NCBI GenBank assembly: GCA_029194675.1
Contig: JARFXP010000001.1
Span: forward strand, 620,001-684,000
Direction of reading: 5' to 3'
Length of the DNA: 64,000 bases
Origin: Nitrospira sp.
Lineage (GTDB): Bacteria; Nitrospirota; Nitrospiria; Nitrospirales; Nitrospiraceae
The notes under the pieces were generated by a model. That model was not told the origin of the DNA and ran no database searches. It saw only the letters and a program-made list of their open reading frames with translations. Shown here one piece after another: positions 1-64,000 of the stretch. The position numbers and the translations under genes were made by a program. Numbering within the stretch: the first letter of the stretch is position 1; each line of letters starts with the position of its first letter.

Positions 1-3000
1 GACCTGGAAATTCGCTGCGTCTTCTTTATTCATCTTTTTCAACGCATCTTCGGCTTCGAGGTGCGTGGCGAATGTCGTCGTCCCCTCAAAATTCGACAAA
101 TCGACCTTCGATTTCACCGTAAACGTCTTCGGTTCCGCGAGCGACGAGATCGCCGCCGCGCGGTAGCGGATCGCACCGAGACGCGAGGTGTCACTCATCC
201 CGACCGCGCTCCATTCCGAGAACAGCTTTGCCAAGTCGAACCGAACGGTCGTGGTTGTCCGTGGCTCTTCGGGCGGACTCGGGATGACGATATCCTCAAA
301 ATCCGCAGCAGCCGGCACCGGCGTTCCGCAATCCACGGCATTACTGCCGACGCTGACGCCGGCGGGTAACAGCTCAAATGACGGGCTCGACAGCTTCTGG
401 TCATCCGTCAAATCGCGAAACTGCGCCGGCGCGAAGTGATCGCGGACCAGATCACCGGCCAGCGGCGTCAGCATGGCGTTGCCCACCTTAATCTGCTGGA
501 TACGGAATTCTTGGGTGCCGCCCTGTGGCCGCGTATTGCCGAAGCGCGAAATCGGCGTGTTCAGCGGCACCACGCTTTGCTTCACCGTCAACGTGCTCAG
601 GGGATGAATGCGGACCGCACCGGCCTGGCCCTCTCGCAAGCTCACTAGACGCTCGCTGGTTCCCGGCATCACCGCGTTCCACGCAGCGGCGTCGGCCAAC
701 GCGGTGCGTAGTAAGGCCCCCACGTCGACAGGCGCAGGCAGCGGCGGCTTTTCGCCGGACACCAGCGTAGCGTTGAACGACACGGTGAAATCGATCCACC
801 AGATTTCGAATGTCGCCTTACCCTTGACGTTCAGCGGACGCGGGCCGGAGAGCTCGCCCGCAAAGCTGACCTTGAACAGATTCGTCGGGCCGGCTTTCAA
901 CTGCAGTGACGCAGACAACGAGGCGATGAAATGGAACGGATCAAACTGAATCAGCACATCGTACCCGGCTTGGCCCGAAATGCTGAATTTCGATTTCTTG
1001 GCGAACAGCTCGGCATGCGCGCCGAACTGCACCGTGTTCGACGTGATGGCGAAATATGAATCGCAACGGATCTTCAGATTCTCCGAGTCGGCAAAGACGA
1101 TCGCCGCGCGTTGCATGCGCTCCAAGCCCGGCGGTGGGACGAACGCCGGATGCAGGCCGCCGACAGACAGCGCGAAGAACGGCTGGTTGCCCCAGCTCAG
1201 ACGCATGCGCATTTCGCCCGTGATGACGAAGCGATCGACGAGGCGCGAATCGAACAGCACGGCGTCCAAGAACGCGCGTTTTTGATCGAAGTCGACGCCG
1301 CCGAAGATGTTCATCTGCAGACGAACGAGAGCGAGATCCTTCTTGGGTAGGACGGCCAACACCTGTCCCAGGATGAGGAATCGCGTCCGCACGCCCAGCT
1401 CGAGAATCAGCGCCAGATTGATGGTGATCAGCGGCGGTGTGCCCCAGGTGATCTGCGCCACGAGGCCGAACAGGTAATGATCGCGCGCCACCGGGAAGAA
1501 GTTGCGAATCACGCTCAGATACTGCGGCGCGTTACGAACCAAGTCCTTCGGCGCGAGCACGGCGTTGAGCGTGTTGGCGCGCACGCCCGCCTGCACCGCA
1601 TCTTCATTGACCGTGCGATGAATGCCCAACAGCCCCCCGATGCCGATGAGCATGAAACCGAAGCCGATGGGAATGGGCTTGAAGCCGTCCGCCGTGATGA
1701 TTACGAGCAGCGAAAAGCCGCCGCCGGGTATGTTCGTGTTCAGCAGGCCCAGAGCCGACAGCGCCGCGAAGCCTTCGATCTCCAAATGCAGAGCGCCTGC
1801 GTATTGCGAGTGCTCGCGATCGAGATCTAAGAAGCCGCCGCCGTGAACGACCTTGCCGTCGATGTCCAGGCCGATGGCCTTGGGCGGCTGAAATCCGAAA
1901 TCCAAATCGAACAGGCCGAGGTTGGCGTCGGGCTTGACGAAATCGACGGTCAGCGCGAATCCCATCTTGTCGAAGCTGGCCGTCAGCGGACCCAGTCGCA
2001 CATCCGCGGCGAGAGTTGCGGCCAAAGTGAGTTTGGCGTTCCCGTCCTCCGATTGGGGCTTGAGGCCAAGCGACAGAAACTGAATCCGCGCAGGCCCGAA
2101 CGTCTTGCCGACAGGCGTGATGCGATTGAGATCAGCGGCGGCGGCGGCATCGACTTCGCGAGACCGCGGGGCTCTCGACAGTGAAGCGAGACGCGGCGAT
2201 GAGGGCAGAGGCGGCGGCGAATTGGTTTGCTTGATGACGTTACCCTTGCCGCCCTCGAGAAAAAATCCCCGCTCCGTCGACCATCCCAGCCCCAAGTTCA
2301 GCGGAATCTGCTTCTCGCCCGGCAGAATCTGCGACAGAAACCCGTTGCCGGACTTGTCGAGGTTCAGCACCACCTCGCTCTCGCGCGAGAGCGCCCGCAC
2401 GCCTGCAACGGCCGGAGACAATTCGAATTCCGCTTCAAACTTACCGAATTGCAGATGCGAACCGTCTTCCTTGCCAAGCCGGTAGAGCGGCGTTTCGGCA
2501 CTGCCGCCTTCGAAGCCGAACTTGATGCTCGGCTGTCCCGGACCGCCCGCGCTGGACTTGGAAAACTCGTCGAGATGAAAGAACAAGTCCCCGGACGTCA
2601 CCGACGGCGTGACTTTGAAGCGCCAATCTTTGTTGATTGGGACGTTGATGCTCGCGCCGAACTCAAAAGAGACCAACAAGCCAGGACCGCCGTGAATCTT
2701 GGGTATGAACAGCAACGTGAGTGTGCCGTTCTTGTCGATGGCTTTCTTGGGGTCAGTAGGGCTACGCTCCTTCCAATTGAAGCGGAGAGAGAGCGTGCGC
2801 TCGGACATCTTGTCGAGGAGCGGCGTGGCGGAGCCGGGCGCGGGTTCCCAGCCGTACAGCGGCTCGATGGCCAGCGTCGAAAGATCGCCGTCGTCCTCGC
2901 GCGACGTGGAGGACGTCAACCCCTTAAACTCCAGAATGACGAGCGCGGCCGCGAGCGGAATGAACACGCTGTCCGAAAACGTGCGTGCTTGCTCTTCGTC

Positions 3001-3633
3001 GTCGAGCAGCCAACCGCGCTTTCTAAAGATCGTGACAAAGCGGTTCCACACCACATGCGGAATCGTGGCGGTGAGCGGCTCTTCCAGAAAACCCAGCGGT
3101 TGCGCCAACCAATAGATGAGTGGGCCGTATGGCACGAAGTGCAGACGCAGATAGTCCACCATCAAGATGTCGATCAAGCGGTGGACCAGCTCCGGGATGT
3201 TATGGATGCCCTCGACGTCCAGCGCTTTCACGAAGTTCGTCAGCGCGGTGAAGACTTCCTTGATATCGCCGAGCGCCTTCTTGAAATCGTCAAAGCTCGG
3301 ATCCTTGGCATCGCGATAGGCGCGGATGTCGGCGAGATTCTTCTCCGGAAGCACCAGCTTCGCCGCCTTGCTCGACGACAGGCCCAACACCTTGCCGAGA
3401 TCTTGGGCGTGCGCCGTAGAAACCTCCGTTTCGACGCTGATCGTCTTGCGATACTCATTGATGCCTTTGATCCGGTGCTGCGGGAACGGCTGCCCCACGG
3501 GAATATTGGGCGGTAGCCCCAAATCGATGAGGACCTCGGCGCGCGCCGCATCGTCGTTCAAACGGTCGGCCAGCCACTCGTAGAATTCGCCGACCTTGCC
3601 GACGACGGTCTGCAGAATGTCCTCGGCGCTCAT
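1..3633 (-). CDS. very large DUF6603-like protein, C-terminus beyond left edge
   Basis: I read this reverse-strand frame codon by codon from the ATG at 3633 to base 1: 1211 codons without a stop, so the gene continues past the window. The N-terminal ~250 residues are helical and mixed. From about residue 300 the protein becomes Gly- and beta-rich, with long stretches of alternating hydrophobics. Around residues 655-675 it has the Gly-rich segment FGFMLIGIGGLLGIHRT, which resembles the DUF6603 family from memory (family name moderately sure). There is no signal peptide. The ATG overlaps the stop of the upstream phosphatase gene (ATGA), so the two are probably co-translated. Function is unknown; the size and repetitive beta content suggest a structural or surface/particle-associated protein, which is inference only. 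Confidence 0.8.
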   Translation of the reverse strand, partial: MSAEDILQTVVGKVGEFYEWLADRLNDDAARAEVLIDLGLPPNIPVGQPFPQHRIKGINEYRKTISVETEVSTAHAQDLGKVLGLSSSKAAKLVLPEKNLADIRAYRDAKDPSFDDFKKALGDIKEVFTALTNFVKALDVEGIHNIPELVHRLIDILMVDYLRLHFVPYGPLIYWLAQPLGFLEEPLTATIPHVVWNRFVTIFRKRGWLLDDEEQARTFSDSVFIPLAAALVILEFKGLTSSTSREDDGDLSTLAIEPLYGWEPAPGSATPLLDKMSERTLSLRFNWKERSPTDPKKAIDKNGTLTLLFIPKIHGGPGLLVSFEFGASINVPINKDWRFKVTPSVTSGDLFFHLDEFSKSSAGGPGQPSIKFGFEGGSAETPLYRLGKEDGSHLQFGKFEAEFELSPAVAGVRALSRESEVVLNLDKSGNGFLSQILPGEKQIPLNLGLGWSTERGFFLEGGKGNVIKQTNSPPPLPSSPRLASLSRAPRSREVDAAAAADLNRITPVGKTFGPARIQFLSLGLKPQSEDGNAKLTLAATLAADVRLGPLTASFDKMGFALTVDFVKPDANLGLFDLDFGFQPPKAIGLDIDGKVVHGGGFLDLDREHSQYAGALHLEIEGFAALSALGLLNTNIPGGGFSLLVIITADGFKPIPIGFGFMLIGIGGLLGIHRTVNEDAVQAGVRANTLNAVLAPKDLVRNAPQYLSVIRNFFPVARDHYLFGLVAQITWGTPPLITINLALILELGVRTRFLILGQVLAVLPKKDLALVRLQMNIFGGVDFDQKRAFLDAVLFDSRLVDRFVITGEMRMRLSWGNQPFFALSVGGLHPAFVPPPGLERMQRAAIVFADSENLKIRCDSYFAITSNTVQFGAHAELFAKKSKFSISGQAGYDVLIQFDPFHFIASLSASLQLKAGPTNLFKVSFAGELSGPRPLNVKGKATFEIWWIDFTVSFNATLVSGEKPPLPAPVDVGALLRTALADAAAWNAVMPGTSERLVSLREGQAGAVRIHPLSTLTVKQSVVPLNTPISRFGNTRPQGGTQEFRIQQIKVGNAMLTPLAGDLVRDHFAPAQFRDLTDDQKLSSPSFELLPAGVSVGSNAVDCGTPVPAAADFEDIVIPSPPEEPRTTTTVRFDLAKLFSEWSAVGMSDTSRLGAIRYRAAAISSLAEPKTFTVKSKVDLSNFEGTTTFATHLEAEDALKKMNKEDAANFQV

Positions 3634-6464
3634 GGTTGCCCTCGCAGCACGGGGCGCTTCTCCGTAGGATTACCGGTTAGACGCGCCTTGTGAGTGGTGA
3701 ACGGCTGATGATCGGAAGAAGCATTCGGCAACTCGTACGGAAAGACCGTGTGCAGTTCCTGAATCGCGTGCAGGACGTCTTGATTCTGGGGGTCCTTGAG
3801 GATCTTGAAATGGATCAGCCCCAGATTGGGGCCGATACACAGCTGTCTGCCATTGCGCATGACGTCGAAGCTTCGATGATGGCGTGCAACCAGACGACGA
3901 TAGGCGTCGGCGAAATTGCTGCGGAAGTTGGGATTCGGAATCGGCGTGGAGACGATATCGATCCCCGCCGATGGAGGCTTCGCTGCCTCGGGACGCTCTT
4001 TGTCCGGCTCATAGGGCTGACCGTTGAATTCCGGCCGTTCGTCGAGCAGCACATTGATCCGCCACGACCAATCGGGCGGCGTGGCCGGCTTCACGGCTAT
4101 TCCCTCCGGCCAACCGTAGGCGGGAAGCAACATAGGCTCGTCTTCCAACCGCGCCCGCAATGCGGGAACGGCCCGCTTCGCTTTGTCATTGAGCACATCG
4201 GCTTTCGCGTTCCAGCCGAGACGCTCGGCGTTGATGTGAGCGCGCACGAGCTGCTGCGCGCGAGAGAGGCGCAGATCGATATCGCGTAAATACTCCGGCA
4301 AGACCTTCTTGAAGCCGCTGGACGTGAATTGCACGAAGCGGCAGGGATTGCCGTCGGGATCGGTGTTCTTCCAGTAGCTCATCGCTTGAGCCGAGCCGAA
4401 GTGCACGTCACCGGAAAGCAGGACGACTTTGCGGTAGGGTTCCAGCCGCTTGAGCAGCGCCTCGGTCGCTTTCGGATCGAATGCCCATGCTTCAATCGCA
4501 TCGGGATTCGTGCCGGGCATGCCACGCAGGTTTTCGTTGCCGTTGGCGATGATCTCTTTGACATCGAAGGCCCGGTACGCCAGCGGCGCAATCAGCTCAT
4601 CGAACATCGGCGGACCGAGCACCGGCAGCGGCGCGACAACAATCAGCACTTCTTTTTCCGACGGCAACGGACCAGCTGGGATCTGTTTCTCGATCGCCCC
4701 GAGAATGATATTTGTCGGCGGCCCCCCGCGAGTGACCCAGTTCCGTTGTGTGCGGTTATCGAGAGCCACCACGAGATGCCGCGTGCCCGGCACTGAAAAG
4801 TGCCAGGATAATTGGTCGTCGAACTTCGTCACGTCGATCGTGCGGCGATTCAGACCCAAGAGCTGCTCGATTTCATCGTTCGCGGTTTGTTGCGTCGCCG
4901 ATGTTGATGCGCCGGTGTACAGCATCGACGCGAGCTCCAAGAGCCTCTTGGGCTTTCCTTGCGTGTACTTTTCAGGATCGTTGCCCCAACCTTGAAACAG
5001 CGCGAACGCCAACATGCCGTTGCGGACACAGGCGCGACCCAACGGATTGGTCATCACGCGATCACGCCACATCGGGTTCAAGTTCCAATCGTCGGTGACT
5101 TCGTGGTCGTCCCACATCATGTAGGTCGGAACGTTGGCCATGGCGCGCCGGACTTTGTGTTGGTTTTTGAGGGCTTCGAGACAGTTGTCCCGACCTCGAT
5201 CAAGAATGACTTTGTACAAGCCCCCGAGATCGTCTTTGACCTGCTGCATGAAGTCTTTGAACTTGCCGAGTTCATCCGCCGTGAGCCCCTCCGCAAACGT
5301 GTAGACCTTGGGAAACGTGGCGCGCACCGGCGACCCTTGCGCCGGGAGTTTGCCGGGCTGCAACGTATCCGTATCGATAGGATCTCGCCCGACAGGATCG
5401 AAATCGTCCTTCTTCTTGATGACTGATTTCAGCTCATCGGCGGTGAGTGTCTTGAATGCGAAGTCGGTGAATCGGCGAAGCAACGCGTCGGCGATCTTGG
5501 GTTGATTCTTGTCGTCGCGACGGCGGAAGAGCGGCAGCGCGGTGTCGGGAACCTTGGCGATGTAGTTGGCGCGAAACTCCGCGATGGTGTCGTCGAAGTC
5601 CTTGATCGCGGCTGGCCGCCACAACTCGTTATTCCACGCAAAGAGATACATCGCCGCCAGTTCACCGAAGGACAGCAAATGCGAGTGATTGTCCACCGTC
5701 GTCATTCGCGCTTCCGACAACACGAGGTTCTTGCGCATCCCCGCGGGAAAGTTCTGCTCATCGGCCAGGCTGAACTTCGCCGCGAGTCCGTTGGGCTCGT
5801 TGGTCGGCAAGAACTCCCGTTTGGCCAGTAGGTCTTGGCCAAGGGCGATCATCTGAGGAAGCACTCGCCGTTCCACGTCGTCCGCATAGATTTGATCGCC
5901 GGCAAGGAGAAGTTGATGGATGCGTTGGTTCGGGTCCTGGAATTTCTCTTTGATCAGATCGTCGACCCCGGGAAGCGCGTCCGATAACCCCGCCACCTGA
6001 AGACGGCAGGAACCGTGAATGATCTTCAGATCCGTCAGCTTGTCCGGCGGAAGCGCGAAGCTGGGCAACTGATCGAGCACGTATCCGAGCGCCAGCCTCC
6101 GCTTTTCGGCAGGCGTCGTGCTGAGGACGTTGTCTTGGAGCAAGCCCAGCGACTTCAGGTCGTTCTTCGCACCACCCGTCTTTTCGGTAAGCGAGATGTT
6201 GTAGGAATAAAGTTGGCCGGGCTTGAGGACATCGGCGCCCGTGAGCTTCATCATCACGACGGCAAGATGAAGCTTGTCACCGATCGCCAGCGAGTCTACC
6301 TTGTCGGCATCGCGGCTGACCTTCGGCGGGTCGCCGGCCTTCGCGAGGCCCTCAAACAAGGACAGCTGCACTGAGCAAGCCTTGCTCAGTGCAACCCACA
6401 CAGAAACTAACCCAGACTCAACCCGGCGAAGAATGGGACCGGACAGAATCAGCGGCAATTCCAC
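3630..6464 (-). CDS. PhoD-like metallophosphatase/phosphodiesterase (944 aa)
   Basis: Predicted metal-dependent phosphoesterase of the PhoD/alkaline phosphatase D superfamily. Metal-site motifs appear in order: HGSCR near residue 152, LLAGDQIYADD near 190, MMWDDHEVTDDW near 450 and LLSGDVHFGS near 685. The N-terminal ELPLILSGPILRRVE is typical of long PhoD-like proteins. I chose the GTG at 6464 because GCGAGG lies about 6 nt upstream and the frame further upstream does not look like protein. No signal peptide is evident, unlike Tat-exported classical PhoD, so it may act in the cytoplasm or on a particle. The stop overlaps the start of the giant downstream gene, implying joint function. The substrate is not predictable. 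Confidence 0.88.
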   Translation of the reverse strand: MELPLILSGPILRRVESGLVSVWVALSKACSVQLSLFEGLAKAGDPPKVSRDADKVDSLAIGDKLHLAVVMMKLTGADVLKPGQLYSYNISLTEKTGGAKNDLKSLGLLQDNVLSTTPAEKRRLALGYVLDQLPSFALPPDKLTDLKIIHGSCRLQVAGLSDALPGVDDLIKEKFQDPNQRIHQLLLAGDQIYADDVERRVLPQMIALGQDLLAKREFLPTNEPNGLAAKFSLADEQNFPAGMRKNLVLSEARMTTVDNHSHLLSFGELAAMYLFAWNNELWRPAAIKDFDDTIAEFRANYIAKVPDTALPLFRRRDDKNQPKIADALLRRFTDFAFKTLTADELKSVIKKKDDFDPVGRDPIDTDTLQPGKLPAQGSPVRATFPKVYTFAEGLTADELGKFKDFMQQVKDDLGGLYKVILDRGRDNCLEALKNQHKVRRAMANVPTYMMWDDHEVTDDWNLNPMWRDRVMTNPLGRACVRNGMLAFALFQGWGNDPEKYTQGKPKRLLELASMLYTGASTSATQQTANDEIEQLLGLNRRTIDVTKFDDQLSWHFSVPGTRHLVVALDNRTQRNWVTRGGPPTNIILGAIEKQIPAGPLPSEKEVLIVVAPLPVLGPPMFDELIAPLAYRAFDVKEIIANGNENLRGMPGTNPDAIEAWAFDPKATEALLKRLEPYRKVVLLSGDVHFGSAQAMSYWKNTDPDGNPCRFVQFTSSGFKKVLPEYLRDIDLRLSRAQQLVRAHINAERLGWNAKADVLNDKAKRAVPALRARLEDEPMLLPAYGWPEGIAVKPATPPDWSWRINVLLDERPEFNGQPYEPDKERPEAAKPPSAGIDIVSTPIPNPNFRSNFADAYRRLVARHHRSFDVMRNGRQLCIGPNLGLIHFKILKDPQNQDVLHAIQELHTVFPYELPNASSDHQPFTTHKARLTGNPTEKRPVLRGQP

Positions 6465-6892
6465 GGCGAACCTCGCGTGAAGTCCGATTTGCGCCGACCC
6501 TTCGGCGCCTTGCTCTCGTCCGTCACGGTGCGAGCGTATACACCAATCATTGCCCGCCATCAAGGCAAAAGATGCGGCTCGCGAAATCACGGAGGGTATA
6601 GGACAATTGAAGGGCCTTTTCCACCAGCGATCTTTGTCACCCCGGTGCCGTGCCTCCCTCGCGACCCATCCGCTCGCGCTGCTGGTTGTGCCTCTGTGCG
6701 CTCCGTCGCCACTCACAGCCGCCATCTTGCCAGCCAGCGCCCCGGCGACGGCTGACGTGTCGCCGAAGCGAGGTTGATGTCATTCTGGATATCCGCACGG
6801 CCGGGCTGGTAAAAGATAGCGGTGATCTGGTTATTGCTGACCCAGCCGGAAAGGAATGTTGCGCGATGATGTCAACACTCAGGACGAGCAGG
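6465..6892. other. intergenic region between divergent genes
   Basis: This 428-bp gap separates the phosphatase gene (leftward) from the secreted-protein gene (rightward). Open frames cross it on both strands but are Arg/Ser/Pro-rich and lack recognisable features. It presumably holds divergent promoters; I could not pick out a convincing -35/-10 pair. Confidence 0.5.
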
Positions 6893-7588
6893 ATGCGCAC
6901 CCATGTACCGCGAGATACCACGTCGGGGCGCACGAGGAGCAAGCAGCGCCTCATCAGCCGCGCCTGCCTTGCGACGGCATTGCTGGTGACGATCACCGCC
7001 TCGGCTCAGCCGGTGCACACCGAAGACGGGGGCCAGACGAAGTTCACGCGCATCTCGACTCAGTATATCGCGGCTTTGGGCGATCCACGTGCGACCTCCG
7101 GGAGCGGTGCGCAATTGTGGGGTCTGTGGCCGCTGGACCCAGGTCCTCGAGGCGTGAAGCTGAACCGCTATCAATCACTAAAAAATTCCGGTGGCGTCGC
7201 CCCGGCGCGCTGGAAGTTCGACGAGACGGACTGGTGGCTGGAGGAACACGGCTTGATCATGGAGCAACCGACCGTCCCACTTCCTCCCGGCAAATACCTG
7301 GTCACGGGCGCCCGCAAGGTGACGGCAGCGCTGACTATTCATCCCGCCGACAGCCATGGCGACAGGCGCTGGGAGCTCGATCAAGGCGCGACGCTCTACG
7401 ACGTGACCCACCTGGCCTGCCGTTCCGCGCGGTATACACCGGCGACGGGGGGTGGTTCCTGCTCGCCGGCCAACGCCAAGCAGACGGCGTTTCCAGTTGC
7501 GCCAGGGGGAACGATGCCTCCGGTCGAGGGCTGCACGAAGCAGGACTATGCAGTGCTCATCGTGATCGGCGTGGGCGTGGAAGACTGA
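6893..7588 (+). CDS. secreted protein of unknown function; parent of two downstream 3'-end copies
   Basis: About 231 aa. A basic N-terminus is followed by a hydrophobic stretch (ACLATALLVTITASAQ) that looks like a cleavable signal peptide, so the product is probably exported. The mature part contains WGLWPLDPGPRGV, a segment rich in Pro/Gly, four Cys in the C-terminal half, and ends GVGVED. I do not recognise the family. The start is uncertain: ATG 6893 has GGACGAG just upstream, while ATG 6866 or 6869 follow AAGGA. The last ~77 codons and the stop are repeated twice downstream (8424-8672 and 9298-9547), with TA modules between, so this is the intact parent of a tail array. Confidence 0.75.
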   Translation: MRTHVPRDTTSGRTRSKQRLISRACLATALLVTITASAQPVHTEDGGQTKFTRISTQYIAALGDPRATSGSGAQLWGLWPLDPGPRGVKLNRYQSLKNSGGVAPARWKFDETDWWLEEHGLIMEQPTVPLPPGKYLVTGARKVTAALTIHPADSHGDRRWELDQGATLYDVTHLACRSARYTPATGGGSCSPANAKQTAFPVAPGGTMPPVEGCTKQDYAVLIVIGVGVED

Positions 7589-7655
7589 ACCGCTGTGGCG
7601 CACCGACGGCTTACGTGTCGGACGTGCTATTCAAACAAGAATTCCCCGTCCCCTG

Positions 7656-7976
7656 CTAGGTTTCCATCTCCAATAAGCTCCACCAGTCCCGTGCCGCATG
7701 TAGCACGCGCACGATGGTAACACCATCCGAGTGTGGAATATAGAAAATCAGGTAGTTCTCAAATCCTTTGATGTGCCACTTGCGCATCGTGGCAAGATCA
7801 GGATGACGTAGCGTCAGCTGTGCGCCGATCATCGGTTGACGGGCCAGATCATTGAAACTCGCTTCGGCACAGGTCAGGAACCGCTCTGCCATGTCCAGCC
7901 CCGCTTCTTCTGCGAGATACACAAATTGCTCGACCAGGTCGCGCCTGGCCGCCGCGTGCCGGTAGACCGTCGCCAT
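7656..7976 (-). CDS. parE: ParE/RelE-family toxin
   Basis: A 106-aa protein with the RelE/ParE fold signature: basic helical N-terminus (YRHAAARRDLVEQFVYLAEE), central AERFLTCAEASFNDLARQP, and the C-terminal FYIPHSDGVTIVRVLHAARDW, typical of ParE. Known ParE proteins poison DNA gyrase. The ATG overlaps the stop of the upstream antitoxin gene (ATGA). The pair lies on the strand opposite to the secreted-protein gene and its 3'-end copies on either side. Confidence 0.9.
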   Translation of the reverse strand: MATVYRHAAARRDLVEQFVYLAEEAGLDMAERFLTCAEASFNDLARQPMIGAQLTLRHPDLATMRKWHIKGFENYLIFYIPHSDGVTIVRVLHAARDWWSLLEMET

Positions 7977-8236
7977 CAGCGCGGCTTCTTTCGGGCAGCC
8001 ACCTTTGCTAAAGCCTCGGCGCGAATCTCTTTCCAATCTGCCGGCGTCAGTGCCGCTTTCGAACTCCTCAATCCCTCCAGCAATTTTGCTTCCAGCTCAT
8101 CCTCGGCTTTGCGCTTTTCATCGGCCCGGATAAGTTCCCGCACATATTCGCTGGCGCTGCTGTACCGACCTTGGGCGATCTGCCCATCTACAAATTGCTT
8201 CAAGGGATCAGGCAAAGAAATGTTCATACTCTGCAT
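7976..8236 (-). CDS. parD: ParD-family antitoxin
   Basis: An 86-aa protein with an N-terminal ribbon-helix-helix segment (MNISLPDPLKQFVDGQI) and SASEYVRELIRADE, the ParD/CC2985 antitoxin pattern. The C-terminus is charged and would wrap the toxin. GGAGG sits 7 nt before the ATG at 8236; ATG 8227 is an alternative. It is the first gene of a two-gene operon with the overlapping ParE toxin. It likely represses its own promoter through the AT-rich palindrome at 8278-8318. Confidence 0.9.
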   Translation of the reverse strand: MQSMNISLPDPLKQFVDGQIAQGRYSSASEYVRELIRADEKRKAEDELEAKLLEGLRSSKAALTPADWKEIRAEALAKVAARKKPR

Positions 8237-8277
8237 CGGGTGCCTCCTTCAGTAATGTACCTTTTCGACTATGCCAC

Positions 8278-8318
8278 ATATGGCGAGAAATGGCAATATA
8301 TGTCATTATATGCCATAT
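8278..8318. promoter_or_regulatory. probable ParD operator (nested palindromes)
   Basis: AT-rich dyad about 40 bp upstream of parD. The outer arms ATATGGC (8278-8284) and GCCATAT (8312-8318) are perfect inverted repeats. An inner 25-bp dyad, 8291-8315, has TGGCA...TGCCA ends and 10 of 12 paired positions. RHH antitoxins normally bind such repeats to autoregulate; binding here is inferred. Confidence 0.55.
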
Positions 8319-8387
8319 CGAACTGTGGGTTAGCGACTGCATCCACATAGACGAATATCCGCTTTCATCTATGTGAGTATGAATGAA

Positions 8388-8735
8388 GGTTGAAGGGCAA
8401 CACCGGTGGCCCGAGCGGAGACTCATGGCAACACGTACTGGGAGCTCGATCAAGGCGCGACACTCTATGACGTGACGCACCTGACCTGCCGTTCCGCACG
8501 CTATACACCGGCGATGGTAGGTGGTTCCTGCTCACCGGCTCACGCAAAGCAGACAGCGTTTCCAGTTGCGCCAGGGGAGCGATGCCTCCGGTCGAGGGCT
8601 GTACGAAGCAGGACTATGCAGTGCTCATCGTGATCGGCGTGGGCGTGGAAGACTGAACCGCGGTGGCGCACCGACGACTTGCGCATCGACTTCAATAAAT
8701 AAAGCTCGATACCTTTTCAGTGTCTGTGCGATCTA
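8388..8735 (+). pseudogene. second copy of the secreted-protein 3' end, frameshifted
   Basis: From 8424 to 8672 the sequence matches 7356-7603, the C-terminal ~77 codons, stop and short 3' flank of the secreted-protein gene. One base is missing in the G run near 8575, shifting the frame before the conserved GVGVED end, so it cannot make the normal tail. About 36 bp before it (from 8388) and about 60 bp after it are also shared with the third copy at 9262-9605 but not with the parent, so copies two and three form a longer repeat unit. There is no start region. Confidence 0.8.
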
Positions 8736-8954
8736 TAGCAATCGAAGAAACTCCTCCACCGTGAGATCCGCCTGACGGATAATGGCACGGAGCGTTCCGC
8801 GATCGAGTTCTTTGTGATCCGGCACCACCAGTTGGGCGAAGGGTTGCGACCGTCGAAGAATGACATGGCTGCCTTCCTGCCGCTTCATCACAAAACCTGC
8901 TCGCTCCAACGCTTTCATGCAGGCTCGGCCGGAAAGACTCGGCAACTTACTCAT
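8733..8954 (-). CDS. hicA: HicA-family mRNA interferase toxin
   Basis: A 73-aa protein with the HicA/YcfA double-stranded-RNA-binding-like fold: SGRACMKALERAGF, then the hallmark GSHVILRR containing the catalytic His, and a C-terminal TLRAIIRQADLTVEEFLRLL. HicA toxins cleave mRNA. The ATG overlaps the stop of hicB by 4 nt, giving an antitoxin-first order. It is flanked on both sides by copies of the secreted-protein 3' end. Confidence 0.93.
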   Translation of the reverse strand: MSKLPSLSGRACMKALERAGFVMKRQEGSHVILRRSQPFAQLVVPDHKELDRGTLRAIIRQADLTVEEFLRLL

Positions 8955-9157
8955 ACAGCCATCAACACAGCTTCGAACCGCTCTTCAGGCACGGCAAGTT
9001 TGTCTTCTTCCAAAGCGGCAATGTAACCCCGAATGGCTTCTCGGATATTGCCAACGGCCTCTTCTTTGGTCTTCCCCTGGCTCAAACAACCCGGTAAGCT
9101 TGGACACTCCGCCACCCAATAGTCGTCCTCTCCACGGTAAATAATCACCTGTCTCAC
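8951..9157 (-). CDS. hicB: HicB-family antitoxin
   Basis: A 68-aa short HicB: YRGEDDYWVAECPSLPGC, then SQGKTKEEAVGNIREAI, the partial RNase-H-like HicB fold. No separate C-terminal DNA-binding domain is present, as in many short HicBs. The start is GTG at 9157, preceded by GGGGAGGTGACCC, a strong ribosome binding site. It is coupled to hicA downstream by a 4-nt overlap. Confidence 0.92.
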   Translation of the reverse strand: MRQVIIYRGEDDYWVAECPSLPGCLSQGKTKEEAVGNIREAIRGYIAALEEDKLAVPEERFEAVLMAV

Positions 9158-9217
9158 GGGTCACCTCCCCTAGTACGTACCAACGTCCCTGTTCCGAAAC
9201 CGGCGATGAGTTCCGCC

Positions 9218-9229
9218 TATGCTAGCATA
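9218..9229. promoter_or_regulatory. perfect 12-bp palindrome upstream of hicB
   Basis: TATGCTAGCATA is perfectly self-complementary and lies about 60 bp before the hicB start; a second small palindrome, GTACGTAC, lies near 9172-9179. The position fits an autoregulatory operator, but no binding evidence exists in the sequence alone. Confidence 0.4.
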
Positions 9230-9261
9230 CTTTGACAATTCCACTGAGCAGGGTGTGAATT

Positions 9262-9605
9262 CAGGATTGAAGGGCAACTCAGTGGCCTGTGCGAAGACTC
9301 CTGGCGACAGGCGCTGGGAGCTCGATCAGGGCGCGACGCTCTACGATGTGACCCACCTGGCCTGCCATTCCGCACGCTATACACCGGCGACGGGGGGTAA
9401 TTCGTGTTCGCCAGCCAACGCGAAGCAGACGGCGTTTCCAGTTGCGCCAGGGGGAACGATGCCTCCGGTCAAGGGCTGCACGAAGCAGGACTATGCAGTG
9501 CTCATCGTGATCGGCGTGGGCGTGGAAGACTGAACCGCGGTGGCGTCCCGATAGCTTGTGCGGCGACCTCAATAAAAGACTCCCGGTACCTTATCTGTTT
9601 CCGTG
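9262..9605 (+). pseudogene. third copy of the secreted-protein 3' end, frame intact
   Basis: 9298-9547 matches 7354-7603 with roughly a dozen differences by eye. Here the reading frame through WELDQGATLYDV to the GVGVED stop at 9533 is intact, but the signal peptide and N-terminal half are missing. An ATG at 9219 opens this frame but encodes unrelated residues first. It is probably a non-functional remnant kept as part of the repeat unit (shared with 8388-8735), although a short cytoplasmic product is not excluded. Confidence 0.75.
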
Positions 9606-10078
9606 GTGGGAGTGGGAACTCGCAAAGGGGTTGGGGGCGACCCCGGACTCCCGATTAGCCCCAGCCCCCACTCCTTCATGCTCCTTCGCCACCGGCGTGG
9701 GAACTGAGTCGCCTCGGCCATGAACCAGCACGGGGTTGGCGCCAGAGGGCAGCCACACATCCTGTTCCGTTCTCCTATGGACGCGGTCGAGGACCGACGG
9801 TTGTCTGGGGCACGACGTGCCAGGGGCCGGAATGGATCCTCCTGGAAGATCCCTCCCATGCCTTGATCCTGATGGGTGACTGGTGCGACTCAGTGTTGGG
9901 AGTCGACACCACCGGCACGAGAACGGGGACGCGCGTCAGGCCTCACACGGGGGAGTGGTGTCCACAAAGTATCGGCGCACGATGCCTGAGGATGGAAAGC
10001 GACGTGCGGAAGGTGTTGTGTGCCTCTTGACTGGATTCTTCGAGATGGGCGACCCCTTTATTGCTACCTTTCGCTACG
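9606..10078. other. 473-bp stretch without a confident gene
   Basis: Contains GC-rich imperfect inverted repeats near 9608-9680 (GGAGTGGG ... CCCACTCC). On the plus strand a short frame around 9760-9990 includes GPEWILLEDPSHALILMGDW, which looks protein-like but has no start and is not a family I recognise. It may be a decayed gene. Confidence 0.4.
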
Positions 10079-10663
10079 CTAATAGGCAATTCTGATGAGA
10101 CGGTCGAGACAGAAATCTGCGAGCGCTTGATCACTGGCAAATGTGTGCAAAGTCTGCGATTCGGACTGCGCTGTTTGTCCGTATACTGCCTCACGCATAT
10201 GTTGAACTGTCATTACCCAAGAGCTTTCGAATGGTTCCAGAGGAAGTTTGAACCATAGTTCTTGATCGTCGATGCTTTTACGATCTCTGAAGAACATTAT
10301 GTGGAGATAGTGACCTTTTCGCATGAGATCCCAGGGACGAGGAGATTGAAAAGCAGGCCTAGGAACGGTATCAAATTCGGTCCAATATGACAGGACGACG
10401 CGGTCTAGGCGCGCGCCTCCAACCATTTCCGCTCGCCGACGCTGACCTCCAACCCCTTCTTCTCGCCAACATTCAATTGGGGAAAGATCGGCATTCACGG
10501 AGCTAATGGCAACAGCCCTCTTCTCAAGGCATGCAGAGAAGCCAGCAACCTTTTGCCTGGCTATCTCTCGAACCTCGGCTAAGTCATCTTTGGGTACGTG
10601 AGCCTCTTTGGATTGGCTGTGAAGCTTACGCTGTAGTTTCGCAAATTCATCTTCGTCGGTCAT
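10079..10663 (-). CDS. hypothetical protein (194 aa), probable cassette gene
   Basis: An uncharacterised, soluble, charged protein with a Lys/Glu-rich N-terminus, a central LSYWTEFDTVPRPAFQSPR and a C-terminus rich in aromatic and charged residues (ELWFKLPLEPFESSWVM). I do not recognise it. Its start lies about 70 bp beyond an attC site (10733-10792) in the cassette reading direction, as expected for the next cassette of an integron array. No attC was seen at its own 3' end. The ribosome binding site is weak, consistent with read-through cassette expression. Confidence 0.6.
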   Translation of the reverse strand: MTDEDEFAKLQRKLHSQSKEAHVPKDDLAEVREIARQKVAGFSACLEKRAVAISSVNADLSPIECWREEGVGGQRRRAEMVGGARLDRVVLSYWTEFDTVPRPAFQSPRPWDLMRKGHYLHIMFFRDRKSIDDQELWFKLPLEPFESSWVMTVQHMREAVYGQTAQSESQTLHTFASDQALADFCLDRLIRIAY

Positions 10664-10732
10664 GGTTTTCGCTGTGCCTCCGAACGCAAGGATTTAGACG
10701 GCCCGCACGACGAGGGGTCTCGATTTTGTGCT

Positions 10733-10792
10733 GCCTAACGGAGCGATGAGCCGCGCTGTTTTAGAGCGTCGGACTCCATCGCCTTGTTAGGC
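10733..10792 (-). repeat. integron attC recombination site
   Basis: Read on the minus strand this 60-bp site begins with R'' GCCTAAC and ends with R' GTTAGGC. Between them are complementary L arms (GGCGATGGAG and CTCATCGC), GTCCGACGC/GCGCGGC and a central AT-rich loop, the classical attC plan. It begins about 20 nt after the stop of the PemK-like toxin gene, exactly where an attC should sit in a cassette read leftward. No integrase gene is in the window. Confidence 0.85.
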
Positions 10793-10817
10793 ATGTTTTC
10801 TCTCAGATTCGCACTCA

Positions 10818-11162
10818 TCATGACGCGTTGCCCGCACGGAGGAGGTTCACCACAGCATCGACGACCTGCTTCAACGATTGCGATTTCAGTGTGGCAACTT
10901 CCGAAACGATGAGATCCCGATTGGCGGTGAAGAGTTTGCCGGGACGGGCATAGCTCAGGACTCGCAGCGACCCCGTGGAGAAATCTGTATCTTCCAGCTT
11001 GATCGCCCGGGTGTCGCTGTAAGGCTTGCTTGTCACCTGGCAGAGAATCCAGTCGCCCCGTCCGGCTTCAGCAAGCACCACAGCCGGACGAAGTTTGGTC
11101 TGTGACAAGTCAGAAAAGGGAAAGCGAACGAGGACTACCGCACCTGCTGTAGGTGAGACCAT
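10818..11162 (-). CDS. PemK/MazF-family endoribonuclease toxin
   Basis: A 114-aa protein with the MazF/PemK start (GAVVLVRFPFSDLSQTKLRPAVVL), the conserved ILCQVTSKPYSD and the SLRVLSYARPGKLFTAN region. Family members cleave mRNA. It overlaps the upstream antitoxin gene by 28 nt and is followed about 20 nt later by an attC site, so it is the toxin of a TA cassette. Confidence 0.9.
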   Translation of the reverse strand: MVSPTAGAVVLVRFPFSDLSQTKLRPAVVLAEAGRGDWILCQVTSKPYSDTRAIKLEDTDFSTGSLRVLSYARPGKLFTANRDLIVSEVATLKSQSLKQVVDAVVNLLRAGNAS

Positions 11163-11356
11163 GCCTCATCCTCTTCCGGCCGATTCCAATCCTCGGCTAG
11201 CGCAACTTCACTGAGTAACGCACTTTCGGGCACCCCGGCCACCGCATGTTCCTCCAAGATCATGACCAGTGCTCGCCGGGCTGCAGGAAGATGGACAGGC
11301 TCAAGCAGGCGCACATTCCCGTGCTCATCAATCACGGCCTCGACGGTTCGGATCAT
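11135..11356 (-). CDS. antitoxin partner of the PemK/MazF-like toxin
   Basis: A 73-aa protein: MIRTVEAVIDEHGNVRLLEP resembles AbrB-like or short antitoxin N-termini, and the C-terminal LSEVALAEDWNRPEEDEAW is a motif commonly seen in antitoxins upstream of such toxins. GGGGAGG lies 6-12 nt before the ATG. The 28-nt overlap with the toxin gene suggests coupled translation. Confidence 0.82.
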   Translation of the reverse strand: MIRTVEAVIDEHGNVRLLEPVHLPAARRALVMILEEHAVAGVPESALLSEVALAEDWNRPEEDEAWSHLQQVR

Positions 11357-11476
11357 CGTTTGTTCCTCCCCGCTAAAGTATACAGAAAGCTAGCCGTGCA
11401 TGGCTAACGCTTCTTTTCGGACCAGCGTACATGGTGCCTTTTCGCGTCTCCCGTTCGACCGCACGGTCAGGCCCCA

Positions 11477-11930
11477 TCAACGGTCGCGAAGCCTGAAGTG
11501 CAACGGCTTTGACAGTGTCGTGCGAACAGGACAATTCTCCAAGGCCGAGAGGAGTTGGCCCTTTTCAGTTTCTGATAGCGCGCCATGAAACTCTACGCGG
11601 TACTCGAACAACGGCCCATCTGGGTTGTTTCGATTGAGGGAAACAGCGACGGATACACCCGAAAGCGGAATGCTCTGTTTCTCGGCGTACATGCGTAAGC
11701 TCATGTTCATGCAACTGGCCAGGGCGGCCTCAAGAAGCTCATGAGGCCGAAACCCAAGATTGCCGCCACCTTTGCCAGGTGTAGTGTCGGAGATCGAGAC
11801 AGCCTTTTTCGACCATCCTTTTGGCTTGATTGCAGGATCGCGCTCAGACCGACTACTGCTTGTAGAAACTGCTACTACGACCTTGCAACTGTCTCGAGGT
11901 CCATCGCGGCGGGATTGACGAAGTCGCCTT
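11477..11930 (-). pseudogene. OsmC-family protein lacking a recognisable start
   Basis: The reverse frame encodes an OsmC/YhfA-type peroxiredoxin-like domain: LGFRPHELLEAALASCMNMSLRMYAE contains the N-terminal catalytic Cys, and ALENCPVRTTLSKPLHF the second Cys. The 5' end is the problem: the frame runs back into a fragment of rlmI (11932-12152) and has no in-frame ATG or GTG at the expected place. An ATG 35 nt after the rlmI fragment starts another frame that stops after nine codons. I infer that the first codons were lost or frameshifted at the rlmI junction. A second, shorter osmC fragment is at 32895-33060. Confidence 0.65.
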
Positions 11931-11931
11931 C

Positions 11932-12152
11932 CGCTACAACACCTGCACAATATAACACTTAAGATACCGCCTCTCGGGCATGCTGGCGAGGATCGGATGG
12001 TCGGCGCTTTGACCAAAGTCTTTCAATTAGCCGGATGTCTCGCCTAGCGTCGCGGGCGGCGAGGCGAATGCTATTTTAGAGATCTGTCTCTGAGACGGGA
12101 TGGGAACAGGTCACGAGAAACCCACCCGGCTTGAGCAGCTTCAAACCCAGCC
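11932..12152 (-). pseudogene. partial copy of the rlmI 3' end
   Basis: Matches 14873-15090, the last ~70 codons of rlmI including the terminal YLKC(F/Y)IVQV and stop, with many substitutions and a small deletion near 12105. Homology ends abruptly at 12152, 16 nt after the cyanase stop, so only the C-terminal part exists. The divergence suggests it came from a related genome rather than from recent duplication here. Confidence 0.8.
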
Positions 12153-12168
12153 GCGGACGCACTTCTCG

Positions 12169-12609
12169 TCAGAATGACTTATACTCGAGCCATTTGCCGT
12201 TCAGCGTGATTTTGCAGCGGGTTTCACCCTGGCTGCCGGTGACCTTCTCCATGTCCACCGTGAAATCGATCGCGCTCATGATGCCGTCGCCGAACATCTC
12301 GTTCGCCATCTCACGCAAGGAATCGCCGTACAGGCCGACAATTTCGAGCAACCGGTACTTGAACGGGTCCGTCATGTTCGGTAGATCCGTGCGTACCGGA
12401 AAGCGGCTCAAGGATTGGACAATCTCGTTGTCCAAATCCAAAAGCTTGCCGACCTTCACCGCTTCGTCCGGGGTAAATCGGTGATTACCATTCAACGCCG
12501 CCGCCACGAACGTGGGGTTCTTGCCGACTGCCCTCGCAACGTCGGCGATCATGAGTTTCTTCTCGAGTCGAGCGGCCTTGACCTTACTGCGTATCGCTTC
12601 TTTCTCCAT
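12169..12609 (-). CDS. cynS: cyanate hydratase (cyanase)
   Basis: Converts cyanate plus bicarbonate to ammonium and CO2, useful for nitrogen supply or detoxification. The 146-aa protein has the N-terminal helix-turn-helix-like domain (ADVARAVGKNPTFVAAALNG) and the catalytic C-terminal domain. Arg86, Glu89 (YRLLE) and Ser112 (DGIMSAIDF) align with E. coli Arg96, Glu99 and Ser122. It ends KWLEYKSF like other cyanases. The ATG at 12609 follows GGGAGGCCAGC. It lies alone between an rlmI fragment and a 35-bp direct repeat; no cyanate transporter genes are adjacent, pointing to separate acquisition. Confidence 0.95.
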   Translation of the reverse strand: MEKEAIRSKVKAARLEKKLMIADVARAVGKNPTFVAAALNGNHRFTPDEAVKVGKLLDLDNEIVQSLSRFPVRTDLPNMTDPFKYRLLEIVGLYGDSLREMANEMFGDGIMSAIDFTVDMEKVTGSQGETRCKITLNGKWLEYKSF

Positions 12610-12679
12610 GCTGGCCTCCCATGAATAGGGGTCTCTGTCACCAATCAACAGGAGACCCTGTGGAAAAGAGATGGGCGCG

Positions 12680-12714
12680 AACCTCTCATGCGGCCTCGGA
12701 CGTAACTGGAAGGA
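12680..12714 (+). repeat. 35-bp direct repeat, copy 1
   Basis: AACCTCTCATGCGGCC...GGAAGGA matches 14817-14851 with one mismatch. The two copies bracket a 2.1-kb segment carrying two lipoprotein genes, and the second copy is 22 bp from the rlmI stop. This suggests a duplication or insertion boundary. Confidence 0.7.
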
Positions 12715-12899
12715 AATGCGTTTGTGGCACAGAGAGTCCCAGTACCTCTTCTATTCCACTTTCCTCCAGAGGAACCGTTCAGATGACGCCGCCTGGGGTA
12801 CTCGGGACGGAATTTCTCCGGGCGGCGCGACCGGACGGGCACCTGACGCATGAGAAACGCTGATGCACAGGTCCCAGAACCCATAACAGGTTGGTGGAC

Positions 12900-13235
12900 C
12901 TAACGATTCGAGGGTCGTCTGCCGGCCAGTTCCAGATGCAGGCTAGCCTGCCGGTCCTGTTCACGCGCCGCGTCTTCGTAAAACTGCGTGAGCATTTGCG
13001 CACCGGCCACCCAGTCCGAATCACGTCCGAAGATCTGTTCGTAGATCAAGGCGCGATTGGCTTGTTCCGCCCCCTTTTGGCGGGAAAGCACGGCCTGTCG
13101 GGAGTAATAGGAAGCGATTTTCAAATGGTCCTGATTTGAGTTGGGAAAATCGGCATCAAGCTGCGCCGACAGGCCCCGGTTGCATCCGGTTGCGAACAGG
13201 AGGCTTGCTAATAACAGGAACGTTGCGATCTTCAT
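12900..13235 (-). CDS. small lipoprotein of unknown function (111 aa)
   Basis: Starts MKIATFLLLASLLFATGC: a signal peptide ending in a clear lipobox (FATGC), so it is probably lipidated and membrane-anchored. The rest is helical with YYSRQAVLSRQKGAEQANRALIYEQIFG and may form a helical hairpin. Not recognised. The ATG at 13235 was chosen because the signal peptide begins there. It lies inside the segment bounded by 35-bp direct repeats. Confidence 0.75.
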   Translation of the reverse strand: MKIATFLLLASLLFATGCNRGLSAQLDADFPNSNQDHLKIASYYSRQAVLSRQKGAEQANRALIYEQIFGRDSDWVAGAQMLTQFYEDAAREQDRQASLHLELAGRRPSNR

Positions 13236-13320
13236 GCGACGGAGGCCTTCTTTTACTGATATTATGCTACCGCGCGGCGGCTCTATCAACAGGGGTGCCG
13301 TTCATCTAATCCAGGGGGAG

Positions 13321-13416
13321 TTCCCCGTCTGGGGAAACGGGGGTGAGAGCAAGGTCCTGCGAAGCAGGACGAGTCCCGCTCGTAATCAATTGAGGACCGC
13401 ACCTATAAAGGCGGGA
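13321..13416 (+). ncRNA. candidate structured RNA or leader
   Basis: Three consecutive stems can form: CCCCGT/ACGGGG (13323-13328 with 13337-13342), GTCCTGC/GCAGGAC around a GAA loop (13354-13360 with 13364-13370), and CCCGC/GCGGG (13375-13379 with 13411-13415). It lies 130 nt before the start of the downstream lipoprotein gene, so it could be a leader element. It matches no riboswitch class I know. Confidence 0.3.
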
Positions 13417-13545
13417 GAATCTATTCACGCCATCCCTCCCGCATGTATTCCAAGGTTCCATAGGCCCTCTAGCTCAGACGCCACAGTCCAGCGTACAATA
13501 ATTTTCAGGCGAGTGGGAGGACCGTGCTGGACCTGAGAAACCACC

Positions 13546-14697
13546 ATGAAACGGACTGTGACCGCTCTGCTGTCGGTTCTGTTGGTGGGAGGGTGCGGCG
13601 TCCTCGTTCCTTATATCTACGATGCCCAAACACTCCGAGATCGGTTGGTCGTGTCGATGCCGAAGGAACAAGTCCTGAAGCAGTTGGGCAAACCGAATCG
13701 TGTCGTTCAGGACGAGGGGCGGCAGACCATTTGGGAGTATCGGTTCTATCCAGAGGGCGATTGGACTGCCTATGTGATCCATTGTCCGTTTTTCCCAAAC
13801 TGCTACTTTCCGGGCGAAGCGGGGCACCCGTATTATGTCGTGCTGCAAGACAATCAATTGTGCCTCTGGGGAACGCCTGAGGTCGTCCGGCCCCTGCTGG
13901 GGCTCGTCTGTGGGCCTGCTGTTCCGCTCGATCGAAAAGCGCATGTCCGTGGAGGCCTTCGCATTTCGGTGATTCCGGTATTCATGCCTCCTCCCATCCT
14001 GCCCCTGCCGCAGCGTTTGGCTATCATGCCTATCGACGGGTCGTCTGATGTCGAAATCAGTTCATGGCTCGATCTGACCTTGAATTTCCTGCGCACACGC
14101 CATCGAGACTTGGTGCTGGTGGAACGAGAGGATCTGAAGGCGGTGCTGAAGGAGATGGGCATTCAATACGGCGGCCATGTCGATGACGAGACGTCGATCC
14201 ATATCGGGAGACTTGTCGGCGCGGACAGTTTGCTGATCTATCGGATGATCCTACCGGAGCGCATACCATTGTCGGCGGCGTTCGAACTCCGCCTCTTCAA
14301 GGTTGAAAGCGGCACCACCCTGTTCCGCCAAATGGTTTCGGGAAGCCAAATGTCGCCGGTACCGGTCGCAGCCAGGACCCAGCGTTCCGCCAAGCCTGAC
14401 TCTCTTGCCAGTCGTCTCTTGCTCCAAGAAGCCGCCGCCTATGGATTGGCCGCGCTCACGGCTGCCTTCGGCGATAATCCATTAGGACTGGTGCCGGACT
14501 ACACTTGGTCGGGGGAAGGCATACAAGTACTGGACGTCCTTCAAGGGGGACCGGGCTTCCGTGCCGGAATCAAGTCGGGTGATCAAATCGTGGAGTCCGA
14601 TGATCGACCGGTCGGAAGCTGGTCGGATCCGGTCACACTCCCGGCGCAGTTGACCGTCAGGCATAACGGGGTCCCCCTCGAGATGTCCGTCAGATGA
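13546..14697 (+). CDS. lipoprotein with BamE/SmpA-like, CsgG-like and PDZ regions
   Basis: 383 aa. The signal peptide ends in the lipobox VGGC at Cys17. Residues ~30-75 (LRDRLVVSMPKEQVLKQLGKPNRV) resemble the SmpA/BamE fold. Residues ~155-290 (LAIMPIDGSS ... LVLVEREDLKAVLKEMG ... IHIGRLVGADSLLIYR) look like the CsgG/FlgO-type fold found in periplasmic assembly lipoproteins. Residues ~320-383 (GIQVLDVLQGGPGFRAGIKSGDQIV) form a PDZ-like domain. The combination suggests an outer-membrane-associated scaffold; its exact role is unknown. The gene lies in a segment bordered by direct repeats. Confidence 0.85.
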   Translation: MKRTVTALLSVLLVGGCGVLVPYIYDAQTLRDRLVVSMPKEQVLKQLGKPNRVVQDEGRQTIWEYRFYPEGDWTAYVIHCPFFPNCYFPGEAGHPYYVVLQDNQLCLWGTPEVVRPLLGLVCGPAVPLDRKAHVRGGLRISVIPVFMPPPILPLPQRLAIMPIDGSSDVEISSWLDLTLNFLRTRHRDLVLVEREDLKAVLKEMGIQYGGHVDDETSIHIGRLVGADSLLIYRMILPERIPLSAAFELRLFKVESGTTLFRQMVSGSQMSPVPVAARTQRSAKPDSLASRLLLQEAAAYGLAALTAAFGDNPLGLVPDYTWSGEGIQVLDVLQGGPGFRAGIKSGDQIVESDDRPVGSWSDPVTLPAQLTVRHNGVPLEMSVR

Positions 14698-14816
14698 CAG
14701 GTGAAGCCGAGTGGTGTCAGGTCGAACATGAGGGGGATAGGTTCGTGAGTTTTCAATCGTTCAGCTTCAGAGAGGAAGGCGATCGTCATCCATGTCGATG
14801 AGATCCAATACACTGC

Positions 14817-14851
14817 AACCTCTCATGCGGCCTTGGACGTAACTGGAAGGA
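14817..14851 (+). repeat. 35-bp direct repeat, copy 2
   Basis: Second copy of the repeat at 12680-12714 (one mismatch), ending 22 bp before the rlmI stop codon on the opposite strand. Confidence 0.7.
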
Positions 14852-14872
14852 GGTGTTCGCACCAACAACCTG

Positions 14873-16060
14873 TTAAAACACCTGCACAATAAAACACTTC
14901 AGATAGCGCGTCTCCGGCATGTCGGCGAGGATCGGATGGTCGGCGCTTTGGCCTCGTTGTTCGATCAAGCGAATGTCTCGCCTCGCATCACGGGCGGCGA
15001 GGCGAATACTGGTCCAGAGATCCGCTTCGGATACTGGATGAGAACAACTACATGTAACCAGAAACCCGTCCGGCTTCAACAATTTCAAACCCAATAGATT
15101 GATGTCCTTGTATCCAGCTAACGCGCCAGGCAAGGCCTGTTTGCTACGTGCAAAGGCGGGAGGATCAAGGATGACGAGATCATAGCGTCGGCCGGCCTTC
15201 ACCAGCTTTCGCATTTCTTCGAAGGCATCGGCTTGGCGATAGGTACAGCGACTCTCCACATGGTTCATCACAGCGTGCCGGCGAGCAATTTCTAGCGCAT
15301 CTGGACTGACATCGAGACTCTCCACCGACCGCGCTCCAGCCAGGGCCGCATGAATGCCGAAAGCGCCGGTATGACAAAATACTTCCAACACCTCGGCTCC
15401 TGCTGCCAACTTCGCCGCAGCCAGCCGATTTTCCCGCTGATCGCAGAACCAGCCGGTCTTCTGCCCCCGTTCGACATCGACGAGAAACTTCGCGGCCCCT
15501 TCCTGAGTCTCAACTTGCGTCGGACCGCTGCCGCGAAGAAAGCCTCGCTCCAGGGGCAAGCCTTCGAGTGGCCGACTCTTGGCATCGTTCCGAAGATAGA
15601 TGCCTGCGCCGTTCAATTCCTTCATCAGTAAATCGGCCAACAGCTCTTTTCTGGAGTCCATGCCAACAGACAGGGTCTGCATGACCAGCAACTGATCATA
15701 CCGATCAACGATCAGCCCCGGCAGTCGATCCCCTTCTCCATAAATCAAACGGTAAGCATTGGACTGAGCGACGACGCGTTGCCGTAAGTGGATCGCTTGC
15801 TGAATTCTTCCCAGCCAGAAGGTCTCGTCGATCGGTTCATCCTGAAACGTCAGCAGGCGGACTCTGATTTTCGAAGCAGGGCTATAGAAGCCGCGCCCGT
15901 AGAATCGGCCGTCTGGGGTGAGTACATCGATCAGGCCACCGGCTATTGGTTCACCGACCACTGGTCCCAGGTGGCCGGCATAGAGCCAGAGATGCCGACT
16001 CTCTGACCCACGTGATGCGGTGAGGCGAACCTGTGCGGTCTGTGGCATACCTTTTCCCAT
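14873..16060 (-). CDS. rlmI: class I rRNA methyltransferase, RlmI family
   Basis: 395 aa; SAM-dependent 23S rRNA m5C methyltransferase family. The N-terminal ~75 residues form a PUA RNA-binding domain. Next come the central fold with RGFLRGSGPTQVETQEG and the Rossmann core VLEVFCHTGAFGIHAALAGA (SAM motif I). The catalytic region is LVILDPPAFARSK and CSCSHPV. The length is normal. The start could be 16060 or 16048. A diverged copy of its last ~70 codons lies 2.7 kb downstream at 11932-12152. Confidence 0.93.
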   Translation of the reverse strand: MGKGMPQTAQVRLTASRGSESRHLWLYAGHLGPVVGEPIAGGLIDVLTPDGRFYGRGFYSPASKIRVRLLTFQDEPIDETFWLGRIQQAIHLRQRVVAQSNAYRLIYGEGDRLPGLIVDRYDQLLVMQTLSVGMDSRKELLADLLMKELNGAGIYLRNDAKSRPLEGLPLERGFLRGSGPTQVETQEGAAKFLVDVERGQKTGWFCDQRENRLAAAKLAAGAEVLEVFCHTGAFGIHAALAGARSVESLDVSPDALEIARRHAVMNHVESRCTYRQADAFEEMRKLVKAGRRYDLVILDPPAFARSKQALPGALAGYKDINLLGLKLLKPDGFLVTCSCSHPVSEADLWTSIRLAARDARRDIRLIEQRGQSADHPILADMPETRYLKCFIVQVF

Positions 16061-16200
16061 GCCATGTTGTACCCGACTCTATGAGTAAGTGGTCAAGTAC
16101 CGGATGAGGAACCTCGCGGCCCCTCAGTTGTTCTTGACGAAGTGTCGTCAGTATGTTTTCCTGATATCAATACGTTCAACCGACCATTGAAAGCATCAGC

Positions 16201-17862
16201 ATGAGCGACAAGGCTACGATCGGATCGGCAGTATTGGATCGCCTGCATCGTCTCGGCGTCCGTCATATCTTCGGAATTCCAGGCGACTATGTCTTGTCTC
16301 TCTACCAGCTGATCGAAGCCTCGCCGATCACGCACATCGGGACGACCAGGGAAGATTGCGCCGGCTTTGCAGCTGACGCCTATGCCAGGATTAACGGTAT
16401 CGGGGCCTTGTGCGTGACCTATTGTGTGGGGGGATTGAATACCGTCAATGCGATTGCCTGCGCCTATGCGGAACGATCGCCGGTGGTCCTGCTCACCGGT
16501 TCTCCCGGACTCTCGGAACGAAGCCGCACACCATACTTGCACCATATGGTTCGCGATTTCTCCACGCAACGAGAGGTCTTTGAACGGATGACGGTCGCCG
16601 CCGTGACGTTGGACGATCCGTTGACCGCCGAGCGAGAGATGGATCAGGCCTTTTCCGCCCTGCTTCGCTACCGTCGTCCCATTTATATCGAGATCCCCAG
16701 AGACAGGGTTCACTGCCCGCTGACAGGAGGCATGAAGCCCTTCTGCATTGCAGATACTCCGAGTGACCCGGCCGCCCTGGAGGAAGCGATCGGTGAGGTG
16801 CGGATCATGCTCGCCTCAGCCAAACGACCGGCCATGCTCGTTGGAGCGGAAGTGGGTCGGTTCGGACTTCAGGACGATTTGGCTCGTTTGGTCGAACGCC
16901 TCCACATTCCCGTCGCCTCGACGTTGCTCGGCAAATCCATCATCCGCGAGGATCATCCGCTCTACGTCGGCGTCTACGGCGGCCTGATCGGCCGGGACGA
17001 CGTGCAACGGTTCATCAACGATTCCGACTGCCTGTTGATCCTGGGGTCCATTCTGTCCGATGTTGAAGATCTGGATGCCACGTCGCCCTTACTCTCGGAG
17101 GGACGAACCATCCACGCCACCGCCGACCGTGTCGCCATCAAGCATCATCGGTATGAATCCATCAAGTTCCAGGACTTCGTCCAGGGCCTGGTGAAATCTC
17201 CGCTTCCTTCCTTTTCCCATTCCCCACGATCGCTCCCATCCCAAACCTGCGTAGTATCCTCACCTCCGAACTTGGACGCCCCGGTGACGCTGGAGGGACT
17301 CTTCCGGCATTTAGATACGGTGCTGACCGAAAAGACGGTCGTAATCGCGGACGTCGGCGAGTCACTCTTTGCAGCGGCTGACCTGCACGTGCGCCATCGA
17401 TTCGAGTTTCTCTCGCCGGCCTACTACACCTCGATGGGATTCGCCGTTCCCGCTGCCTTAGGCGCCTCCTTCGCCGACCCCAGCCTGCGACCGATCGTCC
17501 TGGTAGGAGACGGCGCTTTTCAGATGACCGGCACTGAGCTAGCGAGCTGCGTTCGCTACGGGCAGGCTCCGATTGTGATCCTGCTTAATAATCGCGGCTA
17601 TTCAACTGAACGAGAGATCTTGGACGGTCCCTTCAACGATGTCTATGAATGGCAATATGACAAGGTGTGCGATCTGATCGGGGGTGGGCGGGGCTCGCGG
17701 GTAAACACCCAGAGAGAGTTCGAACAGAGCCTCGCCGCCGCCTTTGCGGACCAACATCAGCTGCATCTCCTCAATGTTCTCTTGAGCCCCAGCGATCGAT
17801 CGCCCGGCATGGTGCGCTTGGCAAGACGCTTGGGCAAGAAGCTTTCTACTGATAAACCATAG
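16201..17862 (+). CDS. thiamine-diphosphate 2-oxoacid decarboxylase (pyruvate/indolepyruvate type)
   Basis: 553 aa with the three-domain ThDP architecture. The N-terminal PYR domain has HIFGIPGDYVLSLYQL and the cofactor Glu in TTREDCAGFAADAYAR. The central domain carries PAMLVGAEVG. The C-terminal PP domain has the ThDP/Mg motif GDGAFQMTGTELAS...NNRGY. This is closest to pyruvate/indolepyruvate decarboxylases, which release CO2 from a 2-oxoacid to give an aldehyde; the precise substrate is not readable. The gene stands 250 bp before the glycosyltransferase operon with promoter-like sequence between, so it is probably a separate unit. Confidence 0.88.
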   Translation: MSDKATIGSAVLDRLHRLGVRHIFGIPGDYVLSLYQLIEASPITHIGTTREDCAGFAADAYARINGIGALCVTYCVGGLNTVNAIACAYAERSPVVLLTGSPGLSERSRTPYLHHMVRDFSTQREVFERMTVAAVTLDDPLTAEREMDQAFSALLRYRRPIYIEIPRDRVHCPLTGGMKPFCIADTPSDPAALEEAIGEVRIMLASAKRPAMLVGAEVGRFGLQDDLARLVERLHIPVASTLLGKSIIREDHPLYVGVYGGLIGRDDVQRFINDSDCLLILGSILSDVEDLDATSPLLSEGRTIHATADRVAIKHHRYESIKFQDFVQGLVKSPLPSFSHSPRSLPSQTCVVSSPPNLDAPVTLEGLFRHLDTVLTEKTVVIADVGESLFAAADLHVRHRFEFLSPAYYTSMGFAVPAALGASFADPSLRPIVLVGDGAFQMTGTELASCVRYGQAPIVILLNNRGYSTEREILDGPFNDVYEWQYDKVCDLIGGGRGSRVNTQREFEQSLAAAFADQHQLHLLNVLLSPSDRSPGMVRLARRLGKKLSTDKP

Positions 17863-18010
17863 GGACAACCCTCCACTCCTGCCTGCTTTCCCCTACAGCT
17901 CCATCAGATATTTCCATTAGCTTCCCCGCAACTGATGCGTGAAGCGATGAGAATCTAGGGTTTTTTCCACGAGGTCAGAATGGTATACTCCCTGCACCTT
18001 TTCCCCATAT

Positions 18011-18037
18011 TTGTATTTCACTTAGCCGGGGTATAAT
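18011..18037 (+). promoter_or_regulatory. candidate promoter of the gpgS operon
   Basis: TTGTAT at 18011 and a perfect TATAAT at 18032-18037 with a 15-bp spacer, about 77 bp before the GTG start. An extended -10-like TGGTATACT is also present at 17981-17989. Sigma-70-type reading is assumed. Confidence 0.4.
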
Positions 18038-18113
18038 CTACCCCTCCTCGTCTATCTGACTTTACGCGAGACCGGCTTTCAGTAATAATTAGGGATCCGT
18101 AAAAGAGGATACC

Positions 18114-19358
18114 GTGTCTGACTTTTATCAAAATGGAGTCGTGACGGTTCTCCACCGGCTCGGCCAGTCCAACATTGAGCAACTTGAGCAAGAGCTCGAA
18201 CGATATGCGAGGACGACTCCGATCGCCTTGGTTCTCCCCTCCCTCTATTCGGAGCTGGAACGGCCGGCTCTCAAGCGAATCGTCGAAATCCTCGGCGAAG
18301 TTCGATATGTCAACGAAATCGTCATCTCCTTGGATCAGGCCTCCGCGTTGGAATTCAGACTGGCCAAGCAATTTTTTTCTCAGCTACCCCAACGAGTCCG
18401 TGTAATCTGGAACGACGGCGCCCGAATCCAGGCACTATTGAACACACTCGTCTCGCATGAAATCGACATCGGGCTCCAGGGCAAAGGACGAGGATGTTGG
18501 ACGGCCTACGGCTATGTGCTGGCCCGAGGCCAGAGCCAGGTGATCGCCATTCATGACTGCGATATCGTGAGTTACGATCGTCAGTACCTCGCTCGCCTCT
18601 GTTATCCCGTCGCCAATCCGAACCTCGCCTACGAATTTTGCAAAGGATATTACAGCCGCGTGACGGACCGGATGCATGGACGGGTGACGCGTCTCTTCAT
18701 CACTCCGCTGATCCGCAGCCTACAACTGTTGGTCGGACCGCATCCCCTGCTCTCGTTTCTGGATAGTTTTCGGTACCCGCTGGCCGGTGAATTCGCGATG
18801 GTGCGGGATCTGGCCTGGATCAACCGTATTCCAGGCGACTGGGGATTGGAGGTCGGCATGCTGGCGGAGGTATACCGCAATTGTGCGCTCCGGCGGATCT
18901 GCCAGGCGGACATCGCCGATGCCTATGAGCATAAGCATCAAACGCTGTCGACCCACAATCCGGATGCAGGCTTGCTCAAGATGTGCATCGATATCACGAA
19001 GTCCTTGTTCCGAAACCTGGCAAGCGAAGGTCTGGTCCTCTCGGAAAGCATACTCAAAACATTGCGAGCCACCTATCTCCAAGCCGCGCAAGAAGCGATC
19101 AGCCGGTATGAAAATGACGCGGCGATCAACAGCTTGCAGTTTGATCGCCACGAGGAACGGCGCGCCGTCGAAGTCTTTCTACGCGGCATGACCTTGGCGA
19201 CGGACAGTTTCCTCGGAGATCCGTTGGGAGTCCCGATGATCTCGAACTGGAGCCGCGTCGCCCACGCCGTACCCGATATTTTTCATCGCCTCATGGACGC
19301 CGTAGAACAAGACCATGCCTGGGACCCCACAGCGGAAACAAGGCAGCCCGTCTCATGA
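18114..19358 (+). CDS. gpgS: glucosyl-3-phosphoglycerate synthase-like glycosyltransferase (GT81)
   Basis: Transfers glucose from an NDP-sugar to 3-phosphoglycerate, the first step of glucosylglycerate synthesis. The 414-aa protein matches the GpgS pattern from memory: SDFYQNGVVTVLHRLG at the start, ALVLPSLYSE, the metal-binding DCDIVSYDR, and NPNLAYEFCKGYYSRVTDRM followed by GRVTRLFITPLI. The start is GTG at 18114, preceded by AGAGGAT. The stop overlaps the next glycosyltransferase by 4 nt. The later phosphatase gene in the same operon supports the osmolyte role. Confidence 0.9.
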   Translation: MSDFYQNGVVTVLHRLGQSNIEQLEQELERYARTTPIALVLPSLYSELERPALKRIVEILGEVRYVNEIVISLDQASALEFRLAKQFFSQLPQRVRVIWNDGARIQALLNTLVSHEIDIGLQGKGRGCWTAYGYVLARGQSQVIAIHDCDIVSYDRQYLARLCYPVANPNLAYEFCKGYYSRVTDRMHGRVTRLFITPLIRSLQLLVGPHPLLSFLDSFRYPLAGEFAMVRDLAWINRIPGDWGLEVGMLAEVYRNCALRRICQADIADAYEHKHQTLSTHNPDAGLLKMCIDITKSLFRNLASEGLVLSESILKTLRATYLQAAQEAISRYENDAAINSLQFDRHEERRAVEVFLRGMTLATDSFLGDPLGVPMISNWSRVAHAVPDIFHRLMDAVEQDHAWDPTAETRQPVS

Positions 19359-20680
19359 ACACCGGCCTGATCCCACTCACTCCTGAAACCGAAGCGGTGC
19401 TGGAAGCGGTGCGCACTGCCGATATTCTGGTCGGCATTCCCAGCTTTAATAATGCGGGCACCGTGGGACATGTCGTTCGGGCCGTCGGAGCCGGTCTGGC
19501 AAAATACTTTCACGGCCATCGTGCCGTCCTGGTGAATGCCGACGGCGGCTCCACTGACGATACCGCGGCTATCGTCGCCCATACCATGGTCGATCTGGAA
19601 CCCCTCTTCATCAGCGATCGACAGAGCACGCTGCACCGAATCATCACGCCCTATTACGGAATCCCCGGCAAGGGCAGCGCGTTTCGCACGATTTTCGAGG
19701 TCGCTCGACGGCTCAAAGTCACGGCCTGTGCCGTCGTCGACTCGGACGTCCGCAGCATCACACCCGAGTGGATGGAACTGCTCCTTCATCCGATCATCAA
19801 AGAAGGATACGACTATGTGGCTCCGTATTACCGACGCCACAAATATGACGGCACCATCACCAACAGCATCGCCTATCCCCTTACCAGAGCCCTCTATGGA
19901 CAGGAAGTCCGTCAGCCGATCGGCGGAGACTTCGGATTCACCGGAGCACTGGCCCAACACTATCTCGAGAAACATGTCTGGGAGTCCGATGTCGCGCGCT
20001 TCGGGATCGACATCTGGATGACGACCGAAGCCATTACGAGCGGGGCCAAGGTGTGTCAGAGTTTTCTCGGGGCCAAGATTCATGATCCCAAGGATCCTGC
20101 CGCCGATCTCTCCTCCATGTTGCGACAGGTGGTGGGCGCCTTGTTCGCCTTGATGGAAGCCCATGCTCCCAGCTGGCTTCCCGTCACAGGTTCGCGAAAG
20201 ATACCTCTCTTCGGCTTCCAGTATGAGGTGGGAGTTGAGCCGGTGAACGTCAATGTCGAACGGATGGTGGATTTGTTTCATCTCGGGCTTACGGACCTAT
20301 ACGATATTTGGGCACGCATTCTCTCCGAAGACGCACTGGACCACCTGTCCCGTCTTCGGGATGTCCCCATACGTGACTTCCGCATTCCTGATTCGCTCTG
20401 GGCCCAGGTTATTTATGATGCGGCCCTCGCGCATCATCGGAGCGTGCTCCCACAAGAACATCTCTTGAAGGCTCTGACCCCTCTCTATTTAGGGAAGACT
20501 GCGTCATTCGTGATGGATAGTCAGGGGTTGACAACGGCAGAGGCCGAACACCTGATTGAAGCGCTCTGCCGAACGTTCGAGAAACAGAAAGAATACCTTG
20601 TCGCACGTTGGCCTCAGTCTCAAGACGCGCGCGAAGTCATCGGCGCTGCCCACGTGAGGCCTGAAAGGAGCCAGCCATGA
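19355..20680 (+). CDS. second GT-A glycosyltransferase of the osmolyte operon
   Basis: 441 aa. The N-terminal GT2-like domain has ILVGIPSFNNAGTVGHVVRA, VNADGGSTDD and the DSDVRS metal motif, then GGDFGFTGALAQHYLE. The C-terminal ~170 residues are helical. It differs from the adjacent GpgS, so the pathway may make a di-sugar or a sugar-phosphate intermediate different from simple glucosylglycerate (inference). It overlaps its neighbours at both ends by 4 nt, which indicates tight co-translation. Confidence 0.85.
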   Translation: MNTGLIPLTPETEAVLEAVRTADILVGIPSFNNAGTVGHVVRAVGAGLAKYFHGHRAVLVNADGGSTDDTAAIVAHTMVDLEPLFISDRQSTLHRIITPYYGIPGKGSAFRTIFEVARRLKVTACAVVDSDVRSITPEWMELLLHPIIKEGYDYVAPYYRRHKYDGTITNSIAYPLTRALYGQEVRQPIGGDFGFTGALAQHYLEKHVWESDVARFGIDIWMTTEAITSGAKVCQSFLGAKIHDPKDPAADLSSMLRQVVGALFALMEAHAPSWLPVTGSRKIPLFGFQYEVGVEPVNVNVERMVDLFHLGLTDLYDIWARILSEDALDHLSRLRDVPIRDFRIPDSLWAQVIYDAALAHHRSVLPQEHLLKALTPLYLGKTASFVMDSQGLTTAEAEHLIEALCRTFEKQKEYLVARWPQSQDAREVIGAAHVRPERSQP

Positions 20681-21384
20681 CTTCAAGCTGGGAACAGACA
20701 TTACTCGGACCGGTTGCGGCTCTCGGTGAACGCGTCCTCGCCATTCTTCCCAATGTGTTGGCCATGATGATTCTCTTGCTGGTCGGTCTGGGCGCCGCCT
20801 GGGGCATGGGGCATTTGATGGAACGATTGCTTCGCATCATCGGTTTGGATCGACTCTGCGATCGGATCGGTATCGCGGCAGCCCTGCTGAGAGGAGGCCT
20901 CAAAGCCGATCCGTCCTACATCATCGGTCGCATTACCTACTGGCTGATCGTGATCTTTGCCACCACGGCATCTCTGGGCGCGCTCGACGTTGCTCCGATC
21001 AATCAGGCGGCTCAGTCGCTCTTGTCATACATTCCTCATATAGTCACAGCGGCCGTGATCGGGATCATCGGCTATCTCGTCTCGAATTTTGTGTCACAGG
21101 CCGTCCTGATCGCTGCCGTGAACGCGGGATTGCCTCCGGCCCGCTGGATCGCAGCCGGGACCCGATGGGGCATTCAACTCTTGACGGTGGCCATGGCGCT
21201 CGAACAGTTGGGGATTGCCCAGCACATCGTCGTCGTTGGATTCGGCATCACCTGGGGAGGCCTTGTCCTCGCCGCTGCACTGGCGCTGGGATTGGGCGGT
21301 AAGGATCTGGCGAAGGATTTCCTGGAGCGACGTCTGGCCGGACATTCCCGGTCGCAGATCAACGAAGATCTACGACATCTCTAA
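20677..21384 (+). CDS. small MscS-like / conserved-TM-helix membrane protein
   Basis: 235 aa with about five hydrophobic segments: VLAMMILLLVGLGAAWGMG, YWLIVIFATTASLGAL, IVTAAVIGIIGYLVSNFV, WGIQLLTVAMALEQLG and GLVLAAALALGLGGKDLA. The last, with Gly/Ala periodicity and a following GGKDLAKDFLE, resembles the pore-lining helix of MscS-type mechanosensitive channels. The large MscS beta domain is absent. Within a compatible-solute operon, an osmotic release or sensing role is plausible. Confidence 0.78.
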   Translation: MTSSWEQTLLGPVAALGERVLAILPNVLAMMILLLVGLGAAWGMGHLMERLLRIIGLDRLCDRIGIAAALLRGGLKADPSYIIGRITYWLIVIFATTASLGALDVAPINQAAQSLLSYIPHIVTAAVIGIIGYLVSNFVSQAVLIAAVNAGLPPARWIAAGTRWGIQLLTVAMALEQLGIAQHIVVVGFGITWGGLVLAAALALGLGGKDLAKDFLERRLAGHSRSQINEDLRHL

Positions 21385-21388
21385 TCCC

Positions 21389-22264
21389 ATGTCACGCTAT
21401 ATTCTCTTCACAGACCTAGACGGCTCTCTGTTGGACAACGACACGTATTCCTTTGACGAGGCGAGACCGGCACTCGAGGCCCTTCGTTCAGAGAACATTC
21501 CGGTCATTCTCGTTTCCGGAAAGACCCGCGCGGAAATCGAGCCGCTTCGAGAGCGCCTTGATCACCACAATCCCTTCATCGTTGAGAATGGCGCGGCGGT
21601 GTTTGTGCCCCTCCATACCTTTGACTTCCCCCTGGAGCGGTCGCGGCGACGCTCCAGTTATCAGATCATCGAACTCGGTACTCCCTATGCGCTCCTCCGG
21701 GATGTACTCCGGCAAATCGAAGAAGCGGTAGGCACACCGCTCCGAGGGTTCGGCGACCTGTCGGTCGACGAAGTCATGGAGAACACAGGGCTCTCCCGAG
21801 AAGATGCGCTCCGGGCTATGCTGCGGGAATTCGATGAGCCGTTTCTAGTGAACGGCCCTCCCAAGCTAATCGAGGAAGTCTGCCGCCAGATCGTGAGGCG
21901 AGATCTGAATTGGACAAGAGGCGGGCGTTTCTTTCACCTGACGGGAAACAACGACAAGGGTCGGGCCGCAGAAATTCTGCTTCGCTGCTACAAACGGCAG
22001 GGTCGATTCGCTAACCTGCCGGACGACATAGAAACCATCGGCATCGGCGATAGCCTCAACGATCTCCCTCTGTTACTGACGGTCGACCATCCGGTGTTGG
22101 TACAAAAACCAGACGGCTCGTACGACCCTGAGATCAACCTGCCGAACCTCATTCGCGCACCCGGCATCGGCCCTGTCGGTTGGAATCGTGCCGTCTTGGA
22201 ACTGCTACGACAGGCCTCGGAAGAAACATCTCATGGGCGACCAGTCAACCTCCGAGCCACATGA
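21389..22264 (+). CDS. mannosyl/glucosyl-3-phosphoglycerate phosphatase-like HAD hydrolase
   Basis: 291 aa. HAD superfamily, class IIB: nucleophile motif FTDLDGSLLDNDTY at the N-terminus, motif II VILVSGKTR, cap with PFIVENGAAVFVP, and motif IV IGIGDSLNDLPLL. The substrate-loop style FHLTGNNDKGRAAEIL is that of mannosyl-3-phosphoglycerate phosphatases, which remove phosphate to release the glyceric-acid osmolyte. The ATG lies 4 nt after the previous stop. With gpgS upstream, it likely completes glucosylglycerate or a related solute. Confidence 0.9.
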   Translation: MSRYILFTDLDGSLLDNDTYSFDEARPALEALRSENIPVILVSGKTRAEIEPLRERLDHHNPFIVENGAAVFVPLHTFDFPLERSRRRSSYQIIELGTPYALLRDVLRQIEEAVGTPLRGFGDLSVDEVMENTGLSREDALRAMLREFDEPFLVNGPPKLIEEVCRQIVRRDLNWTRGGRFFHLTGNNDKGRAAEILLRCYKRQGRFANLPDDIETIGIGDSLNDLPLLLTVDHPVLVQKPDGSYDPEINLPNLIRAPGIGPVGWNRAVLELLRQASEETSHGRPVNLRAT

Positions 22265-22290
22265 TCGCCCTCAGTTCGAAACCTGTTGCG

Positions 22291-22734
22291 TCAGTCCTCT
22301 GCCGGATTAATGATATGGAGTCCTGCGGCTTTTGATGCCGCCAATAGCTGGGAATCCGCGCTCACGACGGTCAATCGCAACGGCTTCAGCTCCAATGCCA
22401 ATGCCAGATGCATCACCTGAGGCGATCGAAGAGACGGATACTCCAAGACCAATTCTTTAGTGGCCAGATAGGTTTCCATCCTCGGTGCGATGAACCGATA
22501 GAGTCCCTGCTTGGATTCAATTTCGAACTTATAGAGCACCGAGTAGCAATCATCCCGCGTAATCTGTCCCTCGTGAGCTCGTGCGCACAGAACCGAATAG
22601 AAGTCCGTCACGGTCCATGTCGGGACGATCGCAACCTTCCCACGCTTCACCATCAGCTTATTCACGATCCTGGTTCCTCGCTCCATGCTGTAGCGCTTAA
22701 TGAGTGCGGTTGAGTCGAAATAGTAGTATGGCAT
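22291..22734 (-). CDS. PIN-domain toxin (VapC-like)
   Basis: 147 aa. PIN-fold ribonuclease pattern: the N-terminal YYYFDSTALIKRY contains the first acidic residue, the middle WTVTDFYSVL, and the C-terminal LALALELKPLRLTVVSADSQLL carries the later acidic residue. VapC proteins cleave tRNA or rRNA. It begins 4 nt after the putative antitoxin stop. The pair sits between the osmolyte and lipoprotein operons with no repeats seen. Confidence 0.85.
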   Translation of the reverse strand: MPYYYFDSTALIKRYSMERGTRIVNKLMVKRGKVAIVPTWTVTDFYSVLCARAHEGQITRDDCYSVLYKFEIESKQGLYRFIAPRMETYLATKELVLEYPSLRSPQVMHLALALELKPLRLTVVSADSQLLAASKAAGLHIINPAED

Positions 22735-22738
22735 CCCC

Positions 22739-23008
22739 TTACGCCCTCCCCTTCAGAATGATTTCCGCGAGCGGCCCTTGGAGCTTGGAGAGCCTATCTT
22801 GTAGTTCATCGAGCGGCGCCTCTTCGTACCCTTCCTTTCGCAAGGTGTCGGCAAGATTACCTCTATTGAAGGACGCCGTGTCTTCCTTCAGTCGGTCATT
22901 CAATCGCCGCTTTGCCAGACGGCTTGAAATCTTTTGTCCTGGCTTGGTCAGCCCCCGTCCCCTGCTGCGTGGCGCTCGGCTGACGGATAGTTCATCTGTC
23001 TTTTCCAC
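22739..23008 (-). CDS. putative antitoxin for the adjacent PIN toxin
   Basis: 89 aa, very charged, with a basic N-terminal half (SRAPRSRGRGLTKPGQ) and a helical C-terminus (LDELQDRLSKLQGPLAEIILKG). No known DNA-binding fold is recognisable. Assigned as antitoxin only from its size, charge and the 4-nt gap before the PIN toxin gene. Confidence 0.65.
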   Translation of the reverse strand: MEKTDELSVSRAPRSRGRGLTKPGQKISSRLAKRRLNDRLKEDTASFNRGNLADTLRKEGYEEAPLDELQDRLSKLQGPLAEIILKGRA

Positions 23009-23039
23009 GATGGACGCCTCCTTCTGAAAGAACGTTCAG

Positions 23040-24179
23040 TTACCGCCTCACCCCTGATTCTTCTCGCGGGCAACTCGCCGGCCTCGTCGCCGTCTCGAGC
23101 AACGCGCCCTCGCCGAAAACATGCGCGGCGATCGCCTTCGCGACATCCGACGACAACTCTTGTTGCATCACACGCAGCGTTTTCGCCGTGGCTTCACGTT
23201 CTGTCAGATGTCCTTCCTTTCCACCGTGCGCCATCGTCCCAAGGACGCGCCCCGTCCCCGGCTCCACGACCTCGAAATCGCTGCACCACCGAACGTACTT
23301 GAAATTTGGGTCGCGCGCCTCAATAGGAAACAGACGGACAGTGCCTCGGACGATCAATTCCGGAGCACCAACCTCTTCATCTTCCGTCCTCGTGGTCACG
23401 TGAAGTCCTTCCCGGATCAACCCTTCCGCCAGCGCACGTCCAACCGGCTCCGCATGATCTCCGGACACTTGTACCGCAATCACCAGATTCGTGGCAAGAA
23501 ATTGCTCCAACTCATCGGATAATTCGTTTACCTGATAGCTGGATGGGGCGCCTTGCCCGCTGGGACGGATCACTCGCAAATCCCTGTTGTATGCCTCGCG
23601 CAGAACGAGATTTCTCCCGGCCCGCCGAAGAGCGCGAACCTTGGCGACTTTGTCCGTCGGTTGCCGTGACTCGGCGACATCCGCCTCGATCGCACGGTCC
23701 AACGCCGACACCTTCTCCATCAACGCGGCCTCGGCCTGATCACGATTCATCACGCCCAGAGCGTAGTACGACCGGCTGTCCGAGTCGTACCAGACATCCG
23801 CAATCCTGACGTTTTCCAGCACTTTGTCGGTCGAGACTTTCGTCACGTTGTCGATCGTGAGTCGCCGCTCGGCATTGGAGACACCGCGATTCTCAACGAC
23901 CAAATACGATTCCCGGTCCTTTGCCTGCGCCGCGACTTCCGCCTTGAAGATGCGGGCCACGGCCGCATACGCCTGGTCTTCAGCATTGCTTCGAATGTCC
24001 GCTTGGCCGACTCCGGTCAAGTAGTGATTCGGCGGATACTCCGAACCCCGACCATCGACCCACCCCGGCTTCTCTTTTCCCGCGAACCAGCTACAGGCGG
24101 TCGATGCGGACACCAGCAACCACAGACACAGGAAAACCACAACTCCTTGTCCGAAAGAAGACTCGCCGGTGCGCATCAT
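23040..24179 (-). CDS. LPP20-family lipoprotein (379 aa)
   Basis: The signal peptide ends near VSASTAC (lipobox-like), then KPGWVDGRGSEYPPNHYLTGVGQA, the typical start of LPP20 domains. The middle has YYALGVMNRDQAEAAL. The C-terminal half (~240-360) contains VRGTVRLFPIEARDPNFKYVRW, resembling the beta domain of LpoB/CsgG-like proteins. It would be anchored in the outer membrane facing the periplasm. The ATG at 24179 overlaps the preceding gene's stop (ATGA). It is the last gene of a three-lipoprotein operon. Confidence 0.85.
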   Translation of the reverse strand: MMRTGESSFGQGVVVFLCLWLLVSASTACSWFAGKEKPGWVDGRGSEYPPNHYLTGVGQADIRSNAEDQAYAAVARIFKAEVAAQAKDRESYLVVENRGVSNAERRLTIDNVTKVSTDKVLENVRIADVWYDSDSRSYYALGVMNRDQAEAALMEKVSALDRAIEADVAESRQPTDKVAKVRALRRAGRNLVLREAYNRDLRVIRPSGQGAPSSYQVNELSDELEQFLATNLVIAVQVSGDHAEPVGRALAEGLIREGLHVTTRTEDEEVGAPELIVRGTVRLFPIEARDPNFKYVRWCSDFEVVEPGTGRVLGTMAHGGKEGHLTEREATAKTLRVMQQELSSDVAKAIAAHVFGEGALLETATRPASCPREESGVRR

Positions 24180-25636
24180 TGCATCACACGCTGGATGATG
24201 AACACCGTCTGGCCGCCGGTCAGCGCGATCGTTTGTCCATCTTTCACCGTCGTCACCCCTTGTCCAGACGGTTGAATGGACACCTGGTACGGACCTGGTC
24301 GTACCCACGCCCGAGCCACGTGAATTTCGTCGGGCAAGGTCTGCCAACTTCGCTTGTCGGCCTCTTCCGACGCCACAGCAATCCCCTTCGCCAGCACCTC
24401 GACGAGAAGTCCCACCCACGGACCGGCCTCTCTGCCGGCAGCATGCTGAGCTCCCCTGGTGATCCCCTCCGCCAGGGCGAATTTCGTCGCCGCTCGCGCG
24501 AGAGCTTTCGCAGTGATCGCTGGTAACCGTTCCGAAAGACTCTTCTCCGCGAGGGCGGTTACATTCTGCACCGGCTCCGATCGTACGGTGACGGAATGGC
24601 CGAACGAATCGGTCAGCGTCATACTTTCAGATCCTACCCGCGTCTTTTGCGCAACTAACCGTGGAAGCGCAACGCGGGCCACTTCTCCATTGAGTCCATA
24701 CAGTATGCTGTCCGCCACACGATCTCGTCGATAGGACGACTGAAAGACCGCTCGATTTAGCAAGACTAACTGTACGGCATCAAGACTAATAGGTAAGTCC
24801 AAGAACAGATCCTCTTTGCGCGGAGCCCGACCATTATAGCTGATCATCACGACGTGAGCGAGTTGCTCTTGGGATGATCGAGACTGCCACTCAACATCAG
24901 GGAAAGTCTGTCGATACTCGGCAAACTCGGTTGTTAAGCCGAGTGCCTCCGCTGTGCGCAAGAGGTCGGAGCGCAAGGAGGGAGGAACGGACATCTTCGA
25001 CCACTCCTGCATCGATCCATACGCGTCATAGGCGTTGCGATAGGCAATAAAGGCGTTGTTGAGATCACCGGCTGCCTCGTACAGGATACCGCTCACATAC
25101 CGCGCAAACCCGTCATTCCGGTACCTATCGGCACCCTTTACTCTGTCACTGAGCACATTCAAACGATGGTCGATACGTCGCACCTCCACCAATGCTTCTT
25201 GAAGTTGTCCCTGAGCCGCATAGTTCAAGGCCTTGATGACGTTGATCATGACGTGTTCGTAAGCATCGCCTTCATACGGCAAGACATTGTCGTTAGAGAC
25301 AAATGCGGCGGTCTCCGAGCGGATGGTTCTGGTATAGAGCCGCTCGACCTCCTCTTCCGCTCGTTCCAATGCCGCACTGCTTTCCTGGTATTGGCCTGCC
25401 AGCTGCAGCACCATTCCTCGATCCATTTCATACAGTAACCGCCCCTTTGCTCCATACTCGTTCTCGGTCTGCTCGACGATTGCCGCGGCCCGTTGCGGAT
25501 CACCGGCAAAGAGGCTTTGTTCAATGAGGCGGTAGCGATTACCGGAAGGACTACACCCGGTCAGGAACAGGAGAACGGCAAGAAACGGCAGCAACGAGAT
25601 CGGCCCGTGGGTAGAGCGTGGAAGGATGGGGTTCAA
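24176..25636 (-). CDS. COG3014-type lipoprotein with TPR-like repeats
   Basis: 486 aa. The lipobox is FLTGC at residues ~24-28. Residues ~35-260 are helical with TPR-like pairs (LLYEMDRGMVLQLAGQYQESSAALERAEEE; YVSGILYEAAGDLNNAFIAYRNAY). The C-terminal part is beta-rich with VRPGPYQVSIQPSG. This matches a conserved uncharacterised lipoprotein usually found with LpoB and LPP20 genes, as here. Its position between the two suggests a common envelope complex, possibly linked to peptidoglycan synthase activation. Confidence 0.85.
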   Translation of the reverse strand: MNPILPRSTHGPISLLPFLAVLLFLTGCSPSGNRYRLIEQSLFAGDPQRAAAIVEQTENEYGAKGRLLYEMDRGMVLQLAGQYQESSAALERAEEEVERLYTRTIRSETAAFVSNDNVLPYEGDAYEHVMINVIKALNYAAQGQLQEALVEVRRIDHRLNVLSDRVKGADRYRNDGFARYVSGILYEAAGDLNNAFIAYRNAYDAYGSMQEWSKMSVPPSLRSDLLRTAEALGLTTEFAEYRQTFPDVEWQSRSSQEQLAHVVMISYNGRAPRKEDLFLDLPISLDAVQLVLLNRAVFQSSYRRDRVADSILYGLNGEVARVALPRLVAQKTRVGSESMTLTDSFGHSVTVRSEPVQNVTALAEKSLSERLPAITAKALARAATKFALAEGITRGAQHAAGREAGPWVGLLVEVLAKGIAVASEEADKRSWQTLPDEIHVARAWVRPGPYQVSIQPSGQGVTTVKDGQTIALTGGQTVFIIQRVMQ

Positions 25637-25651
25637 CAGTGTCCGCGGAAC

Positions 25652-26263
25652 TTAAAAGACGGTGCGTTTCCTTTCAACCACCTTCTTGATCTTCTTCTGC
25701 CCGTACCAGATTTTCGCATTGTTCTCCAGATCGATCATCTGGAGATCCACTTGGTAGAAGACCGCTTTGGTTCCGTCGGCTTCGTCAAGAATGGTGGCGA
25801 TCGTACCCTTCATCATGAAATCGGCCCCGGTCTCTTTTCCTGGGGCTTTCTGCGTCTCTTCGCGCGCGTAGATGGCTTGCTCTTTTCGTTCGGCACGAAC
25901 TTCATCACGCTCGCCTTTGCCCGCCACGAACGTAACTTTCTGGGAATTGGTGAGTTCTCGTTCCAAATCCGTGATGAAGGTTTGCACGTTGATATGTTCG
26001 TGACTGCTGTTCAGGACCGTTCCCACGACGACGACAGGCTGACGTTGGTTCGCCTTTTCGAAATTCCCTAGCCACGGATATTGTAGCGCATCCTTGACCA
26101 TGGATTCGGCGACCATCCGGGAATCCGTGTCGTTCCACCGGCCGCTCAAATCGATAACGACCGCGGCATCGACACGGGTCACCTTTGTTTCATGTCCGCA
26201 TCCTGACAACGCAAGGACGACACCCATCACCACGACAAGCGACGACCTCTGCTTCCGAATCAC
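25652..26263 (-). CDS. lpoB: LpoB-like penicillin-binding-protein activator lipoprotein
   Basis: 203 aa. The lipobox is ALSGC at residues ~18-22. The mature domain starts DLSGRWNDTDSRMVAESMV, a hallmark of LpoB-like proteins. It continues with VVVVGTVLNSSHEHINV, FITDLERELTNS and ADFMMKGTIATI, then a terminal beta strand with IWYGQKKIKKVVER. LpoB activates PBP1b from the outer membrane. It sits 15 nt upstream of the COG3014-type gene and forms an operon with it. Confidence 0.88.
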   Translation of the reverse strand: MIRKQRSSLVVVMGVVLALSGCGHETKVTRVDAAVVIDLSGRWNDTDSRMVAESMVKDALQYPWLGNFEKANQRQPVVVVGTVLNSSHEHINVQTFITDLERELTNSQKVTFVAGKGERDEVRAERKEQAIYAREETQKAPGKETGADFMMKGTIATILDEADGTKAVFYQVDLQMIDLENNAKIWYGQKKIKKVVERKRTVF

Positions 26264-26306
26264 CGTGAACCTCCGAGAAGGGGTGAACTCTCATTCACCA
26301 TGAGGT

Positions 26307-26873
26307 TTAGCGAACGCCTCGCTTTTCCTCTTCCTTCTCCAACCGTTCGAACAGACGGTCCGCATTCTTCCGTACGAAGTCCCGGACCTCTTTATTCAGT
26401 TCTTTGGCCTGTTCCAAGTTATTCTTCATGTCCTCCAGGCTCAACTTGGTCAACACGTAATAGGTGTCGGTCTTGGGATCCATGTACTGATCAATTCTCC
26501 GAACTCCGCTCAGTGTCGTCGTCGTGATGGTCTTGATGGCCCGCTCGACATTCTGTTCTTCCGTATTCCTGGTAAAATCTCCAGCGGTCGTTGAGGCCGC
26601 ATAGTCTCTCATCAGATACCCGGTGTAGGTATCGAATGTCTTGGCGATCTCGGCTCTCCCGCGATTCTCGGCTGTATCCCAAGCAAGCGGCGCATTCCGG
26701 ACCCCCACGACCGCCCCCACGCCATAAAAAGCTTTGTTGTCCTTTTCATTAAATGCTCCGGACCCCTTTTGAACCCATTTAGGAGGACCGCCACAAGCCG
26801 CAAGTCCCATCACGAGAAGGACGACAAGACCGGAGCCGACCAGCCTTGAATGCATCGTTTGTGACCAGATCAT
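26307..26873 (-). CDS. LPP20-family lipoprotein (188 aa)
   Basis: The signal peptide ends LVMGLAACGG (lipobox LAAC). Then PPKWVQKGSGAFNEKDNKAFYGVGAVVG, the LPP20 start, and YYVLTKLSLEDMKNNLEQAKEL with a charged coiled C-terminus. The ATG at 26873 has AAGGAGG 5 nt upstream. It precedes lpoB by 43 nt and likely belongs to the same operon, making four envelope lipoproteins in a row. Confidence 0.87.
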   Translation of the reverse strand: MIWSQTMHSRLVGSGLVVLLVMGLAACGGPPKWVQKGSGAFNEKDNKAFYGVGAVVGVRNAPLAWDTAENRGRAEIAKTFDTYTGYLMRDYAASTTAGDFTRNTEEQNVERAIKTITTTTLSGVRRIDQYMDPKTDTYYVLTKLSLEDMKNNLEQAKELNKEVRDFVRKNADRLFERLEKEEEKRGVR

Positions 26874-26933
26874 ACAATCCTCCTTGGGGTAACTAAGCAT
26901 ATTTGCCGCACGTATAATATCAGGCTAAAAACC

Positions 26934-26961
26934 TTGAAATTATGCTAACATGCGTTATTTT
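26934..26961 (+). promoter_or_regulatory. candidate promoter for the 56-aa gene
   Basis: TTGAAA (26934-26939) and TATTTT (26956-26961) separated by 16 bp in an AT-rich gap about 60 bp before the GTG start. A TATAAT word at 26913-26918 and its complement may serve the divergent lipoprotein operon. Confidence 0.4.
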
Positions 26962-27019
26962 ATCAGTCAACGCAACGCTCGTTTCGAGCGGGTATCGCCA
27001 TAGACAAGGAGGAAACCCT

Positions 27020-27190
27020 GTGGCGGACATCCAGATTGAAGACGGTATGATCAGAATTTTGAACTTGGAGATCCAGGATCCCAAGGCTGCTGCAGTACTC
27101 TCTGCCTACCCACAGGCACGTTGGGCGGAAATCACCCGTCGAGCGGTCAAGATCGGCCTTGGATACTTGAAAGGTGGCGAGCACGATTAA
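27020..27190 (+). CDS. short hypothetical protein (56 aa)
   Basis: GTG start with AAGGAGGAAACCCT upstream, a very strong ribosome binding site. The product, DIQIEDGMIRILNLEIQDP followed by a helical RWAEITRRAVKIGLGYL, is compact and might be a ribbon-helix-type regulator; this is weak inference. It stands alone between the lipoprotein operon and the caspase-fold gene. Confidence 0.65.
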   Translation: MADIQIEDGMIRILNLEIQDPKAAAVLSAYPQARWAEITRRAVKIGLGYLKGGEHD

Positions 27191-27268
27191 GGCATTGGGG
27201 TGCGATGGGCTTGGCTGACGGTTGCTCGGGCGCGAGCAGCGCAACAGCCGCTCGTATTGAGCCTTCGC

Positions 27269-28195
27269 CTACTGTTGCCGTTCAGAAGGGGTTTGAGGGC
27301 CGGTGCCAAGCGTAAACGCCGACCTCCGTCCTTCGACCAACGCCGTGTCTCCATCACCGTCGATGCGTAGACTCGTCGGATGTTGCACACCGTTGGATGC
27401 CACCCCCACCTGTTGCATAAGATAGGCCCCCAGCTCGGAAGCCATGAGCCAGCCGTTTCCATCGAGATCGGCTGAGCCTGACAGCCCGGCCAGCAAAACC
27501 TCCACAAAACGACTGCTCTTCTCAACGCGAACGGCGGCTTCTCCTTTACTTGCCGCGCTGATGACTTGCACCGCACGCCGATCCGTATCCGATTCCGGGG
27601 CCATCCGTCCTTCCAATGACAGCTCCGGTGGCACAGTGATCTCCCATCCGAATACCGGCGCATCGAAAATCAGGAGCGTATGCTTGGAAGCCGTCCGCCT
27701 CGTAAATTCCTTTAAATGCTCAACCGTGATCGACTTCGTTGCGTTGCTGAGCTGTGCGTCAAACGGCACAAGATACCCTCGCTCTTGCCCATCGGAATCC
27801 TGTGTAAACTCGGCATGGCCCGCGTAGAAGAACACGAGCCGGTCCATGCGGCCGACTTTTCTGGGCAACATGTCGTCCAAAAGCTGATGGAGGCGCCGCG
27901 AGCTTGCATCCTTGTCGTAGAACTCGATCACCTCATCGAACCCCAACCGCCGAAACGCTTCGGCCACCTTTTTGGCATCGCTGATCGCTCCCGGGATGGG
28001 AGGAGCCAAGACATAGTTTTCGATCCCAATAATGATCGCCCAGGACTTGTAGTACAGGCCCTCCGGCTTTCCCACTTGAGCCTCAGCAGTCGACAGCGCG
28101 ACAACCGAAAACATGCCGATCATATGAGCGCCCAGTAAAAGTAGGATTAAAAGCATACGCGACAGGTGTTTCCCAAACTGCCTTGCGCTGTTCAT
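27269..28195 (-). CDS. exported caspase-fold (C14) protein lacking the catalytic Cys
   Basis: 308 aa. The N-terminal hydrophobic segment (MLLILLLLGAHMIGMFSVVALSTAEA) is a signal peptide or anchor. The caspase-like p20 fold follows: YKSWAIIIGIENY, AISDAKKVAEAFRRLGF, and the His motif FFYAGHAEF (His127). The Cys motif, normally DxCxSG, reads IFDAPVFGWEI, with Pro180 at the Cys position, so proteolysis is unlikely. A 12-residue EF-hand-like loop DLDGNGWLMASE lies near residues 241-253. It is probably a periplasmic pseudoprotease or scaffold. Confidence 0.85.
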   Translation of the reverse strand: MNSARQFGKHLSRMLLILLLLGAHMIGMFSVVALSTAEAQVGKPEGLYYKSWAIIIGIENYVLAPPIPGAISDAKKVAEAFRRLGFDEVIEFYDKDASSRRLHQLLDDMLPRKVGRMDRLVFFYAGHAEFTQDSDGQERGYLVPFDAQLSNATKSITVEHLKEFTRRTASKHTLLIFDAPVFGWEITVPPELSLEGRMAPESDTDRRAVQVISAASKGEAAVRVEKSSRFVEVLLAGLSGSADLDGNGWLMASELGAYLMQQVGVASNGVQHPTSLRIDGDGDTALVEGRRSAFTLGTGPQTPSERQQ

Positions 28196-28376
28196 CGAGT
28201 CACCCTATCTTCGGCCTAGACAGGTGTCAAGCAACGGAATCGAGATGAACGGCGGCGCCACAATAAGATGGTCTCGAAGATGGTCTCGGAGCAACTGTAT
28301 GGTTGCAGGCATCCTCGCCTTTCTCCATAATGACGCGTCCACAAGGGACTGCTCTGGAGAAGGAGAGGCAGCCGCC

Positions 28377-30266
28377 ATGAGCGAGAAGATTGAGACCCTC
28401 TTGAAGGAAAGGCGGACATACCTGCCCACCGACAAGACGATAGCCGCCGCCTATATCAAAGACTACGAGACCGAGTACAAACGATCCATCGCAGACCCTG
28501 AAACATTTTGGAGCCGTGAAGCCAAGGAACTGGACTGGTTCTCTCCTTGGGATAAGGTCCTGGAGTGGAATTACCCATGGGCGAAATGGTTTGTCGGCGC
28601 TCGATGCAACATCGCCTACAACTGTCTGGACCGTCACGTCAAGACCTGGCGCAAGAACAAGGTCGCCTTGATCTGGATCGGCGAACAGGATCAGGAACGA
28701 ATCCTCACCTATGCTGAACTGTACCGACAGGTAAATCGCTGCGCCAACGCCCTCAAAAAGCTTGGCCTCCAGCGAGGCGATCGTGTCACCATCTATCTGC
28801 CCAAAATTCCCGAGCAAGTTGTCGCCATGCTGGCCTGCGCCAGGATCGGCCTGATCCACAGCGTCGTCTATTCAGGGTTCAGCGCCCCTGCCCTCGCCAG
28901 CCGTATCAACGATGCAGAGTCAAAAGTGGTGATCACCGCCGATGTGGGGTTCGACCGCGGTAAGGCTATCCCATTGAAACCGGTCGTGGACGAGGCTCTC
29001 AAAACCTGCCCGACGATCGACCATGTGGTTGTCGTACGCCGCCAGATCCAAAGTCCGCCCCTCTCCGCCCCAAAGGAAATCGACTGGAAGGAGTGGATCG
29101 AGAGTGAACGACCGGTTTGCGAAGCGGAGCAGCTGGATGCCGAAGCACCGCTCTATATCCTCTATACGTCCGGCACGACCGGTCAGCCGAAGGGCGTCGT
29201 CCATGTCCACGGAGGGTACATGGTCGGCACCTATACGACGACGAAGTATGTGTTCGATCTGAAGGATGATGACGTGTACTTCTGCGTGGCTGATCCGGGG
29301 TGGGTCACAGGCCACAGTTATATCGTCTACGGTCCTCTCCTCAATGGTGCAACGATTCTGACCGCGGAAGGGAAACCGGATTATCCGGATCCTGGACGCT
29401 GGTGGGATCTCATCGAACGATATGGGGTCTCGATTTTCTATACGACCCCGACCGCGATCCGACTGCTCATGCGCTACGGCGAAGACTGGCCGAAGAAATT
29501 CGATCTCTCGACACTCCGTATCCTCGGGAGCGTGGGAGAGCCGATCAACCCGGAAGCCTGGGAATGGTTTCATCGGGTGACAGGCGAAGACAAACCTATT
29601 ATGGACACCTGGTGGCAGACGGAAACGGGATCGATCTTGGTCACCCCGCTTCCCACCGTGCCGCTGAAGCCAGGCTCGGCCACGCGCCCGTTTCTCGGCA
29701 TTGAAGCCGATGTCGTCGATCGCGAGGGAAACAGTCTCCCCGCAAACGCCGGCGGCTTTGCCGTCATCAAAAAACCATGGCCGGCTATGATGCGTACCAT
29801 TTACAAGGATCCTGAGCGTTATAAGGCCTACTGGTCCACCATCCCCAATTGCTACACGGCAGGCGACGTCTGCCATAAGGATGCAGACGGCTATCTGTGG
29901 TTCATGGGCCGTGCGGATGACGTGATCAAAGTCGCCGGGAATCGGCTTGGCACAGCTGAAGTGGAAAGCGCATTGGTCAGCCATCCGGCCGTCGCGGAGG
30001 CTGCCGTGATCGGCAAACCCCACAAGACGGTCGGTGAGTCCATTAAGGCCTTCATCATTCTGAAACAGGGAGAGCAGGAAAGTCCTGCGCTGATTCAGTC
30101 GATCAAGGATCAGGTCCATAAAGAATTGGGCAAGATCGGCGTCCCGGCTGAGATTGATATCGTCTCCTCCCTCCCCAAGACTCGGTCTGGAAAAATTATG
30201 CGGCGCGTCCTCAAAGCAAAAGAGCTGGGGCAAGACCCGGGAGATATCTCAACGATCGAAGAGTAG
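28377..30266 (+). CDS. acs: acetyl-CoA synthetase
   Basis: Activates acetate to acetyl-CoA with ATP and CoA. The 629-aa length is normal. Motifs are the AMP-binding P-loop YTSGTTGQPKGVVH, DTWWQTETG, YLWFMGRADDVIKVAGNRLGT and the C-terminal PKTRSGKIMRRVLK, whose Lys is the usual regulatory acetylation site. The ATG at 28377 follows GGAGAGG. It is transcribed divergently from the caspase-fold gene and followed by two small envelope genes. Confidence 0.96.
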   Translation: MSEKIETLLKERRTYLPTDKTIAAAYIKDYETEYKRSIADPETFWSREAKELDWFSPWDKVLEWNYPWAKWFVGARCNIAYNCLDRHVKTWRKNKVALIWIGEQDQERILTYAELYRQVNRCANALKKLGLQRGDRVTIYLPKIPEQVVAMLACARIGLIHSVVYSGFSAPALASRINDAESKVVITADVGFDRGKAIPLKPVVDEALKTCPTIDHVVVVRRQIQSPPLSAPKEIDWKEWIESERPVCEAEQLDAEAPLYILYTSGTTGQPKGVVHVHGGYMVGTYTTTKYVFDLKDDDVYFCVADPGWVTGHSYIVYGPLLNGATILTAEGKPDYPDPGRWWDLIERYGVSIFYTTPTAIRLLMRYGEDWPKKFDLSTLRILGSVGEPINPEAWEWFHRVTGEDKPIMDTWWQTETGSILVTPLPTVPLKPGSATRPFLGIEADVVDREGNSLPANAGGFAVIKKPWPAMMRTIYKDPERYKAYWSTIPNCYTAGDVCHKDADGYLWFMGRADDVIKVAGNRLGTAEVESALVSHPAVAEAAVIGKPHKTVGESIKAFIILKQGEQESPALIQSIKDQVHKELGKIGVPAEIDIVSSLPKTRSGKIMRRVLKAKELGQDPGDISTIEE

Positions 30267-30319
30267 CGTACAGAGAAGTTAGACCCGATCTGGGCCTAGC
30301 TGAGTGAGCGGAACGACAG

Positions 30320-30772
30320 ATGAAGAAACCAATGATTTTCGCTGCGGCAATTTCGATCGGTATCATAACCCTGTCCTTACCGGCACTCGGTCCAGAACTC
30401 ACGCTTGCCGCGGATCAGCAACCAAAGGCCAAACCGCGCTCCAAGACCGTCAAACCCAAGACTGAACCGAAGTTTCACGCAGCCGAAACTGCGGCGAAGG
30501 GCAACGCCTGTTCCGGCGTTGCTCCACAGATCGAAAAACTTGTTCCCGATGAAGGGAAACCGGGCATGAAAGTCACGATCAAGGGCGTGGAATTCGGCTC
30601 GCCCGGCTGCTTGCGAGGCGTTTCCTTCGGGCCAGGCCACGCGTCCACCTTTACAATGAAAAACGAATCCACCATCATAGCAACAGTCCCAACCGGTGGC
30701 CGTAAGGGCCTCGTCATAGTAACCGTCACAACGGCTTCCGGAGAAGATTCCAAAGCCTTCTTGGTCAAATAG
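30320..30772 (+). CDS. secreted IPT/TIG-like domain protein (150 aa)
   Basis: The N-terminal signal peptide (MKKPMIFAAAISIGIITLSLPALG) is followed by a Lys/Pro-rich linker (QQPKAKPRSKTVKPKTEPK) and one Ig-like IPT/TIG repeat: PQIEKLVPDEGKPGMKVTIKG ... ATVPTGGRKGLVIVTVTTASG. Two Cys in the domain could form a disulfide. Probably periplasmic or cell-surface; function unknown. Confidence 0.8.
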   Translation: MKKPMIFAAAISIGIITLSLPALGPELTLAADQQPKAKPRSKTVKPKTEPKFHAAETAAKGNACSGVAPQIEKLVPDEGKPGMKVTIKGVEFGSPGCLRGVSFGPGHASTFTMKNESTIIATVPTGGRKGLVIVTVTTASGEDSKAFLVK

Positions 30773-30797
30773 GCGAACGGGTCTGCGGTTCTTCAGC

Positions 30798-31019
30798 ATG
30801 AAGTGGACTAGAAAACCGGGTGAGCCGATCTATCAGCGACGGCACATGATCGCGCTCGCCCTGGCGGTGGGCCTGCCGGTTGTTCTGTTGCAACTGTACA
30901 AGATCTACGTAGGCCCGGTGAGCTTCGATGCACAGATGGGATTTGGGATTCTCGTTTCAATCCTGGCCGGAATCATCCTCTACTACACCTACCGCTCGTC
31001 CGCTCGGAATCAGCAGTAA
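30798..31019 (+). CDS. small two-helix membrane protein (73 aa)
   Basis: Two hydrophobic segments, MIALALAVGLPVVLLQLYKIYV and MGFGILVSILAGIILYYTY, with basic flanks. The family is not recognised. It begins 26 nt after the IPT/TIG gene and is likely co-transcribed. It is the last core-like gene before the cassette array. Confidence 0.65.
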   Translation: MKWTRKPGEPIYQRRHMIALALAVGLPVVLLQLYKIYVGPVSFDAQMGFGILVSILAGIILYYTYRSSARNQQ

Positions 31020-31067
31020 CGGCTTCTCAATCAGCGGGTCCTGTCACGGGGTGACCAGCCCCCCGAT

Positions 31068-31123
31068 GGCTAACCTCATGGGGAGCGCATCGGGAAGCGA
31101 GTGCCCCCAACTAGTAGTTAGGT
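31068..31123 (-). repeat. attC-like site
   Basis: On the minus strand it runs from ACCTAAC (R'', fits RYYYAAC) to GTTAGCC (R'-like, one mismatch to GTTRRRY) over 56 bp. Internal arms GGGGGCACTCGC and GCGCTCCCC can pair. It starts 10 nt after the stop of the gene at 31133, the expected cassette position. Confidence 0.6.
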
Positions 31124-31132
31124 GTCTCGCCC

Positions 31133-31534
31133 TCAAGCCGACCCAAACTGATTTATGACACGACTCAGCATTTCTTTGTCAGTCTTTTCAATCCTCCTAA
31201 GAAGCGAAACGGCCGCCTGTTCCATTTCGGCCTTCTTCTCTACCTTCACCTTCTCGATCTCTTCGTAAACATTCTTCAAATCGGCTAAAGCCTTCTTAGC
31301 CTTCTCTGAATCCAGGGAACCTTCCCCAACCAGGGGAAGCAACACATCCAATATCAGACCCAGCTGCCTTCCATACGAAGCCTTCTCAAATACTTCCTTT
31401 TCGATACTTCCTACACCGGCCTCCGGCTTGATCGCCCCAAAGAACCAACCTAGATCGGGCGAAATATCCTGAAGGACACTTCCGCTTAGGGGAAAATGGA
31501 CTTGAGGGGACCACATCCAATACCAAGGTAACAT
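31133..31534 (-). CDS. hypothetical cassette protein (133 aa)
   Basis: Starts MLPWYWMWSPQVHFPLSGSV, then a Gly/Asp-rich part and a helical, Lys/Glu-rich C-terminal half (ALADLKNVYEEIEKVKVEKKAEMEQAAVSLLRR). GGAGGTCAAC precedes the ATG. I have an impression of similar proteins in gene cassettes but cannot name the family. It is the last gene of the array before the leftmost attC-like site. Confidence 0.7.
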   Translation of the reverse strand: MLPWYWMWSPQVHFPLSGSVLQDISPDLGWFFGAIKPEAGVGSIEKEVFEKASYGRQLGLILDVLLPLVGEGSLDSEKAKKALADLKNVYEEIEKVKVEKKAEMEQAAVSLLRRIEKTDKEMLSRVINQFGSA

Positions 31535-31778
31535 GTTGACCTCCGTTTCAGTTAGACCACCGACCTAAGGACACCCAACCATGTCTAGGCCGATCCGCAT
31601 AACACGCGACGAACATTCACACACCATATGCCATCTGTTTCGTTGTTTCCACAAGGGACGACCGTTTGACCATTCCTCATGAGTTCTTACGCGGATCGGC
31701 ATAACACCCGTTCCGTGGAGCCGCACAGCTTGTCAGTCGTGGGTTCCTGCGTAGGCGGTGGAACAACCCCACTCATGT

Positions 31779-31838
31779 GGCTAACCTTTCGGGCGAGAGG
31801 CGCGACGTGCCGCCTCCTTCTCAATCCGATGGTTAGGC
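31779..31838 (-). repeat. attC-like site overlapping the hepT stop
   Basis: A 60-bp site. On the minus strand R'' GCCTAAC contains the TAA stop of the HEPN gene, and the other end is GTTAGCC. The arms GGAGGCGGC and GCGCCTCTC can pair. The arrangement matches a cassette ending in attC. Confidence 0.7.
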
Positions 31839-32177
31839 CTGTTGTGAATCAATGATCCGTTGGATGTTACGTTTCAATCCTGGAAGTTTCTCGTACACCA
31901 CGTCCCATACCAGCTGATAATCCACCCCAAAGTAACCGTGGATCAGGCGGTCGCGCATCTGAGCAATCGGACGCCACTCAACCGTGGGATGCGATGCCCG
32001 GAACTCCTGGGGCAGGTTCTTCACGGCTTCGCCGATAATTTCCAAGCTGCGCACGAACGCACGTCGCAACGTCTCATCAGCTGCAAAACGCTCATAGGTC
32101 AGACTCTGACTCTGATCGAGGAGGTACTCGACCTCCACGAGAATATGCCGCAGATAGTCACGCGGCTCGAAGGACAT
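31833..32177 (-). CDS. hepT: HepT-like HEPN toxin (DUF86)
   Basis: 114 aa. HEPN ribonuclease family: helical, with the signature MRDRLIHGYFGVDY carrying the R-x4-H catalytic pair, plus YLLDQSQSL and SLEIIGEAVKNLP. The partner nucleotidyltransferase (MntA) gene overlaps by 20 nt upstream; in known pairs MntA polyAMPylates HepT to neutralise it. The stop codon lies inside an attC R'' box, so this is a TA gene cassette. Confidence 0.92.
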   Translation of the reverse strand: MSFEPRDYLRHILVEVEYLLDQSQSLTYERFAADETLRRAFVRSLEIIGEAVKNLPQEFRASHPTVEWRPIAQMRDRLIHGYFGVDYQLVWDVVYEKLPGLKRNIQRIIDSQQA

Positions 32178-32475
32178 CCATTGCCTCGGCCAAGATGTGC
32201 GGCCCAATAAACGGTGAGAGTGACTCAGTGGTGACCACTTCAACCCGATGCTCCAACGTGTCTTCGAGCAGATCCGCCAGCGCCATGAAGCGATCGAAGG
32301 TCTTCTCTCTCAGAGCGAACTCGACAAGCACATCAACATCACTGTCGGGGCGAGCCTCGTTGCGAAGCACCGATCCGAAGAGCGCCAGCCGACGAACACC
32401 GAGGCGCCGAATCTCGGACTCAACGGTTTGTAGCCGCCGGATCGCCTCGTCACGGGTGAGGGAAATTTTGCTCAT
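32158..32475 (-). CDS. mntA: MntA-like minimal nucleotidyltransferase antitoxin
   Basis: 105 aa with the nucleotidyltransferase motif LFGSVLRNEARPDSDVDVLV (GSx10DxD) and a C-terminal HRVEVVTTESL. It overlaps hepT by 20 nt. The start ATG (MSKISL) at 32475 is about 45 nt downstream of the GTTAGGC end at 32519-32525, as expected for a cassette inserted at an R' box. Confidence 0.92.
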   Translation of the reverse strand: MSKISLTRDEAIRRLQTVESEIRRLGVRRLALFGSVLRNEARPDSDVDVLVEFALREKTFDRFMALADLLEDTLEHRVEVVTTESLSPFIGPHILAEAMDVLRAA

Positions 32476-32520
32476 GTGGAGAACATACACGAAACATCCG
32501 ACTGATGCGAGGTGGAAGGC

Positions 32521-32769
32521 CTAACGCGGGGCTAACCGGCGCGTTGCTGTTTGGCGTGCAGTGGTCGCCGCGACATCCAACAGTCCTCGCAACGCCTCGT
32601 TGACCGCTTTAGCCTTCGGGAAGGCTTCGGCAAGTTTGGGTTCGAGAACGACGACGTTTGTCTCCATCGCAAACCGAGCAGCATACTTCCCGCGCACGAG
32701 CTTGCCAAAGTCCGAACGTCTGTATTCCGGCCGAAGTTCGTCGACTGCTTTACGACTCCCCTTCTTCAT
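32521..32769 (-). CDS. putative antitoxin partner of the BrnT remnant
   Basis: 82 aa: KGSRKAVDELRPEYRRSDFGKLVRGKYA at the N-terminus and VVVLEPKLAEAFPKAKAVNEALRGLL at the C-terminus, a pattern that I recall downstream of BrnT-type toxins. GAAAGGAGAATCT precedes the ATG. It overlaps the end of the truncated toxin gene by 20 nt. Its TAG stop lies in GTTAGGC (32519-32525), an attC-type half site. With the toxin broken it would be a solitary antitoxin. Confidence 0.75.
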   Translation of the reverse strand: MKKGSRKAVDELRPEYRRSDFGKLVRGKYAARFAMETNVVVLEPKLAEAFPKAKAVNEALRGLLDVAATTARQTATRRLAPR

Positions 32770-32898
32770 AGATTCTCCTTTCTCGTCTCGTTACCAGCCG
32801 AGCACTGATAATGCGAATATGTTCACCTTCATCGGCATGTGCCACAACCACGAGGCGACCCTGGCTCGAATTGCCAAAGGTTACAAAGCGGCGCTCCT
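32750..32898 (-). pseudogene. truncated BrnT-like toxin (C-terminal part only)
   Basis: The frame encodes HSAEERRFVTFGNSSQGRLV ... GEHIRIISARLVTRRERRIYEE, the C-terminal ~50 residues of a BrnT ribonuclease. The N-terminal third is replaced by a fragment of an OsmC gene in a different frame. A start codon in that fragment could open the frame but would not supply the missing domain, so it is judged inactive. Confidence 0.75.
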
Positions 32899-33060
32899 CT
32901 GCGGAATGTTCTATTTCTCGGCATGCATGCGCAGGGTCATGTTCATGCAACTGGCCGGCGCAGCCTCAAGAAGCTCGTACGGGCGGAAGCCAAGGTTTCC
33001 TCCCCCTTTGTCCGGTGTAGTGTCGGACACCGAGGCCTGTACGCCGTTTGTGAACTGTGT
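32895..33060 (-). pseudogene. OsmC gene fragment
   Basis: The minus frame reads VSDTTPDKGGGNLGFRPYEL, then LLEAAPASCMNMTLRMHAEK followed by a stop. This is the same segment as codons of the osmC-like gene at 11680-11800 (about 80% identical DNA by eye). It joins the BrnT remnant directly and lacks both ends. Confidence 0.8.
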
Positions 33061-33115
33061 CTAAAATTTGGCGGATTGGCTGTCTGTGCGAATCTTGTTG
33101 GAGTCTCCGAGAAAT

Positions 33116-33194
33116 GCCTAACGTTTGAGTTCACCCGCTTTGCGGAAGCCGTCGAAGGCGACTGTAGCACGTCGGATGCAGCGAAGGGTTAGGC
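33116..33194 (-). repeat. attC site overlapping the mazF stop
   Basis: A 79-bp site with perfect R'' GCCTAAC and R' GTTAGGC on the minus strand. The TAA stop of the mazF frame lies in the R'' box. The internal sequence CCTTCGCTGCATCCGACG and AAAGCGGGTGAACTC can pair partially. Confidence 0.75.
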
Positions 33195-33527
33195 ACCGAT
33201 GATTTCATTCAGGCCTTCGATGCCCTGAGCCAGTTCCTCAGGGCTCACTTTGCCGAGTCGCTGGCCGATTCGTTCCACTGCCAGCGTGCGAATCTGGCTG
33301 ATCTTGACCCATGACTGCTTCGGAAGGCCCTTCGACTGAAGCTCAAGCGTGAGAGGGAAGCCCGCTCGTTGCGGTTGGCTCGCGAGCGCAATCGCGATCA
33401 CCGTGCCGGATCATTCGTTGAACACGTCATGGCTGAAGACCAGCACAGGGCGCCTCCCGGCTTGTTCCTTGCCCCGGACCGGGTTAAGCTCCGCCCACCG
33501 AATCTCACCCCTCAGTATTCGGGCCAT
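33189..33527 (-). pseudogene. mazF-like toxin with in-frame stop
   Basis: Reading from the ATG at 33527: [20 protein letters not shown], then PVLVFSHDVFNE, a TGA at 33413-33411 (codon 39), then SGTVIAIALASQPQRAGFPL in the same frame to the end. Everything around the stop is typical MazF/PemK, and functional relatives have Arg (CGA) there, so a single C-to-T change explains it. The start lies within mazE by 16 nt. Unless the stop is read through, the toxin is dead. Confidence 0.85.
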
Positions 33528-33754
33528 GTCGCCACATCCTCAGACAGGCCTTCCTCAGCAAGCGTCTTTTCGAAGACGGGATCGAGTTTCGCACACTCCC
33601 TAGCCGAGCGGCTTCGGTCCAGGCGAGCGAGTTTCTCCTCCACAGCTTCCTGAATGGCTTGACTCCGGCTGGGAAAGGCGGCTCGCTCCACGAGGGTATC
33701 GAGGCGTGCCAGGGTGGATGCATCGAGGGAGATTGCAATTTTTATTCGCGGCAT
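33512..33754 (-). CDS. MazE-like ribbon-helix-helix antitoxin
   Basis: 80 aa: [25 protein letters not shown] is an RHH DNA-binding segment, then [20 protein letters not shown], and a C-terminal toxin-binding tail ending ATWPEY. GGAGGTGTGAC precedes the ATG. It is intact although its toxin gene carries a nonsense codon. Confidence 0.85.
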
Positions 33755-33876
33755 GTCACACCTCCAAGTATGACGATACGTCATACCTCCGGCATGGTCA
33801 AACCCCTGACTCTCTCGTGGCCATCCGCCACGCGACCGAACGGGGCCGAGCGCGAATGTCTTGTTGGCATGCCTGG

Positions 33877-34047
33877 TTAGCCATGTCCGGCAAAACCGAT
33901 AACAGCAGACCTGATGGCCAATGCCAGACAAAGCGGTGAGTACAGGGCGGTGTCCAAACGGGCAAAGCAGGTATCGCGGATACGGTTCCAGAACCCCACC
34001 AATCGGAAGTCTCCAATCGCACGCAGCAGTAACACCAACGCCAACGG
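33877..34047 (-). pseudogene. C-terminal fragment of a DUF3995-like membrane protein
   Basis: The frame gives [20 protein letters not shown] and [18 protein letters not shown], closely like the conserved end of DUF3995 proteins as I remember them. The N-terminal membrane helices are missing and the upstream sequence is unrelated. The TAA stop is embedded in GGCTAAC, an R''-like word, suggesting a decayed cassette. Confidence 0.5.
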
Positions 34048-34445
34048 GTTAGCCAAGCGCGGACTGAATGAGGTAGTGGCATCGAGAATCGCCTTCATGT
34101 GTGGAGCCACGAAGAGAAGAAGGGTGGTTTGCGAACATGGCCCTTGCCAGAGCATTGAGCGGCTAGATCAAACAGGCTTGCTTGCAGCTATGCACGATTC
34201 AAGATCCGACCCCGACTTCATCTTCGCATGTTTCCGCTCTGTGGCCGCAGAGCGTTCCCCTCTCCCAGGCTTTCCTGGCACACCAAGATCCGACCCTAAT
34301 CTCATCTTTCTTACGCGGTCAGCATACCACCCACTCCCGTGAATGGATTCACCGCTGTCCAGCGGACGGCGGACACCTGCTGCTCCACGATGAAGGACAA
34401 ATCACACAACTAGGGGTCAGAGGGCCCCACATTGTGATCCGTTCG
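34048..34445. other. gap with two copies of a GGGGTC-GATCTTG repeat
   Basis: No gene is evident. On the minus strand 34190-34213 reads GGGGTCGGATCTTGAATCGTGCAT and 34284-34297 carries a shorter copy; the same word recurs at 35413, 37612 and 62631. Near 34310, TTTCTTACGCGG..CAGCATA resembles 31686-31705. Confidence 0.5.
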
Positions 34446-34622
34446 TTATGCGGCGCTTTGGTCTTTCTGATCGGTCGACTTCGCTGGGTCAATCAGTCGA
34501 TCGCGGTATTGCTCCTGCAGCTTGGCGTAATAAGCCACCAAGCGCACCGGATCGTGGTCAAATCGAGCCGAGATGCGATGACGCACCTCGCGGATTTCGT
34601 CGATTGGTTGATCGCTCTTCAT
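34446..34622 (-). CDS. 58-aa putative antitoxin downstream of the PIN toxin
   Basis: Read directly from the sequence: MKSDQPIDEIREVRHRISAR, then a helical FDHDPVRLVAYYAKLQEQYR and a charged tail ending DQSAA. The ATG overlaps the PIN stop (ATGA). The protein is small, charged and helical, as expected of an antitoxin, but it follows its toxin rather than preceding it. Confidence 0.7.
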   Translation of the reverse strand: MKSDQPIDEIREVRHRISARFDHDPVRLVAYYAKLQEQYRDRLIDPAKSTDQKDQSAA

Positions 34623-35098
34623 GGCTTACCTCCGAGCAGTTCCAATGGCGTTACGATCGATGGCACAAAAAGGCCTAGCATGGTGTTGATGCGACGAATG
34701 TGGCCAAACTTGTTGGCGTTAGCCAGATGCTCACAATTCCACGTGACGAGAAAATCGCATTTGTGAAATGAGGCCAGAGCCAGATGCAATGCGTCGCCTG
34801 CCGGATCAGCCGGCATCACCATGTGCTGAATGTATGTCTGCACGATCACGGCAATCGACGGCTCGACCGTCAAGACCGGCAGCCCGGCCACAAGCGCCAA
34901 CCAACCCGCAGAGCGATCGGGAGGGCCGCCAGCCAGCTCATCCAGCACGGCGGGACTCGTCGTAAGTTCGTAGTGATGTCCTGCCTCTGCCCACCACTGC
35001 CGTGTCCATTCGCGTCGTGCGACGATCTCGGGAGCAGTACGAGTCTCGTGGTAAAAGCTGGGAATTGTCGTCTCGACGTACACGCGCGGCTTGCTCAT
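34619..35098 (-). CDS. PIN-domain toxin-like protein (159 aa)
   Basis: N-terminal VYVETTIPSFYHETR has the conserved Glu of this PIN subfamily. The central WWAEAGHHYELTTSPAVLDEL follows, then the later acidic positions in PADPAGDALHLALASFHKCDFLVTWNCEHLANANK. Probable ribonuclease of a VapC-like TA pair with the 58-aa downstream gene. It starts 50 bp from a dead transposase fragment. Confidence 0.85.
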   Translation of the reverse strand: MSKPRVYVETTIPSFYHETRTAPEIVARREWTRQWWAEAGHHYELTTSPAVLDELAGGPPDRSAGWLALVAGLPVLTVEPSIAVIVQTYIQHMVMPADPAGDALHLALASFHKCDFLVTWNCEHLANANKFGHIRRINTMLGLFVPSIVTPLELLGGKP

Positions 35099-35149
35099 GG
35101 ATGCAGCATACCGCGCTCAGGCTGATGTCTTCAACGGCGCCGACCTGCT

Positions 35150-35379
35150 GACTCCGCGTTGGACAGATTGGCGTCAGGTGTCTCGACCACCAGGTGAAAG
35201 TGATTGTCCATCATGCAATAGGCGTGCAGCAGGAGCTGAAACAGGGCGACGACACGATCGCGGACCCCAAGTCATCGCTGCCGGTCCTCATCGTCCCAAA
35301 AGATGTTCTGGCGGGCGTTGCCCCACGCAGTGACGTGGTAGAGTGCGCCACGAAATGCGATGCGCAGTGGGTGGGCCAT
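35150..35379 (-). pseudogene. remnant of a REP-associated tyrosine transposase (RAYT/IS200-like)
   Basis: The minus frame reads MAHPLRIAFRGALYHVTAWG, NARQNIFWDDEDRQR, a stop, then LLLHAYCMMDNHFHLVVETP. This is the N-terminal half of a RAYT with the HUH motif (HFH). The catalytic Tyr region is gone and a nonsense codon interrupts it. A GGGGTCAGATCTTG word lies just beside it at 35413-35426. Confidence 0.8.
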
Positions 35380-35412
35380 CGGGCATAGACTAGCTCATCC
35401 GTATACACATCA

Positions 35413-35426
35413 CAAGATCTGACCCC
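35413..35426 (-). repeat. GGGGTCAGATCTTG repeat copy
   Basis: Minus-strand copy of the short repeat found at 34190, 34284, 37612 and 62631; a related GGGGTCAGGAATC word follows at 35472-35485. The position beside the RAYT remnant suggests REP-type sequences mobilised by such enzymes. Confidence 0.5.
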
Positions 35427-35554
35427 ATTCTCTCTCCTCAACTTTCCCCCCCTGTGTTAGGATAGAAAAGATTCCTGACCCCTTTTCTGCTCTTCGGCGC
35501 TGCCTTGTTGTTTCTCGCGCCCATCCTCTCCAGGAAGCGAACTTGCCGACTGTT

Positions 35555-36946
35555 CTATTTGACCCGTGTCGGCCTCGGCGCCTTCCACACGCCGTCTTGC
35601 GCTTCAACGCTCGGCAGGTAGAGGCGCATGACCATGTAAAATGGGCCTTTCGGCGCGGGCAGCCAGTTCGCTTCCTTGTCCTTGCCCGGCGATTCGTGCT
35701 GGATGTAGAAGGTGTAGCCGCCGTCGGCGTTCTTCACCCAGTTGGGCAGCATCGGCGTGTTGAGCAGGTACCGGTTGATCGAATTGGCTACGAGCAGGCG
35801 CTGGGGCAGGTTGTACATCGTGATTGACCAGAACGCTTTCGCCGGTGGAAGTTGGTCCCCAGCGAAGGTGATCGTGTATTTGTTGGCGCCGTCCATCGGT
35901 TTGCCATCCGCATCGACGGAGATGAACGGGTAGATCACTTCCTCTTTCGGCTGTGCATTGCCGGCGAGGTAAATGCACGTGGCGCGGTAGAGGTAGTTGT
36001 TCTTGAGATACTCGCGCGTGCCGTAGCAGTCGCCGGGGGTAATCTCGCCGGTGTTGAGTTTCTGAACGGTGGCATTGATGTCAACCCAGGCGTCGGCCAC
36101 TCCCTGTTCGATTGCCGTCTTGAGCTCGGGTGAGAGCTTCGCGGGATCGAAGGTGAGTCCCTCGCCGATCCAGACCTTCGCGACGCGCTTCCTGAATTCG
36201 ACCTCGCTGGGGACGGTTGGAGCGAACTGCAGGAGGTTGTTCAGGACGCTGAAGAACTGCAGCGAGGTCTTTTGTTCAGCCACTGTCAGTGGCTTCACGA
36301 AGGTGAGCGGAGTGCGCTTGGGGGTAGGCTGGCCGAGGAACGACGAGAGCGTCTGCACCTTGTACCCGGACTGCACCTTCCTGACGTTGTCGATGTCGCC
36401 CGGGTTAAAGAGCTGCGTGCGGAACGCGGCGGTCGCGAGCGGGGTCTCCATACGGAAGACTTTCTTGATGCCCTTCGGCGTCTCGCCCTTCCACGATGGC
36501 CCGGCGACCAGGAAGCTCGCGGCGTCGTTGCCGGTCATGCGCGTGCCGAACATTTCGACGTACCCCCAGAGGTCGAAGAGGCTGCACCCGTAGTAGCGCT
36601 GCTTCTCGACCTGGGGCACGGTGATCACGATCGGCTCATCGCGCACATCGATGCCGATGAACGAGTAGAGCGTGTCGGCGTTGATGGTCTGGATCGTCGT
36701 ATCGGCAGGCGTGTAGAGGCGCGCGTTGTTGGCGATGGTGTTCCAGCCGCCCTTGAACTCGGGATTGGTCTTGTCAATGAAGTACGAGTACTGGACGCGG
36801 TAGTCGTCCACCAGCGCATACCCCCAGATGTACGCCTCCTTGGCGATGGCGCGAGCTTCCTTGGGCGTAGCGTCCTGTGCGTGGGTGGGCGAACCGAACG
36901 CCACCCCGAGTAGGGCAACGAGAACGATGAGGATGAGAGTCTTCAC
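35555..36946 (-). CDS. exported DUF1254/DUF1214 protein (463 aa)
   Basis: The GTG start at 36946 has AGGAGA 7 nt upstream, and a signal peptide (KTLILIVLVALLGVAFGSPTHA) follows. The N-terminal DUF1254 part has EAYIWGYALVDDYRVQYSYF and INADTLYSFIGIDVRDEPIVITVP. The C-terminal DUF1214 part has ANKYTITFAGDQLPPAKAFWSITMY and GYTFYIQHESPGKDKEANWLPAP. The length and domain order are normal. Family members are periplasmic with unknown activity. It is isolated among repeats and TA genes. Confidence 0.9.
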   Translation of the reverse strand: MKTLILIVLVALLGVAFGSPTHAQDATPKEARAIAKEAYIWGYALVDDYRVQYSYFIDKTNPEFKGGWNTIANNARLYTPADTTIQTINADTLYSFIGIDVRDEPIVITVPQVEKQRYYGCSLFDLWGYVEMFGTRMTGNDAASFLVAGPSWKGETPKGIKKVFRMETPLATAAFRTQLFNPGDIDNVRKVQSGYKVQTLSSFLGQPTPKRTPLTFVKPLTVAEQKTSLQFFSVLNNLLQFAPTVPSEVEFRKRVAKVWIGEGLTFDPAKLSPELKTAIEQGVADAWVDINATVQKLNTGEITPGDCYGTREYLKNNYLYRATCIYLAGNAQPKEEVIYPFISVDADGKPMDGANKYTITFAGDQLPPAKAFWSITMYNLPQRLLVANSINRYLLNTPMLPNWVKNADGGYTFYIQHESPGKDKEANWLPAPKGPFYMVMRLYLPSVEAQDGVWKAPRPTRVK

Positions 36947-37354
36947 AGTTTGTCTCCTAGTAGTTATTTTCGATCGTGCCGCTCGACGCCGCCGAACTAT
37001 TGAGTATGCTGACCGGCATAGTTCCGTTACAGTTGCGAAGGGCTCAGCCATTGCACCAGCGCATCGGCTGGGCTCCGGACACCTCGTGGCCCACGATGAA
37101 GAGCAGGGGCATAGACCATTGATGAGTTCTGGTTGCCTCAAGCTTTGAACGGACACGCATAACCAACTGCGGCACATTCTCAGCCAATCTACAGACCCCG
37201 TCAAGTCGCACTTGCCAGGACCCATCAGAAGTGATTCCATTTTTTGGGCAGGGTTGAACACGCAGGAACCGGAGAGGTATTCACTCAGCTGTGGGCGAAG
37301 CAGCGCTGCCCGACCTAAGCTGGCTGCTGAGAACCGAAGGCTGACCGCTATAAA
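36947..37354. other. 408-bp gap with repeat copy A
   Basis: No gene seen. 37150-37265 resembles 37717-37845 (shared words ctacag(a/g)ccccgtcaagt and gattccatttttt-gggcagg). These two repeat copies flank the partial ribE copy. Confidence 0.5.
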
Positions 37355-37597
37355 TCAGATCAGTCCGCGCTTCTGCAGGTAGTCTTTATCGATGCTGATG
37401 GTAGGTTTGGGAAGCTGCCCACGCTCTTGGAGCAGGCGCTCGACGTACTTGCCGATGAGGTCCGATTCAAGGTTGACGGGATCACTCTCCCGCTTCAGGC
37501 CGAGCGTCGTCATCTTCGCCGTGTGCGGAATGATGGCGACGGAAAACCTATTGTTGCTCACATCATTGACCGTCAAGCTGATGCCATCGACGGTAAT
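37355..37597 (-). pseudogene. partial copy of the ribE 3' end
   Basis: Encodes the C-terminal ~80 residues of riboflavin synthase ending DYLQKRGLI; about 67 of 73 aligned residues equal the intact ribE at 38536. Homology stops at 37597, 14 bp from a GGGGTCAGATCTTG repeat. It lacks the N-terminal lumazine-binding domain, so it cannot be a working enzyme. Most differences are conservative, which suggests origin from a functional homologue. Confidence 0.85.
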
Positions 37598-37899
37598 TGG
37601 AAAGACAAATAGGGGTCAGATCTTGTATCGTGCATTGTTACTATCATGTGGACTCACGATGCGACTGATCGTCAAATAGTGCAACCCCCACCGCTTGGCC
37701 GATGTCGGAAAGGCTGTAGTCGTGGTCCACGTGCGCACGACGAACGCGGCAGATTCTCTGCCGATCTACAGGCCCCGTCAAGTCCAACCTAGCCGGGAGT
37801 CCTGAGAATTGATTCCATTTCTTTTGGCAGGATAACCCGGTCAGACCTGGCAGGAGGCCCATGCGCAGCTATTGCCCTGGTCATGCCTTTATTCTTCCG
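37598..37899. other. gap with GGGGTC repeat and repeat copy B
   Basis: 37612-37635 carries GGGGTCAGATCTTGTATCGTGCAT. 37717-37845 is repeat copy B, similar to 37150-37265. No gene seen. Confidence 0.5.
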
Positions 37900-38232
37900 C
37901 TAGTCGAGGATCAGAAACGCACTCTCGGGATCGGAAGAGAAGGCCCCCACGTCGCCAGCGCGGCGGCGGAGCAATGCTTCGATCATGGCGGTTGAAGCAT
38001 TGCCGACTCGAACCCAAATCACTTTAGGCGGGTGGCCGAAGAGAAAACTGCGTTGATGGAAATCACCATCCTTCGTCACGATAGCAAAGCCCTGCTGTGC
38101 GGCATATTGCCAGACAACTGCATCAGCCGCCTCCTGCAACCCAACTTCGCGGACGTGCCGGGAGTCAGGATATTCATTTTGCAGGGCTTGAACGAGACGA
38201 TGGGAGAGATTCTGATCGAAGAGAAGCTTCAC
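37900..38232 (-). CDS. DUF5615 PIN-like toxin
   Basis: 110 aa: MKLLFDQNLSHRLVQALQNE contains the conserved DxNLS of the Mut7-C/DUF5615 PIN-like fold. Then ADAVVWQYAAQQGFAIVTKDGDF gives the second acidic site and PPKVIWVRVGNAST. A putative ribonuclease of a VapC-related TA system. It overlaps the DUF433 gene by 4 nt. The pair lies between the intact ribE and its partial copy. Confidence 0.87.
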   Translation of the reverse strand: MKLLFDQNLSHRLVQALQNEYPDSRHVREVGLQEAADAVVWQYAAQQGFAIVTKDGDFHQRSFLFGHPPKVIWVRVGNASTAMIEALLRRRAGDVGAFSSDPESAFLILD

Positions 38233-38456
38233 GACGGGGGGATTGACACAAGTTTCCGCTCCCGATCAGCCGCAAAAGCAAGACAGGCGCGGATGTCTTC
38301 ACGTGTGAGGTCGGGGAAGTCTTTGAGAATTTCTTCTTCGCTCATTCCGGAAGCAAGGTACTCCAACACATCGTACACGGTCATGCGGAGGCCACGGATG
38401 CAGGGCTTACCGCCACGCTTCTCAGGATCAATGGTTATGCGAGTTTTCCAATCCAT
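38229..38456 (-). CDS. DUF433 antitoxin
   Basis: 75 aa: ITIDPEKRGGKPCIRGLRMTVYDVLEYLASGMSEEEI is the DUF433 winged-helix-like signature. Then DFPDLTREDIRACLAFAADRE. Start at the ATG (MDWKTRIT) at 38456. It is the usual partner of DUF5615 proteins, which it precedes. Confidence 0.88.
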   Translation of the reverse strand: MDWKTRITIDPEKRGGKPCIRGLRMTVYDVLEYLASGMSEEEILKDFPDLTREDIRACLAFAADRERKLVSIPPS

Positions 38457-38535
38457 AAGATGAAGGGTAGCCTGGGAAACCGCAAAGATCAAGGCCGCAA
38501 TCAGAAGCCTGCGCCTGTCCTCCCTCAATACTTCT

Positions 38536-39189
38536 TCAGATCAGCCCGCGTTTCTGCAAGTAGTCTGTATCGATGCTGATGGTGGGTTTAGGAAGGTGGC
38601 TCCGCTCTTGGAGCAATCGCTCCACGTACTTGCCGATGAGGTCCGATTCAAGGTTGACGGGATCCTTCTCCCGCTTCAGACCGAGTGTCGTCACCTTCGC
38701 CGTGTGCGGAATGATGGAGACGGAAAACCTATTGTTGCTCACATCATTGACCGTCAAGCTGATGCCATCGACGGTGATCGAGCCTTTCACAACGCAGTAG
38801 CGCAAAATCTCCGGTGGCGCTTCGATGGCGAGAATGGTCGCATTGGCGTCTTGATGCCGGCTACGAATGACACCGACCCCATCCACATGACCAGCCACCA
38901 GATGCCCGCCGATGCGTTCGTTGAGCTTCATGGCCCTTTCTAGATTTACCGGTAGTCCCACGGCAAAGTTGCCGAGTGTCGTCACCGAGAGTGTTTCCGG
39001 CGAGACGTCTACGGAAAAGTCGCGCTCGCTTCTCGATACGACCGTGAGACAGATTCCATCCACACTCACGCTGTCACCGATCTTCAGGTCGCCCATCACC
39101 GTCGAGGCCAGAATCGTGAGCCTGGTTCCCGCAAGCGTTTTTCTCAGGACGGTAATCGCGCCCATTTCTTCGATGATACCGGTAAACAT
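38536..39189 (-). CDS. ribE: riboflavin synthase (alpha subunit)
   Basis: Dismutates two lumazines to riboflavin. 217 aa with two repeated lumazine-binding barrels: MFTGIIEEMGAI at the N-terminus, SVDGICLTV near 45 and SITVDGISLTVN near 135, ending KRGLI. It lies 80 bp downstream of an MFS gene in the chain that also contains ribD, completing two riboflavin steps. A second copy of its 3' end lies 0.9 kb downstream beyond a TA pair. Confidence 0.95.
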   Translation of the reverse strand: MFTGIIEEMGAITVLRKTLAGTRLTILASTVMGDLKIGDSVSVDGICLTVVSRSERDFSVDVSPETLSVTTLGNFAVGLPVNLERAMKLNERIGGHLVAGHVDGVGVIRSRHQDANATILAIEAPPEILRYCVVKGSITVDGISLTVNDVSNNRFSVSIIPHTAKVTTLGLKREKDPVNLESDLIGKYVERLLQERSHLPKPTISIDTDYLQKRGLI

Positions 39190-39269
39190 GTTTTACTTCT
39201 CGAATTTCAAATCTCAAATAGTGAAAGATGATGATTCAATGTCGCCCCGCCTAGTATAGCGGCTTTTTG

Positions 39270-40439
39270 TTATTTCTTCCTCATGGCCAGCCAGAAGATG
39301 GCGGCTGCTATGAGCTGCATACCGGCAATGACCATGAAGGCGCCTTCATAACTCATGCGCGCGATCAGCAGGCCGGCCAGTAATGGCCCACTCGCATGTC
39401 CGATATCCATGATCGTGCCCTGCATTCCCATACCCGCTCCCAACGTCTTGAACTCCGAACTGTCCGCGACAAGAGCTGAGGAGGATGAAGAAACAACCGC
39501 CTCACCGAAGCCGAATCCGGCCGACAGCATCAGCATGATCGGGAACATCGACACCTGCGGGATACAGACAAAGGTTCCGGCGCATATCACTAGACCAAGG
39601 ACAATCAGCGGTTGACGACCGACTCGGTCGGATATTCGCCCCATAATCGGCTTGGAAAAGAACGACGTAAAGGCCTGGACCGTAAACAAGAGACCGACTT
39701 CGCCGGGATTCAAACCTACTGCAACTCCATACAGCGGGAGAAACGCCATCAAGGCTCCGTTGGCGATCATCTTGGCCGCGTCGGTCATGCTGGTGATCAG
39801 CACCTTGCTGTTTTTGGCGACGGCGGCAAACCCTCTCCACATTTCGGACAGCACAACGGCCGCCCCCTGCTCCTTCCTCTGCGGCACCGAGACGTCGAGA
39901 TGAAGGCTATAGAACAACAGCATGGCGATGCAGCCAAAGACGCCGGCCGTGACAAACGCCGTGGGAAACCCTGCCGCATGGACGAGGTATCCTCCGAGAA
40001 AGGGGCCCAAGAGAGAACCGGACTGCGTGCAGGCCGTATAGGTCCCGAGCGCCGCACCACGCCGTTCCCGATAGAGCTCCGCCACCGTCGCTAGAGCGCT
40101 CGGAGCGAAGATGGCCGTGGCGAAACCGTGCAGAAACCGTAATGCCGTCAGCGCATCCAAGTTCGTAATGAAGGGATAGAGAAACGGCGGCAGCCCGAAC
40201 GCCACCACGCCGATCCGCAGCAAAAACCGTCTTCCATAAATATCGGAGAGGGCACCGGAAGGCAGTTTCAGCAAGACGCCCGTTAAGGTCGAAACGGACA
40301 CGATCAGACCGATCCGTTCCGGACCCGCGCCGAGCGATTCGGCAAACAAGGAGAGCGCGGGCATCCGCACCATGTTGTAGCTGATGAAGCAAAAGATGCC
40401 GACCGTGCAGATCAGCACGAAACTGCGCGATGTCGTCAT
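39270..40439 (-). CDS. MFS transporter
   Basis: 389 aa with about 12 transmembrane segments. Motif A-like LKLPSGALSDIYGRRFLLR occurs in the first half and SKPIMGRISDRVGRQPLIV in the second half. Drug:H+ antiporter-like single-polypeptide exporter or importer; the substrate is unknown. Its ATG overlaps the stop of the upstream gene. Placement between ribD and ribE allows but does not prove a link with flavins. Confidence 0.9.
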   Translation of the reverse strand: MTTSRSFVLICTVGIFCFISYNMVRMPALSLFAESLGAGPERIGLIVSVSTLTGVLLKLPSGALSDIYGRRFLLRIGVVAFGLPPFLYPFITNLDALTALRFLHGFATAIFAPSALATVAELYRERRGAALGTYTACTQSGSLLGPFLGGYLVHAAGFPTAFVTAGVFGCIAMLLFYSLHLDVSVPQRKEQGAAVVLSEMWRGFAAVAKNSKVLITSMTDAAKMIANGALMAFLPLYGVAVGLNPGEVGLLFTVQAFTSFFSKPIMGRISDRVGRQPLIVLGLVICAGTFVCIPQVSMFPIMLMLSAGFGFGEAVVSSSSSALVADSSEFKTLGAGMGMQGTIMDIGHASGPLLAGLLIARMSYEGAFMVIAGMQLIAAAIFWLAMRKK

Positions 40440-41251
40440 GGGATCGATCTACCGTCCGAACTACCTTCGCCGGTGCTCTGTGGACCCATCAGCGTCTGTT
40501 TCAGAAACGCCACGTGATGTTCCGGTAAAGACGGCGGACTCGCCAGTGCGGACATCACCCGTTGAGGATCCACCCTCATCACCACCCCCAATCGATCGAC
40601 AGTCTCCACTCCTTTTTGCAACCTGCTTGTAACCATTCTGGAAACTAGCGGATGCAGGAGCGAAACCAACCCTGAAAGAAAACGATTATCCAACTTGGTG
40701 TACGCCACCAACGTGCTGTCCATCGCTTCATTGTTGTTCCCGTCTCGTAGAGCACCTGTCCTGAGAAAGACGACTGCTTTTCCCGTCACGTGAGGAAGCA
40801 ACCGACCTTCATGAGTTCCCTCAAGAAAGTAGATGCGGCTCGTGGGATCCTCGTACACCAACTCAACAATGCCCTTCGTCCCCTCGCCGTCATCACCCCA
40901 GAATCGGCCGGGGCCTCGCGCTTCCGACCGGTAAAGACCGAGATGCAGGCGCCGGATCACATCCGCTGTAAAGGGAGGATGATCCAACAGGTGCCGATAC
41001 AGCGGTTCGGATAGAGCGGTTCGGATCGGCCCGAGCTTGCTTTCGGTCGTATGATTCTGAATGATGGCTTGCAGTCTACAGGTCAAGACGGGATCCACTC
41101 GTTCGACGGGAAATATGAGCCCGGCATGGTCGGGGGACAATGTGCAGGCTTCCGACCGGCCATACCCGGCAGACACAAGAATCCCCATACCGATCCAAGG
41201 AAGAAGCATGCCTGTCACAGGACCTGGCTGGAACCGCCATGCGGAAATCAT
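40436..41251 (-). CDS. exported hypothetical protein (271 aa)
   Basis: A hydrophobic N-terminal segment (MLLPWIGMGILVSAGYG) suggests export. The rest is mixed with FTADVIRRLHLGLYRSEARG, GIVELVYEDPTSRIYFLEGTHEG and FLSGLVSLLHPLVSRMVTSRLQKG. No family recognised. It overlaps the esterase gene upstream and the MFS gene downstream by 4 nt each, so it is an embedded operon member. Confidence 0.75.
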   Translation of the reverse strand: MISAWRFQPGPVTGMLLPWIGMGILVSAGYGRSEACTLSPDHAGLIFPVERVDPVLTCRLQAIIQNHTTESKLGPIRTALSEPLYRHLLDHPPFTADVIRRLHLGLYRSEARGPGRFWGDDGEGTKGIVELVYEDPTSRIYFLEGTHEGRLLPHVTGKAVVFLRTGALRDGNNNEAMDSTLVAYTKLDNRFLSGLVSLLHPLVSRMVTSRLQKGVETVDRLGVVMRVDPQRVMSALASPPSLPEHHVAFLKQTLMGPQSTGEGSSDGRSIP

Positions 41252-42537
41252 GAAGCCGGCTTCGCTATGGTAATCGTGAGATGAACGGAGAAGAGTCGCT
41301 CAGGATCTTGTCGTAGCCTGGCTTGGCGCAACAGGGTTTCCACTGATGGAGTCACGGTTCCTTCAAACGAGAGACGGCCGTTCGTCACCACCGTGAGCGG
41401 TTTGGAGAAATCGATCAACTGCTCGTTCAGGAATAGGCTATAGCGCTGAACGTGCTCAGCCTTCACCTCGATACGATTACTTCCGGCTATCGACGCGTCA
41501 AGCCTGGCATATTCCCGGCGTTTGATTCGCTCGTCCCGTTTGTCGACCAAATCCTCTGAAAACGCCGCAATCGGATCGGTCGCATCGAGGCGGACCCAGT
41601 TGAACGCTTGAAAGTGGCTGCCATCACGCACGACGGTCAGGCTGGTCGGCAAGGGATCACGGCGTTGACGGTTGAACCAGGCGACAAGGTCCGGCAACTC
41701 CTCTCTGGGGAAATAATGTCCGCCCGCCATGGGATGTTCACGTTGATGCTCGCGATACACATAGGGATAGCCGAGCCTGTCCAGCTCTCGGGCGATCGAG
41801 CGGCTCAGGTCAACCGGCATCACCTGATCTTTGGCCCCATGAATGATATAGACCGGCGTGTTTCGAAGATTCGCCAAAAACGGCATCACCACATCATCCA
41901 ATCCACTCGCCATGGGTGCGAGGCCGGCAAACAACGGCGCATGATGCATCCCGATCAGCCACGCACCGATCCCGCCGTTCGACATGCCGGTGAGGAAAAC
42001 CCGATCAGGGTCGATGTGATACCGGTGCCCGGCTTGCCGGATCGTCTCCAGCACCAACTCTTCAGCACGCCTTGTAAACCAGGCACCGGAGGGATAGGTG
42101 GGACAGGCCAACAGATAGTCCTCGCCCAACCTTGTTCGCCAACGTTCCAAATATTCTTCACCCGTAAAACCGAATCCATGCAGACACACAACTAAGGCAT
42201 AGGCCCTCGAAGCTTGGTACGTCGGTGGGATAAACAGGGATAGCTGGTACGCCTGTCCACGGATTACAGTCTGTTCATCGGGAAGACTCCCGACTGGTTG
42301 GTTCTGATAGGTTCGTTCAGTCCTTATGATATGGGAGACTGTTTCGACGGACGCGCGTTGGTCGAGGAGAATGCGCTGCAACAACCGATCGACGTCGTCA
42401 CTGTCATGGGCCGCTATATATCGGACCACGAGCGAAGACAGACTCTCGACGACCGATACCGGCTCCTCTGCAAAGCTGGAGTTTATTCCGCCGCCAAGAA
42501 CCACTGCCAAGCTGATGAATCTTATCCAGACAGTCAC
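41248..42537 (-). CDS. exported alpha/beta-hydrolase (esterase/PHB-depolymerase-like)
   Basis: 429 aa. The signal peptide (SLAVVLGGGINSSFA) is followed by a helical region. The hydrolase fold includes YALVVCLHGFGFTGEEYL (oxyanion), the nucleophile elbow TGMSNGGIGAW, VYIIHGAKDQVMPVD (acid) and HPMAGGHYFP (His). The C-terminal ~130 residues are beta-rich and may be an accessory domain. It overlaps ribD by 4 nt. Likely a periplasmic esterase; substrate unknown. Confidence 0.85.
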   Translation of the reverse strand: MTVWIRFISLAVVLGGGINSSFAEEPVSVVESLSSLVVRYIAAHDSDDVDRLLQRILLDQRASVETVSHIIRTERTYQNQPVGSLPDEQTVIRGQAYQLSLFIPPTYQASRAYALVVCLHGFGFTGEEYLERWRTRLGEDYLLACPTYPSGAWFTRRAEELVLETIRQAGHRYHIDPDRVFLTGMSNGGIGAWLIGMHHAPLFAGLAPMASGLDDVVMPFLANLRNTPVYIIHGAKDQVMPVDLSRSIARELDRLGYPYVYREHQREHPMAGGHYFPREELPDLVAWFNRQRRDPLPTSLTVVRDGSHFQAFNWVRLDATDPIAAFSEDLVDKRDERIKRREYARLDASIAGSNRIEVKAEHVQRYSLFLNEQLIDFSKPLTVVTNGRLSFEGTVTPSVETLLRQARLRQDPERLFSVHLTITIAKPAS

Positions 42538-43652
42538 AGATCGCCTTCCACCACAAAATCATTGCCGACGGACCGTATGAGCACATGCCGTAACTCGATC
42601 GCACCTGCAAGCCGTGCCGGACTTTCTCCCCCGATCACAGCCTTGGCATTCTGGCCGCCAAGAAGCAGCGGCGCCATGTAAAGACGAATGTGATCGACCA
42701 ACTTTGCCTTCAGCATCGCCGCATTGACCTCGCTACCTCCCTCCACGAGTAGGGACGTGATACCGCGCCGACCGAGCTGCTTGAGCAGAGCGGGCAGCGA
42801 AACACGGCCCTGCACTGCGGGCAACGTGAGGATCTCTATACCCTTCTTTTGCAGGACCGATCGTCGAGCCGCTGGGGCTGCAGCAGTTGTCGCAACAATC
42901 GTTTTGGCTTTACCCTGTTGTGCCAGGACCTGTGCGTTGAACGGAGTGCGCAGCCGGCTATCGACCACGATGCGAAGAGGCTGCCGTAGCGCTACTTTAT
43001 CCAATCGCGGTCCGGTTCTCGCCGTCAATGATGGATCATCAGCCAGAACGGTGCCTACTCCGATCAAGACTGCATCGACAGAACGACGAAGTTGATGCAC
43101 CTCCTGACGGGACGATCCGCCCGTAATCCATCGCGATTCCCCTGTTGCCGTCGCGAGCTTGCCGTCAAGCGTCATGCCCGCCTTCAGTATCACATAGGGA
43201 CGGCCTGTTTTCATCCAATGGCAATAGGACTTGTTCAGTTCTTCCGCCTCAGACCGGGCAACTCCCACCGTGACTGCGAGTCCGGCCCGCCGAAGCGCTG
43301 CGGCTCCTCTTCCCTTTACTGATGGATTCGGATCCTGCATTGCAATCACCACACGGCGGACGCATGAGCGAAGGATTTCTGGGACGCAAGGGGGAGTGCG
43401 CTTCTTCAGATGGCAGCATGGCTCAAGCGTCACATAGAGGGTCGCGCTTCGAGCACCGTTGTTTGCCTTTTGCAGCGCCAGAATTTCTGCGTGAGGAGTT
43501 CCGGGTCGGAGATGAAAACCCTGCCCGATGATCTTGCCTTGACGAACCACCAAGGCACCAACCATCGGATTCGGGCTTGTCGTTCCCTGGCCCTTCGCCG
43601 CCAGGCGAAGGGCCAGGGTCATGAAGTAGAGATCTCGTTCAGTGCTGGTCAC
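42534..43652 (-). CDS. ribD: bifunctional riboflavin deaminase-reductase
   Basis: 372 aa. The N-terminal deaminase domain has the zinc motif HAEILALQKA and TLEPCCHLKKRTPPC. The C-terminal reductase domain has GMTLDGKLATATGESRWI, DPSLTAR and LLVEGGSEVNAAML. It catalyses steps two and three of riboflavin synthesis. The GTG at 43652 overlaps the ppdK stop (GTGA), the same coupling style as the rest of the chain, which decided the start. Confidence 0.95.
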   Translation of the reverse strand: MTSTERDLYFMTLALRLAAKGQGTTSPNPMVGALVVRQGKIIGQGFHLRPGTPHAEILALQKANNGARSATLYVTLEPCCHLKKRTPPCVPEILRSCVRRVVIAMQDPNPSVKGRGAAALRRAGLAVTVGVARSEAEELNKSYCHWMKTGRPYVILKAGMTLDGKLATATGESRWITGGSSRQEVHQLRRSVDAVLIGVGTVLADDPSLTARTGPRLDKVALRQPLRIVVDSRLRTPFNAQVLAQQGKAKTIVATTAAAPAARRSVLQKKGIEILTLPAVQGRVSLPALLKQLGRRGITSLLVEGGSEVNAAMLKAKLVDHIRLYMAPLLLGGQNAKAVIGGESPARLAGAIELRHVLIRSVGNDFVVEGDL

Positions 43653-46417
43653 CGTCTCTTGCGGCGTGAGGTCGACGGCTTGCGCGCCGTCCCAGCTTTC
43701 TTCCCAGCCGGCTTCGCACTCGATTCCGCGATGGCTGCCTGCGCCGCCGCCAACCGCGCGATCGCCACGCGGAAGGGGGAACAACTGACGTAATCCAATC
43801 CCAATTGATGACAGAACTCGACGGAACTGGGATCGCCGCCATGTTCGCCGCAAATGCCGAGCTTGAGCTCAGACCTTGTCTTGCGCCCGCCTTCGATCGC
43901 CTGTTTCATCAGCAACCCGACGCCTTCGCGGTCGAGTACGGCAAAGGGATCCGAGTCCATGATCTTCTCGGTCTTATAGAAATCGATGAACTTGGCCGCA
44001 TCGTCGCGTGAAAAGCCGAACGTCGTCTGAGTCAGGTCGTTCGTCCCAAACGAGAAGAACTCCGCCTCCTGCGCAACCAAGTCGGCCGTCACCGCCGCAC
44101 GCGGCAACTCGATCATCGTGCCGACCAAGTAATTCAACTTGACGCCATACCGCTTCATCGTCTCCTGGGCGACTTCTTTCACGAGATCTTTCTGCGACTT
44201 CATTTCGGAGACCATGCCGACGAGCGGGATCATGATCTCCGGCACGATCTTCTTGCCTTCCTTCGCCAATTCGCAGGCCGCCTCCATGATCGCCCTCGCC
44301 TGCATACGGGTGATTTCCGGCATCGTAATGCCCAACCGACAGCCACGAAGACCCAGCATGGGGTTGAATTCATGAAGTTCTTCCACTCGGGCCAGCAAAC
44401 GACGTTTCTCCGCGAGATTGGCCCCGTCATGCTCAGTCAATTCCAGCTGCGCAATCTCCACCATCAATTCTTCCCGCTTGGGCAAGAACTCATGGAGCGG
44501 CGGATCAAGCAAACGAATCGTGACCGGGTATCCCTGCATCTCCCGATAGAGTCCGATAAAATCTTGTTTCTGCAGCGGCAGGAGTTGATCCAAGTACTTC
44601 TCACGTTCTTCTTTGGTCCGCGCCAGAATCATCTTCTGCATGATCGGAATACGGTCCTCGGCAAAAAACATGTGTTCGGTCCGGCAGAGACCGATGCCTT
44701 CCGCTCCGAATCCTCTCGCAATCTTGGCCTGGTCCGGCACGTCGGCGTTGGCCCGGACACGCAACCGACGTTCGTCGTCCGCCCATGAGAGCAACGTCGC
44801 GAACAGCTGATACTTCGGCGACTGCTTGACATCCAGCTTCCCTTGCACCACTTGAATGATTTCCGACTCCACCACCGGCACATCGCCGTCGTAGACGTTC
44901 CCCGTCGACCCGTTGACGGAGATATAGTCCCCTTCGCGAAACACCTTCGAGCCGATCCGCACCGATTGAGCATCGATCACTTGCACCGCTTCGCAGCCGG
45001 CCACGCAGACTTTGCCCATCTGCCGCGCCACCACCGCCGCATGCGACGTCATCCCGCCGCGTGCGGTCAAAAATCCGGTTGCCGCATTCATGCCGTGAAT
45101 GTCATCCGGGCTGGTTTCCTCGCGGACCAGCACGACCCGTTGACCGGCTGCTTTCATATCGACCGCGCGCTCCGGCGTCAACGCGATCTTGCCTGCTGCC
45201 GCACCGGGACCGGCCGGCAACCCTTTGCCCAGCGGAGTCGAGCTGGATTCCACCGTTGAGTCGAAAATGGGATAGAGGTACTGCGCCAGCTGATCGGGGC
45301 CGACCCGCTGCACCGCTTCGCGCTTCGTGATCAGTCCTGCTTTCACCATTTCGACGGCGATACGAACCGCCGAGATGCCGGTCCGCTTCCCAACGCGTGT
45401 TTGCAGCATATAGAGCTTGCCCTCCTGAATCGTAAACTCCAGGTCGAGCATGTCTCGGTAATGCTTTTCAAGCTTCTTATAGGTGTGTTCGAGCTCCCTG
45501 TAGGCGGCCGGGACATTCTTCGCAAGGGCACTGACCGGCAGCGGCGTTCTGATGCCGGCCACGACGTCCTCGCCCTGCGCATTCATCAGGCATTCGCCGA
45601 AGAATTTATGCTCGCCGGTATTCGGATCGCGGGTGAACGCCACACCGGTCCCGCTGGTGTCGCCCATGTTGCCGAACACCATCGCCACCACGTTGACGGC
45701 GGTGCCCCAATGGTCCGGAATGCCGTTCAGCCGCCGATAGGTAATGGCGCGGGCGCCGTTCCACGACGAGAACACCGCGTTGATCGCCATCCGCAGTTGC
45801 TCGTTTGGATCATCCGGGAAATCCTTCCCGGTTTCCTCCTTCACCAACGACTTGAATCGTCCGACGAGGTCCCGCAAGGCCCGCCCGTCCAATTGTGTCT
45901 CGTGAGCCACGCCCATTTCTTCTTTCTTGTGGTTCAGGATGGCTTCAAAGTGTTCGCGAGGCACCCCCATGACGATGCTGCCGAACATCGTGACAAAACG
46001 GCGATAGCTGTCCTGGGCGAACCGCTCGTTCTTCGTCTTGGCGGCAAGCCCCTCGACCGTCTTCAGCGTGAGGCCCACATTCAGGACCGTGTCCATCATG
46101 CCGGGCATCGATGCGCGGGCCCCGGATCGCACGGACACCAGCAACGGCTTCTCCGGATCGCCGAACCCCATACCCATCGACCGCTCCACGCGCTTCAGGG
46201 CGGCCAACGTCGCCTCCCACATCCCGGGCGGATATTTCTTACCCTGTTTGTCGTATTCGATGCAGGCTTCGGTCGTGATCGTGAAGCCCGGCGGGACTGA
46301 GATACCCAAATTGGTCATCTCGGCCAATCCCGCGCCCTTTCCGCCGAGCAGTTCCTTCATGTTCGACGTGCCCTCGGCCTTGCCGTCGCCGAAATAGTAG
46401 ACGTATTTCTTTGCCAC
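43649..46417 (-). CDS. ppdK: pyruvate, phosphate dikinase with basic C-terminal tail
   Basis: 922 aa. Interconverts pyruvate and PEP with ATP and phosphate. The N-terminal ATP-grasp domain has GGKGAGLAEMTNLG. The central phosphohistidine domain has GGMTSHAAVVARQMGK. The PEP/pyruvate domain has FGTNDLTQTTFGFSRDD and LGICGEHGGDPSS with the active Cys. The GTG start at 46417 follows GGAAGGAGAAGTCAC. The last ~25 residues (after AAQAAIAES) are a Lys/Arg/Ser-rich tail not usual for PPDK. Confidence 0.96.
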   Translation of the reverse strand: MAKKYVYYFGDGKAEGTSNMKELLGGKGAGLAEMTNLGISVPPGFTITTEACIEYDKQGKKYPPGMWEATLAALKRVERSMGMGFGDPEKPLLVSVRSGARASMPGMMDTVLNVGLTLKTVEGLAAKTKNERFAQDSYRRFVTMFGSIVMGVPREHFEAILNHKKEEMGVAHETQLDGRALRDLVGRFKSLVKEETGKDFPDDPNEQLRMAINAVFSSWNGARAITYRRLNGIPDHWGTAVNVVAMVFGNMGDTSGTGVAFTRDPNTGEHKFFGECLMNAQGEDVVAGIRTPLPVSALAKNVPAAYRELEHTYKKLEKHYRDMLDLEFTIQEGKLYMLQTRVGKRTGISAVRIAVEMVKAGLITKREAVQRVGPDQLAQYLYPIFDSTVESSSTPLGKGLPAGPGAAAGKIALTPERAVDMKAAGQRVVLVREETSPDDIHGMNAATGFLTARGGMTSHAAVVARQMGKVCVAGCEAVQVIDAQSVRIGSKVFREGDYISVNGSTGNVYDGDVPVVESEIIQVVQGKLDVKQSPKYQLFATLLSWADDERRLRVRANADVPDQAKIARGFGAEGIGLCRTEHMFFAEDRIPIMQKMILARTKEEREKYLDQLLPLQKQDFIGLYREMQGYPVTIRLLDPPLHEFLPKREELMVEIAQLELTEHDGANLAEKRRLLARVEELHEFNPMLGLRGCRLGITMPEITRMQARAIMEAACELAKEGKKIVPEIMIPLVGMVSEMKSQKDLVKEVAQETMKRYGVKLNYLVGTMIELPRAAVTADLVAQEAEFFSFGTNDLTQTTFGFSRDDAAKFIDFYKTEKIMDSDPFAVLDREGVGLLMKQAIEGGRKTRSELKLGICGEHGGDPSSVEFCHQLGLDYVSCSPFRVAIARLAAAQAAIAESSAKPAGKKAGTARKPSTSRRKRR

Positions 46418-46446
46418 GTGACTTCTCCTTCCGGGAAGAATGCGTA

Positions 46447-46938
46447 TCAATGAACGGGCGACGCGCGACGACCCTCGGTTGATTCCAGACGAAGCCGATA
46501 GCGGTTCACCAAGAACCACTTCGCCCTTACGCCACCGACGATAATGACGGTGACGAACAATATCAGCATCAATAACCGGTAGTCAGCTTGAATACCCTGA
46601 TCGACATAATACTGGCCGTCAAGTCCCTTCTTGAGCTTCGTGTCTGGCTGGAGAAAATGGGGGTTCCCACTCGGGTCGGAGAGATTAAGCCATTCCGAAC
46701 AGAGGCGGACCGGTTCATTCACACCAGGGAATGACTGCCACGTCAGCCGAAGACACACGTCCTGTTTTACGTTGAAGAGCTCAGGTGTCTTCACCAAGTC
46801 ATCCAAATTGATGCCGCTGAGTCTAAGCCCGAGGAGGAGGATTGCATTGCAGAGCACCATCAAGGTCAGCGAGACGCCCAGAGAAAATCGTCGGATCTTG
46901 TCCGCCCGACGGCCTACGTCCGTCATCGGCTGATCCAT
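46447..46938 (-). CDS. two-helix membrane protein of unknown function (163 aa)
   Basis: Two hydrophobic segments (SLTLMVLCNAILLLGLRL near 20-40 and LLMLILFVTVIIVGGVRA near 120-138) flank a soluble loop with two Cys (VCLRLTWQSF; VRLCSEWLN). The loop is probably periplasmic. It lies 61 nt after glyS and 29 nt before ppdK and is thus in the same chain. Not recognised. Confidence 0.75.
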   Translation of the reverse strand: MDQPMTDVGRRADKIRRFSLGVSLTLMVLCNAILLLGLRLSGINLDDLVKTPELFNVKQDVCLRLTWQSFPGVNEPVRLCSEWLNLSDPSGNPHFLQPDTKLKKGLDGQYYVDQGIQADYRLLMLILFVTVIIVGGVRAKWFLVNRYRLRLESTEGRRASPVH

Positions 46939-46999
46939 GGCCTCTCCAGTCTTGTTTCACGTCTCGCCGACAGGATGCCTGCACTCAGTCCGATTTGAT

Positions 47000-49174
47000 C
47001 TACCGTACTTGTACCACAATCTGTGAAAAATCTGCGAACTTCCCAAAGAAACCATCCGCCACATGTCTCAGCAACGAAAGCCGATTATGACGCAATGCAG
47101 AATCTTCGACATTGACCATCACCGAGTCAAAAAAACGATCGATGGACGGCTTCAACTGAACCAGACAATGGAGCGCGTCCTTATACTGCCGCTGCTCGAT
47201 AAGCCTGTCATATCTTTCTTCCATTGATTGCAATCGCGTATGGAGCTCCCGCTCCGCGTCATCTTTGAACAACGACGAGTCCACCGGTGTCGACTCCGAC
47301 TTCCGCACTCCCTCTTTCTTGAGGATATTGTTCGCTCGATTGAACCCGACTATCAAGGGGTCAAATTCCGGAAGCGAAGTCGTGGTCTGTAGGACCTCCA
47401 TTCGTCGGGCAAGATCGACCACATCGCATTCGTTCGTGACGGACCCCGTTACAGCGTGAATCACATCATCCCGCAGGTTCTTCGTCGTTTTCATGTAGAA
47501 CCGAAGTCGCTCTATGATGAATCCAAACGGATCCTCGACGATCGACGCTGCCGATTTGACATCAGTCTCCACGCCCTGCCTGGCGCTCGTGATCATCTGA
47601 CGCAGATCGAATTTGACATTGCCTTGGATAGTGCCTTCAATCATAATTCGCACGACCGACAACGCATGCCGCCTCAATGCAAACGGATCCTCTGACCCTT
47701 TTGGGATGATGCCGGCCTGAAAAAACGCCACGATCGTATCGAGCCTGTCGGCTAGTCCCAGCACGAGCCCTTCGGTCGTCTCCGGCAAGGCCCCGTCCAT
47801 CCCCCGTGGAACATACTGATCCCGGATGGCTTCGCAGACCTCGCGCTTCTCTCCATCGTGCTGCGCGTAATATCCTCCCATGATGCCTTGAAGCTCCGGG
47901 AATTCTCCCACAATGCCGGACAGCAGATCCGCTTTACAGAGTTGGGCTGCTCTCACACAGGCCTCGACAGAATCCTGTGGAAGCGCCAGCAAGCCGGCAA
48001 TGAGACGAGCAAGCTTGCAGACTCGCTCCGCCTTGTGGGCCATCGTGCCGAGCTTCTGATGGAACGTGACGCCGGTGAGTTTTTTCCCCCGTTCCTCCAG
48101 CTTCACCTTACGGTCTTCGTCAAAAAAGAACTTCGCGTCAGCCAATCGCGCTGCCAGCACCCGCTCGTTCCCCGCCCGAATCAGCAACATATTTTTGGGT
48201 TCATTGTTGGCGATTGCGATGAAATGAGGCGCCAGCTTGCCGGACTGCTTGTCCCTGACCGAGAAGAATCCTTGATGGTGCTTCATCGACGTCATCAAGA
48301 CTTCTTGAGGAACCGCCAAATACTCAGGCTTGAAGTTGCCCAAGACGGCACAAGGCCACTCGGTGGTGTGCACCGCCTGATCGAGCAGGGCGTCATCTGC
48401 ATTCAAGGCAACGCCCGCCCTGACACACAGACGGTCGATTTGTGTCTGAATCTTGGCTCGGCGCCGTTCAGGATCAACCATCACCCCTCGCCGTTCGAGT
48501 TCACGGCTATAGGTCTTGAAATCCCTCACGGTGATAGGCTTTCCACTGCCCATTACGCGATGACCGTACGTCCGATAGCCGGCCTGGATGCCGGCTATCC
48601 GTACCGGCACAACCTTTCCTCCGAATAGCGCAACGATCCACCGTACTGGTCTGGCGAAGCGTAAGCCCGCCTCGTTCCACTTCATGGCCTTGGGAAAAGA
48701 AATCTTTTCGACAAGTTGAGGCAGTAGTTCCGTAAGAAGGGTTGCGGTCGCCCGCCCCGCATCGCGCTTGACCGCGAAAAGATACTCGCCCTTCGGCGTT
48801 GCGCGGACCTCCAAACTTTCCACTGCAACGCCCTGGCCCGTTGCGAACCCCATCGCTGCTCGAGTGGGTTGGCCGGTCTGGTCGAATGCCACCATTCTCG
48901 ATGGCCCCATCGTTTCTTTGATCACCGCAGTTTGATGAGCACACAAATCGTCCACGACCAAGACGAGCCGTCGTGGTGTCCCATAGGTGTTGACGGACCT
49001 GAACGACAATCGCGCATCCTGAAACATACGGGCGGCTGATTCTCGAAGGGCCGTCAGGGCCGGCGCGACAAATTCAAACGGCAGCTCCTCCATGCCGATC
49101 TCGAACAATAGCTCGGCGGTCGATTTGGGGCTGCGGGCTTTTTGCCGAGGTCCCTTCACGAGCGTGCGTTTCAT
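47000..49174 (-). CDS. glyS: glycyl-tRNA synthetase beta subunit
   Basis: 724 aa. Begins after a short basic leader with [14 protein letters not shown], typical of GlyS. Includes [45 protein letters not shown] and the C-terminal anticodon-binding DALR region. Its ATG at 49174 overlaps the glyQ stop by 4 nt. Together with GlyQ it forms the alpha2beta2 enzyme. Confidence 0.97.
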
Positions 49175-50064
49175 CGATGCGTCACCTGCATCCTCATGAG
49201 CGGATGCCCCATCGAAGCCCGCTCCTCGATATAGCGCTCGGCACATTGCCTCGCCAGCGCCCGCACCCGGGCAATGTAACCGGTCCGTTCCGCGACACTG
49301 ATGGCGCCGCGCGCATCCAAGAGATTGAACGCATGGGATGATTTGATGCAATAGTCGTAGGCGGGCAAGGTCAAGCGCTTGTCGGCCTGCGCGAGCAATC
49401 GTTTGCACTCGGCTTCGTTCGCCTGGAAAGCTTGCATAAGCATGCTGACGTCCGCTTCCTCGAAGTTGTACCGCGACCCCTGCACCTCAGTTTCATGGTG
49501 AATATCGCCATACTTGATCGAGTCCGTCCAGGCCAGGTCGAACACGTTGTCCACCGCTTGCAGGTACATGGCGATGCGCTCCGTGCCGTACGTGATTTCG
49601 CCCGTGATCGGAGCCAGTTCAATCCCGCCGATCTCCTGAAAGTAGGTGAACTGGGTGATTTCCATCCCATCTAAACGCACTTCCCAGCCGAGCCCCCAGG
49701 CCCCCAGGGTCGGCGACTCCCAATCGTCTTGGATGAAGCGAATGTCGTGCTCCTTTGGATTGATCCCCAGCCGCGCCAGACTTTCCAGATACAGCTCTTG
49801 GATATTGTCCGGTGAAGGCTTCAGCACGACTTGGTACTGATAATAGTGCTGGAGACGGTTGGGGTTTTCGCCATAGCGGCCATCCGTCGGACGGCGGCAG
49901 GGCTGCGCATAGGCCGCCCGCCAGGGCTCCGGTCCGAGTGATCGCAAAAACGTGGCTGGGTGAAAGGTACCGGCACCCATTTCCACGTCATAGGGTTGAT
50001 GAACGACACAACCTTGATCGGCCCAGAAGCGATGGAGGGCGAGAATCAGTTCTTGGAAGTTCAC
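49171..50064 (-). CDS. glyQ: glycyl-tRNA synthetase alpha subunit
   Basis: 297 aa: starts [20 protein letters not shown], then [38 protein letters not shown] and FTYFQEIGG, the class II core of GlyQ. It is the first gene of the leftward chain leading to ribE. The 3' end is coupled to glyS. Confidence 0.97.
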
Positions 50065-50503
50065 GAAGATACAGCCTGGTTGGGGAAAGAACCGATGCTT
50101 ACGTTTGGGAAACGATCGTCAAGCTAGCAAGAACGCTTTTCCCCTGTCAAGGAACAAGCCCTCTAGATCAATAGCTTGCAGTCTGAAAATCGTTTCTCTT
50201 GCGGGCTAACCGCTACGATAGCCATCACCTCACGAGCCAAAGACCTAATCAACTGTATCCTTTCTGATCCTACTCGGTATCCAATCAGATACTACTTCGG
50301 CGTTTGCTGCAGGCATTCACTCACAATGTTCACAGATTTGACGACTGTCTACCGATACGCTCTTGGGCAAGCTACTTGCTCGTTGACTCTACGTACAGGC
50401 ATCGGTACCCTCACACTCAAGAACTCGCCGGAGGCAGAAGGCTTCGCTCGTGAGCACCGGCAGCGCCTGAACGGTGCCCATAAGAACGGAGGAGGATATG
50501 GTC
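50065..50503. other. divergent intergenic region
   Basis: A 439-bp gap between glyQ (leftward) and the cytochrome operon (rightward); it must hold promoters for both. No gene or repeat is convincing. A strong GGAGGAGG (50488-50495) precedes the cytochrome start. Confidence 0.5.
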
Positions 50504-52936
50504 ATGCGACGGATACAAACCGTACTCACACTCATTCTCGGTTTGGCCTTACTTACAGGGTATGCGATCCTGGCGGAAGGACCAGCTGTCGCGGCAAGCG
50601 GCAAGCCCGCCCCTTCACCATTTCACTACGGCAAACATCTGACGGATGCCGAACTGGTTGGAGCGGAGATTTGGTTCAACGCCACAGCCGGCAACGCTCG
50701 CTTCTTCACCTACGTCTATCAGCAGCGACTCGGTGTCATGATCGATTGGTATCGAGTCTTGCGAAGCGACGCACGCGACGCGCGTTTCCATCGGTGGGGC
50801 CTGATCAACGATCCGGATTGCTGTAAGCCGGGCGATGCTCACTGTCCGGCCAAGAGCTATGACGAGACCTATGGTTTCGACTACTGTCCAGGCGACGACG
50901 AACTGCTCAAGTATGTCGGGAAGAGCGGGTATCGAGATCCTGCCTGCGATCTGCAGGACGTGCCCCTTGTGCAGGGCGATCCCCATGATCAAAGAGATTT
51001 GCGCCAGTCGGCCTGTGACCTTGAATTCGGAACATCCACCGGTGCACTGGGCCTCCGGAAGTTCCCCAATCCCAAGTTCGACAAGGTGAAATGGCTCAAA
51101 ATTAACGGCGGACACCTGGACTCGTGGGACGGCTATACAGCCAAAGTGGTGCCGCGCAAGGACCGTGAAGCGCCAGCCAAGAGTCATCTGGTCGACGGCT
51201 CGATCGAGCCGCCCTATCGTATCGGCATGTCCTGCGGTGCCTGTCATATTGCCTTCGATCCGATCCGCCCTCCCAAAGATCCGGTCCATCCGAAATGGGA
51301 GAACCTCTCCGGCACAGTCGGCAATCAGTATGGCCGATTCGCGCAGATCTTGGGATCGGGAATGGCGCCGAACACCATTGAGTACCAAATCTACGGGCAT
51401 TCGCGTCCTGGTGCCGTCGACACCTCCGCGATTCCGAATGATCAGGTCAACAACGCCGGCACGATGAACGCCATCATCAATCTGGCCAAGCGACCGAGTT
51501 TCGAGGAAGACATCATCAAATGGCGCAAGACGAACCAATGTCCAGCTGGAGGAAACGAGCGGACCTGTTGGTGCGAACCGGGCAAGGACGGCAAGTGTTG
51601 GGAGCGGGGCCGAAAGAAAGAGTTCGTCCACCACATCTTGAAAGGTGGAGAGGACAGCATCGGCACCCTCGAAGCCATTCAGCGCGTCTACTTCAACATC
51701 GGCAGTTGCTCCGAGGAAGGGTGGGGCAACCATCTCACCGACATGCGGCAGCTCGATCCCACGATGCGTGGGTTCGGGCAGACGCCGTTCGACATCGGAC
51801 AGGTTCGCCGGGACTGTCCACAATTCCGCGCGATTGAGGATCGCTTGGGCGAAATCGCTCAGTTCTTGTCTACCGGAGCCCCGGCCGACCTGTACCAAGC
51901 CCGTGGGTTGAAGAACAACGCCGCGCTCGTCGAACAGCTCAATAAGGAATTCGGGAAAGGCGCAGTTGAGCAGGGTCGCGTGATTTTCGCGAGCAAATGC
52001 GCCTCGTGCCATTCCAGCCAGAGCCCACCGTTCGAGAATCGAGATTTTCGAACGGTCTCCACAGATCCTAAGGACAAAGGCATCCGCATCGATTGGCTCG
52101 GGAACGACAAGGTCATTCCCGTGAGCGAGGTCGGGACAAACCGCTCGCGATCCCTCCATTCCAATCACATGCAGGGCCGCGTCTGGGAAGAGTACGGCTC
52201 TGAAACCTTGCGGGCGAAGCCCGGCGATCCACAACTCAAGGAACCCTCAGACGGCGGACGGGGTTACTACCGAAATATCTCACTACTCAGCCTCTGGGCC
52301 TACGCTCCATTCATGCACAACAACGCCGTGGGCCCCGAAGTCTGCGGTGGTCCATTGGATGAGCACTACTACTCATCCTATGTCGATAAAGATGGGAAAC
52401 CGCTGGCCTCCCCTCCACCCTGTTGGGTATTCGATCCCAGCGTGGAGGGACGATTCAAGCTCTACAAAGCGTCGATGAAAGAGTTACTCAACCCTTCTCA
52501 ACGAATTCAAAAAGTGACCGGGTTCAATCACGAGGTGACCATTCGGCTGTTCCCGAAGCTGGGTGACGGCAAACTGGAGCGTTTTGTCGACACGGCCATT
52601 CGCTTCCCGGTCGGCACACCGGCCGCGCGGATCGGGAACTTCCGCCACAAGGAACTGGTGGGAGATCTCGTCATGGCGCGGGTGGACTTTGACAAGCTGA
52701 AGGCCAAGTACGCCGGCCGCTATGGAGCGGAAAAGGGCGAACAGATCGCCAAAACGATCCAAGAAAAGGGAAAGGAGCTGCTCGAGAAGCCGGGATCAGC
52801 CCTTGAGGCTGGAGCGGAATTGCGCGAGGTCTACAGCAACAGTCTCGCAGTCATCGAAAACGACGGGCACCGATTCGGCGAGGATCTCTCGGATAAAGAG
52901 AAGGATGCGCTGACAGCGTTCCTAGCGACACTCTGA
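50504..52936 (+). CDS. large diheme cytochrome c, RoxA-like
   Basis: 810 aa. The signal peptide (TLILGLALLTGYAILAEGPAVAA) is followed by a long Cys-containing N-terminal region. Haem motifs are CGACH near residue 243 and CASCH near 499. The C-terminal part has NISLLSLWAYAPFMHNNAVG, like the LWATAPxLHN motif of RoxA-type cytochromes in the diheme peroxidase superfamily. RoxA proteins are periplasmic oxygenases; here the substrate is unknown. ATG 50504 lies 8 nt after GGAGG. It is the first gene of a six-gene unit with peroxidases. Confidence 0.85.
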   Translation: MRRIQTVLTLILGLALLTGYAILAEGPAVAASGKPAPSPFHYGKHLTDAELVGAEIWFNATAGNARFFTYVYQQRLGVMIDWYRVLRSDARDARFHRWGLINDPDCCKPGDAHCPAKSYDETYGFDYCPGDDELLKYVGKSGYRDPACDLQDVPLVQGDPHDQRDLRQSACDLEFGTSTGALGLRKFPNPKFDKVKWLKINGGHLDSWDGYTAKVVPRKDREAPAKSHLVDGSIEPPYRIGMSCGACHIAFDPIRPPKDPVHPKWENLSGTVGNQYGRFAQILGSGMAPNTIEYQIYGHSRPGAVDTSAIPNDQVNNAGTMNAIINLAKRPSFEEDIIKWRKTNQCPAGGNERTCWCEPGKDGKCWERGRKKEFVHHILKGGEDSIGTLEAIQRVYFNIGSCSEEGWGNHLTDMRQLDPTMRGFGQTPFDIGQVRRDCPQFRAIEDRLGEIAQFLSTGAPADLYQARGLKNNAALVEQLNKEFGKGAVEQGRVIFASKCASCHSSQSPPFENRDFRTVSTDPKDKGIRIDWLGNDKVIPVSEVGTNRSRSLHSNHMQGRVWEEYGSETLRAKPGDPQLKEPSDGGRGYYRNISLLSLWAYAPFMHNNAVGPEVCGGPLDEHYYSSYVDKDGKPLASPPPCWVFDPSVEGRFKLYKASMKELLNPSQRIQKVTGFNHEVTIRLFPKLGDGKLERFVDTAIRFPVGTPAARIGNFRHKELVGDLVMARVDFDKLKAKYAGRYGAEKGEQIAKTIQEKGKELLEKPGSALEAGAELREVYSNSLAVIENDGHRFGEDLSDKEKDALTAFLATL

Positions 52937-52965
52937 TGCATGAACCCTGGGAAGAGGTGATCACG

Positions 52966-53865
52966 ATGAAACGCGCACGATGGTTGATGTCGGTCGGTTT
53001 GGTAGTGAGCCAAACTGTGCTCCTCGGCTGTAACCCAGATCCGCCGCCGATTCCATTTGCCCAGAGCGGGGAAGGATATTCCGACAAGGTCGATTTTGCC
53101 CGGCTGGAGCACGAGTCACCCCTCAGACCAGCCGATCTCATGAAGATCACGCCGGATAATCTCAAGGGCGCCACGCAGGAACAGGTCGATCAGATCTATG
53201 CCCGCTTGACAGCCGGGCCGATTCCGGACGGGGTGTACGATGGGCAAATGTTTTTTCCGAAGGGATCGAGCGAACGGGCCCGCCTGGCCGAGATCGTCGG
53301 AGGAGGCATCAAGGGTTTCCTCGTCGATCTCAAAGCGGCCAAGCTCGAGCACATCGGTGAATTCATCTGGAAAGGGAAAGTGTTCTATCGTCAGGACGGC
53401 GTCCTTCGGAATCGCATCCAGGATTTGGCCGTACTCAAGCCGATCGTCGGTCCACACACCGACAAGATTCAAAAGATCGACGTAGACGGCAAAGACGCCT
53501 GGTTGCTGTTCCCCGCAAAGCTCTATTGTGGGCAGAGTCTGCTGGATGGGCGCCGTGAATCGGTCATTATCGACTACGCGTTTACCGATGACCTGCTGGG
53601 CTACCGCGAGATGCCCGATGTGTTGGCCGGACGGGAAGGCTTGGAGATACGCGACGAAATTCGGATGGTTCGTCCAGGATTTTACCTGGGACGAGCCTAC
53701 ATGAAGAAGGTCTTCGCCTTGAACTTCACGCTGTACAACAAGACCGTGGCGGAGAAGGAATCTCCGGCATTTGCCAGTTCCGGCTCGGTGGCAGAGGACT
53801 GCTGGGTCGGCAATCAGCGTCTGACAGCCATGGCCAACAAACCGGGCACCCAACAAGCCCGGTGA
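52966..53865 (+). CDS. lipoprotein of unknown function (299 aa)
   Basis: The signal peptide with lipobox VLLGC places it in the membrane facing the periplasm. The mature part has VDFARLEHESPLRPADLMKI, GKVFYRQDGVLRNRI and MVRPGFYLGRAYMKKVFALNFTLY, a pattern resembling proteins that flank RoxA-like cytochromes. No haem motif. The first ATG of this frame overlaps the cytochrome stop, but the signal peptide starts at 52966. Confidence 0.8.
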   Translation: MKRARWLMSVGLVVSQTVLLGCNPDPPPIPFAQSGEGYSDKVDFARLEHESPLRPADLMKITPDNLKGATQEQVDQIYARLTAGPIPDGVYDGQMFFPKGSSERARLAEIVGGGIKGFLVDLKAAKLEHIGEFIWKGKVFYRQDGVLRNRIQDLAVLKPIVGPHTDKIQKIDVDGKDAWLLFPAKLYCGQSLLDGRRESVIIDYAFTDDLLGYREMPDVLAGREGLEIRDEIRMVRPGFYLGRAYMKKVFALNFTLYNKTVAEKESPAFASSGSVAEDCWVGNQRLTAMANKPGTQQAR

Positions 53866-53884
53866 AGTAAACGCCTAGCAACTC

Positions 53885-55828
53885 ATGCAAGAAATACTAA
53901 GACGGTGGGCAACTGCCATGGGATGCCTGCTTATGACGACTGTATTTGTTTCTGGATGTGGCCGCCAGGATGCGGAAAGGTCCAACAGCGGTGCGGGTAC
54001 TCCCTCTGCGCAACCCACTACCCCGGTATCTAGTGATTCGGCAGTACCTCCATGGGCTGTTGATCCGACTGAATCCGGGACGAACCTCCCGCCGATCGGG
54101 CGATCGTTGTTTGATTTCCTTATTACAAAGAACGTGAGCGGGGAAAAGGTCTACGACATCCCGTTTCCGTTCCCGGCTCTGACAGCTCGAATCGAATCGC
54201 ACCTCCACTCCGAACGTACACCGGCGACTCTTAAACGATTGCTGATTCCGGTCAATCGCTCGCTGCAGCGGCGTGCCGGCGACGGCGAGTTCTTTACCTA
54301 TCCGCGAGCTGTGCTCGCCGTCGATACAGAAGCGGATTCGTCCTTAGGTCTATCAGCCATGCATCTCAAAGACCGGCTCTTCATCGGCTACCACGAAAAG
54401 ACGGCAGTATTGGAGATCATCAGCTATAACGAGGCGGCGGGCCGGTTCGAGTTCCAGATTGTCGATGACTACCGTGCCGGTGGAACGCCGGCGGTTCGGT
54501 ACGCCAATCGTGCGCTCTGCACCGCATGTCATCAGAATCAGAGTCCCATCTTTTCCCGCCCCATGTGGGACGAAACCAACGTGAACCCCAAGATCGCCGC
54601 CCTGCTTGTCCATCAACGTCGCCAGTATCACGGCTTTCCCATTAGACAAGGAGTGGGAGTGCTTCAGGCCTTCGATGATGCCACCGATCGAGCCAATGAG
54701 ATTTCGCTGGCCCAGCTGCTCTGGCGCGAGGGATGTGAACAGGCCGGTCGACCGGAGCAGTCGATCAGGTGTCGAGCCGAACTGATCGAGTGGGTGCTTC
54801 GATATGCGCTGTCTAAAAGATTGGTCCAGGATTGGCACACCGGCGAGGACCCTGTCGAGCCACCCTCCTTTCTTGCCGCATGGCATGTGCGCTGGCCGCA
54901 TGGATTGGCCATTCCCAATCCTGATATTCCTAATCGCAATCCCTTTCGGTATGTCGCGGTGAGCGAGTTCCCCGGTCTCAGTGAGGTAGAAGCTACAGCT
55001 CTTGAGGGAAGAGAACCACGATCCCTGTTTCGCGGACCACACGAACCGACCCTGCCTCGCGAACCGCTCGAGGTATGGACCGTCCCCGATACTCCACAGA
55101 CACTCGAGCGAGTACTGGTTTCGTTTGCGCAGTTTTTCATCAAGGCGGACCTCAATCGACTGAAACGCGTGATGCATCGGCAGCCTGAGCGACTCAAGCA
55201 GACAGTACGCGCCGTGGCGCAAAGCACCTTGATGGGCCGAACCGATGCTTTCACCAACCAGGCGTTCCGTCGGGCGACAATCTTGGCTGCGTTTGATCAG
55301 CAATTAGGGGTCCCGGTGACCCATCGTTGCTGTCTGAATGATCACGGCATGCCGCCGCCGCTGGACGACGAGGTTGCCTCCCATCACTCAACAGGTGCAG
55401 CGCACGAGACTTCGCTGATCGGCGAACACAACCTGTTAGATCGGTATTGCGGTGCTTGTCATCATGGAGAGGATAGCTTTCCACCGAACTTTCTCCATGG
55501 GTCTCCTGCCGAGGTCGAGGCCAATTTAACGCAATGTGCCGATCGGATCTTCGTGCGGTTAAGCATGTGGGACATTGCCGGCCCCGAACAGCTGGAAGCT
55601 CCGATGCCGCCGGCCATGCATCTCTTACATTACCGGATCGGTCTGGACGAATGGAAACGTCACTCCGATTTGCAGGTGCTTCGCAAGGAGGCAGTGGCTG
55701 CCATTCAGCGAAAGCGAGGCGCGACATTTAGCCCTGAAGATTTGCTGCAACAGGACTATGACACCTTACCGGCTTGCCTCGCTCCTCGTCGTGAGATGAC
55801 CGAAGCAGTAGGAGCGCATCATGGATAG
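53885..55828 (+). CDS. lipoprotein with two haem c motifs (647 aa)
   Basis: Lipobox VSGCG near residue 25, then a Ser/Thr/Pro linker. The first haem site is ALCTACHQNQSPIF near 212. The second is RYCGACHHGEDSFPP near 522, followed by a MPPAMHLL region that could supply a Met ligand. The regions between are novel to me. It probably passes electrons at the outer or inner membrane for the other enzymes of this unit. The start could also be the ATG at 53918. Confidence 0.8.
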   Translation: MQEILRRWATAMGCLLMTTVFVSGCGRQDAERSNSGAGTPSAQPTTPVSSDSAVPPWAVDPTESGTNLPPIGRSLFDFLITKNVSGEKVYDIPFPFPALTARIESHLHSERTPATLKRLLIPVNRSLQRRAGDGEFFTYPRAVLAVDTEADSSLGLSAMHLKDRLFIGYHEKTAVLEIISYNEAAGRFEFQIVDDYRAGGTPAVRYANRALCTACHQNQSPIFSRPMWDETNVNPKIAALLVHQRRQYHGFPIRQGVGVLQAFDDATDRANEISLAQLLWREGCEQAGRPEQSIRCRAELIEWVLRYALSKRLVQDWHTGEDPVEPPSFLAAWHVRWPHGLAIPNPDIPNRNPFRYVAVSEFPGLSEVEATALEGREPRSLFRGPHEPTLPREPLEVWTVPDTPQTLERVLVSFAQFFIKADLNRLKRVMHRQPERLKQTVRAVAQSTLMGRTDAFTNQAFRRATILAAFDQQLGVPVTHRCCLNDHGMPPPLDDEVASHHSTGAAHETSLIGEHNLLDRYCGACHHGEDSFPPNFLHGSPAEVEANLTQCADRIFVRLSMWDIAGPEQLEAPMPPAMHLLHYRIGLDEWKRHSDLQVLRKEAVAAIQRKRGATFSPEDLLQQDYDTLPACLAPRREMTEAVGAHHG

Positions 55829-55867
55829 ATTGAAGGCCAACGGTTGCCATGCAAAGGGTCTGATGCC

Positions 55868-57166
55868 GTGACCCCGCAGTCCCAATTCATGCTGGTGGCA
55901 CAGGTCGCGCCGGGCCGCGAGCGCGGCCTGCGGGACCTGCTGGAGACGATGAACTCGGATCCGGGTATGGCCGACTCGGCGAACGCAGTTTTACCGTTCG
56001 GACAATTTGAACGCCTGCATTTTGCGCGGCTGGTGGTGCTGGACGATCCCACACTCGGCGACATTGAAGCGCACGCGGTCCCGCGCCCGAACCTGCCCGT
56101 CTACCTTGCGTTTATCGGCAGCTGTGACGGATCCGCAGGCGAGTGCATCGCGGATCTGGCACAGCGCGCGGATACGGGGTTGCGCCGAATCTTCATGCAT
56201 TGCGACGACTTCAACGCGGATGATGATCTACTACCCTGGATGCAAGCGCATCAACATCGACTCGCTGCCAACTACATCAACTGGGTCGGTCGTACGGTAC
56301 GGCAAGTCAAGGAGGAAAGCGCACTGCAACGTGCTCTCGCCGCGAAAGTGCCGCGCGCGTCGCTCGCATCGGCCGCGCAAGCTCAGCAACTCCGGCGCGA
56401 GCTGATCGACTTCGTCGATGCTGAAGTCAGCGCCGGGAGGCTTGGCCTGACGCCACCGGACCCGACACCGCTGCGCTGGAAGATCGCGAAGCTCCTCCAT
56501 CTCGTTGCGATTCCCCTGGCGGGCCTGATCCTGCTGCCGTTTCTGATTGTCCTGTCGCCGCTCTTGATCTTCATCTTGCGCACGAAAGAGAACAGCGACG
56601 CCGAAATCTGCCCGCCCCCTGATCGCGCGGCGCTGCTGGAATTGCAGCGTCTGGAAGACTACGACGTGACCAACCAGTACACGGCGTTCGGCTCGGTCAA
56701 GCCGGGGCTATTTCGCCGCTGGCTCGTGACCATGGTGCTGACGCTGATCGACTATACCTGTCGCCATGTCTTCACACGCGGTTTTCTCGCACGCGTGCAG
56801 ACGATTCACTTTGCGTTCTGGGCCTTTCTCGATGACAAACGCCGGCTCGTCTTCACCAGCAACTATGACGGCGGTCACGAGGCCTACATGGACGACTTCA
56901 TCAACAAGGTGGCGTGGGGTCTGAATCTGGCCTTCAGTCACGGCGTGGGCTGGCCGCGCACTCGTTGGCTGGTCGCGCGCGGCGCACGCATTGAAAACAA
57001 GTTCAAGCACTACCAGAGGCGGCATCAGTTGCCGACAGAGGTCTGGTACAGGGCCTACCCGGGCCTGGCCCTGGTCGACCTCAAACGGAACCAGCGCATC
57101 AGGGAAGGGCTGGAGCTTGCGCACGTGACTGATACGCAGGCTCAAGCCTGGTTACAGCTGCTATGA
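55868..57166 (+). CDS. unknown protein with membrane hairpin, DyP-linked (432 aa)
   Basis: The N-terminal domain FMLVAQVAPGRERGLRDLLETM resembles a ferredoxin-like or dimeric alpha-beta barrel. Residues ~215-245 are strongly hydrophobic (LVAIPLAGLILLPFLIVLSPLLIFIL), and the C-terminal half contains YDGGHEAYMDDFINKV. No family recognised. The GTG at 55868 follows AAAGGG; an ATG at 55844 is the alternative. The stop overlaps the DyP gene (ATGA), so the products are likely partners. Confidence 0.75.
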   Translation: MTPQSQFMLVAQVAPGRERGLRDLLETMNSDPGMADSANAVLPFGQFERLHFARLVVLDDPTLGDIEAHAVPRPNLPVYLAFIGSCDGSAGECIADLAQRADTGLRRIFMHCDDFNADDDLLPWMQAHQHRLAANYINWVGRTVRQVKEESALQRALAAKVPRASLASAAQAQQLRRELIDFVDAEVSAGRLGLTPPDPTPLRWKIAKLLHLVAIPLAGLILLPFLIVLSPLLIFILRTKENSDAEICPPPDRAALLELQRLEDYDVTNQYTAFGSVKPGLFRRWLVTMVLTLIDYTCRHVFTRGFLARVQTIHFAFWAFLDDKRRLVFTSNYDGGHEAYMDDFINKVAWGLNLAFSHGVGWPRTRWLVARGARIENKFKHYQRRHQLPTEVWYRAYPGLALVDLKRNQRIREGLELAHVTDTQAQAWLQLL

Positions 57167-58686
57167 GCACAAACCTGAGTCAGGACAGGTCCGTGGAACT
57201 GAACGACGTTCAGGGCTTGGTGCGGTTCGGGCACAAGCACCTGACGGAAGCTTGTTTTCTCCTACTGTGCGTCAAGGATCCAGCCGCGGCACGTGCCTGG
57301 TTGGCGCAGGCTCCCATCACAACCGCTGTCAAGGTCGATCCACTGCCCGAGACTGCGCTCCATGTCGCATTCACGAGCGAGGGACTGCGTGCATTGGAGA
57401 TCGCCCCCGACCTGCTCGCGGAGTTTTCAGCCGAATTTGTCGCCGGCATGACAAGTGACGCCGCACGCGCGCGCCGTTTAGGAGATATCGGCGCCAATGA
57501 TCCGAGCGGTTGGCAATGGGGCACCGGTGAGCGGGTGCCGCACGTCGCCGTGCTTCTGTATGCCCGGTCCGGGCGACTGGCGGCATGGGAACAGGAGATC
57601 GAAGCGCAGTGCGCGGCCGGCTTCGTGCGCATCGAACGCCTGTCGACATCCGATAGGCAGGACGTGGAGCCGTTTGGATTTGCCGACGGCATTTCGCAAC
57701 CGCAAATCGATTGGGAGCGCAAGCGGCCGGTGCGCGACCAGGACCAGCTCGAGTACAGCAACGTGAGTTGCCTCGGCGAGTTCCTGCTCGGTTATCCCAA
57801 CGAATACGGGCTCTACACAGCGCGTCCGCTGCTGACTCCACGGCGTGATTCCGATGCTCTGCTGCCGAGGGCCGAAGACGCACCGGACCAAGCCGACCTC
57901 GGACGCAACGGCTGCTATCTCGTGTTGCGTCAACTTCAGCAGGACGTGCAAGGTTTCTGGCGCGAACTGAATCGGCAAGCGGGCGGTGATGTGGACCTGC
58001 GCGAGCGGTTGGCCGAGGCGATGGTGGGTCGAAAGAAAAACGGCGAACCTCTGGTCGCGCCAAGCGAGGGCTCAGTCGCCGACGACGCTCCCGGGCAGCG
58101 ATCAAACCTGAACGACTTCACGTACGAAGCCGATCCGCGAGGGCTGCGCTGCCCGTTGGGCGCGCACATCCGACGTATGAATCCGCGCAATGCGGATTTG
58201 CCGCCCGGTCCTCCGGGAATCCTCTCGCGTCTGTGGCGTATGTTGGGCTTCAACGCGGCGGCGCGGCATCAAGATTTGGTCGCATCGACACGCTTTCATC
58301 GCCTGCTTCGCCGCGGACGAACATTCGGTGCAGGCGTGGCGCCTGCATTGTCTACAGTGGAACCTTCGTCCGGGGCCGATACCGGGATCTATTTCATCTG
58401 CCTGGTGGCCAATATCAAACGGCAGTTCGAGTTCGTGCAAAGCGCGTGGGTGATCGGAAGCAAATTTGCCGGGCTCACCGGCGAAAGCGATCCGTTGCTC
58501 GGCCACCGATTGCCGGAGCCGGGAGATTCGTCCACCGACGGCTTCTCGATTCCGCAAGCCGATGGTCCGGATCGACGCTTGAACAGCTTGCCGCAGTTTG
58601 TCACCGTGCAAGGCGGCGCCTACTTTTTCCTGCCCGGGATTCGCGCCTTGCGGTACCTCGCGACGACACACTCAAAGGAGTCGTGA
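57163..58686 (+). CDS. DyP-type haem peroxidase
   Basis: 507 aa. The hallmark GFADGISQP contains the catalytic Asp of the GxxDG motif, CPLGAHIRRMNPR the proximal haem His, and FHRLLRRGRTFG the distal Arg region. The N-terminal NDVQGLVRFGHKHL is typical of the family. No signal peptide is visible, as in many DyPs. The enzyme oxidises substrates with peroxide. It sits between the membrane-hairpin protein and the catalase-like gene with overlaps on both sides. Confidence 0.93.
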   Translation: MSTNLSQDRSVELNDVQGLVRFGHKHLTEACFLLLCVKDPAAARAWLAQAPITTAVKVDPLPETALHVAFTSEGLRALEIAPDLLAEFSAEFVAGMTSDAARARRLGDIGANDPSGWQWGTGERVPHVAVLLYARSGRLAAWEQEIEAQCAAGFVRIERLSTSDRQDVEPFGFADGISQPQIDWERKRPVRDQDQLEYSNVSCLGEFLLGYPNEYGLYTARPLLTPRRDSDALLPRAEDAPDQADLGRNGCYLVLRQLQQDVQGFWRELNRQAGGDVDLRERLAEAMVGRKKNGEPLVAPSEGSVADDAPGQRSNLNDFTYEADPRGLRCPLGAHIRRMNPRNADLPPGPPGILSRLWRMLGFNAAARHQDLVASTRFHRLLRRGRTFGAGVAPALSTVEPSSGADTGIYFICLVANIKRQFEFVQSAWVIGSKFAGLTGESDPLLGHRLPEPGDSSTDGFSIPQADGPDRRLNSLPQFVTVQGGAYFFLPGIRALRYLATTHSKES

Positions 58687-59927
58687 TGCAACGGAACGTA
58701 ATTGGCTCAATGACGAGCCGCCCGGTGCCGCCTGCCAATACAGGCTCGGCAGTCCTGAATTGGATCAGCGATACGTCACTGCGACTGGTGCAACTGCAGC
58801 GGCGCATCGATCCCTGGATGCGTCCGCCCTTCGACGCGGTGCTGCGCGACCCGGTCGCGCGCCTGACCACCGCGTTGATCAACTTGCTCCGCCCGAACGA
58901 AAGACTGAAGATCGCCGAGGAACGGCTGCAACCGGACGAGGAGGCCTCGCTCCAATCGATCATCGATTCGTTCCAGAAGCAGATGCGCGGGCTGTGGAAG
59001 CCGGGTGGATTCGAACGAGGCGGAAACACCAAGACCCACGGCATCGTGCGTGCCGAGTTCATCGTCCACGACGGCCTGCCGCCGCGGTTCCGGCACGGCA
59101 TCTACGCGCAACCCAAAACCTATCGCGCATGGGTACGTTTTTCAGGCCCCGGGCCCTACGTGACGCCGGACATCGACGATGTGGGGTTCATGAGCATCAG
59201 CATCAAGCTGATGGGGGTTCCCGGCCCCAAATTGATGGACGAAGAGAAATTCACGCAGGACATGTTCGGTGTATCCACGCCGACCTTCGTCACACCGGAC
59301 ACGCGCGCGAACGCTCAGTTGCAGCTTGAGAGCCTGAAGAATGCGCAGATGTACTACTTTTTCAATCTTCGCCGCCCCCACCTGTTGGACTTCATCATGC
59401 AGGGACTATGGATCAAGACGCAGAGCAGTCCGTTCGAAGCGCCGTACTTCAGTTGTGTGCCCTATCTGTTGGGAGAAGGGCAGGCGATGCAATATTCGGT
59501 GTGGCCTAAATCAAACACAAAAACCCCGATCCCACGCCTTCCGCTGCGGCCGCCGGATGACTACCTGCGTCAGGCCATGGTCGCCGCGCTCAATCAACGT
59601 GATGTCGAGCTGGACATTCGCCTGCAGTTGCAGACCGATCCTCACCTGATGCCGCTCGAAAACAATGCGGTGCTGTGGCCGGAGCGGCTGTCGCCCCGCG
59701 TCTCGGTGGCCACCTTGCGCATCCCAAAGCAGAAGTTCGACTCACCGGCGCAGATCGCGTTCGCGCGACGCCTATCCTACAATCCATGGCACTGCATCGC
59801 CGAGCACCGCCCGCTCGGCAATCAAAGCCGCGCCCGGCGCCGCATGTATTTCGAGTTATCGAAGTTTCGACACGACATGAACGCTGAGCCGCACTATGAG
59901 CCGACCGGGGATGAAACGTTTCAATAA
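58686..59927 (+). CDS. catalase-like haem protein (413 aa)
   Basis: A compact catalase-fold protein. THGIVRAEFIVHDGL provides the distal His, YRAWVRFSGPGPYV the substrate-channel region, and FARRLSYNPWHCIAEHRPLG the RxxSY with the likely proximal Tyr ligand. Then RARRRMYFELSKFR. It is shorter than true catalases and resembles catalase-related peroxidases or allene-oxide-synthase-like members. Possible substrates are H2O2 or organic hydroperoxides made by the upstream enzymes. Its start overlaps the DyP stop (TGATG). Confidence 0.87.
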   Translation: MQRNVIGSMTSRPVPPANTGSAVLNWISDTSLRLVQLQRRIDPWMRPPFDAVLRDPVARLTTALINLLRPNERLKIAEERLQPDEEASLQSIIDSFQKQMRGLWKPGGFERGGNTKTHGIVRAEFIVHDGLPPRFRHGIYAQPKTYRAWVRFSGPGPYVTPDIDDVGFMSISIKLMGVPGPKLMDEEKFTQDMFGVSTPTFVTPDTRANAQLQLESLKNAQMYYFFNLRRPHLLDFIMQGLWIKTQSSPFEAPYFSCVPYLLGEGQAMQYSVWPKSNTKTPIPRLPLRPPDDYLRQAMVAALNQRDVELDIRLQLQTDPHLMPLENNAVLWPERLSPRVSVATLRIPKQKFDSPAQIAFARRLSYNPWHCIAEHRPLGNQSRARRRMYFELSKFRHDMNAEPHYEPTGDETFQ

Positions 59928-60357
59928 GCCCACATTGTTCATGACGGTTCGGGACGAAACCGCCTGTCTGCGTGTCCGCACAGGCAGGCCAAGACGCCAA
60001 GCGAGACACCGCGATTGTCCCGGCGGTTCATCGTTACGGGTACAGCCAGAGAGGGGTTGCAGATCGCACTACGCGACAGTGAGCCGAATAGCAAATAGGC
60101 CTTGATGCAAGAGGCAAGGTCTGACGCTATCTAGTTATCCTCGGAATTGACGATGATGACGACAAAGGTATCCGACCCCTTAACACGACCCGACCCCTTA
60201 ACACGACCCCTTAACACTGTGCATTACAAACATGTGTCATGAAGTAGGCTGGTTCTTGTTAATTGCTTGCTTGTGGTTTAACACCAGATGTTGTACCTTC
60301 CGCGCTGGTCATAGGGAAGGCACGTCATGAGATGCTTCATTTGGAAGAGGTGGAGAA
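59928..60357. other. gap with degenerate MITE end and short tandem repeats
   Basis: 59925-60010 resembles the left part of the element at 63253 (TAAGCCCACATTGTTCATGA vs TAGCCCGCATTATTCGTGA; then GACGAAACCG). 60174-60221 carries three copies of a GACCCCTTAACAC word. No gene seen. Confidence 0.55.
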
Positions 60358-61344
60358 ATGCAGGTCGCGATGAGAGTAATTTGCCTCCTGATTGCGATTA
60401 GCTTATTACCAGGTTGCACGTTGTGGGACGTGATGACTTTCTCTTCCGACGCCAATAGTTACGCGATACACAATTCACAAGCTCAATTGGTTGTATTTGA
60501 AGGTTCAGACATGACTAAGTGCGATGACCTAGACAAACAGGAAGGCGCTGGGTTCGCCGCTGCCGCACCAATGATAGCTGCAGGAGCTGTAGCTGTCTTT
60601 AACTACGCCGCAAGCGAATTATCAAGTTATCTCAGTAAGAAGAAAAAGGAGTTCAGCTTTCAATACAACACAAAGGTTAACTTGCCGGAATTTTACCTCA
60701 AAGACCGTGGAAGCAAGCAATACACTAAACCCGCGTATAACTGCCTGCGACTGATACGCATCATCGATGACAAAACAACAGACAGTTCTTCGGCAAACAA
60801 GAAAACGAAGCGTGCATTCGTATGGCGGGCAGCCCTTATTCCTAATGAATCAGGAACTGCTCTAAAAATAGATACGATCGACACCAAGCTCAGTCTAGCT
60901 GGTGCAAGAACGGACAGCGCAAGCAGAAAAATTGATGTCAGCGTTGAGATAAAGATCGATGCCACGACCTATAACAAGCAAGGAGACATTGTAACGACCA
61001 CTATCGCCGACAAGACGCTGAGCTATCCAGGAATGACCACTCCTGAACTTAATAAGGAAGCAACCTTTGTTGCGTCCACAGTAGAATCCAGTTGGTTTCC
61101 TCCTATACCTCGCAGCGATGCCGAAATACAGAAATGTGAAGCAATCCATTCTAGTGGAGGTGAATGCCGGGGTGTCTCGGCAATTACAATCTCTGCTTTG
61201 GTGACTGAGACAGGCTCTGGAGGAGATGATTTTGGCACCCTAGGAAAACAAATCGACGACAACAAGAAAACCTTAGCAGACGCACTGAGTACAACGATTA
61301 CAAATGCATTAAAGCCACCTGCTAGCAGTGGTAGTTCCAAATGA
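60358..61344 (+). CDS. lipoprotein of unknown function (328 aa), AT-richer
   Basis: The signal peptide with lipobox ISLLPGC gives a probable lipoprotein. A Gly/Ala hydrophobic stretch (GAGFAAAAPMIAAGAVAVFNY) near 65-85 is followed by a Lys-rich segment and a Thr/Asp-rich beta region ending with a Ser tail. Family unknown. Base composition is visibly lower in GC than the neighbours, as is the next gene, suggesting joint acquisition. GTGGAGAA precedes the ATG; ATG 60370 is possible. Confidence 0.75.
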   Translation: MQVAMRVICLLIAISLLPGCTLWDVMTFSSDANSYAIHNSQAQLVVFEGSDMTKCDDLDKQEGAGFAAAAPMIAAGAVAVFNYAASELSSYLSKKKKEFSFQYNTKVNLPEFYLKDRGSKQYTKPAYNCLRLIRIIDDKTTDSSSANKKTKRAFVWRAALIPNESGTALKIDTIDTKLSLAGARTDSASRKIDVSVEIKIDATTYNKQGDIVTTTIADKTLSYPGMTTPELNKEATFVASTVESSWFPPIPRSDAEIQKCEAIHSSGGECRGVSAITISALVTETGSGGDDFGTLGKQIDDNKKTLADALSTTITNALKPPASSGSSK

Positions 61345-61414
61345 AATAGGGGGTACAGCGACAATGGAACTTTAATCTTCATACCATAACTCCATTATCA
61401 CGTGAGGTGGTAGT

Positions 61415-62356
61415 ATGTGCAGAATATTTACCCCTTTGATTGTCGTTTGGGTGATTTTCTCCCCACTCCCCACACGGGCCGATGAGACGATTGACGTAAT
61501 GGCTTATTGCCAATATGTAGCAGAGACTGTCAAATCAGGGCCAAGAACAATCCGTGTTACAGACCCAGAGCCAAGCATAAAAGAGATACTCGGCATTCTC
61601 GAAGACACTACAGCTACAGGTGGTTATGAACTCAAATCCTCGTCCGACGTTAGCAGCGCGGAGGCCATTGTACTCAAGGTAGCAGGCTCGAATGTGCCGA
61701 GAAGATTAATTGTATATAACCCTGGTTGGCTTCAATCTGATACCGTGCCTGAGGAGGGGCGATGGACGGTAAAAGGGGTTTTAGCTCACGAAATAGGACA
61801 TCACGTGCACTCGCACTTATTGTCCTGGGAGCAATCTCAAAGTGTCGACAGACCCGATTTCGAACTAAAAGCAGATTATTATACAGGCTGGATTCTGTCT
61901 CAAATGGGCGCAAATCTTGAGCAAGCTAAGCTGGCGGTCACAAAGTTTACAAATAATAAACCTCCTCCTTCGTACCCACCAAAGGACGCAAGAGCATTAA
62001 TGGTTGAGAGTGGCTGGACACATAGTGAAGCCTATAAAATTGCAAAGAATTATCGATCAACGACGAAGCTGATTCTATTTTCACCTCTTTCAGCTCATAC
62101 AGATGGCAGGCTATATATTCTCTTCGGTAATGATCTTATACATGAAAATGAACATGGCGTTGCGTATCTCATGGGAAACCGAGAGGAATCGGACAGGCCA
62201 CGGTATGTGTGGACGTATAAGATCCCCCCCCAAACTCAGAACGAGATGCCCACGCAGATTTGGGATGATACAAAAGGAAAAGTCTGGTCTGAGTATGGTG
62301 TAGTTGGAGATGTTATGATGCCCAGTGTTATGACACACACGGAGAGCCCAAAGTAA
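61415..62356 (+). CDS. exported zinc metallopeptidase-like protein (313 aa)
   Basis: The signal peptide (TPLIVVWVIFSPLPTRA) is followed by a gluzincin active site LAHEIGHHVHSH (HEXXH plus an extra His) and FELKADYYTGWIL with the third ligand Glu about 25 residues later, as in M48-type peptidases. It lies 70 nt after the AT-rich lipoprotein gene. The C-terminal part (IPPQTQNEMPTQIWDD) is not recognised. Probably periplasmic. Confidence 0.83.
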   Translation: MCRIFTPLIVVWVIFSPLPTRADETIDVMAYCQYVAETVKSGPRTIRVTDPEPSIKEILGILEDTTATGGYELKSSSDVSSAEAIVLKVAGSNVPRRLIVYNPGWLQSDTVPEEGRWTVKGVLAHEIGHHVHSHLLSWEQSQSVDRPDFELKADYYTGWILSQMGANLEQAKLAVTKFTNNKPPPSYPPKDARALMVESGWTHSEAYKIAKNYRSTTKLILFSPLSAHTDGRLYILFGNDLIHENEHGVAYLMGNREESDRPRYVWTYKIPPQTQNEMPTQIWDDTKGKVWSEYGVVGDVMMPSVMTHTESPK

Positions 62357-62448
62357 GTACCAAGACTTTGGCGACCGTATCTGTACCAATCACAGGCGGC
62401 AAAAGGGCAAACTCCTTGTCCGCAGTTTCGTGAGAAGTCAAACTTGTT

Positions 62449-62619
62449 TCGTGCATCTCTGTGAGCTACACCACACGCCATGGCACGCCCAATTCCCGTT
62501 CCTTTCTGCTGTTCCTGCCGGCATCCCATATTTGCATCGTCTGGCGAGGCGGTGACACAATGGTGATGGAACTCCCGCGATGGCCGATCTGAAAATATAC
62601 GCCGGGTCGTCCACTCCCA
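62449..62619 (+). repeat. duplicated 5' end of the DUF1284 gene, copy A
   Basis: 171 bp nearly identical to 62647-62817. It contains the leader and first ~14 codons (ADLKIYAG...) of the DUF1284 gene, then stops at a GGGGTCAGATCTTG repeat. Not functional as a gene. Confidence 0.85.
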
Positions 62620-62630
62620 CAAAGCCCAAT

Positions 62631-62654
62631 GGGGTCAGATCTTGGATCGTGCAT
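62631..62654 (+). repeat. GGGGTCAGATCTTG(G)ATCGTGCAT repeat
   Basis: 24-bp word at the junction between the two DUF1284 5' copies; it also occurs at 37612-37635 beside the ribE fragment and, on the other strand, at 34190-34213. Confidence 0.65.
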
Positions 62655-62777
62655 CTCTGTGAGCTACACCACACGCCATGGCACGCCCAATTCCCGTTCC
62701 TTTCTGTTGTTCCTGCCGGCATCCCATATTTGCATCGTCTGGCTAGGCGGTGACACAATGGTGGTGGAACTTCCGCG

Positions 62778-63254
62778 ATGGCCGAGCTGAAAATATACGC
62801 CGGGTTCTCCACTCCAATCCGTCTCCGGGGCCATACCCTCCTCTGTCTGCAAGGGTTTCGTGGGGAAGGCTACAGCCCGGGTTTTGTTGCCAATATGGCG
62901 GCGATTCATCAGACTCTGTGTCATCAGCCCGAAACCACTGTCCAGGTCGTGGCATCTCCAGATGCAGTGTGTGCCGCCTGCCTCCATCAACAAGGGTCGT
63001 CCGGTTGTACACTCAACGGAGAGCCGTCGGAAGCGGACATGATTGACCAGGATCGGGTCGTCCTTGGGAGGCTTGGTCTGAAAGCGGGGGATCATCTTTC
63101 TTGGCAAGAGGTTCTCGCGCGGATCAGCAGGTCGATGAGCGGCGGCGACCTGCCTTCCATCTGCGGCAGTTGCCGATGGTTGCCGCTCGGCTATTGCCGT
63201 GAGGGGATCGATCGGCTGCGCAGTTCCATCCGAAGACGAAAAACCAACCCATAG
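62778..63254 (+). CDS. DUF1284 protein (158 aa)
   Basis: IRLRGHTLLCLQGFRGEGYSP then GFVANMAAIHQTL is the DUF1284 signature. Cys pairs (VCAACL, GSCRWLP, YC) suggest metal or cluster binding. Members are small cytoplasmic proteins of unknown role. The leader and start region (62647-62817) are a duplicate of 62449-62619. The ATG at 62778 begins the conserved domain. Confidence 0.85.
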   Translation: MAELKIYAGFSTPIRLRGHTLLCLQGFRGEGYSPGFVANMAAIHQTLCHQPETTVQVVASPDAVCAACLHQQGSSGCTLNGEPSEADMIDQDRVVLGRLGLKAGDHLSWQEVLARISRSMSGGDLPSICGSCRWLPLGYCREGIDRLRSSIRRRKTNP

Positions 63255-63471
63255 CCCGCATTATTCGTGATGGTTCGTGACGAAACCGACGAGATGCCAG
63301 GCGAGACGGGCACGCGGAGCCCTGAGAGGCCGACGCATACTTGAAACAGTATGTTGAGGCCACGAAGGGCGAGCCTGCCCGCTTGGCCGCACACAAACCG
63401 CGGCCATGCTTGTCGCAGCCGCGTATCGGCGGTTGCAGTAGAAACACTCATGAATATTGCGGGCTAGAACC
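63253..63471. mobile_element. MITE-like element with terminal inverted repeats
   Basis: About 219 bp. The left end TAGCCCGCATTATTCGTGAT and the right end, read inverted, TAGCCCGCAATATTCATGAG match at most positions. It encodes no protein. A degenerate relative of the left end is at 59925. It starts at the stop region of the DUF1284 gene. Confidence 0.6.
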
Positions 63472-63587
63472 CAGGTGAGCCGTGGCGGTGTGACTCAAAT
63501 CCGACCGATTCCTGTCCTGCCGCAAGACTCCTTCAGATCTACCCAGCCAACATCTTTAGCAGGCTGCGAAAAAACTCGATGTGTGTG

Positions 63588-63663
63588 CTTCGACAGGCTC
63601 AGCACGAACGGAAAACCTCAGTAAGTTCAATGGCCACACCGTTCGTCCTGATGCTCTCGAAGG
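63588..63663. repeat. REP-like inverted repeat
   Basis: CTTCGACAGGCTCAGCACGA (63588 on) and its inverse GTTCGTCCTGATGCTCTCGAAG (63641 on) flank a 27-bp spacer. This sequence family is widespread as dispersed palindromes in bacteria. Confidence 0.7.
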
Positions 63664-63750
63664 AGGAACGGAGGGGTTTCCCGCAGCCTGATAGATCTTC
63701 GTTTCACCGAGAGCGGCGAGAGATGACGCGTTCATTCCGACGTTGTCGCC

Positions 63751-64000
63751 GTGCCGACCCTGCGCGATCTTTTGGAGCCGGTCGATAAACGACCCAAGAT
63801 CTTTTTTCGCGGCTACGACGTCTATAATCCGGTGAAAGTGGGCGTCGTCGCGACCAAGTAGGAGGCTGACATGAACGGGCTCACGGATGAGCGAGAGCGG
63901 GAGAAATTGTGCGAGGACGTTGAGCGGATGGAAACCAGGTTCGACGTGAGCCAACGTGCCGGCAGCAATCAGGGTCACACATTTGGAACCAACCTGCCGG
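63751..64000 (+). pseudogene. decayed C-terminus of a RoxA-like cytochrome, runs off right edge
   Basis: The frame reads VPTLRDLLEPVDKRPKIFFR, then GYDVYNPVKVGVVATK, a TAG at 63859, and in the same frame METRFDVSQRAGSNQGHTFG. This order matches the end of RoxA-type diheme cytochromes. The part before VPTL is replaced by unrelated repeat-rich DNA. An ATG at 63871 with AGGAGG upstream could open only the last part. Confidence 0.65.

Follow-up and report, generated by a model that had tools for sequence, protein, structure and literature searches.

We propose, on balance, that six tightly spaced genes in a Nitrospira sp. genome form an oxylipin-type cassette, in which a lipid dioxygenase would be combined with hydroperoxide-converting haem enzymes. 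In seven bacterial phyla the last three genes, MEM-DYP-CAT, have a neighbouring gene of the RoxA, lipoxygenase or cyclooxygenase type, and the operon therefore probably makes or handles oxidised lipids.

Organisation of the locus

The analysed window is a 64,000-nucleotide stretch of contig JARFXP010000001.1. Direct reading of the sequence confirmed six open reading frames on the + strand between 50504 and 59927, which had been recognised earlier as same-strand genes with short gaps or overlaps. We divide them into modules A and B.

ROX, 50504..52936, +, RoxA-like dihaem c-type protein, 810 aa; module A
LIP, 52966..53865, +, lipoprotein with a predicted calycin-like barrel domain; module A
CYT, 53885..55828, +, dihaem lipoprotein, family not recognised, 647 aa; module A
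MEM, 55868..57166, +, 432-aa protein with a predicted tandem ABM fold and a hydrophobic helix; module B
DYP, 57163..58686, +, DyP-type peroxidase; module B
CAT, 58686..59927, +, catalase-fold protein, distal His replaced by Asn114, proximal Arg-xxx-Tyr retained; module B
DOX2 remnant, 63749..64000, +, C-terminal 98 residues with one in-frame TAG, continuing 42 bases past the window

The genes are separated by gaps of 29, 19 and 39 nt, followed by two overlaps. LIP has an alternative ATG start at 52936 that overlaps the ROX stop, MEM starts with GTG and its relatives begin at the same MTPQ/VTPQ, DYP overlaps MEM at ATGA, and the ATG of CAT lies within a TGATG overlap. The identical six-gene set, in the same order, is present in the Nitrospira MEM loci that were read and in a gammaproteobacterial MAG (L081), so the grouping is not due to chance. 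The earlier note regarded the six as one gene unit; the recurring order agrees with this, but the unit consists of two separable evolutionary modules.

Partner genes of module B across phyla

Genes of MEM loci were found by tblastn, and module B occurs in the phylum of Nitrospira and in six further phyla. A DYP-type gene accompanies MEM in 79 of 80 loci. Carriers include the chemolithoautotrophic nitrifiers Nitrospira and Nitrosomonas. Partner counts were limited to the 56 MEM loci with at least 19 kb of sequence. All 56 have a lipid-dioxygenase-type gene within approximately 10 kb of MEM, of the RoxA-like (50 loci), animal haem peroxidase (16) or lipoxygenase (7) type; GMC oxidoreductases were found in 43 and phospholipase or lipase genes in just nine. 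The order and strand of the partners vary between loci, and the link between MEM and the oxygenases is therefore not that of one inherited operon. The same genome has a second locus, MEM2-DyP2, with a P450 in place of CAT; it also encodes a RoxA-like protein and a lipase resembling LCAT. At the genomic level, the oxygenase-type partners at every locus and the lipases at some largely support the original suggestion of an oxygenase/peroxidase pathway for an organic substrate or lipid that also deals with hydroperoxides.

The haem enzymes DYP and CAT

The assignment of DYP as a DyP peroxidase was upheld, with 27.5 bits to the C-terminal domain PF20628 (cut-off 20), a TIGR01413 score under its cut-off and an E-value of 4.7e-43 to the closest solved relatives. 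The catalytic Asp (Asp175 of the GxxDG motif), proximal His (His335) and distal-Arg motif of DyP-type peroxidases are intact in 78 of 78 homologues, but DYP belongs to a divergent, MEM-coupled branch that scores 81 bits against the NCBIfam superfamily cut-off of 100.5.

CAT had been described as catalase-like. The catalase fold and the proximal Arg-xxx-Tyr bear this out, with R384 and Y388 invariant in all 37 cluster members, but the distal catalase residues are absent: all 37 have Asn in place of the distal His (Gly113-Asn114 in CAT). This register was fixed by alignment with catalases and with bridging relatives that retain the His; since an hhalign comparison with six catalases gave a plausible register but a weak match (probability 5%, E 0.0074), we relied instead on the bridging relatives and on a profile search of the PDB. 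None of the 37 members matches the catalase family PF00199 at its gathering score, and more distant relatives in G045 and G046 do. CAT matched no NCBIfam family, and phmmer with CAT alone found no match in the PDB. The only PDB matches of the CAT profile, both weak, were coral allene oxide synthase structures (1u5u, E 0.0019; 3dy5, E 0.014). Given these matches and the Asn substitution, CAT is probably not a true catalase, as judged from its sequence. The coral catalase-related allene oxide synthase and hydroperoxide lyase (cAOS, cHPL; PMC5617202) share with CAT the catalase superfamily and the Arg-xxx-Tyr motif, whereas cAOS retains a distal Thr66-His67 and is fused to a lipoxygenase, and CAT has Asn and is encoded on its own, next to DyP.

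Intact DyP residues, together with a membrane protein and many nitrifier carriers that are strongly exposed to oxidants, would also suit a protective function, in which aerobes use module B to detoxify hydroperoxides of lipids or other compounds in their membranes, and the nearby oxygenase genes belong to the same stress regulon. We consider this unlikely: CAT is without the distal His, an ordinary catalase is encoded elsewhere in the same genome, and each well-flanked locus has its own oxygenase-type gene, which would be superfluous for detoxification.

Module A proteins

ROX has a signal-like N-terminus, a MauG-like motif (PFMHNNAVG) and the haem motifs CGACH and CASCH, which together with the C-terminal His (H789) are invariant in 26 aligned proteins. 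It scores below the cut-offs of both NCBIfam RoxA (24.9 bits; cut-off 1000) and RoxB (26.1 bits; cut-off 900), and under that of the NF040606 dihaem cytochrome c peroxidase subfamily (32.1 bits; cut-off 150); the match to CytoC_perox is likewise weak. A ROX-based profile search reaches RoxA (4b2n, E 0.0075), and phmmer with ROX alone found no match in the PDB. The two CxxCH motifs, the conserved C-terminal His and these weak RoxA/RoxB matches accord with its first description as a RoxA-like dihaem cytochrome. ROX shares with the RoxA/RoxB/RoxC group the two haem c sites, an equivalent of the C-terminal His ligand and weak profile similarity, but differs in its scores, which for the group lie at 16-26 bits against cut-offs of 900-1000. 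In most ROX2 partner proteins the MauG motif reads PFLLNN[ST]VG as opposed to PFMHNNAVG, with Leu at the position of the MauG His. Most ROX2 appear to be lipoproteins, as are the RoxC proteins, to which no function has been assigned (PMC10837239).

LIP and CYT were confirmed as a second lipoprotein and a haem c lipoprotein, respectively. LIP carries the lipobox LLGC and matched no Pfam or NCBIfam family; its domain recurs in a small MEM-linked protein of other phyla. The LIP model (pLDDT 77.5) suggests a resemblance to lipid-binding, calycin-like barrels, with 4mve standing out at a Z of 9.7 and the FABP and lipocalin matches reaching only about 4-5. CYT carries the lipobox VSGC and two CxxCH motifs, and is therefore dihaem; it follows ROX-LIP in every Nitrospira locus that was read.

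DyPs oxidise lignin-like compounds. With ROX within the wider RoxA group and GMC oxidoreductases in 43 of the 56 loci, one could envisage that an external polymer, terpenoid or aromatic is degraded through RoxA-like cleavage and oxidation by the DyP, in the way that rubber or lignin is. This appears improbable, as no signal peptide is predicted for DYP, CAT or MEM, ROX is far under the RoxA and RoxB cut-offs, chemolithoautotrophic nitrifiers are among the carriers, and none of the RoxC-type proteins assayed to date cleaves rubber (PMC10837239).

The membrane protein MEM

MEM matched no Pfam or NCBIfam family and contains an internal repeat (E 1.7e-7). Its AF2 model (pLDDT 86.5) predicts a tandem ferredoxin-like ABM fold, with WhiE-ORFI (9lmn_A; Z 13.5, rmsd 4.2, 222 aligned residues) and the decarboxylase Abx(+)O (9ltx; Z 11.1) as the nearest structural neighbours. 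Foldseek matches to M16 proteases had TM-scores of 0.1-0.2 and were dismissed. Identity to WhiE-ORFI and Abx(+)O is 8-12%, and MEM differs from both in having an inserted hydrophobic helix and in adjoining a DyP and not a polyketide synthase. These neighbours would fit natural-product tailoring, in which MEM would be a cofactor-free oxygenase or decarboxylase of the ABM type and a polyketide-like or quinone compound would be modified by the haem enzymes. We give this little credence: the families that recur around MEM include neither a polyketide synthase nor any other gene for making a scaffold, its partners belong to the lipid oxygenase types or are lipases, and a common fold proves no function.

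Replacement of dihaem oxygenase-type genes in Nitrospira

Module A is present in 14 of 79 Nitrospira genomes and module B, directly behind CYT, in eight. In the six genomes with A and without B, the same slot is occupied by two dihaem RoxA/10S-DOX-type genes, DOX1 and DOX2, which in L127 both pass NF040606 (171.5 and 151.9 bits; cut-off 150). Scraps of one DOX gene persist in the B genomes, including the DOX2 remnant listed above. The modules differ in GC (0.60-0.63 vs 0.57). As judged from these sequence comparisons, module B is a horizontal acquisition that displaced the two dihaem genes, and a single insertion may account for every case in Nitrospira. The cytochrome and DyP trios are thus separable, as the six genomes demonstrate; they are not independent in all relatives, the case raised earlier against the unit, as 50 of the 56 loci have a Rox-type gene close to MEM-DyP. 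Separate histories, differing GC and a possible single insertion could be taken to indicate two unrelated operons adjacent by accident, but this is very improbable, as the displaced genes are themselves dihaem oxygenase-type, the Rox-type genes stand with module B in shuffled order and strand, and with four Rox-type places in this 5.2-Mb genome one would lie within 10 kb by chance in only about 2% of cases.

Proposed pathway

For the favoured oxylipin-type cassette, we infer the substrate class, order of steps, locations, haem binding by CAT and all activities as follows. ROX, a c-type dihaem dioxygenase in the cell envelope, would oxygenate a hydrophobic chain, such as that of an unsaturated lipid, with O2 and yield a hydroperoxide or cleavage product. 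The lipid-anchored LIP barrel may carry or present the hydrophobic substrate or product, and CYT could supply electrons or perform a second oxygenation. MEM would be a membrane-bound anchor for the soluble haem peroxidases, of which DYP may reduce the hydroperoxide or use it as an oxidant, and CAT would rearrange, dehydrate or cleave it in the manner of an allene oxide synthase or hydroperoxide lyase, and not dismutate H2O2. Judged from signal peptides, module A appears to be exported and module B cytoplasmic, which speaks against the cassette: either an intermediate common to both would have to pass through the membrane, or MEM must be located elsewhere.

The dioxygenase-type partner at all 56 loci and a slot that, from sequence comparison, formerly held two dihaem RoxA/10S-DOX-type genes argue for the cassette, as do the Asn of CAT, the P450, lipase and RoxA-like protein of the MEM2-DyP2 locus, the predicted LIP barrel, the intact DyP residues and, by analogy, the precedent of PA2077, which dioxygenates oleate and requires both haems (PMC4496055). 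Against it stand the distance between ROX and the oxygenases that have been characterised (RoxA, 24.9 bits), the Leu for the MauG His in most ROX2, the weak match of CAT to an allene oxide synthase (E 0.0019) that retains the distal His missing in CAT, the resemblance of the MEM fold to polyketide enzymes, and the scarcity of lipases.

Among the closest described systems is the oleate diol-synthase operon PA2077/PA2078 of Pseudomonas aeruginosa (10S-DOX, 7,10-DS; PMC4496055, PMC5155153). Like ROX, as predicted here, its products are RoxA-like dihaem enzymes of the cell envelope that carry a MauG-type motif and two CxxCH; the hydroperoxide from one is converted by its partner, as the proposed cassette would do, and the tandem pair resembles DOX1/DOX2 in arrangement. 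However, P. aeruginosa has the two dihaem enzymes only, whereas the present locus adds MEM-DyP-CAT and two lipoproteins, one of them a further dihaem protein. Our search of the freely accessible literature found no description of the cluster, a weak sign of novelty.

Implications

Textbooks treat fatty-acid dioxygenase pathways as a trait of eukaryotes and, to our knowledge, few bacterial ones have been worked out, the P. aeruginosa diol synthase being an example. More tentatively, and with slightly less than an even chance of being right, we suggest that bacteria have a widespread and so far undescribed oxylipin system built around MEM-DyP-CAT. These three proteins would form a hydroperoxide-processing unit docked at the membrane and combine with a lipid dioxygenase of any one of three unrelated types (RoxA-like dihaem, animal haem peroxidase or lipoxygenase); a catalase-fold protein lacking the distal His, or a P450 in the paralogous locus, would take the role of the eukaryotic CYP74/cAOS. 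The exchange of Asn for His in CAT makes for a sharp prediction. If true, three unnamed families (MEM, the LIP domain and CAT) would gain a function, and the role of RoxC-like proteins would perhaps also be illuminated. Bacteria of seven phyla would then possess a general lipid-oxidation system, including nitrifiers such as Nitrospira and Nitrosomonas, for which degrading rubber or lignin would have no evident benefit.

The six-gene unit and its protein families

Six open reading frames on the plus strand, with short gaps or overlaps between them, occupy 50504-59927, as the earlier note had described; ROX, LIP and CYT are referred to here as module A and MEM, DYP and CAT as module B. The source genome was assigned to Nitrospira on the basis of its nearest relatives. 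A hydrophobic signal or a lipobox is present in each module A protein, and two of these, ROX and CYT, contain two CxxCH motifs apiece; inspection of the ORFs revealed no N-terminal signal in MEM, DYP or CAT. The start of MEM was set at the following GTG because the first residue of its relatives is the same one.

55868, plus strand: GTG start of MEM, 432 aa

Of the six genes, only DYP could be assigned confidently to a family, scoring above the PF20628 cut-off, which confirms the DyP peroxidase of the earlier note; Asp175 and His335, both catalytic, and the distal-Arg motif are conserved without exception in 78/78 homologues. ROX matched the RoxA, RoxB and CytoC_perox models weakly, and a profile built from ROX plus homologues picked up RoxA (4b2n, E 0.0075) along with numerous cytochromes c. 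LIP, MEM and CAT had no match to any Pfam or NCBIfam model.

CAT belongs with the catalase superfamily, since in genomes G045 and G046, which share the gene order, more distant relatives occupy its place and score above the Pfam threshold for catalase. In an alignment of the window protein with true catalases and bridging relatives, the catalase distal-His motif RxxH corresponds to RGGN in CAT and to RDxH or RNVH in the bridging sequences. The distal-His position is Asn in 37/37 cluster members, the catalase distal-Asn position is Val or Ser, or near that, in the representatives shown, and the proximal R384-xxx-Y388 pair never varies. A search of all PDB sequences with the CAT profile found only coral allene oxide synthase, with weak matches (1u5u, E 0.0019; 3dy5, E 0.014), an enzyme with a catalase-like fold that acts on a fatty-acid hydroperoxide (PMC5617202). 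The Plexaura enzyme is described as lacking H2O2 scavenging, though a form from Capnella does show some catalase activity (PMC5617202). Five other clusters encode an exported catalase-like protein with Gln at the distal position (motif read as R-F-N-Q), and an ordinary catalase is encoded elsewhere in the source genome. In another genus of the same order, a trio of ROX2 (a RoxA-like partner protein), GMC and CAT genes occurs without MEM or DyP (L133 7847-13440); its CAT relative retains the distal His and so stands midway from catalase to CAT.

The AF2 model of MEM was good (pLDDT 86.5, pTM 0.87) and consists of two ferredoxin-like repeats separated by a hydrophobic helix (202-241), the repeat being confirmed by hhalign of one half against the other (E 1.7e-7). 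Its top structural neighbours are two tandem ABM proteins from polyketide pathways, WhiE-ORFI (Z 13.5, rmsd 4.2, 222 aligned) and Abx(+)O (Z 11.1, rmsd 4.7, 196 aligned). LIP is predicted to be a calycin-like barrel (pLDDT 77.5), the model matching 4mve (Z 9.7) and then FABPs and lipocalins (Z ~4-5). The LIP domain is also found in a small signal-less protein adjoining MEM in other phyla, with W, K, F, N, DY and RDEIR invariant.

Conservation outside Nitrospira

The best 80 of 172 MEM relatives were taken as loci, which span seven phyla, and counts are based on the 56 that reach 19 kb or more; these are not independent cases because Variovorax and Nitrosomonadaceae are over-represented. The synteny of MEM with DyP (56/56) and catalase-like genes (55/56) is conserved, a LIP-domain protein is present in 55/56 and a GMC oxidoreductase in 43/56. 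The cytochrome and DyP parts do not occur independently in all relatives, a Rox-type dihaem gene being found in 50/56 loci. The other six carry an animal haem peroxidase (L060, L091, L094, L096) or a lipoxygenase together with an animal haem peroxidase (L072, L080), and thus at least one such gene is present in 56/56. An animal haem peroxidase is likewise carried by a shorter locus, L093, and a lipoxygenase (PF00305) lies in the MEM neighbourhood of Nitrosomonadaceae. Pfam was the basis of these family calls in L061, L072, L078 and L094, and similarity in the remaining loci. Patatin, Tle1-like or class-3 lipase genes occur in 9/56. Gene order and strand differ among the loci, so the association is more than a single operon passed on by descent.

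Acquisition of module B in Nitrospira

Intact CYT was found in 14/79 Nitrospira genomes, with a fragment in one more, and MEM in eight (8/79), directly behind CYT in 8/8; this placement comes from detailed reading of the loci, except for G091, where it comes from coordinates alone. In six genomes with CYT and no MEM (G010, G018, G023, G033, G064, G066), the slot behind CYT is occupied by DOX1 and DOX2, two dihaem RoxA/10S-DOX-type genes whose scores exceed the NF040606 threshold in the single genome examined. Residues 298-348 of DOX2 persist just behind CAT in L017, L018 and L193, a DOX2 piece is retained in G017, which has MEM, and a remnant is present in the source genome.

63749-64042 (window numbering, the last 42 bases lying past the window end): DOX2 remnant, residues 444-541, in-frame stop

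Taken together with the glyQS flank common to genomes with and without MEM, these data indicate that MEM-DYP-CAT displaced two dihaem genes of a pre-existing operon. In the MEM tree, Nitrospira falls within Pseudomonadota, its sister being a myxococcal MAG, and GC is 0.60-0.63 in module B versus 0.57 in module A; both point to horizontal acquisition of module B, and one event may be the common origin of the eight cases. Loose copies of the last 50-60 CAT codons lie 3' of intact CAT in other Nitrospira (L134 15678-15836, L192 6061-6246, L052 16577-16762) and are perhaps traces of the insertion.

Between CAT and the DOX2 remnant, 60000-62400 has a low GC of 0.47. DNA around the last of the following ORFs matches other Nitrospira loci in scattered order and is putatively repetitive or mobile.

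60358-61344: lipoprotein-like ORF within the low-GC stretch
61415-62356: ORF with a HEIGHH zinc-protease-like motif, within the low-GC stretch
62438-62812, minus strand: ORF with a near-exact repeated segment (KYGMPAGT...RNGNWACHGVWCSSQRCT, two copies)

Paralogous loci

The source genome carries paralogues of MEM and DYP, MEM2 and DyP2, at ~859-862 kb of contig C1, next to a P450 (PF00067), an LCAT-like lipase (PF02450) and a RoxA-like dihaem protein (PF21419; NF040606, 510 bits).

G000:C1:857000-867400 (L132 ~5293-14407): second MEM-DyP locus, with LCAT-like lipase, DyP2, MEM2 and P450; RoxA-like dihaem protein on the opposite strand

The P450 is in the expected place of CAT, and G017 likewise carries MEM2-DyP2-P450. 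Two enzyme classes are known to rearrange fatty-acid hydroperoxides, P450s (CYP74) and proteins of the catalase fold (cAOS; PMC5617202), which makes the P450/CAT exchange beside MEM-DyP suggestive. In G017, DyP2 is followed by a 669-aa protein, tyrosinase-like by eye (L135 4216-6225). Two ROX2-GMC pairs lie elsewhere in the source genome (L130, L131); the one on contig C4 (L131 6443-13852) has no MEM and is preceded by a galactose/glyoxal-oxidase-like protein.

Proposed pathway

We propose that ROX would dioxygenate a hydrophobic unsaturated chain handled by LIP, CYT could serve in electron transfer or oxygenation, and MEM may dock DYP and CAT, which would reduce or rearrange the hydroperoxide. 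PA2077, which converts oleate to a hydroperoxide and requires both haems (PMC4496055), is a precedent for the ROX step. The weak points of this mechanism are that modules A and B seem to be located in different compartments, that ROX is distant from characterised enzymes and that the MauG His position is Leu in most ROX2.

No description of MEM, DyP and CAT combined with interchangeable oxygenases turned up in the searchable literature, and the earlier note did not know the six-gene unit as a described system; the parts of the unit are known families or folds. The oxygenase/peroxidase pathway with hydroperoxide handling, proposed in that note for an organic or lipid substrate, is supported at the level of genome comparison.
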